DNA from: Ulota crispa
Lineage: Eukaryota; Streptophyta; Bryopsida; Orthotrichales; Orthotrichaceae
Direction: 5' to 3'
NCBI GenBank assembly: GCA_963920765.1
Contig: OY987249.1
Location: forward strand, 2,501 to 66,500
Length of the DNA: 64,000 bases
Shown in pieces: positions 1 to 64,000 of this stretch (within the stretch, counting starts at the first letter, position 1; each line of letters opens with the position of its first letter). A model generated the notes under the pieces. It saw nothing but the letters and a program-made list of their open reading frames with translations. It was not told the DNA's origin and did not search any database. A program made the translations under genes and the position numbers.

Positions 1-89
1 CACAATGAGAGAACCAAATGTGTCATAGTGTCACTTTGGAAAAACTTATGTCAACTTTATGTCAATTAGGAGCCCTTTCCCTTGTAGTG
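1..89. mobile_element. Possible end of a CACTA transposon extending left of the window
   Basis: The sequence ending at base 89 reads CCCTTGTAGTG. Its reverse complement starts CACTACAAGGGAAAGGGCTC, the form of a plant CACTA terminus. Short GTCA/TGAC words repeat just inside, as in subterminal regions. The matching end would lie outside the window, so this is a one-ended call. Confidence 0.35.
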
Positions 90-235
90 ACAACTTTAGT
101 TGATGATAAACCTATTTTCTCCAAAACCCTAGGACAGAGCAACAACTCTTCATTCTCCAAAGAACTTAGAACAAAGAAAAACCAATGATAGAATTGAAGC
201 AGTTCTTAGGAACTAAACACTAAGGATCAACAAAA

Positions 236-517
236 GGAAGAAACCAAATTGGATGAGTCTTAGGATCAAAACACTGAGGATCTAAAGTAATAAAGAACAT
301 AATTGGACCAGCAAAAACTCCTCCAAACCAAAACACAAGACTCTCACCATCTCGCAATTGAAGACAACATCAAAGAAGAAACCAAATTGGATGAGTCTTA
401 GGATCAAAACACTGAGGATCTAAAGTAATAAAGAACATAATTGGACCAGCAAAAACTCCTCCAAACCAAAACACAAGACTCTCACCATCTTGCGATTGAA
501 GACAACATCAAAGAAGA
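236..517. repeat. Two-copy tandem duplication, period 138 bp
   Basis: The block starting near 236 (AAACCAAATTGGATGAGTCT at 241) recurs 138 bp downstream (at 379), with about two mismatches over the copy (TCGCAATTG against TTGCGATTG). The near identity points to a recent duplication. An open frame of 69 codons over the second copy looks fortuitous. The rest of 90-1517 shows nothing I recognise. Confidence 0.9.
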
Positions 518-1517
518 AATGAAGACAAGCGCTTCCAAATTAGGGTTACCTAATCCAAATGCAAGAGGGGGTATTGGAGCAACTAGAACACCTATTGTGG
601 TGATAGTTGGCACTTGCCTTGGTGACAATTGGCAGTTGCTTAGTGGCTAAGTACAACAGTCACAGGAAAGTTAACAGCTAGTAGTAGGACGTTAACCTGA
701 GTAATAGCAATGATCAAGAGATTTGTAACTACCAGTTAGTGGTCCATTAGGAGATTTTTGGTATAAAAGAATTAGCTTCTGAGTTCATCTTTCATCTGTT
801 CAATTTTTTGTTTCATTGCTTAATGTACTAAGTTTCCATGGACTTTTTAGATGACTTTTCAACCTCCTTTTTTTGCCTTCTTTTCTCCCTCCTTCTATTT
901 TTGAATTTCAAATTTTGAACAACTAACATACATTCAATGCTCTACAAGAAATAATTTTGAACTTTGGTGTTAACATAGAAAATTTGATATCACGTGACAC
1001 ACAAAGAGACACTTGAGGCTCTATAATATAAATAACAAAGAAAAAGATGTATCAATCAATGATTTGGAAATTCCAACTATGTGCCAAAAGACCAAATTTT
1101 TGAGTATTTCTTTGGCAAGCATGATTGCATTTTGTTTGAAACAACCATACTTTGTAAAGGTAGTAATTGTGATGACAATTGCATGATATCAACTCTTATG
1201 ATGTGGCATAGGAATACCTTGGCTTTATTGACAAAAAATTATTCCATAGAAAAACAATCAAAAAAGCTCTAATTTCCAAGAAAACCTTCAACTTCAAGAA
1301 TAAACGTTCTTTCCATATAAAAGAAATTCCATTCTTTTATATGTGTAAATTATAAGTGAACCACCATTATAAGGCAATGAATGAACATAGTAGTAAGCTT
1401 TGATAGTGAAGTGGGTAAATGAAAAACATAATGGGTGTATGTGGTGTAAATGAAGATTCCTTGACATCCTTGAAAAGAGTTTGTCCTTATAAAATAGCTT
1501 ATGTCAGCTATTGAATC

Positions 1518-2451
1518 TTAACCCCTAAAAGACCATTGTTTTTTCTAGGGACAAATGGGGTTTTGGGCATATACATTTGGATAAGCTGCTTTGTGTGATT
1601 TTTGAAACTCTTATTAACGATGGGAATTAACAAATCTATGTGGGCGTCTAATTCTTTCTTCATTTTGACATTTGACAAAAAAGTTATGCAAGATTTATCA
1701 AAACTAGGGAGGAGTGGCAATTTAAGCAGCCCATAAAGCTTCTTTACAAATTATGTTTTTAAAAATTAAAGATTTAGGATTGATTTTTTAGATTTTTTAT
1801 ATACATGGAAAGCTTTAAATCATTCAATTTCAATCAGTGAGATGAAAGTTATGAGGAGTTTTGTTTGCAAGCAGTCATAGATTTTCTACTCTAAATAAAC
1901 TATGAAGTCATTTAGTTTACTCAACTTTTAATATTTTGGAAAAAAATATATATCAAGGAACTAGATTGTTTAATACAACATTATAACCATTGGGATTTGC
2001 ATTTTTCATTTCAATAATTAAATTCTTAACAATTTAGTGTTTTGATTCTTTCTCTACTTCAATTTACTTACTGTTTTTTTTCCATGTGTTGTATAGTTCC
2101 ATTTGATTTGAAAATTCTCCCACATGTATCTAACTTGATGTCCTACATGGAGAAATAAAAGCACAACTTTGGGTAGCACAATTTTTTTCATGAAAAACTG
2201 GTCAAAAGCTTCTGAAATTTTCGGGCAGCAAGGAAAAAACTTTTCCTTTTGCTTCAAATGTAAATATCTCCCTCCTCTCTATCTAGAATTACCTGATTCT
2301 TTTCCCACAAGTACCTCTTCTAGTCTAAGGCAAGACCCTATGGTTGACTTTCCAAAATAAAAAATAAAAAATCTACCTTCTTACTCATCTTGTAGAAGCG
2401 GCAATTTTTTGTGAATTTGGTAGAAATAAGGGCTCGCTCTTTAGGGGTTAA
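1518..2451. mobile_element. MITE family A, copy 1 (piggyBac-like TTAA ends)
   Basis: A 934-bp element bounded by TTAA. Its left end reads TTAA-CCCCTAAAA and its right end TTTAGGGG-TTAA, so the termini are inverted and flanked by the TTAA target duplication typical of piggyBac-type elements. The interior matches the copy at 49375-50306 almost end to end with scattered substitutions and small indels. No transposase is encoded, so it is non-autonomous. Assignment to piggyBac rests on the TTAA and CCC/GGG ends only. Confidence 0.75.
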
Positions 2452-4629
2452 CGTAGGCTTTTTAAAAAGTTACTTTTCTTGCCAATGAGGACAACACTAT
2501 TTTGTGAGCATAAAACAGTGAGCGTGTGAACAATGAGCCAAGAACTAGTGAGCAAGAATCAATTTTGAGCTCAAAATGCATGGAAAACTATATAAAATTT
2601 AAGTATTTCAGGTTTAAAATGCACAATTATAGGGCCCTACGTACACACTTATAGGTGAAATTGAGTATTTTTACAAAAAATCTAGGCTCATGACTCACTG
2701 CTCACAAATCCTTGGTCACAAAATAGCATTTTCCAAAGTGGTAGCTTGTAGTTTCATATTTAATCAACCTATCACATGGATTCGTTTTTTCACTCTTCAC
2801 TTAGGTTAGAACACAAAGAGCTAATGATTTGATTGTTTGTATTACTTCAACAAATAGACTTGTAGACTTATATATGGAACTCTATAAGGAAACGTGTGTT
2901 TTCAACAATTTTAGGGTTAGTCCCAAATATAGATTAAGCTAGTTTGTTTAGTTTTTCTATGAGTTTTGTGTGTTTATGGTGAAGTTGGCCCAAAGGAGCC
3001 ACTTGCTAATATTGAGGTGTGAGAAAAAGTTGAGTTACTTTGTTGAATGCAACCCTAAGGTCTTGGACTCATTTATGATCATTAGCCACTGTAAAAAATT
3101 TTAGCACTAACGTCCTTGTAGTTTGTGAAATCAAAAGGTTGTATCTTATGGCACGTATTTTACGTGCTAGATTTTGGGCATTTCCACTTGGAATGAGATT
3201 TGTTACACTTAGAATTGGCCATTTGACTTGTGCTTGTTGGAATACTTAATGCACAACAAGTTAGTTTATTACCTAAAATACATAGTTTTTGAAATTGTAG
3301 AACATATAGTAATAAAGTAAAATATTACAAGAAGCTTTGCAAAAAATTGCTTATAAAGCCAATTTCTTGAAGATTCATCTTCCTAAACAAAGCTTGTATT
3401 CAAAAATTGAACGGTCATGGCATCCTTTGACTCAACTACTTTTATAAAAACAATTGTTCTTTCTAAAATATTGAAAAATTAAATCATACAGCCAAGATTT
3501 TGTTACAGCATTTGAAAATTTGGTGGGTACATCTAGAAACAAGGTCCAATGTTTATGCTCAATTTGAGCTTAGTATAAATTGCCTTGTCTTTCCTTGCCA
3601 TGCCAAGTGAGGCATTAGTTGCAAAAGTGTTCAAAACATTTGTGAATGCTTGTAAAATAATGATAAAATATAGTTTAATTTGCCAATAATTATAAAGCAT
3701 TGAGTCAAAACACCAATATAAGAATCTTGTTTTGGCCTAATGATTTCCCATTTAATAATCCATAACAAGTCTAGTTTACCTTTTCAAAAATCAACAATAA
3801 AAGAATAGTGGATTGCAATCATAAGACATTTTATCTAACAACATCAAATTTTTATTCTTCAACTGTCTTCTTCCAAAAACAAACAAATATAATGACTTTC
3901 ATAGTCAAGGGATTTTAGTTCTATAATCATTGTAAACAAGAAACCTATTGGAATCAATATATATAGTAAATGACAAATCTATAGGAACCAATTTTAACTT
4001 CTATATCTCAGTGATAAATATGACAAGATCAATTTTCAACAAGAAACAACTATATGTTCTAAATTCCTTGCAAATGAAAAGGTTGGTTTTATATTTGCTC
4101 ACACAATCATCACATTGGTGAAATGTGTTCAATCCAACTATACATCCAACAACAACATGTTTTTATTGTTTGATTATAAGAATTATTTACAAAACTCATC
4201 AACTACAATTGTTGTCTTTTTGGTGATTGTGATCATCATGCCTTCCATTTGGATATTGGGCTTGGGTGGTAAGGTTGAAAGGCCATAAAAAGCAAGGACA
4301 TTTTTAGAGCTCCTCATTTCATTCAAATTGCTGAATGAATCTTTAGACTCCAATGTTGATTTATCAACCATAAGGTCACGAGAATCTAACACAAGGTAGC
4401 ATTCAATACATACCAAATCTCCTTCATCAAAGTTTTGTTCCACCGTTATCCTTTCTTCACAACAAGGACACTACAAATATTTCATCTTTTTTGATTCTTC
4501 AAATAATTTTCTAAAAGAATTGGGTCTTAGCAATCAATTACTTAAAAACCATGCAAATAAATAAAATACAAAATGGTTGTGTCCTTTACATATTTATGTA
4601 TTTTGCAAATGAGAGGACTTAAAAAATGG

Positions 4630-4706
4630 CTTTTACTTTCTACTTTTACTTTCTACTTTCACTTTCTAATTTTACTTTCTACTTTTCCATTCTACTTTTG
4701 CTTTCA
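4630..4706. repeat. Short tandem array, CTTTCTACTTTTA-like unit
   Basis: About six imperfect copies of a 12-13 bp pyrimidine-rich unit (CTACTTTTACTTT and variants) stand head to tail. This is simple-sequence expansion with no sign of coding. Confidence 0.85.
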
Positions 4707-4732
4707 AGTGAATTTAAAAGCATTGATAGCTT

Positions 4733-5503
4733 AAACCCTTAGAATCTTCCTAAAAAAATTCAGCATACTTCTAGTATAAAACCTTCAACACATTCCCTAA
4801 GTTTTTTGGAAGTTGAACAACTATTCACACAATCCAAACTAGTCATTCTATACCCAACTATAGATCAAATGTTTAAGGCCATTCTTATTTCAAGTTCAAG
4901 TAAATTTGCAAAATCCCCACCGTTGAGAATCTCATATTTGTTAATTTGAATAGCAATCCACAATATGGATTTTGGACTCTAGTGTGATTTTTCCCCAAAA
5001 AAACAAATTTCCTAATGGTTGATCCCGTGAGACCGTGTCTAAATGTACTTGATGGAAAAAAACTCCTTAAATAGGTAAAAACTCCAAAACATATAGTCAA
5101 TCAAAGTAATTAGATCTAGCTGGCTCACTACCTCAGAACTACAAAAATCTTGCCCAATCAAGAGAAAAAGAAATGACACATCACCAAACTTCTCCCTCAT
5201 GCAATACAAAACATGGAAGCATCCATCCCATTTGCTTTGTAAGCTGCTCCCTTTGATTGCCCAAACACATTGTTCTTCTAATTGTTGAAAGAATAGAATA
5301 TTCTCCTTGTTCCTTGTAGAATCTAGAGCAAAGTAGGTGCTTCAAGGAACAATAAGCTGATCCAAAAGTTTTGTTGGACTTGCAGCGCCATTTGGAGTTG
5401 AGCAACAAACCAAAATTTGAGCATGCGATGCTTTTTTGTCCACTTTTGCACCTGCAAGAACCTTATTTAGCCATATTGGGCTCTTTGGTCCTTTAGGGGT
5501 TAA
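4733..5503. mobile_element. Possible degraded TTAA-bounded MITE
   Basis: The right end CTTTAGGGGTTAA at 5491-5503 is the same as that of family A, and the GGGCTCT just inside resembles family A's right end. The left limit (TTAAACCCTTAG near 4733) is diverged. The interior is not clearly alignable to family A by eye. Confidence 0.35.
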
Positions 5504-6729
5504 GATGGCACAAGGTGACCATTGACCACATGCTATCAATTCCTACTGGCTGCAAGGAATGAAAGAGGAGTAGATGATATTCATCTCAATGTTGGCGTGG
5601 ACACATTTCACCCAATGAATTGATCATTTCTCTCTAAATGGCCCTGCATTGCAAGTTCACAATCAAGATTGTATTTTGTAACAAAAAACGCTATCATAAC
5701 TCTACATAAAAGGCTATGAAAATTGGTTATTTTCTTTTTGTGTCAAAAAATCATGATTAAAATAGAGAATGGTAAATATCTTAAAACCATCTTGATTCCA
5801 AAAACAATTAAGGCTATATTCAAATAATTGGTTAAATTTGATATAGATAGTGCTAATCTATGGAAACTTCAAATCTTGATTGTAATGTCTTTCCAAATCT
5901 TTTTCATTTGTAGTAACTACTTTATACTATTTTGTATTCATTCAAATTATTGAAAACTATGTGTAAATTGCATAATTGTTTTTGCAATATTCTATTGTGA
6001 TAAATTGATGTTAGGGTTTTGTAAATATTATGAAGTGCCAAATTAATGTTAAAATACTATAAATACCGCAGAGGTAAAGATGTCTGCTTAGAATAACTAA
6101 AATATTTTATTTAGAAATAACATTATTGAATAAATATGTGCATATAGTGTTATGAAATTTGTTATGAGAATTTGAATTTTTCATCACGTCTTTTGCAAAA
6201 TAATACATTTAAGTTTCAATTCATAGTAAATTTGGAAATTGATGTAAAACTATTGTAATTAGAAGTTCTAAGATTTGTTGATAAACATTAGTAGTGCATC
6301 CACAAATGCGTTTGTAGAATAATATGCTTTAAATAAAAAACTAGAGATTTCATTTGAAAGTTTATCATGAATTGTGCTTGAAAGTTGATATTAGATAAAA
6401 ACCTATAAGATTTATGAACTTTGTCACACTTTGAGAATTTCTAGGGTCGAAAATGAAAACAAGACTTTTGTTTACAATTTTGGATGGCATTTCTTCACAC
6501 ATTGTTCAATGATCCAAGCATACGTTACCCATAAAACCAAATGCACTTAGAGATATAAAAATCACAACATGGAAATTGCTACCAATAAGATCCAATACCA
6601 ATAAGATCCAAATATTTTGCAAATTCAAATTTTGAATAATGCAATGAGATTTTCTTAAACTATCAAATGTTCTTATGAATTGTATATACCTTTACAAAAA
6701 GAAATCGTGTATGGAATAGTATGGTTTAT

Positions 6730-6840
6730 TTTATATTTTATTTCTATTTTAGTATTTTTATTTTTTATTTTAGTATTTTATTTTTTTATTTTAGTATTTT
6801 ATTTTTTTATTTTAGTATTTTATTTTTTATTTTTATATAT
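6730..6840. repeat. AT-rich tandem array, ~20 bp unit
   Basis: The unit ATTTTAGTATTTTATTTTTT repeats four to five times with length changes in the T runs. An open frame of phenylalanine, isoleucine and leucine across it is an artefact of composition. Confidence 0.85.
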
Positions 6841-8322
6841 TATTTTAATACCAAAAACTAAAGAAATGCTCTTGTGAGATGTCAAAGGTATTTGTGCAAT
6901 CAATGAAAAATTACAATATCTATATCCCAAGCTAACCATTGTCCATATAGATTATGACATTAAGTTCTTCTAAGATGAATTTGGATTCAAATGATATGTA
7001 TAATTCAATGATTCACACAAATCCAAGATATTGGATTGATTTGAAATCTTATTACACATATTAAATAGTAGATTTGAAGTTTCAACAAAATTTATTAAAT
7101 ATAGGCATTGGATGCAAAAGTTACACATTTTTCAAAGTTAACTACAACATAAAATGTGCATATAGAGAATTCAATATGATTTACAATTTCTTAGTTGTGA
7201 CTAGCCAAAAATTTCTTCTTAGTAGAGTTGTCCAATGGATTTGAATTTGTGCAATTGTCCAGAAGAGTTCTCCACTTGGTGTTTACACTACAACCAATCA
7301 AGACTTCTTCTTTCAATATCTTTTTATCTTTCAGTCTTGTCCAACATCCCAACAATGGCCTCAAACAGCCAAGTCTTGGCCAAAGCATCTTGACCAACTA
7401 GAGCACTTCTCCATCATAGTGTAAAGCAGCCCTTAGGATCATTTCAAACTATGGCCAAAAGTCAAGACGCTGCCAATCTCCACAAATCAAATTGCAAGTA
7501 ACCAAGATTATTGCCTCTTCATTCTTGCAACCCAAATTGTTTAGCCAAAGCAATTGCTTCTCAAAAGTAGTATGGATCAAGAAAAATGGGAGATCCAAAT
7601 TACAATTGAGACCCTTGCCAAGACCTTTGCCAAGACCTCCTACCAAGACCCTCATTTAGACCCCCACCAAAACTCCTATTGTAGCTAATTTTGGATAGAT
7701 TTTTATTTTGCTCCATGCTGCCCAAGCAACCTTTATTATTTCAAGCATCATAACATTTACTTGAGCATTTGATTGGAGGTTTTTAATCTTTGCAAAATTA
7801 TATTCATTGTAAGCTCCTTGTTTCCAAATTTTGGAAACATTTGCCTAAAAGTGACTTCAAAGGAACCTACCCAAATTTTCAATTGTTTGTTCAACAAACA
7901 ATTATCCTTTAGGGGTTTAAAACCAATATTAATAATAAAAACAATTGCATTGGTTATATAGATACTAAGACTAAAGTCATTTCAAATGTTACCATACATA
8001 ACCCTTAAACACTAGGCTAGTCACCATGACCAGCCCAACAATTACAATATTATTTTTTGAAGTTGCAAAACTCAACAATGCATGGTGCCCTCATGAACTT
8101 TGCAAGAAGGGCAGCTTGGAATCTAACCACCATGTCCTTGAATCTTCTCATGATCTGAGTTACCTAAAAACATGAGTACATGTAATGAGATGATTTGTTG
8201 CTTTTCATGACAAACCATGTGTTTATTTTTACTTTTGAAAAAAAATCAAATGAAGAAAAGCTTTTTCTTGCAGTATAAAAACTTTTTAAGGAGCCGGAGG
8301 CCAAAAATGTCCTCCTCAGCAC

Positions 8323-8981
8323 TTAACCCCAAAATGCCCAAGGCATCACATTATGTTGTTGACAATACTTTGAACTTCTAAAAAATCTAACTAAGTTGCT
8401 ATTTTTAGTATATTTTATTTTTTAACTATTCTTTTTGAAGTCTAGTTTTAGCATCAAAAAACCAATTTTGTAAATGATTGATTATGCTTTTTCTATTCAA
8501 GATTGTGTGTAAGGGTGTCCATTGCAATCTTGATTTTTTTAGTGTTGAGAGCTCTTGGAAAGGAGCCTAAAATACACTAAACCTTGGAGAAAGTTTCACA
8601 TTAGAAATTCATTTAAAAAAATTGTAGAGGAGATTTTGAAAAGCTGTAAATTGATTGGAGTTATTCATGTTATGTCCTTTAACCCCATATTTCTCATGTG
8701 ACCATTTTTTCAGATTTGACATGTGAAGAGTAGATTGAAAGACTTCAAGCCATTTTCACAAATTTAACATCCTCTTGATCAAATATTATAATCTTTCAAT
8801 CCATAGATGATATTGTTGTGTTTTCTTTTCCTATGTGATCTCTAACATATGTAGTTTGATTTTATTTGATTACAATTAAAGAAAACTAATACAACTTATC
8901 AATATTTTGGCTTTTTGTTCAACTTAGAACAAATTCCTAGAAGCTTGAAAAGTGCCTTGGGCATGGACATTTAGGGGTTAA
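8323..8981. mobile_element. MITE family B, copy 1 (TTAA/CCCC ends)
   Basis: A 659-bp element. Left end TTAACCCCAAAATGCCCAAG, right end CTTGGGCATGGACATTTAGGGGTTAA. The ends form an inverted repeat of about 25 bp, with an extra 7 bases on the right. The interior aligns with 28007-28593. Terminal TTAA plus CCCC/GGGG matches family A ends, but the interior differs, so A and B are likely mobilised by the same piggyBac-like activity. No coding capacity. Confidence 0.75.
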
Positions 8982-9049
8982 AGGTTTGTTAGATTGGATT
9001 AGTTTGTATAGGTGGAGGCTTGTTTTTTGGTTGTTTGCAACTAAAAAAT

Positions 9050-9130
9050 GGATTGAGTCAGGTTAGAGAAGGATTGAGTGAGATTAGAGAAGGATGTAGG
9101 GAGATTAGAGAAGGATTTAGTGAAATAGGC
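9050..9130 (+). repeat. Short tandem repeat, GAGATTAGAGAAGGAT-like unit
   Basis: About four copies of a 21-24 bp unit (GATTGAGTGAGATTAGAGAAG and variants). They keep an open plus-strand frame (9020-9250) giving a repeated octapeptide of the form GLSEIREG. The frame could be a fragment of a coiled-coil protein, but no further exon is recognisable. Confidence 0.6.
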
Positions 9131-12100
9131 AATACTAGATTGCGGGAGATAGCGGTAGATCTTCAAAGATTAGAGATCAAATTTGCTTCCAACCAATTTT
9201 TGACAATTGATTTGAAGAAGAAGTTTGATCTCCCTCACAGCAAGGTGTAAAAAATAAAGGTAAAACAAAACAAGAATCATACGATTGAGAGCACTACATC
9301 TTCATATTTATATCTATTGGTTCTTCACTTTAAGTTCAAACATTAAGGATGTCTTTTTTTCATTAATAGTCTAGTATCAATTTTTGTTATTTCTTGCTTG
9401 TAAAATTTGGCTAGTAATTTTGGTTTTTTGCAACCTCACATTTTTAAGCTCATATATAAATCAGATCTAACCATATGATTTGTATAACTAGTGTGGATTA
9501 TGTATCAAGGTTTATGGAGACACTTTGTCAAGTTTAATCCTATCAAGGATTCTTGAGGATGTTTTTATAGATGCTAGTGTGTAGGATTGAATTGATTATT
9601 GTACTGGATGGAAGAGGCCGTTTGAGTGTAAACTAAAAATTGGTGATGGATTTAGGTATCATGACAACACATTGGCAGAGCAGGTGCTTGGGAAAGCATG
9701 TCCCTCATGAAAGGTATGTAGTTTCAAGCAAGTGTGGTAGATATGGCTAAAGTAGAAGCACCTAAATGTGACACTTTTGTTAAATCAATTCATTGGGAGT
9801 GTGCATCAAGATTTTGAGATTGTAGGAGGGTTACGAAACTTGCAAAAGACCGCTGAAAATTTGTTTTTGGAATTTTTTGAAACTATATGAATAAACTACA
9901 AATTATTGAAGGTAACTCCCTAGACCAACCTATTATCAACACTAGACCCTCATTGAAATGTTTGTAATGAAATGAAAAAGCAACATCAAAAAGATCATGT
10001 CACATGTTACCATAAACCACCACCTATACAATTTGTGTTTCTATACTCAATTATAGGGACAATGTCTAGTTTGAGTTTCTGATTTGGGTGTCTGCTATGT
10101 CTAGTTATATATCTTCTCTAGCTATTGCAAGACAAATCTTGTCACATTTAGGTGCTTGTACCTTACATGGACTTTGATTTAGTGTATTGTAGACAAGAGC
10201 CTAGAGCCTCTCAATCCAGAGCACTTGGATATCATTTTGTGCACATGATGTTGAATTTGTTTTGCTTGATTAGTTAATCCAATCTAATTTAATCTAGTTT
10301 AGTCCAATTTTGGTTGTGATGTAATGATACTTTTTCTCCCTACGCTTGTTGCGCCTCATTGATGGCTATGACATAGTGATTTGCTGCAATTGTATCCCTC
10401 TGTTCAGATTGTGAATGAAACGATTCCTATATAGCAAAAGCTTAATGAGACGAGCAAATTTTGGCACATTGGGCTAAGTGGGGCTACCTCTCAAGATTTT
10501 CAGGTGAGTTGCATTATTTCAAGTGTTCCAGTTCCAATTCTAGGGTTTCAATTTTTGTCAAAAGTTGCTTTGATTTGTAGATCTATGTAGGGAGTAGTGT
10601 CAATTTGACATTTTTTGTCAATTAAGTCACCTTGATCTAGACAATTTTTTGTCAATTTGGACATGTTTTTGTCAAGTTTTTGTCAATTTGGACATGTTGT
10701 TGCAGACAAATGTTTTTGTTAGATGACTAAAGACTGTTGGACTGTTCCTACTAATTGTGCCTTGTGACCAAGAGACTGCTTAGCTTCTTCTAATATTTAT
10801 AGTCTAGCTTTCTTGTGCTTAGGTTTTGGTTAATTATATTGTGGCCTCAACGTCTTCAAGTGTGAACCAGCCCTGTGCATTTTTCATTTCTAACTTTTGG
10901 TTATTTTATTGTGCCTAGGTATTTTTTGGTTTATTTCCTTTTCTATAGGAGAAGGGCGTTGGTTTGATTAGTGCGGCCCTCTCTCTTTCTCTGTCTTGGA
11001 AGGGGTGGCTAGAGTGGCACTTGGCTCTTCCCAAGCTCAAGGTATTACAATGAACAAATCTATAAGGTAGGCGGCTCTAATTCCGTCCAGGTATTTTAGA
11101 TCGCCCATGTAGAGGTCACTAAAATGGTGCACCAAGCCTTCTAAATGGATGATACTTTCTTTGTTCAAAAATTGTACTTATGCATGCACAATTTTACAAA
11201 CTCAAGAGAGTGACATGAACTATCATTAATTGTGTTTATTGACCATAATTGTTTTGTCTTCAATAAAATATAGATATATACCATACTAAATGTATAAAAA
11301 ACTTTTTTCAATCATAATATGAGCATTGGAATATGGAATGGGTACTTGCACGCTTTAAAGGACTTAGTTAAGAGGTTTTAGTTTTGTAGTGGTTGCTTTT
11401 AGGATTCATGTGCTCCATTTACAAGCCACCTTTAAATCATGAATGCTACAACCTATGATCCAGAATAGCTACCCATGCACCTTTTGCTTTGATAAATTGT
11501 AGTTAATTTCTACAAACTCAAGTTTTTTAAATTTAAATGGCCACAAAACCGTTTCTTCTTTGACTTTTCACCAAAAAAATTTCTAGGCTGCTAATTTGGC
11601 TTAATTTTTGTATAGTCGTCATCATTTCCTTAGATGGTCGGTTTACGAGCCTCCTACCTTAGCTCTCCACATTCTATAGCTTTTAGATCACATTGAGATT
11701 CTTCGCACTTGTTTAGCTAAGCCTCAAAAAGCTTAGTGTTGAGATTACATTTGTGTTAGAACCTATTAATCATTGGTGGCGTGCTTGTGTCTCTCTTTGG
11801 AATTCCAGCATTTCCACCACCCTAGTTGGCATAATTTGAGTAAAAGAGGTAAACTATCAAGTTTAAAACTCTTTGGATGCAATCCACACAAACCCTCACG
11901 TTGTTTTATTGCAATGTGGCATATGCAATTGGAAATGGAGAAGCTCTAAAGCCATAACCTGGTCCTAAAAGAGCTGTGAATTGCAGTCTAACGTGGTTCA
12001 GATGGTGGACTTCAAACATTCCAAGTGGCTTCTCTACAGTGTTCAGCTGGCCTGCATTGAGGTAGAGTAATGTAAACTTGTTTTGCAGGATAAGGTAACC

Positions 12101-12168
12101 TTCTCCATACCCGAGCGGTCTCCAAAGCGAACTTCTACTTTTGAGGTATTCACCGCTCATTGTGAACC

Positions 12169-12500
12169 CAAAGTGGAGCAGCAAATGTTACTTGCACAAG
12201 CAAATCCTGTCACATGTCAATTGCTAAGCTGCTTTGGGATGGTTGGAATTGGGACCATCTAGTGCTAGTATAGGAACACATCCAAGCAATTTCAAGGTTA
12301 GTTTAGAGTTGCTAATAGGGACCCTATGAGCTGCAACTTTGCCCTTTAATATGAAACATTCTACAATACTTTGTTCAACAAAAATTACATTCCATGATAG
12401 CTTGTTGAAAGGTTAATCCTATGGATTTTTTTCTTGAATTTTTTGAGACCTTGAAGTACCATAAACCCTTAAACGCTCAAGTATAGGGAAGGCTACTTTA
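12169..12500. repeat. Dispersed repeat C, copy 1 (empty-site copy)
   Basis: From CCAAAGTGGAGCAG to the AAACCCTTAAACGCTCAAG boundary, this stretch aligns with 48150-48800. Shared landmarks are ATAGGAACACATCCAAG, GCAACTTTGCCCTTTAATAT and TTTTTTCTTGAATTTTTTGA. This copy lacks the 316-bp insert present in the other and so serves as the empty target site. The family is unassigned. Confidence 0.75.
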
Positions 12501-14726
12501 ATGCGTGAGTTGAGCTTGCAACACTACAATGTCAACATGGGATGCTAAAATAAGTGGCTCAGAAGGAATCAAACAAATTTGATGATTTAGGTTTCTTTTC
12601 ACTTAAGCATCTCATTTTTTTCTTTATTCTATTGTAAAGCCAAACTTGATTTAGGATTTAGGGTTTAGAGAAACATTTATGTACAATGCTACATTACAAT
12701 AGGGGCTGTTACAACTTCTCTACTCCATTCTCAATCTTTGGAAAATAGAGTTGTGGCAGCCCATCCAAGATCCGCTAAAGCCCTATTTTTTATAGATTGA
12801 GAAGTTTTTATTTTCACCTTTGGAGACAAATGGGGTGAAGAAATCTTCACATGCTAACTTTTTACCCATTTTGGTCTTGTTTTTATCCTAGTTTGTTCTT
12901 GTTTATCTTTACTTTTTTCATTTTTAGCAATACATTTATCTTTTTAGCAATACCTTTTCTATTTTTAGAAGATACTCCTTTTACTTTCACTTTAGCTTTT
13001 CATACTTTAACCTATTTCTATTCTTTATTCTTCACCACTCACAATGTCAATTGATTTGGTTTTGGAGCCGTTGTTGGAAAGTCATTGAACAAAAGATTAT
13101 CTAATATTTTCAGAGTGTTCTAAGATAAGATTAGACTGGTTCTTCACACTTGCCCTATGAGAAAGTGGTTCTTTGTTAGTAAGTTGAAGTGTTCAACAAA
13201 TTAGCTTAACATATGTAGTAAACACTTTGAGAAAACATTCTATAGCAAACTACACTTTGGAATATTTCAAAGCCATATTATCTCACCTAATTGCCCACTC
13301 TTAGTCGTATCCATTAAGGAAAACTAGTAGGAAATTGAAAACAAATGCAAATTTGGAAATTGTGAAACTGAACAACTTGCCCACCCAACTTTAGTTCGTA
13401 TATTCCAAACAAACAAAAAAGATTTTTTCATGACATAAATGGTCAAACTTGTGCTACACTAGTTATGCTACAAATAAAAAAGTACTTGTCTGTCAAAAGA
13501 CAACATTGCCAACCGAGACATTTATTCAAAACCTCACATGAATGTGATCTCTTTGTAGAGCAACTCAACGCTATACAAGCTCTGCCACCTAAAACCTCAA
13601 AAAATGCTTTTGTAGAAATACCTAAAACATCCGTACAAGATCCTCCATTCAAAACAGATCTCAAAATTTCTTAGAGGTTGTAGCTCTTGGAAGTGGCACT
13701 AAAACCCATGGGCCATCCTGCAAAAAAGACAAGATTGCAAATAAGTTAAAACTTGATATACACACATTTTTTTCTCATTTCAAGGCCCGTTAACTAGCGT
13801 TGCATCTTAATTTCTACTTTTCACCAAAAAGATATGAAAAGGAGCTTTTCAAAAATGAATATAGGCTTCTCATGTTTGCCTTACAGCAATGAAGTGTTAA
13901 TTCTCACAATCATTTCAAAGTAGATTAGCAAATATTGATGTTTAAACTTGTTAATAAATGTTCTACTTCTTTAGAAATGAGAGCATCAATTTTGGATTGT
14001 ATTATTTAAAACAAGTTTATGTACCCATTGTACTAACAGAGGCAACAACTTGACTCAAAATAAATCCTTAGTGTAAATCACTTTATGCATGTACCTCTCT
14101 CTTCCTTATTAGTCCTTTACTAAAAGGACTCAATGTCAACCACTTTATGCATGTATCCCTCTCTCCCGTTTTGGACAGTCACTAGAAGTTACACCACAAC
14201 ATTTTCTTTAGAATGAGCATTTTTACTAAAACCCTAAGGTGGAGGGATTCTTTTATATATATAGATATCTATTAAAACATATGTAAAAAAGAAGGGTATC
14301 ATAATGAGTTACGTGTCATTGAACTATCAAAGATTCATTCACTTCCAAGGGATCCAAGTTTAGAGTCTCACATATACTTTGATATTTATCATATTTATGT
14401 AAGTCTTTGTGATACCAAAACAAAGACCACTTTTAGTTTGGAATTTAGATATCAAAAGAATTTACATTTAGTGTTTTATAGCGAATACAGTTTTAAAATA
14501 TGTAAATGTACAAACTTAAATGATCTTGTTGTTTGAGGGTTAAGCGTACTTTGTAGATAATCTCATCCCATAAAGTGAAAAATCAAACCAACATAAACAG
14601 TAAATATCATCTTATGATGAGATGAGTGAAAGCAAGATGCTCATAATATGAAGAAACACATGAACCTCAGAAGGTGCATCGGCCTCAAAAATGAAAATCT
14701 TTAGCAATAATTTTCACAAGTGTTAC

Positions 14727-16660
14727 CTTGACGGACTCTAATTTGGCAATGGTGGCACCAATTTCCTTAGCAGCTGCCGTACTTTGCACAGCAACCCAAA
14801 ATGTGCAATGTGAAACAAAATAAAAAAGAGGTTAACAAAAATTTTGAGTATACAACATAGCATTGTTCAAATGAAATTGTTTATTTGAATAAAAAAGAGA
14901 GTCAGGACATTTTGCAATTGCTAGATATTAAGAAATCAACAAGAAAATTTCTAAGGTTAACCAACATCTTCACGAGTATGTGAGATAAGTTTCTCCTGTG
15001 ATGCATTGACACCAATGCAAGTGGTCTTCTTCACTAGTTAATACTTCAAATGATTGAACTGCCTTTTCTACCAAAAAATTTAAATGATATGACTCTTTAT
15101 TCTACAAAAACTCTTAAGATGCCTTGCTATCAATGCTCAATAAGGTTCTATAAGAATTCAAAGCATTTCACAGTTCACTAGATCCCCAAACTTTTGACAA
15201 TCGACACCATGGATACCTCAACAAAAGACTTGCTGAAAAGATTTGGCCCAATATTCTTAATGCTTCAGTGCGTTGCAGCAGCTTCTTCAGTTCAACGTTT
15301 GGATCACGTAGAACCTGCAAACCACAAAAACTCCATTCAACACTAAGAATCTCTCACAAGAAATTTTCCAAAAAATTGTGCATATTCTCACCTCCATTTT
15401 CAGTGACCTCTGTTACGGCAACAGCAACACAACTACTAGAAAGAAGTGCTTTAAAGCAGAGTGCATGGTGTTGGATTGGGTATTGAGGTATGCAAAATGC
15501 TCAGAGAGAAATACCATTTGGCAAATGTGCAAAAGAGTAAACTTGATGTCAGCAACATTGAGCTTCCACAAATTGTCCAACATCATCTTTTGCTTGGTCT
15601 CTAAATAGGCTTCCATGGATTGCTCCCCAAGTTCTCTATCCTACAGTTGCTTTTGAATATCTCCTTGCATCTGCATCAGTTGAATTGCACCTGCCAATTT
15701 CAAATCAAGCAATCTCTACCCTTATCAGGGCACAAGCATACAGACGTGCCATTTGGTTTTGCCAAACACACAATCTTAGAAATAAGAAGCTTTCCATGAA
15801 AACAAAATATGCATTAACACAACATTTCAAGTGACAAGGCTTTGTAATTACTTGCAATTGCTAAAACCTGTGACTTCATTTGGTGACCCTTGCCACGCAT
15901 CTACTCTATCACATATGGCACTTCCAGAGAAACCAACTTCTTGCCGAGTTCCTTGGCACCTTGCCTTCGATAGATGTACCCAATGGTCTGCAATATCACT
16001 TCTCCAAAAGCTATGTATTCCAAATTCCAACATGCCAAAAACAACACAAAGACATTACAATGAAGAAACAAAACCTTCCTACATTCAAGGAAAATCATAG
16101 AAAGTCACAAATTTTAAAGCGGAAACCAGAGTTAACTCATTTTGAAGAGATTGGCAGTTTGAAGACTTACAAGATTCCTTCAACTGTTCTCTTTCATCTT
16201 TAGCCCACTGAGAGTATTTTGCTTGGTTTCCTTCCATAAAAAGTTGGATATGCACTAGTAGTTTTTCACCAAGTTTTGTCTCCCTTTGTTTTTGGACGAC
16301 ATGTTTGAAGTGAAAACCCACAAGAAAATGAGGATAATCTAAGAGACTAATAAGTACAGATAAATCACACAATATGACAATTTCCGAGTTTCTAAATATT
16401 GCCTTTGATTGTTTCTTTACAACTCAAAAGGATACAATTAATACTCATGTTATGAAGCTTATTACATTCTAGAAAACACGGTGTTCATCATGTTAGGAAT
16501 TTGGTAAATAACTTTTGAGCAACAAAGAATATATAAATAACAATCCTGAACTCTTGAGTAGCTCTCTCAGGAGATGAGATGATCACCTTCATATTGTTCT
16601 GAACTTTGTTGATATTGATATTTTGCTCAAAATCCATTCCTGCTATCAATGCCAATGCTA
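14727..16660 (-). pseudogene. 3' half of a DnaJ gene: DnaJ-X domain exons, J-domain missing here
   Basis: Minus-strand exons in order: 16658-16587 (GMDFEQNININKVQ), 16300-16173 (QKQRETKLGEKL), about 16040-15853 ([17 protein letters not shown]), about 15700-15487 (LWKLNVADI), 15314-15217 (LRILGQIF) and 14781-14727. Together they follow the C-terminal DnaJ-X domain of plant DNAJ10-like co-chaperones (Hsp70 partners). Most borders are GT/AG, so this is not a processed copy. It is broken by TAG at 15641 and by TAG at 15901, where the family has tryptophan. The acceptor before 16300 looks lost. The J-domain half lies 22 kb away at 38.4-40.1 kb on the same strand, and the two halves meet at adjoining residues. 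Confidence 0.85.
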
Positions 16661-17247
16661 GTTGATATAACCAACAAAAAAACAGATTAGTTAGAATGCC
16701 TTATACCATTTTATAATAATTTAAGATGTTGGAATACTAAACAACAAAAGCACAAAATTTCACCAATAACACTCCAACTGAGAGTGAATTACTTCAATTA
16801 TAACGCAATTTTCATTATAATGAGAGTATTGGGACCTCTCAAAATAATATTGGGCGTTTTAAGGGAGAATTATTGAAGCACTTGGGTTCTTATTTAGGTC
16901 CATATTCACTAAATTTACTAGTGTAAAGTAGCAATTTCCATTAAAACAAGAGTTATGCAAGTAATGATCATTGCCCAACAGATTTTTGCATTATATTATA
17001 CTAATATTATTTGTATTTAAGAAACAAATATATACATAATATAATGGAAAATATATTAATATAGTATAAACATTTACAACATGAATATGAATATAAATAC
17101 CATGAACATATAATCAAACTATGTATTTTCAAGTACAAGTGAGTTCAACAAACAAACTTTCAATCTTATATCAAAGCATAAATAAAACATAAATATCACA
17201 CTATCCTATAAAGCTAACTATCCTAGTTAGCTTCAATATAAGCAACG

Positions 17248-20102
17248 CTATGCTTCTGATGAAATGTATGTAGCCAAACTTTGATTAATGACTTCAATTT
17301 GAGTTGGAGGGATTTTGATGAAGCACTTGACGATGTCTTGTCTGATTCTAGATTTCCACGCTATCATCAAAGCATTGGTTTCTTCCCAAAGAGGTGGTTC
17401 ACTTTTGTCCACCTTCCACCGCAAACCTCTTGTAGTATCCCATCCAGTATAGTAATCTTGAACAACTTGATCTCTTGATACTAGACAAAAATACTGAATG
17501 AAGATGCAATTGGGCTTCTCTGGATTTGAGTTAGGGTCAGATAACGCCCTTGCAATCCAAACTAGTTGAGTATCACCATCAGCAGGTCAAATTGCAACAA
17601 AGTAGCCTTCATACAGATCTTGTCCCACTCTGAAGGACGGAAGAAGGCAACCTTGCAAAGGTCCTACATAGGCGTTGTCCTCTGCAAACTCTTCAAGGTC
17701 TTTGCCATCATCTGCAAGTTGATCCTCCAAAATAGCTTGAACTCGAGTAGATGGCCAAAAACCATCTCTCAAAACAATAGAGACAAGTAGAGGTTCTTGC
17801 AATGCTACCTTCACTGCACGCCAATAGTGAACTAAATGCTCATAGCGTCTTTTGTATTCCCCAGTGGCGTCTTCATTGCACAAGTTCTCCCAATATTTTT
17901 GAAACCCAGATAAACCCTTCAGTATGTCATCTATTCCCCTCATCAGGTTTTGAATAACTGCTTTTGGCAACCCATGAGGCCACAAACTCCTCCCCTCTAG
18001 GTCTTCTTTCCATAATTTAATGCCTCTACCATCATCTCCTAACCACTCCAAATCAATGCATAGAAGTTTATACTTCATAATTGGACATCCACTTGAGTCA
18101 AGGTAGAACTTGACTTGTTGTGGTTTTGTGTGTCCAACCAAGGTTTCATCACCGTTGTTAAACTTACCAACAATGAAACCTTTGAAATCCGGCACTTCTT
18201 CTATAAGATGAGGAATGGTGGGAGTACTTTCTACATCCATGAAAGATTTCATGAGAGCAAGAATTGTTGGAAAGTTCTCCTTCCTCAAGAGCATGCTCCA
18301 TCTTCCAAGCAGTGCGTCGATGTCGTCATGTGTGTGACCAACTATCATGAAATTAACATAGACCTCACATAATATCTTGTTTTCAACAAGGAGGGACCAA
18401 AAACAAAAAACATACCTATTCTTATTGTCGCCTGTGGCATTGTCCATTTGCACATGGGGAATAGGTGGCAAAAGTGTTATTAGAACTAAGGTGATTGGTG
18501 GTGGCAGTAGCGATGTTATGCACATCTTTGCACCACTAAGCACCACAGCAAACAAAGGCAATGTCCTCGATCCTATAAACAACTCCCTCAAAGAAGACTT
18601 TGGTGGCAACTCCAATTCTTGCAGCAATTTAACCATGGAGCTGATGGTGTAATTTGAATCATGGGAGAAGAAATCCAAACCATAATGTGCATACCAAACA
18701 TCACCATGACCATGTGCAATCATGCCAGTGACAGACACGGGCAACTTCATAAGACCATCTAGGTCTTTACTCTTGTGCAAGAACATCAAAGAAGCCGTTT
18801 TTGCATGATCCATCTTGTCATGCATGATTGTCAAGATTTCATGCGGAAATGCATGTGACCAATATCGGTTTGTGTAATACCACTCTTTGTGTGCACGAGC
18901 ATTTGCCCAATGCTTGTCCAATTTCTGTTGACACTTCAATGCTTGATGAGATCTTGCAATAGCTCCCTTCAGAAGTGCATCAAGTTTATCACAAGTAGAA
19001 CACCGAGAAAAATTATCCCCAGGTCTCTTCACCTTGTACTCGGCAAAGCTTGCTGATATGATCTTGCTCAAGTTTGAGGTTGAAACATCCTTTAATCCAA
19101 AAGCGGCGTTAGCATTGTTGATAGTTGACATGACACCCTTCCATTGAAATGAAGTCGGAAGAACTCGAGACACCACCTTCTCTCCAGATTTGAGAGTCTT
19201 AGTACAATGTGGCATATGATCTGCGCTGTTATCTAAAATGCACTTCAAAGCAGCGGTGGCTTGCAAGGTGTGCTTCCTTGGTTTTAGTAGCCCAGAGTTC
19301 CCATGGGCAATGCTTGGCGGCCTTGGTGAGCATAAGTTTGATAACGGTAGAATGTGGCCTCCGAGACGGCAGCAATATGCATCCACGCTCGCAAACAAAC
19401 GTTTATGCCTTCAATTGTGACCACCCTTCTCCCGTGCCCTTTGTAGTGAACTTGCTTGTGAACGTCAGTCTTCATGTGGGACCTAAACTTGAATGTGGTT
19501 TGGTGGTACATTTGATGGCAGAAAGCTCAAATCTTCTCCCTTGGAAATAGCTGGATGCCATTCATAGAACAACATTCTTTGCTAGAGCAAGAATTGACGG
19601 ACTCTTGAGTAAGAAGATCTTTGGCTTTGAGAGAGGACTCACATGCCGACTTCCTGATTGTGCTTGCATATGGTCAAGCAGACGTCAATGAACAAGGACT
19701 AAGGATGCTGGATTGTAAACGTCTAAAATTGTCACGTGCCTTGTGGTCACGGAGACTAGCACCATGGCAATGGACTAGAGAGATAGGCCAAGCTAGAAAG
19801 GAGTAAATATCTACTTTGGGTATGTCCACTTCCAAATGAGTCCTGCAAATGTGAATAGCTACATGGGTGTCGCCTGAAGGACCGTTGGCACCAAGGACCA
19901 AATCCAAGTCCACACTATGGCAAGTACCCTTGCCAATAAGGAGATCCTAATTGTTGTAGAGTGTAACAGGCCGTGTATTCCACAAACGATGAGGAAGACC
20001 TTCGCATTTCGGTATTCCAACACTCATTTCCTCTAGAACATGAAGATTGTCATCAGAGGAGTCCATGTTGTCAGTGAAAGCCGCTAGAGAATTGAAGTCA
20101 CC
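17248..20102 (-). pseudogene. DUF7869-type transposon gene, broken
   Basis: The frame starts after an acceptor at about 20103 and runs to TAG at 17248. The C-terminal part has the DUF7869-like core: LDNATGDNKNRY-type motif (here QMDNATGDNKNRYVF), FMIVGHTHDDIDALLGRWS, an upstream TIMHDKMDHAKTAS, and a CSTCDKL cysteine pair. This acidic DNAT.D / HTHDDID / MDH pattern resembles an RNase H-like transposase or integrase core, but that is inference. Breaks: TAG at 19947, TGA at 19674, TGA at 19527, a one-base frameshift near 19310-19330 just before HGNSGLLKPR, and TGA at 17587, after which the frame continues to ALSDPNSNPEKPNC and TGWDTTRGLRW. The long open part (17587-19398) has no natural ATG. 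Its upstream region holds the palindromic motif array. Confidence 0.8.
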
Positions 20103-20163
20103 TGCACATTCAAAGAAATTGAATAATGTAAGAGAGATAGAGCATGATTAGATGATCCCTAAC

Positions 20164-21288
20164 CAGATTGACTCAATCTGAATTTCATCAAGAAAGGGAC
20201 AGATTGGGACCAGTTAATATGAAAGGATAATGCTGCACACATCAATTGAGGTTAAAATTACTGATTGAGAAAATGCACTCTTGTACATCTGGATAACGAA
20301 ATGCCCATTTCACAAAGTAGAATAGTAAATCCAAAGGGGTCTTGATATCATTTGGATCGACTCAAGCTAAATGAAATTGAAATTGATGTTGAAATTATTC
20401 ACATGCCAGAATACTCATCACATAGATTATTTTGTTTTCATTGCAAGTGATACATATAAATCTCATCATACATCCATACAATCAATGAACAAGAAAGAGC
20501 ACCGTCAAACCGTGCTGACCATGCGCAATACATTTAGGTCAACACAAGCTAAACTGCATTTATATTGATCATTCCAGTAAACACGATAAATTATTTTATT
20601 TTGTAGACCAGAGAAACTGTCCGTATTGAACACCGTGGTTAAATTTATATTCAGATCAATTTGATCTAAATTGACTCACCATCAGAATGACTACTATAAG
20701 TGTCCCAACATAACGCCTATATATAACTTGATAACGTGTTGGTCTAAGTACATCAGTAAATGAATTAGGCTGCCTCGCTCTATATTCCTACAATGGATAC
20801 ACCAGCAATGTTTGCATATCCTAGGGAAATGTCACTCATGCATAGGGGTTCAGGCCCAAATATAGGTGCCCTACAAAACAGAGTTGTGAAGTAAAATTCA
20901 AGAATTTGGATGACTATTTAGGTCAAATCAATCTAAATAGTTTGTAACGCAAATGATATGAAGGTGCCGCAACAATGAGTTTTCTGGTATGATTTGAGAC
21001 TTTGAATGGCTGTTTAGCTTGACTTGATCTAAATGGTTGTTGAATCAAATGACATGAAGGAGCCTCAACAAACACTGACAGTCATCAAGCAAGGTTTGGA
21101 AGTGCGGACGACTATTTAGGTCAACTTGATCTAATTATAATTTTAAATAAATAGTATGAAGGTCCATAAATAGTGACAGTTGTCCAGTAAGATTTGAGAG
21201 ATCGGATAACTGTTTAGGTCAACTCGATCTAAACGGTTGCTGGATCAAAAGGAATCAACTATTGATAATTAGATCGAGTCGACTTGAT
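20164..21288. promoter_or_regulatory. Palindromic 21-bp motif array upstream of the DUF7869 gene
   Basis: Nine copies of an odd palindrome (arms like TTTAGRTCRA and TYGATCTAAA around one base) start near 20164, 20351, 20533, 20651, 20918, 21013, 21115, 21213 and 21270. The copy at 21213-21233 is close to consensus. From 20900 to 21240 the motif sits in a diverged tandem repeat of about 97 bp that also contains ATGAAGGTGCC and TTTGAGA. Position is immediately 5' of the minus-strand DUF7869 gene. Role as a binding site is inferred from the dyad symmetry and repetition. Confidence 0.75.
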
Positions 21289-22389
21289 TATCAATCCGGT
21301 TATTGCGGACCTTCTCGGTTTTCCCAATGTACATGTAGATCTTGCAGTCATTGCTTCGGGATTTACAACGACAAATGCGTTGTGTTACGAAAAGACAACG
21401 GATGTAATACAAAGAAAACATGGTACTGATCAAATCGTCGTTCAAAGTTTGAGGAGTTCAAACAGCATGTATTAGTAACATGAAAGATAGAGAAGACTGT
21501 ACAAATGAAATGGTACAATTGCCACAGGAAAGTTTGTTATCCTTAGAACTCTAACGTGGAAGTGGAATGTTTGCGAATTCATCAATTGAACAATACGAAG
21601 TTGGAATGTTATACCAAAATCTTAAAGCGCTTCCTCAAACAATTTGTCATCAACAGTCCTACACTTCAAACACTCAAAGATGACTCTAGAGAAGATCGTA
21701 AACAGACATCTCTCCCTCACTTGATGACTAGAAGTTCAAACAAAAAAAAATGACTCCAACTAAACTAGACATAGACAGCACTGAATGATGGGGGGGAGAA
21801 TTTGAGAGAGAGCTTTTGGCGGGAAAGAGAAGGCGTGAACTATGAAGCACAGGTTCAAATTTGCACCAATAATGCAAAAGTCGTGGCACATGGCCGTTAC
21901 TTAGAATGCCTTTACACTTGAACCTTCAGAAGATGCCATACAAAGGCCAACGCATTAAAGGCAGTCTGCGCTAGTTTTGTACTTGTCCTATTTCTGAAGA
22001 TTTTGGATCACTGTACAACAAAATCCAATGACCTATTCTTGCATTAGAAGTTGCATAATATAGGTTTTGGTGGCATATTATAGTCACGCAACTTTTGCTT
22101 CATTTCTTCTGCTGTTTTTAACCAATCAAAAGTACAACTTTCTTAGGCATGTTTGCTGTACTTCATGAATTGAAGATCCTCCAACAAGAAAAAGTGGTAA
22201 TTAAAGGGTTGCAAGGTTTCCAGTTAGGGTTAGGGTACGTGATTCAATGTCTTAGGATTTAGGGTTTAGGGTCTACGAAAAACCCTTCACTTGTAAAGGA
22301 TTGAGCCATTTCTTCATTGAAAATCACTCTTGACTGCCACTTTTTGGGGGGGGTTTGTAAGAAGAAGGTTTTTTTTTTTAACTGGGAAA

Positions 22390-23610
22390 TCCAATTGTTG
22401 GATCTTACCCTAGAGTGGATTCAAGTTCTTGTGCAAAAAAAACAAGGTCATTCCATTTGGAGTTGAGTGACATAATTACATGAAAAGTGAAAAGACAAGT
22501 CTTTTTAAACCCTACCACAAATTCGCAAAAGCCGTTGACCACTTGTATAACAAAAATTTGCCGTATCCAAAGTTTGGTTTTTTTCCCCTCAATCAAGGAT
22601 ATCAAGTTAGGTATGTGTGGGAGAATTTTCAAATGACATGGAACTACACAAGACATGCAAAAAATCAGTAAGTAAAATGAAGTAGAGAATGGGTGAAATC
22701 ACTAAATTCTTAAGAATTTAATTATTAAATTTTAAATTGTAAATCCTAATGGTCATAATGTTGTCATAAGCAATGTACTTCCTTTGGATTAATTTATTTT
22801 CCAAAATAATGAAAATTGAGTAAAATAAAGGACTTCATTGGTTTTTGGGGAAATTACAAATAGGGGCTTGGAAAACAATATTACATATAGGGGTGCAGTT
22901 TCAAAATAATTACGTATAGGGGCATGATTTCGAACAAAATTAAAAGTTTTTGTACTAGTTTTTTTTTGGTCTGAACATTGGGTTGATTTAGATACATCAC
23001 ATTAATTGTTAGGTATTTTCTGAAAAACTTAAAGGTCTACCCAAATCAAGCTTCAACAATTTTGATAAAATAGATGGCAATTTTATGAAACTTGTACATT
23101 TTTGGAAAATTAGCTAACATTTAATGTCTTGTACTTAAATCAACCAATGTCAAAACAAAAAAACATTGCAAAAACTTACAAATTTGTTTGAAATCGTGCC
23201 CTTATTTGTAACTGTTTTGAAAATGTGCCCCTAATTTTCTGTAATATTGTTTTCATGCCCCTATTTGTAGTTTCCCCAAGTTTCTTCTAGAGTAGAGAAT
23301 CCATAACTGCCCACAAACAAAAACTCGTCATAACTTTGATCTCATTGATTGAAATTGAATGTTTCAAAGCTTCTCACCTATAAAAATATCTAAACAACCA
23401 ATTACAATTTTTTTTTAAATTAATTCATTAAGAAGTTCTTGAGATGCCCATGCGGACAGTCCTATCAAAATTTTCATGATTTCATGCATAATTTCTTCGT
23501 CAAATGTGAAAATTAAGAAAAATTTAGATGCCCACATAGATCTTTGAATTCCCCAGCTTTGACAAAAGTTTCAAAAATAACACACAATAGCGTAGCAAAA
23601 GGTGCATGCT
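22390..23610 (-). mobile_element. Degraded MITE family A copy, reverse orientation, interrupted by a second MITE
   Basis: Reversed family A landmarks appear on both sides of a nested element: GTGTGGGAGAATTTTCAAATG and a fragment like the GTAAGTAAAATGAAGTAGAGA stretch on the left, then TCTAGAGTAGAGAATCC, CATAACTTTGATCTCATTGA and the TTCAAAGCTTCTCACC stretch on the right. The TTAA ends are not clearly preserved. This copy is older or more worn than those at 1518 and 49375. Confidence 0.6.
22847..23277. mobile_element. 431-bp foldback MITE with ~95-bp inverted ends, nested in a family A copy
   Basis: Both ends begin GGGGAAAYTACAAATAGGGG reading inward, and the inverted match continues for roughly 95 bp through AAAACAATATTACA and CGATTTCRAACAAA. 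The inside carries a recurring TAGGGGC spaced about 40 bp. It interrupts the reversed family A copy between GACTTCATT and TCTAGAGTAG, so it inserted later. No target duplication is clear to me. Confidence 0.85.
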
Positions 23611-26600
23611 TGAACCCTCACCTGTCCATCGGAGGGACAACAGCCTTGTGAGTGAAAATATGAAAATATGAAAAACATGTAGAGGTTCAATACAACATCA
23701 TGGAATGTGTATTTCTAGTAGTTAATGGGTATTGTTATGTTTTCTCTTCTAAATTTAATAAAGTGTACACTATGTAGCATTCAAATTTTTTTTGGACCTC
23801 TTCTTCACATAGTTTCACATTATTCATTACAAATAGTAACATACTATACACATGAAAATTGAATAGTTTTATTGGTCCTCCAATTTCAAAGTATTAGTAG
23901 AGAAATTAAGGTTCTAGTCTAAATTAAGCAAAGAATGGCAATGATGAAAAGTGGTCACTGACTCACCAATTTGGAATTAAAATATTTGTAGTAATCATGA
24001 CTTAGTATTTTTTACTACCTCAACTTCAATCTATTAATAATTGAAGTAGTAAATGTTTTTGAGCCCTACAAAAAGGTTTAGGGTCATTTTCAAATTTCAA
24101 TGAGAATGCTAACTATGCATTGCATTCCAAGGAACTAATGTGGAAGTCATTTTTATGGATTGAAGTATTTGTACAATTTTTGAATCTAGTCATGTCATAG
24201 AATACAATAAGAAAAATATAGATACTATTCACCATATTTTAACAATAACGTGCAATTCACAACCAATTGATAGAAATAAATTTTCACATTTATGAAGTGT
24301 TGCATTCAATGAATTAAATTTTGAAGAAGTTGTTTATTGGTTCATTCCCTTGTATGATGCAGTTTATAAGAGCATGTGTGGAAATTGAGAATTTTAGTTC
24401 CATTTTGAGATGGTTTTCTCTCCTTCAATTCTTGAAATGAAATGCTCATTTCTGTGTGTGTGGGTTTTTTAATTTCATTTACAATGACATTCTTTAGGAG
24501 ATTCATGCAATTCTCATCTATGTGCAATTGAATTTAGTTTACGGTACCGTCATGAATGTAATCAATTCACTTTTGGAGTATCTGTTCTGTTGTTTAGGGT
24601 TCCCCAAAGGTAAAATAAATTTACAAAAAAGCACATTTAAAAATAAAAGTGCATAATCCAATGTATACCAATATTATTACTATAATGTTTTTTTTTTTTT
24701 GTAATTTTGAACACAAAGTTCATGAAATGCAATTGTATTTTTTTATATATACTTCCAGCAATGAAAATTCGTAAATAACATTCCATGTAAGTATGTTGTT
24801 CTTGTAAGGTTGTTTTTTTTTATAAACCCTAATCACTATGAATAAGGAATTTCTAAGATGTTGAATGTGTTACAAATGATTATATCCTACATGAACTGAA
24901 TTGTTTAACACCGTCTTATTTTGAAACACATAACATAATAGTACTCTTGTTTGGTGGTTGCTATGTATTGCCACATGTTATGTTTGTAATGTATTTTTTT
25001 TTCATTGTTTGTTAGCTTGACTAAAAGCAATGAAATTGCAATTTCCATTTGTTTATTAGTGTAAAAATACATAATTATGGGTACAGTCTTCTCTTATGTA
25101 GAATCATATATATATGCATGTCATTTATGATTTCTATTTTATACAGATACAGACATTGAGTTCCATAAGTACAAAAGACACACATGCTGACATTTGTTTC
25201 TTTCATTAATATACACCGCAATGAAACATAGTATGATACTTATAGTCAACAATTAGATTTCACTTATTATGCACATCATACTACATGATTATAATTCAGC
25301 ATTCATGCTTTATTGGAAAACATTGAATTTAATACAAAATGTTCTTGGTTTACACGTTCTTTTTTGTACAACAATGTTGAAGCATTAGTGATATGGTAAG
25401 TCATTACAAAAATTGTGACTCATCAATCTTGATGTAATAGTATTACTCTAAATCATAAGTATCATATGAACCCATTTAAAAAATGCCCTTTAATTGTTCA
25501 TTTTCATTTCTTTTATTGCATTTGAGCATTGATCTTATAATCTTCTAAAATAGTTGAACTTCTCGATTGAAACGAAAGTAATGCATAGGATAAGGACATT
25601 GCTATGTACAACATATTATGGTTCATTTCCATATAAATGACTCATCTTGTTTTGAACTTCATCCTTCCTTAATTTTCAAATTGGAGGTCCAAAACACCTT
25701 CAAAGTGAGGGACATTTTTACAACATCAAGGAAATAAGAAAGCCCCAAACAAGCATCAAAAACATATTTCAATCATTAGGAATTAAGAAATCTCAATATG
25801 TGGTTTGGATTCAAAGAACTTGTGCAATTATTGGATATGAAGGATTTTGTACTTCCTTCATTTCGAGCGTAAACAAAAAATTCTAAAAGCATATGAAGAA
25901 AATAATTGCTATATATATATATATCCTTTTACCATAAATCTTTTGTTAGTGAATGCACAACATTGGAAAACTAAATTTATATGTATTCTTAATCTTTGAA
26001 TGCTAGAGCTATCCTTTAATATTCATGTATATTAATATTGAAATACGTAATGCTTATCAACCCATTCAGGGTAACATGCAAATCCATTAATAAAAATATC
26101 TTGCACAAAAAAATCTACACAAAATTCATGTGTACATTTCATCATTAAGACAATGTAATTTCACAAAATCATATGTAAAGCTCTCTCAAACAATGCATAA
26201 TTATGTTCATGTTACTTTTGTTCATACAATAATTAAAATGAAATATGGAACAGTATAGTGATAAAATTCACATGAAGCCCATATTTGGCCAAACATATAC
26301 TCTTCATTCAATTAGTCTATAACATATACCCTACAACTAAGGAATAATATTAGTTTGCTAAACACCTTCAATCCATTTATTATTGAAGGTACAACAATTC
26401 TAAAAATCATAAAACATATTTGAAATCAAATCTTAAAGCGTTCATCATGCAGAATATGTGATATTCATTTCTATACGTAGAAAGGTTAATTTCCCTTCAA
26501 TAAATTGCTTTCAATTTAAAATCTATGTTATGCACCATATATTGTATTAATGAACAATAATTTTTAATATAGATTTGACAAAAATATGACTATATGAGCC

Positions 26601-27488
26601 ATTCATCTTCCATGTCAGTAAGCTTTATAGAGAATATGATTTTCATAAATTTATTGTTTCAAATAGCCTGGGGATTTAAAAACTAAACATTCATTTTAAT
26701 GGATTTGAATAAATTCCCATAATTACTATGATATTTTAGTATGCATGACATATTTTTAATTCATTTGGGATGTTGCTTGAATCCCTTCACAAATATTGAA
26801 ATAGCAATGTGGCAAGTAGAACCTCTTTATTGTAAGAAATTTTACACAATTTGCAATTCAATACACTTATTTCAATACTTACTTTAAATGAAGCAATTGC
26901 TAATGCCACACCCAAAAAGTACTAATGCCACTCTCCAAGTAGTGCTTCAGAAGTGCTTTTAGCACTATATTACAGAATGCCATGCTTCATTTTTTTCATT
27001 ACTTATCAAAGAATTTGTTTCACCTCTTTCATTCTGAGACTACATTCAACAACATTAGAAGTGCTCAAATTTTTATCTAAACATAAAAATGTTTGAATTA
27101 CTTTAACAAAAAACAGATGAAAATAATAGCAATGGTGCAATAAAAACTCAACATTATGGTACATTCTCACTTGGTGTTAGGAAAAGTATTAGCTGTATGA
27201 ATGTAGTTCAAAGGTGCGTCCAAATACATCTAATTTTTCTCTACTAATACCCCTTCTAACACCAAGTGTGAATGTACCATTACCCTTTACTTCATCTTCT
27301 TTCTTTAAGGAGGTGGTAATGCCGTCATTGAATGAATGATGGACCATCAAATTAATCAAATTTTACATTATATTCAGAAAAATCTAGGTCTTGCAGATGT
27401 GGCGGTAGGACTTTTTGGTGTGGCCTAAACCCCATATCGTCATTGGAGACATAAATTGTCTTTGAACATTTCTCAGGTTAAACTTTTT
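23611..27488. other. Very AT-rich interval, no gene seen
   Basis: Nearly 4 kb of AT-rich sequence with an (AT)n run at 25911-25924 and only short chance open frames. No exon-like composition, no palindromic motif copies. It separates the two motif-bearing gene regions and may be old nested insertions too worn to recognise. Confidence 0.6.
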
Positions 27489-27992
27489 GGAAAATATAAA
27501 AAACAACCCTCAATTAAAAAAATAATTAAATGCACCCCTATAGTATTTGAAATATAAAAAATAGCCCTACATTTGTGTAGTAAAATCATTTATACCCCTA
27601 CTTAGTTATCTTTGAGAACATCATTAGTATTCATAGTTTTTGCGCCTCTTTACAACATTTTTTTTTATCAACATGACAGCAACAATTACTGTGTAATTAT
27701 TGCAACAGCTTTGACCAAAACACACTTACATGCAAACAACCTATTTAGAGCTTCAAGAGCTTGCTTCTAAGATTTGGCTTGCTTTCAATTTACATCTAAT
27801 TTTTGTACTTTCCATTATCAACCAAGTGTTTACACAAATTTGCAAAAACACACACAAGAGAGTTAGGGAAAATAATTATAAAACAAACAATATAAGGGTA
27901 TATTTGATGTTTCATAATAATTGAGGGTCCCAAAGAACTAGGGGTGTAATTGGTTTTATAACAAAAAGCCAAGGGTATTTTTGATATTTTCC
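27489..27992. mobile_element. ~500-bp MITE with GGAAAATAT inverted ends
   Basis: Left end GGAAAATATAAAAAACAACCCT, right end (reverse complement) GGAAAATATCAAAAATACCC; the inverted similarity runs about 90 bp and includes ACCCCTA/TAGGGGT words spaced along each arm, as in the element at 22847. No coding capacity. The MITE at 28007 begins within 15 bases of its right end. Confidence 0.75.
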
Positions 27993-28006
27993 CTTACATT
28001 AAATTG

Positions 28007-28593
28007 TAACCCCAAAAATCTATTCTATGTAGATTACATTTTTTGATAACTTCTTTTTTAAGTATACTTTTAGCTTCAACAATCTCATGTTGCACATGAT
28101 TAGTTATGATTTCTTTATTCAAGATTTTGTGCTTGGGTGTTCATTGCAATCTTCATTGCATGTAGTGTTGAGGGCTCTTGGAAATGAGCCCCTATTACAC
28201 TAGACCTTTTAGAGAAACAAAGTTAGAAATCTATTTCTAAAATTTAGAGAGTACATTTTGAGAAGCCATAAATTGGTTGGAGCTATGCATGTTACGCTTT
28301 TTAACCTTATAGTTTTTTGGTGACCACCTTTTTAGAGTTGGCATGTAAAAATAAGATTGAAAGACTTCAAATCACTTTGATAGTTTTCACACCTCATGAT
28401 CAAACATTATAATCTTTCAATCCATAAGAGATATTGTTTTTTTTTTCTCTAATGTGATCTGTAACATGTCTGGTTTGATTTCATACGGTAACAATTCAAA
28501 AACATTGATACAACTCATGAAAATGTTGGCTTTTAGTTCAAATTATAGGAAATTCCTACAAGACCCAGAAATGCAATGTTACTTTGGGGTTAA
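28007..28593. mobile_element. MITE family B, copy 2
   Basis: Starts TAACCCCAAAA and ends TTTGGGGTTAAC. The interior aligns with 8323-8981 through CATTGCAATCTT, GTGTTGAG(G/A)GCTCTTGGAAA, ATTGAAAGACTTCAA and TATAATCTTTCAATCCATA. It is about 70 bp shorter than copy 1 and has lost the CCCAAGGCA subterminal arms. Confidence 0.75.
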
Positions 28594-28639
28594 CAATTCC
28601 TTTAATTCCATGAAATTTAGCATACGCCATGTGCCCAAG

Positions 28640-30443
28640 CCGGGTATGGCAGGGTTGAACAACAACAGTACTGGCGGATGTAGGGTCCGGGTATCAAGAA
28701 TTAGGTCCGGGCATGGCTAGTTTGATGGGAAGGTCGGCGGCGGAGCTAGGGTTTCACTTTGTTCTTGCGCTTGTTTCCACAACGTTTGTTGTTGCTGCGC
28801 TTTTGTGTGTTTGCTTTTTTCTTGCTTTTTGTTTGTTTTTGTTCTCTTCTTCTGTTCTTTTGCATTGTTCTGTTGTTTTCCTTCTCCGTGTGGTTTTGCT
28901 GTGGGAGAAGCACCTTCTATTGGAGCGCAGGTTCACTACAGAAATACACGTGCTTTTGGAGAGGAAATTTTGCGTTGAAAGTGTTTTGGGCGGTGTTTTT
29001 GTGTGAGTGAGCAACGGAACTTAGGGTTGTTTGCAGTGCGGTATAGGTATCTCATTATGTTTGTGCAAGCGCTTTTTTTCTTGTGTGCTTTGAAATTGCA
29101 AGCAATTCATTTGTCTTTGTTTGCACTAGATTTCTCTTTCATTTTATTGTGTTTCTTGTCCATTCGTGCATCAGGCAGCAAGAGCACGTTGTGAGGTGTC
29201 TTTTTTGGTAATTCCTGTCCTAGTAGCACATGCGGGGGCATTTTTTGGATTTCTTTTCACGTCCCAGCATCATTTTGTGGGGTACTTTTGTTTGCACTTG
29301 AAGTTGCAGCAGCACCTCTTGGGGTTTTTTTTTTTTTGTACTTGATGTTGCTGCAGCGTTGTGGAGGTGTTCTCTTGACCCAAAAGCCAAATAATTTACA
29401 GATCCTCATTTCATGTGCAGGTGAATGTTTGCAATTTGTAGTTTTTTGTTAGTTTGTTGTTGCATTCTAAGTTAAAGATGAAAATTAGGGTTTAGATGCA
29501 TACATTGTGTTTGTTAATTAAACTCCAATTGCTTGAATTCTTGTGTAATTTTGTAAAGCATGAATTCAGAGAGGGCTATTGAGAATTTTAGGGTTTTGCT
29601 AAGGAATCTGTAGCAAAGATTTGAGTTCAAAGTCTGGGTCAATTTAGATCAATGTGAGTTTAGATCAATGGAAGTTCAGGTCATAGACGTTGCAGATTGA
29701 TGATAGTTTAGATCAACGTAACTTTAGATCGATGTTAATTTAGATCAATGATACTGTAGGTCAATGTTGATTTAGATCAAGAATGGTGAAGATTTGCCAG
29801 AATGCACATGAACGGCTACACTTGCATAGACAAAAGCAGATGTCATTTCAGGTCGACCGAACCTAAAATGACGTCTGGAAATCTGTAAACCTGAATGACA
29901 ATGTAAACATACCTTCCAGAAGTGGTAGTATGAAGCAAATTAGCTTGTGTTGAGTTAAAACCATATCTACAACTCTGAAATAGACAAACTCCATGAAGTA
30001 CAAAATGATCAAATCAGATGGTAGGAATGACCGATACGGTAATTATATGCAAAACGTCTAATTGGTCCATACCAAATGCCACAGACTCATACCAACACAA
30101 ACAACAATTTAGATTGACTTGATCTAAATTGAACGAGTATCATGGACAACTCTTGTACTAAACAATAGGATAGCTATGCAATAGTATAATTGCCAAAAAT
30201 ACACAAACTCCACTAGAATTTACATCTAGAGAGATCAAAGAATGAGCAAATACACCTACTCCACAGAACCAGATTAGCTCAACTCGAGCTAACTGCATCT
30301 TCAGACAATGATGCAAACAAGGTAAAGCACCAGCGTAAATTCAAAATGAATAACTGATACAAGGTGGAACGTCACATGGGAACATCAAATTAGATCGAGT
30401 TGATCTGAATGACAAAATGCTGATTTCCTCAAATGTAAATAGG
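28640..30443 (+). promoter_or_regulatory. Leader/upstream region of the ParB-like gene with motif copies and half-sites
   Basis: GC content rises from about 28640 and the text changes to exon/leader-like sequence (28700-29330) with open frames in several phases but no recognisable protein. From 29641 to 29785 at least seven half-sites of the form TTTAGATCAA are arrayed; full palindromes follow near 29846, 30108, 30274 and 30391. A splice acceptor-like TAAATAG precedes the likely ATG at 30444. It reads as promoter plus 5' untranslated exons and introns. Confidence 0.5.
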
Positions 30444-31901
30444 ATGGAAGAACAGAAGGCGCGATTGAACTCCTGCTTCAAGTTATTAGAGAACCGTCTC
30501 ATCAAAGATGATGGAGATGACTTCAGCAAAGACAACAACTTCTAGGAGTTCCAGATCCCAAAGAAGGTGGAGGGCTGGAGTTTGAGTCTTATACCAATGA
30601 TTGACAACTTCTGCTTCACCACCAAGTACAATAAGAACCCGATTTTCTTCCCAGTATCATTGGACAAGGTGGAAGAAGTAATGCAGGACATGGGCAGCTT
30701 CATCAAAGTCCATTGCGTGACCACAGATTCTAGTATTCCTGAGAAGGATCAATACCACTTCACGATCTTTTTCGACTCTAAGAAAATCCCATTCAGCATC
30801 TCGGAATGCATGAAATCATTGGAGCCGACGGAGTACAGGATTGGCATTCCCAAGCTTGAGAAGAGAGTTGACAACAAGGCCTACGTCACTAAGGACGGAA
30901 ATCCGCTAAGTGGGCAAGCGTTGTGCTGTAAGTTGCATCAGCTCTTCGTTGATTTTGGTGAGTTCAAAACCCGGATTGAACTGGGGAAGAAGCAAACGGC
31001 CGGTTTTAGCGTGTCCCTCTCCAATGCCAGCCAGGGAGAGGGCCAAGAAGCTGCGGGACCTAACAGAGTAGCGAGTCAAGCTAGTGTTAGGATTTGAAAG
31101 AAGAAAATGGCAGCAACGCCACCCGCATCAAGACGTGCATCAACAAGCAAGAGAAGCGTTATGGGTTTTGCGTTTGCTCAAAAGCAGGCGGCCAAAAACA
31201 AGGAGGTCCCCACTGTAGGCAATGACAATTTCGCTTCTGCCATCATCAACGTTCTAGCAGCGTGGAATCCAAATAAGGCTCCTGACTACAAGAGGTTGTC
31301 AGAAGCGTACACAGCGTATTGGGCACACTGCACAAACGTTTACATCTACAAGATTGGCGACAAGAAAGAGATTCCTATTGAATAGTTGGTCGAGGCTCCT
31401 GCACACCTGAACATCCAAGTGCAGGAGGACAGGATTGTCAGGGACATGATGTGGTTCTTGATGCACATGCCCAACAAGTCCACGAAGCAGACATTGTGCG
31501 TCATGCCCATCATGCCGGAAGGTAACACTGTGAAGCTGGGAGCGTGGGAGACCATCAAGGATATGGACTTCTACCTCATCAATGGGCAACATAGTGTCGC
31601 GGCCAGTAAACTAATGGTGGAGGAGAACATTGACAAAGAGATAGTGAAGCACTTCTAGAAGTGGGATTGCTACGTTGTGTGGACCACGGACCATGAGACG
31701 CTTTGTGTGATCTCCCCATACTACAATCGAGTGAACCACTTCACGGCAAGAAAACCTTTGTGGTCCACAAACATTATTGGAGCGCGAGAAGTGTGGGAGG
31801 AGATGGGTAGGCCACGCAATCCAAGGGAAGCCACAGCAATTGGCACATCATCAAATGCTCGGAGATCCCAAGAAAACACGGCAAATGGCATTAAATGGAA
31901 G

Positions 31902-32181
31902 GTATGCACTTCAGGTTGACTCAACTTGAATCAACTTACTTCTATCAATGCTCATTAGATGTGGATAGAATATCAATCACCTTCATCCGATCTAAATCCG
32001 CCTACTTACTTTAGTGGTTTCTCATTCAAGCATACTTGCAATTCAGGTTGACTCAATCTAAAACACCATACTGGTTGGAATGCTTAATTATACGATTAAT
32101 TGACAGTTCAGGTCGACTCGACTTGATTTGCATCTGTTAAGTGGAATGACATCTCCTTTGCACATTCAAAAATTCAACTAG
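31902..32181 (+). promoter_or_regulatory. Intron 1 of the ParB-like gene with three palindromic motifs
   Basis: A 280-bp intron (GTATGC...ACTAG) that contains motif copies starting near 31910, 32042 and 32107. The first begins eight bases after the splice donor. The flanking exons hold no copies. Confidence 0.7.
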
Positions 32182-33522
32182 GAAATGAACACGCATTTCT
32201 CCCAACTCGATGTGGTCAAGTCACAGAAGAGCACCACAAGGAAAGACGCCAATGAGAAGGTGAAGCTTGTTAACAAGCTCAAGATTATATCCGCTCCCGA
32301 TGATATTTTCAACCTCTAGAGTGAGGTCCTCAGCAGAGCCACACACAGGGAGCTCATTGACCTTGACACGTTGATGAAATTCAACAAGAAAAAAGGATGG
32401 AAGCCCAAGTAGCAACTCATCACTTGTGAATTCTTCAAGTGGTTTGGGAACCTCTCCATTGCCGACTTTGGGAAGCTGGCAAAGCATATCCTCAACCTTG
32501 ATAGTGAGAAGAGGATCCAGGAGTACCCAAAAGTGACAATACGACAAGCATCGTTAGTCCATGAAAGCTGCTACATAGCCAAAGAGTGGGCTAAATGGCG
32601 TAAGCGGAAGCAACTTGTCAAGAGAGAGCTCCACAAGATTGACCGGAGCTTGGAGCTGCTCAACGTGGCCGAGGAGCTCAACATTGAGAAATGGAGGGAA
32701 TTCAAGAGGAGTCGCAACATTACAAGTGCGACTATGAATACTCTGTTGGAGCTTCCTAGGGAAGAGTACTACCCAAAAGCAAAGCATCCAAGATCCAAGT
32801 TCAAGAGGGCAAACGAGATCTCACCTTATGTGGCGAAGTTCTTCCACCTCTTTCTCCTGCGCAAAAAGAACTTTGTTCCCACCACAATGAAGGCGCACTT
32901 CCGGCCATACAATATTATGGCCAGCAAGCATTTGCAGTGGCCTCTTGAAGCATGGAGAACAAACACCATGGAAGACATCAGGATCGGAATAATCAATTTC
33001 CGATACCTTCCAGGTGTCCTAAAGAAAGGCAAGAACTCCTTTGGTACGCCATATTTCTACAACGTCCTGAAGGCATTCTAGGAGAAGAAGCAGCTGTTGC
33101 TTGAAGAGATCCCCATGTGGTTGTTAATTTGCTTGGATATGATTGAGCAGACACAGGCGCTAAACTATGTGGAGACAAATGAAGTTCTCAAGTCGTTCAA
33201 GCAGGACTTCTTTGATTACTATCCGGGAGATTATGATCAATTGAGGGTCTACTTGGCAGGACATGCAAAGTCCAAGCAAAAGGTGTTGCTGATGTTCCTA
33301 TAGAATACGAACTATTGATCGCTGCAGACTGTTAAACTGGCTTACAAAGCCCCCAACATGCCGATGTTCACCAAGACCTGCGGGTATAATGAGCTAGAGT
33401 ACCGGATCCATAATACGGAGCTGCGGATGGAGTTTTACATTGCCATATTGTGGAGATTTAGCATCCTTGGGATGAACATCTTCTTGTTGTATGCCGGCGC
33501 AAAAGCTACATGCGCTGCTCTG

Positions 33523-33892
33523 GTAAGTCCATTTTAGCTTGACTCGATCTGAATTGTCATATTGGTTAATTGATTGCTTACTTAATAGATAGTTTCAATA
33601 GCATTTGTCACTTAGATTGACCCAATCTGAAATGCTTCATACATATATCGTCAAATCCATATATAATCCAAATGATTCAAGTCAATCCGACCTGAATCAA
33701 GTGAATCATTGTAATGCACCTTAGCTTCAAATTGACAGTTCAAATATCCGTTTAGATCGACCCAATTTGAACTGTTAAGTTCATTCTTAGAACCTTATCA
33801 TAGGTTGGTATGTTCACGTGGTCATTTAGATTGACCCAATCTAAACTGCAGGTTACCTGTGTTGATTGTTTTCCATGATTCATGCAATGCAG
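33523..33892 (+). promoter_or_regulatory. Intron 2 of the ParB-like gene with five palindromic motifs
   Basis: A 370-bp intron (GTAAGT...TGCAG). Motif copies start near 33533, 33612, 33676, 33751 and 33826, about 64-79 bp apart, so the intron is little more than a motif array. Copies near 35091 and 36625 follow later exons. Confidence 0.75.
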
Positions 33893-35289
33893 ATATGTGG
33901 AATGCATTGTTATGCGGTGGGGCCAAAAGAGGAGCGAGATCAGTGGACAGATATAGCAAAGTCTGCCGAGATTCTAGATAGGGAGGATTTTTTGCACAAG
34001 GAGTATAGAGTCAATGAGGATGACTTCAGCAAGAATCTGATGTATATCGACACACCTTCAACATCAAAAAGAGGCAAGAAATCCGTCTAGGACACCGTGT
34101 GTACGTCGTCCAAATAGCGTAATTCTTCCACAGCTCCCTCTTTTGACAATTACCGTGCTGATCTTAGCTTGGGGGATGACAACAACACAGACGACTTGAA
34201 CAACAACTCTACACGGAGGAGCATCAGACTCCAGCTGCAAACTTGTCTCAAGAGTTTCTCACTCCAACGACAAGGTCGTTGCCGCTCATAGCCAGGTCTT
34301 CTGCGTCCTCCCAGCAACCATGTTTGGAGCAACATCCAAACACACCGCCTACTACCTCTTCGCCTACAACAAAGAGGAAAGGAACCGTCAACAACTTCAA
34401 GGAGATGATAGCAGATATGGAGGAAAAATGGCAAAGTGATAGGGCTTTCTACCCAAAGATGGCCAATCAGGAGTTCGATAGAATGGACTCCTTCCAATCA
34501 TTCATAGAGATGGAGTCCAAAAACAACAAAGCCATGTGGGCGGCAATGTCATCACAAATTCAAGGGGTCCGGCCAATTGCTTCATTCTTGCCGCCTACCC
34601 TTGATCATTTGTTTCTCATCCAGCATACAGGAGCAGGGTTGCAATTCAGCCTGCCGGCATTGATGCAAGCTCCTTCTGCCTTTGCTCCCGTATATCAAGC
34701 TGCCCCTCTTCCAGTGCAAGTTCTTGTTTCCCCCGTAGCTCCTCCTATGCAAGTTGAAGGTCAACTTGCTGCTCCTCCTGTCGCCGTCTCATCGATTGAG
34801 CCTCCTGCACCTGCCGTCTTTGCCAGCACTCTTCTAGCCCCTCCTCTCCCACCAAAGGACCCGATCCCAAATCCTCCTCCTTCGTCTTCACAAGCCAAGA
34901 ATCCACTTGTAGCAGATGCAGCGATCAAAGATTGCATGACATCCGACGTTGTAGTCAACATTGGAAACGAAGAGGAAGTCAGCTATGACGCCATTGACAA
35001 GATCGATGGGAATCAATCTCCAGCCAAACGAGATTCCGGTGCAGGTTAATCCCACAATTGCTCAATGTCAATTGTGCAGTTTTAGCTCAACTCGAGCTGA
35101 TTTGTATAGCACTTTGTATGTAGCCTTAGGCACTTTGTAAGTAGCAACGTATTTTTGAATACCACAGCATGTACTGAGAAGAATCCATAGAGGTCTGACA
35201 ATTTAGACTCAATTTTGTAAATTATTCTCATTACCCAAGCCACTTGAATAAAAGTTCCTCACAGACTATTTTCTTGTGCGATTATGACT

Positions 35290-36512
35290 GGGAGGCCCTA
35301 TTTCTATTGAATGTGTGCCTTTATCCCCCGGTTTGCCAAGTATAAGAACTCACCCGCCTTCTCCTACTCTTGCTCATGTTGATGTCATCCAGCCAATTTT
35401 GGATGAAGACCAAGATTCATAATACTCGCTGCTGCAATGTGTTAGTCCAAAGTCTATTGTCTTTGTTGGCGTGCAACCAGATATTGCCGATCTTCATCCG
35501 GTTGGTGCTGCACTAAATATTGCTGCGCATTCCACTAAGTCACCAAATTGCCAGGTAGGATGTTCTTCTCTTTTTTGCAGTTCATGAACTTTAACTCTTG
35601 TTGGAACCCAATGAACTTTGTAAGGGAATTTGCTCAAAGAGTTGTGTTTCCAACTTATAATTCCACTGTTAGTGTGTCATTGTAATTGGCTGCGCATTTG
35701 TACGTTGGGCAGTAGGATCCCAACCCTCCATGCGCGAGTGGAGGAACATTGGAGGCCGTCGCTTGTCCATTGAGGTTTAGAGCAACGAAGAAGTGGCTGC
35801 ACGTCATCCTAGACTTGAATGGCATTTTATGTGACAACAAAGATGCCAAGTCCAAGGGCTGGCGTAGACCCCTTGGAAGCATTGTTCAACCGCACTCTAC
35901 CAGGATTCCTGCCATCGTAGGAACCAAAGCAGTGTTTGTCCGGCCACATTGCCCACAATTCCTTGAAAAGTTGTTTAGAATCGCCCATGTCGCATGGAGC
36001 TCAATGCTCAAATCCAACACTCAACGGATATCCAACTTCTTTTTTAGGGATCAAAATATGCCTTGGCTCATTTTTGGGCAGGAATCTTGCACAATGCTAA
36101 AGTGCAAGGATACTCATGGCAACATAACAACTTACAAACTACCTAGAACAGACAAGCAACTATTCCTAAAAAATCTTGATGAGTTGTTTGAAGCCTATGG
36201 TGGGATGTATACATCCGCCAATACCATCATAGTCAACGATAGCTTGCTTAAACACATAATGAACCCTCCAAACAATGTCATCCTCCTAGACACTTGGTTG
36301 CACACGGGAAATGGTATGCGTGACAAGTTTCTACTAAACATCTTGCTTCCCTACATTGGAAGCCTGCACATAGCTCAAGATGACGGGTTGCAGGCTTTTC
36401 GGGAAAACACTTCATCAAGGGTAGGGCGCCGAATGCTCTACAAAGAACGTGGCCATTGAGAGTACAACAAAATGATGGAGATCATGCATGTTTCTGCCGG
36501 ACTGAGTTAGTG
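35290..36512 (+). pseudogene. FCP1/NIF-like (HAD) phosphatase domain gene or exons, broken
   Basis: An exon of about 35290-35552 (open except TAA at 35420, donor GTAGGA) and one from about 35713 to 36512. The second encodes an FCP1-homology fold: HVILDLNGILCD at the catalytic loop, VFVRPHCPQFLEKLF and VAWSSMLKSN (motif 2 with WSS), and NTIIVNDSLLKHIMNPPNN before ILLDTWLH. The normal nucleophile motif is DxDxT/V; here it reads DLNGI, so the second Asp is missing and catalysis is doubtful, as in other divergent FCP1-like proteins. TGA at 36457 is followed by 17 more open codons to TAG. It may be the 3' part of the ParB-like gene or a separate gene on the same element. Confidence 0.65.
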
Positions 36513-36921
36513 CAGGCTAAATAGATTGGCTTGAGTTGTTTTGTACGTTCAGCATTATAGGCATTTGAGCTTGAGGTATTTAGCTTGCATTGATATGATA
36601 TGCTCTTAGTTGACCACTGCTTCATTTTAGGTTGGGTCGAGCTGTTTGGCAGGTTATATAATATACATGTTTTTTGTTATTTAGTTTGCATCAATATGAT
36701 CTGAACATATGAATAATACATCACATTTCCTCATATCATGTAAAAACTCTTCAACATGAAATGGAAGATCACATTTTATGACTGTCATCTTTTTTTTGCT
36801 GTCATTACCTGCTCTAGTTTATTATTGCTTGCATGATTCTTGTTGTCTTCATACACCTTCATGTTTGCAAATTCATTAGTTGTTTCTTTGCTTAAACTTT
36901 TGTGCATGAAATTCTTTTCAG

Positions 36922-37482
36922 ATCCTCCCGGCCTTCACTTCTTGTGTTTTCAAAGCTAGCCTGCCCTCTCTAGCATCCGTAGATTCCATCATGGACTATG
37001 GACAATACGCTATCCTCAGTACTGGGAACTTCCTATGCTCCGTTGTTATTGCTAATTCCACCATGGACTTCTCTACATAGCTCATGGATGACGCTGCGAT
37101 GGACAGTCCACCAAGTCAAGGAATTGGTCCCACAACCATTTGTTCACCTTCTCCTCTCCGGTCCAAAGGCCCTGTTATTTCTCGGATGTCGCCGTTGGCA
37201 TCTGACAAACTCACCCAACGGAAACTGTACAATGACACAGTGGAATCCTCTCTCCCTATGCCTTTGAAGCCCATGGTGCTAGATGGAAGGTGCGGAGCAA
37301 TGCTTGCTGTTCATCTTGTTCCCAAATTGTTTCCTCCTCCCCGTGCCTCATCTCAAGGTGTGCAGATGACCAAGACACGTGATGCAAGTCCTTGCACTCT
37401 TGGCGCTACTCATTTTTCAAAGGCCTGGGATCAAAAATGCAAGCAAATACAAAGGATGGAGATGGAACGACAGTACGGGTGA
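36922..37482 (+). pseudogene. Further exon downstream of the FCP1-like domain, unknown product
   Basis: A good acceptor (CTTTTCAG) precedes 36922. The frame is open to TGA at 37480 apart from TAG at 37078. The product is rich in Ser, Pro and Met (SPSPLRSKGPVISRMSP) and ends in a charged KAWDQKCKQIQRMEMERQ stretch. I do not recognise it. Composition and the CAG-type nonsense match the exons upstream, so it is probably the last exon of the same transcription unit. Confidence 0.5.
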
Positions 37483-38389
37483 TGGATGGTCACAAATATA
37501 GTCGAGGGCCAGCGATTTGGAAGGCAATGCAGCACCTCAAAAGCAAATCCCATGTTTGATAACTGTGCATATTTAGAGGGAGCTCACTCTCTCTATGCAA
37601 ATAGGGTGGTCTCATCTTTGTCATGTTTTATACGTATAGTAGTATACATCTATACAGGGTCCCCATGTGTAGGTGTTTCATAGAATTGTATGATGTTGCA
37701 TATATTACCCACTACACGACTTGTACATTCTCCACATTCATATCCATGATGGCCATGGATTATGGAACCTCTGATTTGACTAACTATATTATATAGTGAA
37801 TATCCATACGTCTGAGGGTTAGAGCATTAGAAATCATGCTTTCTTCCCATTCCTAATAGCAAATTATATCTTGTTTGGACATGGACCTCCATTACTCCCT
37901 GCCATTTTTAGGAGGAGAGTTGACAGTGGATGACGTGGACAAATTGAATAGCAAACTTTGTCGCATTTTCCATTTATAGATTATCCACATGTACATTCAA
38001 TGACTCTTTTATACAAATTGCTACAGTACTTGCTGGTAATGCATGATATTTAAAATTTCCGCACTTGTAAAATTGTTGTTTTTATCATTGCATTCATTAC
38101 ATTGTATGTGTAGGTAATAGATTCTCTTCAATTCATGGTATGAAGTGCTTTTAGGTACTCTCATTTCAATGGAATACTCTCATTATATTGAATATTGTGT
38201 TTTATCAAGTAATTTAATATGTTCTTGACCTGCTGAGCTATTGCTCTTTGATAGAAACACACAAACCAAGACTCTTGTTCCAAGTTTCTACCAACTTTTT
38301 TGTTGTCTTAATTAGTGTTTCATAGTATGAAATGAAGTATGACAGAAGAAAATAACAAATGTTGATAACTATAGACTGCCAGTGGTTAG

Positions 38390-40150
38390 CAAATCTTTGT
38401 ATCTGACCAATAAAATCTTCAAATGCGTCGCTACCAAACATCATTCCAAAAACAACTCCCGGGTCTACCATCCATTCCCTGATTTTTAACAAGAAGTAAT
38501 ATGTCATTGCATCAAGATTTTTAGCAACACTCAGCCTTTCAAATGAAAACAAAGACACTTTCATGAAGCATATTTCTCATTGTAATGCTTCCCATTGAAT
38601 TCTTGAATTTGCCACAAATATAGTGCCATGCAAGTCCACATTGGTCACAAGAGTCCACGCCTACAACTATGAACACATCTTATTCCAATTTGCCTTTTCT
38701 TTCTAAGCAGCTTGTAATGTGTGGGGATTTTTAGGGCTGTGCAGCAACAACACATGGAGGTAAAGCTGAAGGTAAGAGAAACAAAAAGAAAACACATATG
38801 GTGATAATCCTTGCTTTTTGAGCTTGTCATAGCTCTCCTTCTGCTAGGGATCACTCAGTACTTGATATGCCTCTACCAATGCCTGGAAAAATCACCGTCA
38901 TTAGTCTATGATTTGTACATAACCAAAAATTAGCTTAAAAGCTGGATAACAACTCACTGCTCATACAACATGTTTGGCAAAGATAGACACACTCTCAATA
39001 TGCAAAATGTGTGCTGAAAACTTTGTGTCTTCAACTTAAAACAACATTGTTCACTACCTGAAACTCCTTAGCAACTTCAAGATTATTTGGATTCTTGTCA
39101 GGATGCACCTTCCTTGCCCGCACAAGAATTGAAAAAAATAGCAAATAGAGAGTCAATTAAACTTTGTCTCCTAATACAAAACAAAATAAAACAAAAGACA
39201 CATATTCTCTTCCTGCCCCTTCCCTAATTGTCATCAACCTAATGTTCTCAACAAACTTGTTAAAAACCAGCTCATCAAAACATGAGATATAGAAATAGAG
39301 ATTGTGAAATTTGCATAGAAAACACATTAAAGCTTGTCATTTCAATAACTCTTTGCTGCTAATGCAACTACAAGGATTCAATGCAGGTTAATAAAAATTA
39401 AGTTTAGAATTCACAAGAAGCGCATTATGCTTTGCTCAGTTGAGGTTAACACGGCAAACACGCCAGAGCTTGTTCCCTAAAGTCTCTTCTAGTGCCAAGA
39501 GCCTAGAAACAAAGAGCAAGAGAACACCGGTAAACTATACAATACACAAACACATACAGGCGTAGTCACACTATCATAAAGAAAAAAAAATCTTTTCTAA
39601 CTATAATCAAAGTAAAATTATGTAAGAAAATCTAATATGTACATAATAAGCCTTTTCGATATCTATAGGAGTGGCGTCTAACTTGACCCTGAGAACATTG
39701 TAAAATGCAGTATCCTTCACCATCTTTACCAAGAAATCTCACAACATGAGCAACTTCTCAAGCCTAACAAAAAAAAATCAACAATCAAAACCAAAACCAA
39801 AACACGCAAAACCTTTCAAAAGATCACCTTAGCAAAGCATATTTATTACTGCACCAAGGTAATCATCTTATATCTACTAATTGAATGGCGCAGTGACAAT
39901 ACTCTTATGCATTAGGTACAGGTAGAGCTAAACGTTAAGTAGATAAATGAAAATGGCTCCGAAACATACCTTCAGGCCCAAGTATAAATCTCAATGGCTT
40001 CTTGCAAACTAGGCTTTGCCAATTTGAGCCTGAAATCTACTTGTTCAAACGACACACTGAGCCGTTTTGAGCCAAATTTGAGACAGTAGGATCTGGCAAA
40101 GCAAAGGAGGGCAAGAAGAGAGAAGGTTTTGGGAGCGGAGTGTGGAAATT
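38390..40150 (-). pseudogene. 5' half of a DnaJ gene: J domain and start of DnaJ-X
   Basis: Minus-strand parts: a likely 5' untranslated exon (about 40150-39969, donor GTATGT); exon with ATG at 39723 to 39643 (MVKDTAFYNVL, then EKAYY); exon about 39117-39058 (KVHPDKNPNN with the HPD motif that activates Hsp70, then KEFQ); exon 38882-about 38800 (ALVEAYQVLSDP); exon about 38481-38390 (VDPGVVFGMMFGSDAFEDFI). This is the order of plant DNAJ10-like proteins. TAG at 38844, right after LSDP, breaks it. The sequence stops matching after FIGQ, and the next expected residues (LALALIAG) are found at 16.66 kb. Confidence 0.88.
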
Positions 40151-42849
40151 TGCAATAAGTGGAGCTAGAATGAGTGCGACCGAGGCTGCAAGGAGCATCT
40201 ATGAGGGAAGGATGACAGCAAGCAAAGGCATCAATAGTGAGTGGGCAAACTTAAGTTATTAATAAAGTAATAGCAGTTGCAAGAAATTGCAAAGATGCCA
40301 TGGGAGTGACACGCGACAAGAGGCGTGTGGGCCATTGGCCGGTGACTTCACTCCAACGACTTGGTCAAAAGTTTTCCAATGATGTTAAATTAGGTGAACT
40401 TGGCAAAGGGGCCAAGATATTTAGCAAATATGTTAAAGAATGTTCTCATATTTGGGAATCCAAAGTTTTGTTAGGTTGAAAGGATTCCCAATTGAGGGAG
40501 CAAGATTGTATTGTTGTTGTCTCAAAAATCTGAAATACGCTCATGTTTGTGATATGCTTGTCAATGATTTTTTAACCCTTAAATGTTTGAGCGTGCTGTT
40601 GTGACTAGTACAACATGAGATATTTTTCTTGTATGGATCCACATCTTTACTACATTTGAGATCAACAAAGAAACTAGAATATAGATCAATAAGTTTCTAG
40701 TGAGCTATTCAAGATCTCAAATTAAAACTTCTTGTTGGTAGCAAATGCCAATTATATGACAAAATATATACTATGCCTTATGGAGTTGATCACAATTCCA
40801 AAATAGTAGTATTAAAAAAAATTAAATCAAATTGGAAGTTTGTTTTGCAAAATTCAAATTGGATCCTTACTGCGTACAATTGGAAAGCTTATGACAGTAA
40901 AGTTCATAATTGTATATTGCAACTCCCCGTTTGGAACTAAAAATCCACTTTTCAATACTAGCTGTGGTTGCAAAATAAAAGAATCACTTATTTTATTTCA
41001 CACTTGATTGTTCATAAACAAAAACTCTTTTAAACACACAAGCTTTGTCCTTGAATCATGTTAGCAATTAGAGTCATTGCAAATTCTTTTTAGACTTGAA
41101 CTACCTTTATATTATGCTAGCCAAATGCTGCTCTTCTTTTGCAGTTATGAAGTGCCTTCATTTGGGATTGATTAGTTTTACTTAAGAGTATTAGGGTAAA
41201 GGAATGGATAGAAGTTGGAAAATTTCTTATAGTACTTTAAATTATGTATTGAAGATCCATATCCCTATGTTTTTTCAATCTTTATTAGCATGGATCAATG
41301 GTCAAAATTGATTGCATTCATATCCAAAGAAATAAAATCAAACAATAAAAGGGATGGCATTTGTATAGAAATCCAAAAAGATTATCCAAAAACTACAATA
41401 TAAGTAATGAAATATGTATGTTGAAAAACAAAATTGTATTCCAAATTATATTGCTAGTGTTGTTATTGTTATTTTTGCTTCAAAAATAACTTATTGTTTC
41501 TAGTTCAATCACTCAAAGGTTAGCTCTATAGGCTTGTGCACAGCCCGATGGAACTTTTTATCACAATAGAGTTTGGTAATGGACTTGACTTCAAACAAAA
41601 TATAGTGAAAGCTTCTAAAAAAAAAAAATGCACACAATCTCATCTAATAATGACAAATACTTAAATGTTATTTATAAGACAAACTTCTTTAAAGCTTGGA
41701 ACGTGTTTGTGCTTGTAATAATAAGAAAATTAAAGAACGTTGAGTATGTGGATGTACATAGGGGTGCACCCGCAAGTGAAGTATTTGATTGACACAATAT
41801 AGTGCAATTGCTAGAATATAGAGCAATCAATGAACTAAATTCAAAAAATTTAACACAACAAAAAATACATCATATTGAAAACAAGATTAAGGCAAGCATA
41901 ACAAAACACTTCAACATAATGAAATGGGAAGTATAACCACAACAAGAGGTAATGGTAAACAAACAACAAGAAGTAATGGTAACTCAAGGATTACTTTTGA
42001 GGGTTCAATCACGCAAGGGTGCTCTCTCACATCAAGGGTGGAGGTATAAAACATAACTTTGTGGATATAACACTTGAGCTCATTCACACAAAATAGAGAC
42101 AAATAATCTCCATGGAACATAAAGATCCCACCAAAATTCCCTTGTATTCCAACATTCAAGTACTTTGAAGATTATAATATTTCCCATGGAAAAGTTTAAG
42201 ATATAACCCATCAGCTATGTCATGTGCCACATTGGATGTTGCCTCCTTGGTATAAAACCATGCTTGCAATCCACAAAACAAGATGAAATACATCAACTTG
42301 TGCTTAGAAAGCAACTATTCTATTGAGAGACTAGCTTGATCTTTGGGTGCTTCATTGAATTTGTGCAAGACTTCAAACTAGTTCATGTACAAAAATTATT
42401 CATGTAGGGATGGCCGAAGTAAAAAAAGCTTGCAAAAATGAAGACTTTATGCCTACAATATATTATTTGGCCATAATTTGTTTTGCCATTCTCCCAAGCT
42501 TTTTTATGAGTTGAACAATTAAGAAGAATCTAGGCACGTTTAGAATAACAACAACTACAAATAATTCAAAGTCAAAAAATAAAATAATAATCTCTTAAAA
42601 CAAACCCTTGTGACCCTAAGACCATCTTTCTTGAAGCTCAAGAATGCTTTTTTTCTTCCAAAAACGTAGCCAAAGCAATATCATCCTTCACCAAATGCCT
42701 TTCGCAACATCATCACCCTTAAAAACACAAAAGGTAAGCCAAAAAAAGGACAAAACCACTCACACAAGCACCATCAAGTGTTCCTTCTAACTTCTAAGTA
42801 TTTTATTTTTATTTTTGATTTTTCTTGCTTTGCCATTTGGAGTGAGAGT
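40151..42849. other. Interval between two broken host genes
   Basis: No gene recognised. Near 40565 the words TTTAACCCTTAAATGTTTGAG resemble the boundary of repeat C. A short duplication of ACAACAAGAAGTAATGGTAA lies at 41938-41985. The sequence otherwise is AT-rich and non-repetitive to the eye. Confidence 0.5.
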
Positions 42850-45800
42850 TTCTCACATTTGCGCTAGCATTGTCATCATAACCTCCAAGTGGACAACTCC
42901 CTCAAGAAGAGCTGTTCTTATAACAGCACATTGCACATGATTGCCAGACGCAATGCTTGGCACCAGCCTTTTTGCATTTGTTGTTGGAGCATGCCACATA
43001 ACGGATTCCTTGTCTTTGAAAACTGTTGGAAAGTAGGGAAGATTGAAAAACCTCACCACTATGCTGCTGCTACAAGGGATCTTCTCCTCTTTCATGGTAC
43101 ACAAAGTTTTGCAAAAAATGCAATAAACAAGAGGATACAGCAACATTGCTGTTGCCCAAGTAAACCTTCTGTTGAGAATCTTGTTGAATGGAACTTTGCA
43201 TTGGCATATTACAAGATGAGTTTGCGTGGTGTTGAGTTTTTGAAGGCAACCTTGAGCTTGGCCTAGAATTAGATCCCTCTTTTTTTGTCCCAAAAACCAA
43301 CAACAACAAGGATGAGGAGTCTTATTACTAGTAAGATTCTAAACCAAACTAGTGGTATTCACCATTAGAATTTTATTATAATTTTTGTATATTGATAACT
43401 TTAATTGTTTTGAAATCCAAAAATATTTTAGTGTAACAAAATGTTTTCAAATCATTTGGTAATAGCAATAGAGAAGTGAAGTTGTGAAAGTACAAAGCTT
43501 TCCCTAAAATCATAAAATTTTGAAAAGCAATGAAGTGAAGCAAAGAGAAGCAATAAGATTGTGACTTGCTTAATATCACTATGTGCGCCCTCTCTAATAT
43601 CACCTCAATTTCAACAGCTATCTTCTTGTTTTCTATAATTATATCACAAGGACTGAAAATGTGATATTTAAGAGGTCACGGCGATTTTATTGATATGATA
43701 TGGGCTACATGAAGTCCATAAGTAACAGTCTAGAAAGTTTGGTTTGCAAAACTTTAGGAGGTACTTGCAAGACATTGGAAGTTGGTTATAAAACATCAAG
43801 AGACATGCCCAAATTAGAGGACGTGCCAAAACTTTGGAAAAAATGTAGGCCACATATTGATCAAGAGCGTAGAAAGAAAATACATACATAAATTAATCCA
43901 TATTTAGTTAAATATGACATATTAGTATTGGAGTGAAAATTTTGTAAAACAAAATGACTTGTCTGGCAAAAGCGAAGTTGAATAAAAAAGGGAGTCTTGA
44001 TTATGATCATCATGGGAGGATTTTCCAAGAAGGAAACTTTGGTATGGAGGAAAGAGACGAGCAAAGACAAAAGAAAAACAACATAGCTGAAATTTGGGTG
44101 AAGTAACTACAAAGATTAGGTAGAAGAAAACACTTTGCAGATACGGACTTTTGGAATTCAAGTGATTTTGTCTACTTGTGTTACAAGCTTCTACACCACG
44201 TTCATGTTTTTTGGCCAGTACAGACGTTTGGGTTTCAACTTCGTGTTGTTCCTTTCTTCACGAGCACCTTTACCACATTCATGCTTCTCAGCCAACACCG
44301 GTACTCTATCCTCTTCATTAATCCATGGCTGCTCTAGTGGTGGTCACAAATTACACAACATGGCAACCATTGTAAGTACATGACTTGCCAAAAAGTAATG
44401 TTAGTTTCAAAAGCAGAAATGTTTGTACTGGTAGAAAAATGAAGAGAGGTTGGAACTCGCACCTGCCTTCAAGTGTGCATGCGATACAAATTGCAACCTT
44501 TGATTTGAAGCTAGCGCATGAAGTGACAAGGCTTTGTACCCGTGCTCCACAAGACCTCAATCTAGCACATTGCAAGATACAATAAAGATTTATCCCAATA
44601 ATAGCATTAACATATAAATACTTGTGGGCAACACTAGAGTACTCAAGATGTCAAAAACATTGCAATCCAATGAAGGGACATAAGGAAACTTTGAACTTTT
44701 ACTCACGGTAAAAGTGTGTTGCTGCTCTTTGGCGCCATAGCTCTCGTGCACAACCTTACCAGCAATCCAACACCCTCCCAAGGGTTGACAACTGGCAATT
44801 CATTTAACAATATCATACATACCCCAATATCAAGGTCAAATTATAATGCCAATTTGAGGTTAAGCTTCTAAAACAAGTACTTAATAAAAATAGTATCCAC
44901 TACATGCAGTCTCATCCGTGAAAGTAGAATGCCTCAACAACAAAAGAACTCAAAGCAATATCAAACAATTTGCTGAATGTCAACCTCTTCAAGAAAGACG
45001 GATCAAGGATCCAACCAAAAGGAAAAACGACTCACAAATCGTAAATAGTTTGCAAGAATAGAACAATGTCTCCACGACATGCGTCACCTGCAAGGAAACA
45101 TCACCAGCTTAGAGAAAAAACAGCACCCATGCCGAAAGATGGAATCGCATGCCTTTTTTTAGTCTACATAGCATTTGCATGGGCAAAACTAAAATGGAAA
45201 GATGGGCTGTATGCTTCAAAAAAATATGAGCTGTTTTTTGCTAGAATTCCTTTACCTTGGCAATTGATGATAAAAGACAATCTCGGGTGAATTGTCTTCT
45301 CCTTGCCCATCTTTGATTCTAAAATACGCAAACCACAAATGAAAGGGTTCTCACTTAGCTACATTGGTGCAATATAAATTGAGAAAGTTTGGCTGACACA
45401 AAAAGCAAGAAAAAACCTTACTTCAAGTGCTGTTCAACACGGATCCTAAGAACTTTTTTTCGACCAGAAATGCAAAGCCCATGGTGGCGCAAGTACGCGT
45501 TCATATGAGGTACTGTGAGCTTTTTCCAATCACCGCCTCCTGCAAAGAAAGTTGAGTTTTCTGTGAGTCTTTGTTACAAGCAAACATTCAACAAAGGCTT
45601 TCGTACAAACATTATAAAACACAAAACCAAGCGTACACACTTTGAATTACTTGCATCAGTTCAGCCAAAAATGCTGGATCCTTTCAACTGAGAGCCGTGC
45701 TTGTATATCCTTGCTTTGCTGCGCTTTTGAGGTCCATCACACTGTCATCTTTGTCTCCCTCACCACTGAGCAAACACCAATATTCCATGCAATGAGAAAA

Positions 45801-46369
45801 CAATGCACTTGCACCAGACACCACCTTCAGTGGTTCTCTCAAAACATTTAACCAAGGAATTCATGGTTTCACAGTGATCAGTTGGATGTGAAAACTCAAA
45901 AAAGCACACAAGTCTTCATTTGGAGCTTGTTGGATGAAGTTTTGAGTAAAGTGTAGCATAATTTGAAGAGGACAAGAGCACACTTGCTGCTTGCACTGGC
46001 GGCATTGTCACCTTGCGCAAGAGACCTCTCCATGTTTGCCACAAACTCCTGTGGCACTGCGTTCAAGACAATTCCTGAAGAAAGTGAATTCCTGTAGCAG
46101 TTGTCGTTCAACTTAAGCGATCCGAGTTCAAGCGACACGGCGTCCACCACATTGCTGCCCATCAACTCCCTCGTCACTACTTCTTCCTCGGCCTGCTTTC
46201 CTTCACGCTTACTACTCGTCACACTCTGGCCTCTCTTCGATGCCCTCCTCTCCGCCGCTTCTTTCGTTTCATCCTCGGCACTTACTACCTTTGCAAGATC
46301 CTTGACCTGCTCCTCAACAAGCTTGGGTAACCTTTGCACGCTCCTCGACAAAACCGCCGTTTCACCCAT
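42850..46369 (-). pseudogene. Broken SAP-domain gene resembling plant CCCH62-type protein
   Basis: Minus-strand exons: 46369-45984 (starts MGETAVLSRSV, charged), 45775-45651 (KDPAFLAELMQ), 45539-45422 (SAP-like KKLTVPHMNAYLRHHGL then SGRKKVL), 45318-45256 (FIINCQ), 45087-45036 (GDACRGDIVLF), 44791-44707 (VHESYGAKEQQHTFT), about 44474-44400, about 44330-44190 (NEEDRVPVLAEKHECGKGAR), and a last exon about 43309-42850, Gln-rich, then a Cys cluster (KCKKAGAKHCVWQ, CAMCC). The middle blocks match my memory of the plant protein annotated as zinc finger CCCH domain-containing protein 62. Breaks: TGA at 45684, a frameshift near 45290-45300, TAG at 43070, TGA at 42902. It could belong to two genes if the last exon is separate. 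Confidence 0.6.
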
Positions 46370-48149
46370 TGGTTCCCTGCCCTAAAGAACGCCCACAGAT
46401 TATACCAAATTCCAACCTAGGCTCTTCAAAAGTTCAAAAACACACACGAGGAGGTTGTTCCACGTTATTCCCTTTTCCTTACAAGGAATTTGCAACAATG
46501 CATCGTAAGGGAGGTCGACGACCGTGTCTTTGCTGATTGAAACCATACGAAATATATTTCAACAGCTCCACAAAACTACAAGGGGATCACAATCAAAACA
46601 GGGGAATATTAATGCTCCATGGAAACCAGAAATGCAGCCATTTTTTCTTTCTCGGGCTGAACATTGCCAGACTTTGCAAAATAGCTACAAAATTTACAGG
46701 AAGAAAACGCAAATATGTGACCAAATTTCAACAAAAAAAACTGCTGTGAACTTCCAAGAGTTGCATTGTAGCTATCAAAACAATAAAAATTTCATAATTG
46801 CAACATTCACGCGCTCAACCAAGTGCTAAATACAAAGAAATGGGAAAAAAATATATGTATCTGCACATCAGGATTTGTGTGTGTTCCCTTTGGCCTCACC
46901 GACAATTCATATTGCTGCAAACTAAGCACAATCGTCATGCACAAGGCGACATTCCCTGCACAAGCAGGAATTGCACCTCCGAGGAAAGCCTACCAATCGG
47001 GTAAGCCAAATTTAAACATCTTTGGTGGCACAATCCTCCCTATCAAAGCAAGAGACCCGTAAGGGAACCCTAAACTAAGCTGCAGAGTATGAATTACTAC
47101 AATCAGGTGTTGCAGATCACGAACCTCGATAGATCTCCCGCCATGGAACTTTGTACTAGAAAGAGTGATCTGCACGCTCTTCTGCAAAATGATGAATTGA
47201 AGGAGTGTCAGACTTGCAAGTGACAAAGCCTGTGAAGCTGCAAGTTATTATGGAGAATGCTCAGATGGGAGTGCTGGACGCAAAGCCAATGCTTTCATGG
47301 CAAGCGACGGCAGCGTTACCGCTCCCAGCCCCTTTTGAAAGCTGCGAAGAAATTCAATCTTTTGCCAAGGCGCTGCTATATATCAACATTGGATGAGATC
47401 CATCTATCTTGTTTAGTTCTTATTCAATGTGCAGGAAAAATCGGCGGCTAGTTCAAAGACAACCGTTGGAAATGGAAAAAACCAATTGCAATTTGAAATT
47501 GCTAGCAAAAAAATCAGTTGGATTCTACTAAAAATTCTAAATATAGTATATTATAGTGTAAATTTAGAAAAATATGCAGCACAATTTGGTCAAAGAGTTG
47601 ATTGAATACTAAAAATGTCTGCTTTTAGTTGGTGAAGTCCAAAAAGTTTCTCGCACACTATTCTTATTCAAGGATTTTACTTAAGATTTGAATAACAATC
47701 AAGACACATGGCAATGTGCGTTGGCAAGAGAAAATGCAATAACTTGAAACTAGGAGCCGGCTGGAGTTAGATGACATGCCACATGGTGGGACCTGAGAGG
47801 CAAATATCCCATTATTTTTACATATCAAGGTAAGAGTAATAATCTGCTCTGTATTTTGGTATTGTCAATGGTATCCTCCTCTTGTTTAGACCAAATCAGG
47901 GTTGGGGTCTCTAAATTTGAATCTGAATTCAAACTTCCCAAATTCACTCTCTAGATAACAAATCTCTAAACACTCACATTTTCTAATAAGTGAAAAAGTT
48001 GGAATTTTCTACCCTGGTCCTACATAACAACATGCCATCTAACGTCAGTCGTGGGAGCCCAGACTTGAGTTGTAAAGTAGACACACCCTTCTCTGACCCC
48101 TCCTCCATTCTGCACCTTACTTTTAAGGGTAGCTCCACCCATTGTTGAA
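46370..48149. other. Intergenic stretch
   Basis: Upstream region of the minus-strand SAP gene (46370-46520, GC-rich leader-like) followed by mixed sequence. Apart from the possible exon at 47205-47396 nothing is recognisable. Confidence 0.4.
47205..47396 (+). CDS. Possible exon of an unknown gene
   Basis: A GC-richer open frame of 63 codons (QVTKPVKL... to SFAKALLYINIG) with exon-like codon use, against a background of AT-rich DNA. No family recognised and no partner exon found. It could be untranslated leader facing the broken SAP gene, whose start lies 840 bp to the left. Confidence 0.2.
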   Translation: MSDLQVTKPVKLQVIMENAQMGVLDAKPMLSWQATAALPLPAPFESCEEIQSFAKALLYINIG

Positions 48150-48800
48150 TCCAAAGTGGAGCAGTGAATGCCTCGTGCACAAGCAAATTTTGCCACATGT
48201 TAGGTGCTAAGTTACTTTGAGTTGATTGGGACTGGGAGCCTCAAGTGCCATTAAGGTAGCCGCATCCATAAGCATGAGTTTAAGGATTTTGAACATGATG
48301 ACTATTAATAAACATCTAGCAAATAAAATGATCCTATTAGCAACAAAATAATAATGAATTTTCACTTTTGAATGTATTATTTGGATATGATGAGAATAAG
48401 TTGTGAATTTTTAAAGAGCAAACTACCACTATATCCATAACCAACAATAAGGTTTCATGTTCACATGTTGTGCATCCTTGTAATGACATCTATTTTCTTC
48501 CACAGATTTTCAAAGGTTTTAGAGACGACAATTATGGGGACACTTACGAAGACGGGTGTGGCTACCTTATAGGAACACATCCAAGTAGTTTCAAGGTTAA
48601 TGTAGAATTGTTAATAGGGACCATATGAGTTGCAACTTTGCCCTTTAATATAAAATATTCTACACTATTTCTTTCCACAAAAATTACTTTCCAAGATAGT
48701 TTGTTGAAGCTTGTTGAAAGGCTAACCCTACTAAGTTTTTTCTTGAATTTTTTGATAGCTTGAGGTATCCCAAACCCTTAAACAATTGAGTATGGGTCTG
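48150..48800. repeat. Dispersed repeat C, copy 2, carrying an insert
   Basis: Aligns with 12169-12500 on both sides of a 316-bp insert (48253-48568). Ends at AAACCCTTAAACAATTGAG, the equivalent of the boundary of copy 1. Confidence 0.75.
48253..48568. mobile_element. 316-bp MITE-like insert with AAGGTAGCC ends
   Basis: The insert begins AAGGTAGCCGCATCC and ends with the inverse, GGGTGTGGCTACCTT, giving about 15 bp of inverted terminus with two mismatches. It is absent from the paralogous position in repeat C at 12.27 kb. No reading frame. Confidence 0.7.
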
Positions 48801-48839
48801 TCTACCTTACACATAAGATGCATGGTATTACAAGACTCA

Positions 48840-49297
48840 AAGATGAGTATGTAATGATGGATATGCGGGGATGGGTATTCAAAGATGGGTGTGCGGGGAT
48901 GGGTATGCAAGGATGGATATCCTAGAGATGGATATGCAAGGATGGATATCCTAAAGATGGGTATGCAAGGATGGATATCTTGAAGATGGGTATGCAAAGA
49001 CGGATATCTGGGAATGGGTGTTTGGGGTTGGGTATGCAAAGATGGGTAGCTAGGGATGGATTTGTGGGAATGGATGTGCAGAGATGAGTATTCAAGGATG
49101 GATATGCAAAGATGGGTATTCAAGATGGGTATGCGGAGATGGATATCTAGGGATGGGTATGCAGCCTAGATGGATATGCAGGGATGGATATTTGAGGATG
49201 GGTATTTGGAGATGGGTGCTCAGGGATGGATATCCAAGGATGGGTATTTAGGAATGGGTGTCCAAGGACGGGTACCTAGGGATGGATATTGCAAGAT
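48840..49297. repeat. Minisatellite, ~14-bp unit GATGGGTATGCAAG
   Basis: About 30 imperfect head-to-tail copies of a 14-15 bp unit (GATGGGTATGCAAG, GATGGATATCCTAGA and variants). In the left half, units alternate so that a dimer of about 29 bp is the higher-order period. The 130-codon minus-strand frame over it (histidine, serine, proline repeats) is an artefact of the repeat. Confidence 0.95.
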
Positions 49298-49374
49298 GTT
49301 TGTCATTACCTAATTTCATTTGTTTGTTGCAACAAATGTTGTAGGGACAAAGCCATGTTTAAATGGATAGAAAT

Positions 49375-50306
49375 TTAACCCCTAGAAACTTGAATGTGCC
49401 TTTGGGGGACAAATGGATTTTGGGCACGTACCTATAGCTAAACTATTTTGTGTGATTGTTAGAACTTTTATTGAAGGTGCGGAACTCCAAAACCTACACA
49501 TGCACTTGATTTTTTCTTCATTATGACATTTGACAAACAAGTTATGCAAAAATTTCTTAAGACCAAGGGAAAGAGGGCAATTTGGGCAGCCCAAAAACTT
49601 CTTTAAAAATTGTATTTTTATAAAATGAAAATCTGAAATTGGTTCTTACAAATTTTTTATACATGGGAAGCTTTTAATCATTCAATTTCAATCAATGAGA
49701 TGAAAGTTATGAGATGTTTTAGTTTGTGGGCAATTAAGGATTCTCTACTCTAAAATAAACTTTGAAGTCCTTTAATTTACAAAATTTTCAATATTTTTGA
49801 AAAATTACTAAACCTCAAGAAGTAGATTGTTTATCACAACATTACAGCCATTGGGATTTGCATTTTTCATTTCAAGAATTCAATTCTTAACAAATTAGTG
49901 TTTTGACTCATTCTCTATTTCTTTTAACTTACTATTTTTTCTCATGTGTTGTATAGTTCCAATTGATTTGAAAATTCTCCCACACACATCTAGTTTGGTC
50001 TTCTACATGGAAAAAATAAACCTCAACTTTGCATAGAGCAATTTTTTTGATATAGGAGCGGTCAAAGGCTTCTGAAATTTGTTGGCAATTGGGGAAAATA
50101 CTTTTTTTTTCACTTGTCAACATCTCACTCCTCTACATCTAGAATGAGCTGATTTTTTTGTCACATGTACCTCCCATAGTCTAGAGCAAGATCCTGTGGT
50201 TGGATTTGCAAAATGAACTTTATTTCCTACTTTTCTACTCATTCCCCTCAAAGTGGCAATTTTCAATGATTTTGGCAAAAAAAAGGCTTAGGCCTTTAGA
50301 GGTTAA
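49375..50306. mobile_element. MITE family A, copy 2
   Basis: 932 bp, TTAA-CCCCTAGAA at the left and TTTAGAGG-TTAA at the right. Aligns along its whole length with 1518-2451 (for example TTTGTGTGATT, CATTCAATTTCAATCA, GCCATTGGGATTTGC, ATGTGTTGTATAGTTCCA). Same orientation as copy 1. Confidence 0.8.
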
Positions 50307-50884
50307 GAAAGTTAACGGTGTGCATTTTGAATATCTACTTTAAAGCAAAACAAGTTATCCTTATTCCTCTTTTTATTCTTTTATTTTATGTTTTATTAGT
50401 TTGCTCAAAATTAGTTGATTGAGAATGAGGTCAATTCCTAATTTGCAAATAATTAATAGAACAATATGACCAAGCATGATGTAAAAACAAAACCAATATT
50501 TCAAGAAGTTTGTGTAGACAAAGAACTTGGCCAAATGGAGCAATTGATGGTGACCAATTGTAAAAGGTCATTGGTATTATGACACGATTTGTAAATTTCA
50601 GTACTAATTTTAGATGTTGTTCCAAATGGGGCAAGTAATATCCAATTGAAAATATGTTTTTAGTAGCTTTCTAATGAAAAAGCATGTTGTCAATTTGGTT
50701 TAGAAAAAGATCCTTCTACAGAACTTTGTTATGTTGATGATAATAAGACATTGTGAATTTCAACAAATTTCATATTTATATAACAACAAGCCTATCCTAC
50801 TTCTCCCCTTGTTATTTCTTGCTCACGTGCACTAGTAGAATACGCCTGAAAAATCAATAGAAAAGTAACAAGCTTCTATTGATT

Positions 50885-53800
50885 ACAGTACTTTATTTTT
50901 GAGAATGACAATTTCCACAAAGTTTTGTAGAAAGTGAACGACCTATTCCTCAAAATTTGTTAATTGGGGCAGTTGTGATCTGTTGAAAACTTTTACTATG
51001 TCAAAAATGGTGTTAATTATGGTTAACGGTTCATCACATGCATTCACACTACTACCATGCCAACATACTTAAGCTGAATGAATTTTAATATGGGAAGATG
51101 TGATCTCCAAACATGTGAGTAAGCCCAATAGCTCATCAGTTGAATGAGCTCAAAAACCACATTTGACACTATGGGGGTGGATGGAAATACACAAAAAAAA
51201 TCCAATACAAATTCATTAAAGTGCTTATGCAAAAGGACAATTTCTCCAGTCGTGCCATACTACATGAATTGCAATACTTGATAAAGTACATTCAGGAATA
51301 CCAAAAGCTAATTTTGCGCTTTTAATTGATTGTGTTGTCCCAATTCAGCCCCCTCTAACGGGTTTCCAAACAGTGTTGCTTGTATGCACTCGTAACCAAC
51401 AAAAGGCCTGCACATTCAACAAAAGGTTTTATAAAACATGAATCTTGACATTGGCATGTAGAACAAATAAATAAAAAAGGTACCAAACGCAAAGTTACTA
51501 GTACTTGACTGTTATGTCATTTCAGATCAGATGAGCTTATTATTTCAAGCATGTGAAGAATGAGTCTTTCACAACATGCCTCTACCATTTGCGTATTATA
51601 GAACAATGACCACCTCATTTTGACTATCACTGTTGTCGTATTTGTTGCCTTAGATCTACCCTGTGTAAAATTCAAACAAAATCTCTCAACACCTTTGTAA
51701 GTCCCCTCACTACGTCACTCATGTACCATTAAGCCTGTCCGGTTTTGGAATTTCAGTATTCCATTCCACAACCCGTATCTTTGTTCTGCCGTACATCACT
51801 GTTATTTTACAGTAGCATCTCCCTCTTCTCAAGAATTGGCCCTCATTGTAATTGTTGTAAGAGCTAACTTCACAAAAACTAGGCTATTCCTAAAGTTCAG
51901 AAACATTCAGTTTCCAAGGTGCATGGACACTGAGATTCTTCACTAGCACTGTCTCGCAACTCTTCCAATAACAGACAACGTACAACTCCAAACATGTCAC
52001 TCTTCCCTCCTTCAAGAACAAGATGTATTTGGTACAAGCAATTGCCACACCCCAATCCTTCCTACCCCTAACACACGACATGAGATCTTCCTACACATTT
52101 CAAGTATGCTCTCAAACAATGTGCAATACACGTGAAAACTTGTATTCAGAAATATTGTACTCCAACTACGTCAGGACAGATGTACCTGATATATAAAATA
52201 ATCATGCTATTCACAAGAAACTCCTATGCATTGAACACTTATTCCCATAGCACCGTCTGATCCACAGCCCTGCACTGATGCATCATATTCAACACACTCA
52301 TGCGTCTTAACTGTCATGCTTGTGCACACAAAAAAGATTTCCTTCCACTACTAATCAACAACCTCAGTATATGCTGTCATGAAGTGACATGAAGTCAAAA
52401 CTGGGTCTGATCATCGGTTTAGAGTTTGCCATGAATATTTTCCTCACTTGAGTGAGACTTACCGTCCCAAGCCATAACTTCAAAAGCCACGTAGATACCT
52501 GTTGTTCCCGATCTCAAATTTCTGGTGATTGCGGATGCAACGACATCACCGGCAGCTCCCTCTCAAACTTCGCTTCTCTGCATCATAGACGGCAGAAATA
52601 CAGTGTCTCAGAATTTCCATGAAAACCCTTTTCTTCATATACAAAACCTTACTCCACATATAAAATTGCACAACTTCTCACTTCCTCCGTGTTTGGTATT
52701 ACTCCTGGAAAATACCGAATTCCTCAAACTTCTCAAGCTCTTCTTCACGGAAACGTAGTAATTGCACAGTTCTAAAAAGATATGACATCCTTATCAAAAA
52801 TATTGCCACTTCATCCCCACTCTGGATGCGTCGGTTTCACTAGCGACTAGTACGTCCTACATTCGTTATTTGCATACGTATGCCTAAATTTGAAGGCTAA
52901 TACAAATGTACCTCCACTTCCAGTTCTGAAGCACCACCAAGAACATGTCCCTCATCTTCCATGACCAACCAAAACCTTCGGTGCTAAAAACGGTCATGTC
53001 AACGTCTGTTCACCTGCCATCCTCACATCCACTGCAATCTTCCTTGCTTCTTGAACTTGCATTCATCACGGGCATCAGTTCACTCAGAAAATCCGAGATC
53101 GTCAGACAGTGCACAACTGCACTTGCACTCTACGAGCTTACCACAAGAACACATTAGGAACTTTCGCTGGAAACATAAGTTTTCGAAGAATGATACAAAA
53201 TTGCACGCACTTCACTATGGGAAGCGACTATGTCTGCTTAGAAGCCTCCCTCCATAATCCTCGATGGAAAACACTTTACAAATCCTAAACAAACACTGTG
53301 CAGACACCACAAACCAGCTATACCTACTTACAATACATTCCCAAATACTGCATCTGGGCTCAAAGCGTTCCAAGAGGACGCCGTCTGTTTGGTAAACGTA
53401 CACAAACATTTCCTAATCATCACACAAGCAGTTCGGCATGCAGGTTTTCTCATCAATAGTATACACAGTCACTGTAATCAAGTCCAATTGACAAAACTTC
53501 ACCTAGTACACATAGAATGCTCACAACATTTCCCCAACACACTAACAAAACTGAAATACCAGTCCCATCAAACATGAAGAAAGTTGCACCTGCATTTCTG
53601 AAGCGACAGTGCCGCTCCTCGTGACTCCACCATGACGTTTAACGTTGAGCACCGCCGGACATCCTTCCATAATATATTGCACTCATCCAACAAGGATAAC
53701 TTGTGGTTTACATTTTCTACAGAAAGAGGGGACAACATTCACAAAGTCAATAACCTATTAAATACAAAGACCACAGCATTTCTCTGCCCTTCCTCTTTCT

Positions 53801-54292
53801 TGAGCAACTGATACTGCACTGCACAGCAAAAACTCTAATATTACCCAACTAGCATACTCTGGTATCACTTACAAACACACTTACACCGACATAAAAGAAC
53901 CATAAATCCGCTTAATTAAACCATCTGAAGCCATGACTTCGACTCAGTCTTACTTGCACACAGCAGTAGTCACACATAACTCCAAAATAAACATACTCAT
54001 ACGCAAAAAAATTGTAACAAGACATACAACTTCTAGCACGTTATACGTACCGGTAATTGCGAACAAATTCCACATACTAGCTCTTAGGCCATACCAAAGA
54101 CAAATGCATTCTCCACCAGAAACACCACTCTCAGAATGTAATGCCATAGTTTTACATTAGCCCCATTTACACAGAGGCTATGGTTTTTCAATACTTCCAA
54201 TTCCTCCACTCGACATAATGAATCCCTATGTTTAAAATTATATGGCACAGGAAAAAAAAAGATACACTTACTCAAGGTCAATGCTCATGGCG
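50885..54292. other. 3' non-transposase part of the CACTA element
   Basis: More balanced base composition than the flanks but no open frame I can assign. A second CACTA gene (TNPA-like) would be expected in this kind of position in some elements; I cannot identify one. Likely 3' untranslated or a decayed second gene. Confidence 0.35.
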
Positions 54293-57200
54293 TCAGTCGC
54301 TGTCTTCGGAAGACTCCCCCACATCTCTATCAAAAAACGCAGCTGCATCTTCACCTGCGTCTCCGAGAACTTCATTGATTCCTACGCTCCTGTCGGTATT
54401 AATGGGGACTGATTCATAGCGCTAGTTCTCAGTTGATGCAGACAGTCCTTCATACTCTTCATTTCCCCCCATCCTGAACAACTCAGGTTCTCCTTCTTCG
54501 TCCAATTCATCGTCAACTCTTCGACCTCTCACCTCATTCCGCAGTATTATCTTCCACCCTGGTTTTTCTTCAACAATCGAGAAAAACACCTGATCACAAT
54601 GGATTGGGAAAGCAAATGACTCGTATCCAAAAGGTAAAAGCGAGTTGAAATCTGCCATAGTCAATCCCCATTCGTCTTTTATCACAGTGGCATTTCTACC
54701 TCGATAGTTTGCTCTCACCCATTCACAAACAAACAAGAGAGTGCAATGTCTTCCATAATTGAGCTCTACTATCTCCAAAATTTGCCCGATGTACTCCAGA
54801 GACGCATGAACAGGGTTTGCATCTCGTATGCCCGATCGACAAGGTCTTTGAAACACCGCAACTACACCTGAATCGCATGTCTTAGTAATGTTCTCCTCGA
54901 CACTCTTCACTCTGTAGTGGTATCCATATGCGTACATGCTTCTAAACTTGCGTGCAAGTAAAGGTCTGTTACAAAAGTCTTCAACCTCATCTGTAACCGG
55001 CAATCCTCCCTCCTTGTCATTGATTACTTGTATCTTCAACCATTCAGCAAACACTGGTATTTCATGTAGATCAGCAGGGTAAGGGACTGTCATTCTTCCG
55101 TTTCGACTGAGATGTCCTCTTCGAAACTCAGCTCGTAAAGCACTTCTTTCTTGGCATGCAGCGGTGTATGCTCTGCAACACATTATCACACATGAAATAA
55201 TGGTAGCTGTAATGCAAAAACAGATTAAATAACATCTCTCAACATAACAAATGGTGGAAAGAATATGTGTATTATAACGACCTGTCACATTTCTGTTCAA
55301 TTACTCTGACTTATTCATCACGCCTATAATTAGACAAAGAGTTTTAATGCTTCACATTGTCACTTCAGACCGTCTCAGCTTTAATACTTACGTCTATGTG
55401 CATATCACGTATTTGAATCCTTGCAAATATTTAAATTGAGATAAAAAAAAAATGGTGACATTCTCACGTTCTGTATGGCTCCAACGGACTTGCATTGTCC
55501 AGCACAAATATGTGCATAACCTTGCACAGATCTTCAGATACTACCCTCCGTTTCCCTTTACCCTCTGGATTTCATCTACCATTATAGGGTCCTCCTTGTC
55601 ATCCCACACGCGTCGAGAGGTAATGTTGTACTCTGCCATGTACTCCGTTATGGATCCCAACGCTTGCTCAATTTCATACCCTGCAGCAATACTTCCTTCG
55701 GGTTTTGCTAGATTCTTAACAAACCCTTTCAACGTCTTGAAGTACCGTTCATATGAGTACATCCACCTCGTATGAACAGGGCCAAGAAGGAAAAGCTCTT
55801 CCACTAAATGATTAGGCAAGTAGGACATAATATCGAAAAATGAAGGTGGCATCTCCTCTAACAAGCACATGGTTTCCGCACAGTCCGCCAACAAGTCCTG
55901 CTTACTGTCAGCATTTACCGTTTTGGCACAGATTTTCCTGAAAACTCTACTTACGCGAATTACAGCTCGGGCTAACGACTTGTTCAAAATATTTCGTAAA
56001 CAGACTGGTAATATTTGTTGGAGGAGAACATGAAATGTGACTTGAGACCACTAAGTTTCCCTTTGCTGATTTTTGTGTGCAATGCGCTTGAATAATGACT
56101 TGGAGTTCGCAAAGATTGCAATACCCCTAACACTTTCCCTTTATCTGCAAATGATAAGACATATGGCGCATCTGGCATGTAGTACCTATCATGGCTGACT
56201 CTTTGCAGATGAAGGGAAGGTCTGATGTTTCTTGCCTGCATGTCTGCTCTAACCGCAGGAGAGTCTTTCTCGCCGAATAACGTCTTGAGAATGTTCTCGC
56301 ATAGGTTTTTCTCACCGTGCATAGGGTCCAACCCATGCCGCACCATCAACACCTGCGCTTACATGAAATACTAATCAATACCACTTATTTCTGAATACTT
56401 AGTACAGGTTGAATTTGAATTAATCTAAGAGACTACTGGTATCAGTATGTCATTACCATGATTACCATGTACTACAAAACAAGCATGCTATGTAACCACA
56501 GCACTACCACCTCATCTTTTACACGGTCGTTACTGTATTCTCTTCAGTTACTGCACATAAATAAAACATGTATACACGCAATCATATGAAACAAAAAAGT
56601 AGTCCACATATACAACAAAAATACCAAAAAAAACCATGCACACATTCAATGCTGAAGTATGTACTACATATTGTCAAACTTATTATTTCACACAAAACCA
56701 GAGGAGTCAAAAACCTACACCTCAGTTTCTAGTTCAACCATCGCTTTTGTTTCTTAGGTTATGTGAACTTACTTGCAAGCTAGTTATCCATATTGTAGAA
56801 TGCGACCTCTGCTTCAGAGTACAAAGGACGCAAGCAATCATGATTTCTGTGAGTTAGGAATATTTAGAATTGACATCTGTTTTTTCCTTTTCACTACAAA
56901 ATCACTGAGGCGCTTCAGTCTTCAGTTAAATTACTCTTCTCTTACACTTGAAAAGTAAAATAGAATTTCCATTATTGTAACTACTACGTTCACTGATAAG
57001 GATGTGAAGAGCTTTTCCTTCGCACGACTTATTTCTTTGTAAGCACGACTACCTTCACGCTTACTTAGGCAACTCGTAGAGGCTCATTATGACAATTGAG
57101 TGCTCGTGAAGTCGTCATTACCAATTACCCAAAATTCCTCCAGACATTCTCACAAAAGATTACTCTCTCTGTCCCATTCAGAAGCTCCACAATTCTCCGT

Positions 57201-60200
57201 AAGGGAGATATCATATTCTTAGTCATTTTGCAAGTGACAAGGACATTGTAGATGAACATACCACCTACCAAATATCCGCAAATTCTCTAATTCCTATGTT
57301 GCTATGACATCCAAATTCCATGCACAAAGTTCCGTATTCGTGAATAGTTCGAGAAGGCTGTCACTTCCTTATTTTAGTCCTTTATCTACTGACCCATGCG
57401 TTGTAGAATCAATCACCATCTAGGCATCCAGCAAATGTTATCTAAAATTCAATCTCTGAGGTTCCTGCTCGGCACCAAAACTCCATATAAAAAACCACAC
57501 ATCTGAACATGTCGCTACCTACTTTTTATTCAGGATGTAAAGGTTCGTAGCAACAATGGTACCTCATTTGGGCAAGGCCAATGTTTTTAGGAAAGGAATG
57601 CTTTGTAATTGTTGAGCATGCCCCCATTAGATCATCAGAGATGACAAACGGTTCCAAAAAACCAGAAATCATCAGAATGGAGGTTTTCAATGTGACAATA
57701 ACCATGCCTTTTCTTCGAGCTCACTATTGGGACAGATGGAGTTCCTTCTAATACGGTGCTTTTATATATCAATTCTTTCTTTAATCCCATCTCATAGGCT
57801 CTGCACTACTCTTAGAGTTTGCTGTAATCATTATTGATCCCTGATGATTACAGTGTCCAATACAAATACCTGCTTTTGACCCCCTCTTATATCATGTCTG
57901 CCGTCATTTATCATTCACATTTTATAATATAGAATTCAAACAAAACAGTTACGATAAGACACAGTAACCAGGTAGCTACACACTAGTTTATTTGAGATAA
58001 CTATCCACACACAACATTACAGGATCTGAAGTTTATTTCTACCTCGTCATCTCTTCATAAAACCTCTGAGAAGTCAAAACAAAAATTAATATTTTTTCAC
58101 TTAAACCAGCCCTACATTTTTTTATAATAAGTAAGCTTCAAGTCCCAAAAGATCTGTACTTCTCGTACTCCATATTTTGGGTTACAGATTTATTAACGCC
58201 ATAAAATCTTACTTGGATTGAATACAACGCTCTTGCCAATAGCAACTGCCTCCTACTTCATGCTTACTGCCCACTCATGCTTACTTCATTGAATTCTATT
58301 CACCCTACTTTCAAATATTTATTTCACATTGACCCAAAAGCGACTGTGAGTGTTACGCTCTGAAAGTTGTGAATAGCTCATTTTTTACAGTACATAAAAC
58401 CTTTAAGAATAAATTTCATTTCACGTAATAAGAACAAAATACAAAGTGATTTGGTATAACATTCATTTCTGAACTTCTAATATCCCATGTGCTTAAAAAC
58501 ATAACAACAGAGATCTTTGACAGAACGAAGACACAAAATGTTCCAAACTAACCTCCTTTTCCAATTTAAAGATTTTCATATTCAAGGCAAAGCCAAGAGA
58601 AACAATCTCATCGAACACTGACCTTGTAGATTACCGAAGACAGTACAAAACAGTGAAGAAATACATACCTTCCAATAAGGTAGCTCATACAAAACACTTC
58701 TTCGTTTCACTCCATGTAGTTTAACTGGGTACTCGCTGGAACTTTCCACACCACCTTGCATTAGAAAGTTTTCTCTTGCAGTCCCCCACTGAAGAACTTC
58801 TTGCCCGGTTGGTCGCTCAGGAGCTACATGCCACTCTTGAAAATTATTAAAAGCTCCTCTTGCTTTTCGAAAATGGTGATTTCCATCCAAGTACCGCCTT
58901 GCACCAAGGTACACCATTTTAATGTAGTCTAGCATGCTCCGCGCAGGTCTCTGGACCACACAATGGACAGCCTTTGTATCCATGAACCTGTTGCCCTGAT
59001 AGTAGGCCATATGCTGGAAAATCATTAATGGTAAGAATGAGCATGGCTCTCAAAATAAACCTTCGTTGTCCTTCAGGTTTGGAAATGTCTATGGTCGGTA
59101 CACCACTACACAACTTCAGTAAGTCTTTAGTTACGGGACGGAGAAAGACATCAATGTTCTCCGCTGTTGTTGCCTTCGGACCGGGAATTAGCAACACCAT
59201 AGAAATGAAGAATTTCTTCGTCAGTAGCCAAGGTGGGAGGTTGAATACTGTGATTAAAAACACCCATGATGAGTGTTGAATAGCTCGTTCTTGAATGGAA
59301 TAATGCCATCTCCAACTAGTCCCAGTCTGAGATTAGTCTTCACTTCAGCAAAATCTGGAAATAACTGATCAATGCTTCTCCACTGCAAACTGTCAGCTAC
59401 AGATCTCATCATCTGCCCTCTAGACTTGTGTCTATCATACCACGTCATGTGCTGTGCTACCTCCGGACACTTGAACATTCGCAAAAAATGCTGGATGAAA
59501 TCAAAATACCGAACAACTCGCTGTGGAAATCGATTTGATCCTGGAATGTAACGGCTCAGACTGCACGTTGGACACTCCACTGCTGCCTCATACTCTCCTT
59601 CGTACAGGACATGCCCGTCTAGACAGCAATGCACTTGTCGGAGTTTCAGACCCAACTTCATCAACATGGTCTTCAGTTCGTATGATGTTCTTGGAAAACA
59701 ATTGGAGGTTGGCAATAGATCTCCGGTTACCCAAGTGAGTAACGCATCAACAAACGTGTGTGGAACAGAGTATAGGCTACATAGTGAGACCAGAACAATA
59801 GCGCATTGCAATCGATTTTGAGTGCTCCCTTCGAATACTGGTTGAGTCGATTCTTGCGCTAGGTACTCCAAATTCACGTCGTTCCTCTCTTCCTCTCCTT
59901 CAGCATTCGAGAAGTCCAATCCTCCCTGCCCGTCTTCACGAAAGACGTCATCGTGAATATCATCAACTCGAGAGAAAGCATCACGAGCCATGCTCTTCAC
60001 ATCAACGGCATTCCTCGGTGGCCACATGAATCCCTGATTTGTATTATGTCTTCGACGTCGACGGTATTCCTCATGACCCCTATGTGCTGGTGTCCTAGGT
60101 CCTTGCACATTTTGGCCATCCACTGTCTGCATACACAACCACATATGCAATTAGTTCCTTCAGCTCAAATAGCAATCAGTACTAGTTGGGTGCAATGCGA

Positions 60201-60566
60201 TAAAAAACAGAACCTTGAAGAGGCCAGCATTTCCACATGTTTGGAAAGAGCATTCCTATGAACATGATAAGATATGGGTCACTTGTCAGTCCTGACGATC
60301 AAAAACTTGGCAAAGCAAACTATCTTAGAACTGCAAAATCACTGGTATGAACGGAAGAAGTCGCAAACAATGAGTTGAGTACTCACCATAACCGGGTAAA
60401 TCAAGTACCGATCTCTTCCATGCACCCTGTGATGACGTGCAACAACCTCAACTTTTTTGAGGAATGCTCCCCTGCACCGGTTGCATGCACAGGGATACTC
60501 AACCAATCCAATTCTATTTGCTATAGACCTCTCTATGTGATAAGCTGCACATAGTCTGCGACGCAT
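54293..60566 (-). pseudogene. CACTA tnp2-family transposase, broken (Transposase_21, DUF4218, DUF4216)
   Basis: Exons on the minus strand: 60566-60387 (N-terminal YPCACNRCRG cysteine motif, donor GTGAGT), 60126-58669, 56352-55468 and 55172-54293. Blocks in order: CPTCSLSRYIPGSNRFP, LRLGLVGDGIIPF, TVFNLPPWLLTKKFF, GPKATTAENIDVFLRP and INDFPAYGLLSGQ (Transposase_21), CPLCGPET, then after a 2316-bp intron (GTATGT/GCAG) GLDPMHGEKNLCENIL, DUF4218 (MPPSFFDIMSYLPNHL, RWMYSYERY) and DUF4216 (EWGLTMADFNSLLPFGYESF). It catalyses cut-and-paste transposition in intact elements. Frameshifts near 59268, 58935, 56040 and 55550 and TAG at 54422 show that this copy is dead. Confidence 0.9.
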
Positions 60567-61096
60567 GTTGCTCGCTTTCTGTGCTTCACATATAATTGCC
60601 TAGATCACTTAATGACAATAAATTCTTCTTAGTACTTGAAACTGCTACAAAAGGGCGCAGCTTCACAATGATTCCCTGCAACACAGAAAAAACAGTTAAT
60701 GGCACGCTCCTTGGAAATGTGCTACTCTCTGTGTTTTGAGTGAAATCAATGGCAAGTGAAGTAACTACTCTAAACGTAAGTAATGTTAGATACTTAGATT
60801 TCTTGCTTCCCTCAGTACCAATACTGCACGTTATTACTTGACTACAATGTCTGCTATTAATTTAACGGGTTTAGTGTTCAAGGCATAACATGACAGCATC
60901 TCAGTTAACAAACCATTTCTCGGATTTGGAGGATAGTATTATGACATGTTAGAACAGCTTTGGATGAGTGACTCTGTTCTTCCGTCGTGCGCTGCAGACA
61001 CTACAATAGCGTCAACCAACAATTTCAATTGTCTGCAAAGTACGATATGTAATTTCCACTCCAGAGAAGACATACAAGAAATAGGCAAATCCATAA

Positions 61097-61115
61097 CCCC
61101 CCCCCCCCCCCCCCC
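61097..61115. repeat. Run of 19 C, followed by a second C run
   Basis: Nineteen consecutive C, then AACCCACT and seven more C. Such a run can form G-quadruplex or i-motif structure and is prone to length error in sequencing. Confidence 0.95.
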
Positions 61116-61981
61116 AACCCACTCCCCCCCACGAAAGGTGATGAGAAGATGATAGAAATATCAATAAACACAAGTTCAGTTCTACAAAAGCCTTTGCAAA
61201 TACTAGATTCTTGACTGCGATTAGTTAATATTTGAGAAACAAACTCTGCTTGCCATTTGGCCTATAGAATTTAAAGTTTTACTTATTGCATGGTACCATT
61301 TTCCCTGCCCAAGAACTATGATTTCTTTATTTTAATATTGAATACCCACTTCAAAAACCAGTTTTGACGGCATCAGATTCAGTCTTAGACACTAAGATTT
61401 ATTTCCTCGCAAATTCCTCATCTCAGGTGCGGGCATGTGTACCCAAAAAACCCTAGAACTCTGTTTAAGGTGATCACCTTTAACCTGCAGAAGTCCCAAA
61501 TTCGGCCAAAGTTCGTAGTTCATTGAAAAACGTGTTATAAGATATTCAGTGTTAGCTTTTAAGAATTACATGAGCATTTGTAGTTTTTACATACGTAAGC
61601 TTAGCAAAGTCTTACAAAATCAACGTACATCATGATATACACACATTTCATCATAATAGGTCGCAGCATTTGGATTTCCAATTTCAATCCAGAAAGACTT
61701 TGTGGCTGTCACAGTTATGCAGTTTTACGTCTCAGAAGCACTTGGGCTGTGTATGAATTTTCCAAATACGGTCGGGTGCAATCGCTGGCAGTTCACAGAG
61801 GTTATTGTATTTTTACATTTGATAAATTGGCCCCTACCTCATATGACTAGAGTATTTTAAGCAACCCCATCACTAATTTTACTAAGTTTAGGCGGAACTT
61901 TGTTCCCTACAGGACACTCTGAAAGAACGGCACTTCCCAGTGCCGTTTTGTATTTGTTACGATACTCAATTTCTACTAGTT

Positions 61982-64000
61982 AGCACTTCGACATGACTCC
62001 ATTTGCCTCGAAAGGCATCAGTATTCAACAACAGTGAGGTGGTATTTTGAAAAGGAATTTTTAGTTATTAAGATGTAGAGAAGCAACACCAACCAACTAT
62101 GTTTTTAAACTTACAGTAGATATATGAAAACACGGTTTCTGGGCGCGTGAAAAAACATGTGTCATTTTGCGATGAAATATTGCAAAACTCATTGAAAAAG
62201 TTGTACAAAAATCAGAGTGAGGTAGAGTTTTTGGTTCACATTACCTGACATTTCCAGAAGCTGCTATAAAAGTGACCGAATTGGCGTCATTGCATACGTC
62301 TTGGAGAACTCCCTCCGGTAATCTTTATGAACAAAGATATAATGCATGCGTCACGGTATATTCACTCTGCAATTATCGAGCGAAAGTGCTAGAACCTGGA
62401 AAAAGTGCACAAATGAAACGGATGATTTGTCCCTTAGTGTATAGAATTCGAGGCCAAATGTTTGAACCTATAAAAAGAACATGACTGGCATTACAACCAG
62501 CGAAGCTTTAATGGGCACCTGCCATAAGCCTGAACTACCAGTTACCAGCACTTGTCAGAATAACTCGGGTGTATACTTAAAACACATCATTCCAAAAATT
62601 CTTGCTGCATTAAATGTGGAGAGAAAATGAGTACTTAGACGAAAATAGAACATGAATTACATGGGCGGTTTTTTTTTACCTTAAAATCTACCTTGTAGTG
62701 ACTGACATGTATTACTCTTGTTTTGCTATGTCTTTACGTGTACAATATCCTACTACATACATTCAAGCATTACATACTTCCTCTGCAAATTTGAAATTAT
62801 TTGTTCTATAAGAAGCAAACTATGAGTATGTGACATAGGACAATGAATATGTCATCGTGAATTACGACACATTCAAATATCAGCCTGCACATATGTTGCA
62901 CATTCTCTATCTGACTTTGTCTTATAATATCAGTAAGGGAAGCTTCAGAGATGGTTGAAAAAACAAGTAATTCACTAGTTCAAAATGAAGAGTTCATATA
63001 CAGTTGAAACGGCTTTGAGTAAAATACACTATATCTGTGAAGGCTGAACTTCAATTTCACAGGAAGGCGGGAAGAGGATTGCTTTTTCACTCTAGTAATA
63101 GGCCATTTGTTTTGCGAAAGTGGAAATCACATGGATTTTCGAGCAGTATACTGTTATACATAAGAGTTTTTCTTGGGCTGTGGCACGGTGCACTAGGTGG
63201 CGCACCAATAGGCGGTAGCAACATGAACGACTTAAATATTATACGTCAATAATTCACACGCAATACAAAGCAGTAATTCATGGTGGTCAAAAATCAGCAT
63301 TACCTATGGTGAAATGTTCATCGACCTTAACGATACATTGCAACTTACAGCTGTCGACTTAATTAATTTCTGATTTCAATATATTGTTCTCCAGACTTCA
63401 GTAAGATTTTGTACAATCCTAATGTGAGGGTGAATTTATTTTGAAATAAATTGCAAAAGTGGTTTCCAATTCGTACGCCAAAAATTAGAAGACTTACTAG
63501 AAAATCAATAATCTTGAAATTCAACATACAGCGTTGCGAAATTCTGCGTACCGTCCAGATTACGCATTTCTGAGGTGCAAGCAGCGCAAGGGGTTTTAAC
63601 CTATTCGAAATTGGTGGAACCAGAATTGGAGTTTCAATCGTCCTCAGAATATCTCTGCAAGACACACAAAATCTGTTAGTGTTATTGAACGATCACTGCA
63701 CGACATCGATTTTGAGACATTACGAAATATGTAATTACGTGAAAGGTAACACTGTCGACATGCCCACATATTTCTCACCTGTTTATCTATGGAAGAAAAT
63801 CTCTACTCGCGTTGAAGTACAACCTAGGTTACAACATGTTTGCGGAGCTGCGAAATCTTTGAAAAGCCCGACGTCGTTCAAATGTAAAGAGACAACATTG
63901 CTGTTATGTGAATGTGGTGCAAACCCTAAACCGCTCCCTTTCTTTTCCGAGAATTGCGACAACGCAGAGAATGAACCCTAACATTTACCTCAAAGCGTTT
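61982..64000. other. Right flank, no gene assigned
   Basis: Only short open frames. At 62691-62701 CCTTGTAGTG is the inverse of a CACTACAAGG-type CACTA end and could be a second terminus. On the minus strand the last 150 bp (GTTAGGGTTCATTCTCTGCG) look like a plant 5' leader, so a minus-strand transcription unit may begin near or beyond the right edge. Confidence 0.35.

Follow-up and report, generated by a model that had tools for sequence, protein, structure and literature searches.

A repeated palindrome as a putative recognition site of an element-encoded protein in giant Sola-like DUF7869 transposons of the moss Ulota crispa

In a 64,000-bp stretch of the Ulota crispa genome (the window), we identified a 21-bp palindrome that is repeated in the inferred non-coding DNA of a giant DUF7869-bearing transposon and recurs in related giant and short elements. 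Judged from these sequence comparisons, the palindrome most likely tags the element for one of its own proteins. We see about an even chance of a more specific reading, in which these Sola-like giant transposons encode a DNA-binding protein that recognises the palindrome, activates or de-silences them and licenses their mobilisation.

The window was scanned with the pattern TTYAGVTYRANTYRABCTRAA (20 scored positions), which was based on the original prediction and the repeats in the window and is fitted to the window's own copies. The scan found 21 palindromes scoring at least 18/20, all within 20162–35101, in agreement with the predicted limit of more than 20 copies to 20.1–36.7 kb. At this score the remaining 42.6 kb beyond the element, where copies had likewise been predicted to be absent, contained no match, and neither did five first-order Markov shuffles of the window. 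At 17/20 or better, three matches were summed over the five shuffles and none fell in the window outside the element; the seven single matches of 16/20 outside the element are close to chance (8–11 per 64-kb shuffle at 16/20 or better). The expected groups were all recovered, with nine copies at 20.16–21.29 kb (eight at 18/20 or better and one at 17), four at 29.85–30.41 kb, three in one intron and five in the next. A predicted single copy near 35.08 kb scored 19/20, and the copies near 36.6 kb proved weak (16–17/20). As foreseen for the exons, none of the 21 sites fell on coding sequence, inferred to total 8,061 bp of the 21,400-bp element. Confinement to the element holds within the window, but the site is not unique to one element, since one 20-mer with up to three mismatches gave 452 matches in the 274.8-Mb assembly holding the window, compared with 33 for the reversed control. 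Exact sites across the genome numbered 170 for the A/G class and 201 for the C class, and the reversed pattern of either class gave 0.

The palindromes lie inside one element, which is wider than the 20.1–36.7 kb region originally noted (Table 1); the original prediction had neither the ends of this element nor its duplication, nor the short derivatives found throughout the genome with this site. Its left and right 25-bp terminal repeats are identical at 22/25 positions by eye, and each matches the end sequence AACCTCATATTCATTAAAATGGGAG at 19/25. Related giant elements of about 24–29 kb (C1, C2, C5, C8 and C6) are present in the genome; by eye, three of four bases of the 4-bp duplication agree for C1 and C5, and none match for C2. 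The left-hand gene has an open frame at 17587–19410 (607 aa) that matches DUF7869 (PF25273, E 3.2e-38) and no other Pfam family, and the named relatives of its protein in mosses share 49–70% identity. Nearly invariant cysteine and histidine residues occur in the N-terminal part of DUF7869 proteins, and 32 DUF7869 sequences share five invariant Asp residues (355, 424, 460, 546 and 588 of P0001). Asp 424, 546 and 588 are plausibly placed for a triad in the P0001 model (mean pLDDT 67.9), but pLDDT falls below 50 in the stretches around Asp 424 and 588; a core-only model was poor (51.1). DUF7869, a domain of unknown function, probably serves as transposase in this family of giant elements, whose target-site duplication is 4 bp.

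Table 1. Features of the element and its surroundings (window positions; n, number of palindromes).
Feature	Positions	Strand	Remarks
Left target-site duplication	16798–16801		TTAT; by eye
Whole element	16802–38201		DUF7869-bearing terminal-inverted-repeat DNA transposon; 21,400 bp; from ends and duplication
Left terminal inverted repeat	16802–16826	+	AACGCAATTTTCATTATAATGAGAG
DUF7869 gene	17272–20066	-	Probable transposase; extent from DNA homology to C1, C2 and C5 copies
Site cluster I	20162–21288		Eight palindromes of at least 18/20 and one of 17; upstream of DUF7869 gene
Half-site tandem array	29643–29780	+	TTTAGATCAATGNNNN; period 16, 8.6 copies, TRF score 81
Site cluster II	29847–30409		n = 4; upstream of right-hand gene
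Right-hand gene exon 1	30441–31903	+	Decayed; in-frame TAG, TGA, TAG, TAG
Intron 1 palindromes	31910–32127		n = 3; pattern scan and inferred exon borders
Right-hand gene exon 2	32182–33522	+	Decayed; in frame, four TAG and one TGA
Intron 2 palindromes	33533–33845		n = 5; pattern scan and inferred exon borders
Right-hand gene exon 3 region	33893–35049	+	Broken, because its start and the open frame 34180–35049 differ in frame
Single palindrome	35081–35101		19/20
NLI-interacting-factor-like phosphatase frame	35716–36459	+	PF03031, E 3.7e-11
Weak site copies	36579–36705		16–17/20; pattern scan
Right terminal inverted repeat	38177–38201	-	CTCTCATTATATTGAATATTGTGTT (+ strand)
Right target-site duplication	38202–38205		TTAT; by eye

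Sola transposons are described, in excerpts of two sources, as having a 4-bp duplication, terminal repeats and known sizes above 15 kb, with Sola1 listed for Physcomitrella (PMC10741241, PMC9033089). The element resembles them in the TTAT duplication at both ends, the terminal repeats (25 bp, within the 11–1124 bp given for Sola in the excerpt of PMC10741241) and its moss host. This likeness is drawn from duplication, ends, host and size. The Sola superfamily has a DDD transposase with an RNase H fold, compared here with five invariant Asp residues and a low-confidence model. Unlike most Sola elements, which measure 2–9 kb (PMC10741241, in excerpt), those described here reach 21–29 kb and carry a second gene module and a palindrome array; the excerpts of PMC3627910, PMC9033089 and PMC10741241 describe no such array for Sola.

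A cluster of seven to nine sites lies upstream of the DUF7869 gene in the window and in the C1, C2 and C5 copies. When the sites were masked, this region of the window gave no match better than E 0.25 to C2 or C5, whereas C2 and C5 align with each other there at about 90%. One site cluster has thus been retained between two diverged subfamilies though its surrounding DNA no longer aligns. The masked surroundings of cluster II showed some alignment (E down to 8.9e-8), solely at the half-site array, and half-sites spaced 16 or 32 bp occur at the corresponding place in the C1, C2 and C5 copies. Sites have also grown in tandem by differing units: a repeat of about 98 bp, which carries the last four of the eight stronger palindromes of cluster I, and the 16-bp half-site array in the window, and a 214-bp unit in the C2 copy.

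The original prediction held that the two arms vary in a paired way, and this stood at one position. In the window, pairing was clear at arm position 6 only (p 0.006), and whole sites paired above swapped arms (p 0.034). In the C2, C1 and C5 copies, whole-site pairing was not significantly above swapped arms (p 0.085, 0.30 and 0.65, respectively) and no single position reached p < 0.04. Genome-wide, position 6 has two symmetric states, G/G (132 sites) and C/C (201), with 11 A/A and 27 G/A sites and few G/C hybrids (4 versus 333), although site-class counts are not counts of independent events, as the copies derive from few masters. These classes suggest lineages whose proteins may read different versions of the site. 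At arm positions 8–9, 184 of the 192 arms have CG, TG or CA and two have TA, variation that looks like CpG decay; arm positions 2, 4, 5 and 7 vary least. The core of the W-box bound by WRKY proteins is TTGAC, and part of the G/G class (GGTCAA...TTGACC) amounts to two facing W-boxes. It is nevertheless very unlikely that a host regulator such as WRKY binds the sites, since the 201 C/C-class sites have GAGC for GACC and hence no TTGAC in the arm, and W-box positions 8–9 vary.

The short derivatives that we sampled are about 240–340 bp long, with ends similar to those of the giant element, and have one or two sites starting about 80–200 bp from an end. Among those chosen by their ends alone, 16/17 carry a site of at least 18/20 and 11/17 an exact 4-bp duplication; of those chosen by site, 19/20 have both ends and 14/20 the exact duplication. 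These are again copies from few masters rather than independent events. A further 20, chosen by similarity to a copy that itself had sites and so not independent support, all carry sites (14/20 with exact duplication). Short derivatives were also found inserted inside the C1 and C2 giant copies, and their palindromes look longer than those of giant copies. Both observations would suit a reading in which the palindromes have no function and are remains of such insertions or of hairpin-driven duplications, as would the slight excess of pairing over swapped flanks at 11–20 bases out (C1, p 0.043; C2, p 0.014). We consider this hardly probable, given that a site cluster outlasts turnover of its flanks, that flanks 4–10 bases out show no more pairing than swapped ones in any of four giant copies, and that flanks 1–3 exceed swapped flanks only in C1 (p 0.009) and C2 (p 0.037).

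The derivatives are too small for genes, and their retention of sites therefore fits transposition at least as well as regulation. The DUF7869 transposase might bind the palindromes as internal enhancers or subterminal sites in assembling the ends, with no regulatory role. The proximity of the derivatives' sites to an end and the near-invariant N-terminal Cys and His residues favour this reading, which we hold to be a real but doubtful possibility. The TnpA sites of En/Spm and the subterminal repeats of Ac/Ds are likewise repeated and element-specific, and are needed for mobility. They sit at most a few hundred bp from the ends, as classical subterminal arrays do. In contrast, every site of at least 18/20 in the four giant copies measured is at least 3.3 kb from the left end and 1.4 kb from the right, and sites cluster upstream of both gene modules.

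The right-hand gene, whose exon borders we placed by GT–AG and reading frame, has relatives P0121 and P0122. No Pfam family scored above its cut-off for the pieces of this protein and these two relatives. Its Y-I-x-N-G-Q-H-S motif resembles ParB-type motifs, and ParB–parS systems also use a repeated palindromic site, so that a ParB-like protein could be imagined to gather or partition the element on its multiple palindromes. However, the ParB link gained no support from the Pfam search of these proteins, where no ParB family matched at a limit of E 10 (HMMER filters remove most matches above 0.1), and a chromosomal transposon should need no partition system. A parS-like role is accordingly highly improbable.

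A parallel to the preferred reading, an element-encoded protein that recognises the palindrome, is the VANDAL/VANC system of Arabidopsis. In the excerpt of PMC5735166, VANC21 is described as removing methylation and as binding a 9-bp motif that tandem repeats have amplified and that is found in the introns of VANDAL21 and in its intergenic and upstream non-coding DNA. As far as that excerpt goes, the two systems share a short element-specific motif that recurs many times in introns and in upstream non-coding DNA, tandem-repeat growth and lineage-specific motif versions; the VANC21 motif is 9 bp and arrayed in one orientation, whereas here it is a 21-bp palindrome. VANDALs are Mutator-like, with a VANA transposase, unlike this DUF7869 element, whose short derivatives also carry sites, and MULE duplications are given as 7–12 bp in the excerpt of PMC10741241, compared with 4 bp here. 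The Pfam search, with its family cut-offs, detected no VANC-like domain in the pieces of the right-hand protein and its two relatives.

The original prediction of a dedicated protein-binding site stands in so far as the palindrome is the element's own site and not a simple repeat; this fits because the site is kept amid flank turnover, absent from inferred exons and present in nearly all derivatives chosen by their ends. Binding by a protein is what we infer. A two-fold symmetric element protein (a dimer), with the DUF7869 and right-hand proteins as candidates, would bind many sites at once. Its loading on non-coding DNA would switch on or de-silence the element's promoters, and would also license mobilisation of any DNA that combines a site with matching ends, which would explain the one or two sites kept in derivatives. 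More tentatively, giant Sola-like moss transposons may have evolved a sequence-specific, VANC-independent anti-silencing and licensing system, in which one dimer of the element reads a palindromic code across its non-coding DNA; this code would have switched between G/G and C/C with the lineages, and many short elements would have been carried along through retaining a site and suitable ends. If element proteins do read the palindrome, this would be a second instance, unrelated to the VANDAL one, of a transposon marking its own non-coding DNA against silencing, and the two symmetric site versions and many natural mini-substrates would offer a natural experiment in mosses.

The original prediction was of a 21-bp palindrome, with 10-bp arms around one base, confined to one part of the window (C8:2501-66500, contig OY987249.1, in a genome totalling 274.8 Mb). 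A pattern derived from that finding and from the window's repeats (TTYAGVTYRANTYRABCTRAA, 20 scored positions) identified 21 sites scoring at least 18/20 between 20162 and 35101, and weak copies (16-17 of 20) at 36579-36705; the predicted positions were correct. At the same threshold, no site was present in the 42.6 kb outside the element or in five first-order Markov shuffles, and none overlapped the 8,061 bp of inferred coding sequence of the window element, in agreement with the proposed absence from flanks and exons. A half-site array and site-bearing repeat units, not listed before, are also present (table).

The window element extends from 16802 to 38201, because terminal repeats lie there with TTAT directly outside both: the left end, AACGCAATTTTCATTATAATGAGAG, starts at 16802 and its inverted partner stops at 38201 (identity 22/25). 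The site led us to giant elements on contigs C1, C2 and C5, with borders set by DNA alignments and possibly some bases short. These copies are bounded by ends resembling AACCTCATATTCATTAAAATGGGAG with some mismatches; for both C1 and C5, three of the four outer bases agree by eye; those of C2 do not match. All element copies and site counts come from one genome.

Elements, site arrays and other repeats; coordinates lacking a contig name are window positions
Feature	Coordinates	Size or identity	Remarks
Giant element	about C1:5861665-5890753	29.1 kb	located via the site
Giant element	about C2:33694647-33721408	26.8 kb	located via the site
Giant element	about C5:17268616-17292640	24.0 kb	located via the site
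Giant element, partly seen	C8:17725001 onward	about 89-91% to C1, C2, C5 copies	
Giant element, partly seen	C6:15934001 onward	88-93% to window copy	
Short derivative L011	C1:5875493-5875787		nested in giant element; adds two sites
Short derivative L015	C2:33708688-33708960		nested in giant element; adds two sites
Further cluster of exact sites	C11:1191384-1207656		mixed class; possibly another giant copy
Tandem half-site array	29643-29780	period 16, 8.6 copies	
Repeat units		~98 bp	hold last 4 of 8 strong sites in first cluster
Dispersed repeat	1515-2451, 22294-23642 (in pieces), 49370-50307	~0.9 kb	also inside giant elements of C1, C2, C5, C8
Stretch matching C5	50830-53844	94%	C5 DNA ~0.6 kb left of giant element
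DUF4216 (below cut-off) and Transposase_21 (tnp2) frames	54422-55300, 59254-60150		as in CACTA-like elements
148-bp stretch, twice, overlapping	234-519	98%	near the C8 start; bases 1-600 of that contig are N

The left part of the window element encodes, on the minus strand, a DUF7869 protein (PF25273, E 3.2e-38). We found 275 relatives and, among the 120 listed, those with an organism name belong to two mosses, Physcomitrium patens and Ceratodon purpureus, which suggests that the host is a moss. Five aspartates are invariant across 32 sequences, and three (424, 546 and 588 of the DUF7869 protein P0001) are predicted to be placed as expected of an RNase H triad, although the model is of middling quality and its confidence is low around two of them; a fold search returned nothing. 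The right part contains a phosphatase-like frame (PF03031) and a decayed multi-exon gene with exons within 30441-35049 (from frame and GT-AG, borders by inspection). The product of this gene matched no Pfam family above cut-off; in the protein collection two relatives came up, of which a 1135-aa protein belongs to P. patens and is 30% identical across half of the query. Two of its exons (30441-33522) carry nine in-frame stops (7 TAG, 2 TGA, 0 TAA), a spectrum suggestive of C-to-T decay.

The 4-bp duplications at element and derivative ends vary in sequence. The element resembles Sola, as described in PMC10741241, in its 4-bp duplication, terminal repeats, moss host and size above 15 kb; the same paper gives 2-9 kb for most Sola elements, and PMC9033089 records Sola in Physcomitrella. 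On these features, and with the triad tentatively placed, we call the element Sola-like.

The window copy has diverged from those on C1, C2 and C5, with about 70% identity in DUF7869 DNA. Each of the four nevertheless keeps 7-9 sites clustered immediately upstream of the DUF7869 gene, at 3.4-5.1 kb from the left end, with further site groups in the right half. Once sites were masked, the first-cluster region of the window was compared with the C2 and C5 copies and no hit fell below E 0.25, whereas C2 and C5 aligned with each other at about 90%. Masked DNA of the second cluster did align (best E 8.9e-8), with every match below E 0.05 at the half-site array. Sites have multiplied by tandem duplication of different units: the window has units of ~98 bp, the C2 copy units of 214 bp.

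Short derivatives were sampled in three ways. A search by similarity to one 297-bp stretch, itself holding sites and hence not independent, gave 842 candidates, of which 40 were scored (129 matching pieces); all 20 retrieved from these 40 had sites scoring at least 18, and 14 had an exact 4-bp duplication. Picking by site (20 in order along C1 and C2 from ~50 listed of 170, skipping giant elements and known short derivatives) gave at least one matching end in 20/20, both ends in 19/20 and exact duplication in 14/20. Picking by ends alone covered 17 of 19 facing perfect-end pairs among 100 end matches listed (one omitted pair was already sampled, the other 2.9 kb apart); 16 of the 17 held a site scoring at least 18, the remaining one scored 17, and 11 had exact duplications. 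As a yardstick, 92.7 kb outside the four giant elements has one site, within a short derivative. Genome-wide there are 2,555 matches to the 20-base end sequence at up to two mismatches, compared with 3 for a reversed control. L065, a 339-bp variant from the site-picked sample, has somewhat different ends, and therefore more than one derivative family bears the site.

Paired change between arms, also predicted, was evident in the window as a modest excess over arms swapped among copies (P = 0.034), carried by position 6 (P = 0.006), and did not reach significance in the C2 (0.085), C1 (0.30) and C5 (0.65) copies. Across the 40 short-derivative loci, 692 of 810 cells were paired against 617.8 for swaps, driven by positions 3 and 6; part of this excess is due to descent, because the loci mix site families. 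Among exact sites genome-wide, tallied for five position-6 classes, G/G (132), C/C (201) and A/A (11) compare with 4 G/C and 27 G/A hybrids; by our arithmetic, free dealing of G and C arms would give about 161 G/C. This shows two symmetric states with rare hybrids, though not hundreds of independent events, since copies are related by descent. Of 192 arms, 184 have CG, TG or CA at positions 8-9, 2 have TA and 6 have other bases, as would be expected if methylated CpG decays. Outside the core, bases 1-3 prefer T, T, G. Flank pairing exceeded swaps at 1-3 bases (C1, P = 0.009; C2, P = 0.037) and slightly at 11-20 bases (C1, 0.043; C2, 0.014); copy-specific pairing was absent 4-10 bases out, and no distance class was significant in the window.

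The site is thus element-specific, symmetric, spread over non-coding DNA, conserved and kept in the sampled mobile derivatives. An element-encoded protein dimer would read the palindrome. The layout of the sites argues against simple end-binding: they lie upstream of both modules and in introns, and in the four giant copies they keep at least 3.3 kb from the left end and 1.4 kb from the right. We give an even chance to an activating or anti-silencing loader that would also license mobility, a smaller one to a role purely in transposition, which would fit retention by the derivatives and fits this layout less readily, and the remainder to other readings. In PMC5735166, the VANC motif of Arabidopsis VANDAL21 is described in introns, intergenic and upstream regions and grows in tandem; the palindrome here likewise occupies introns and upstream DNA and expands by tandem duplication. 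That the short derivatives retain the site indicates a role in cis, either in mobility or in making the ends accessible.
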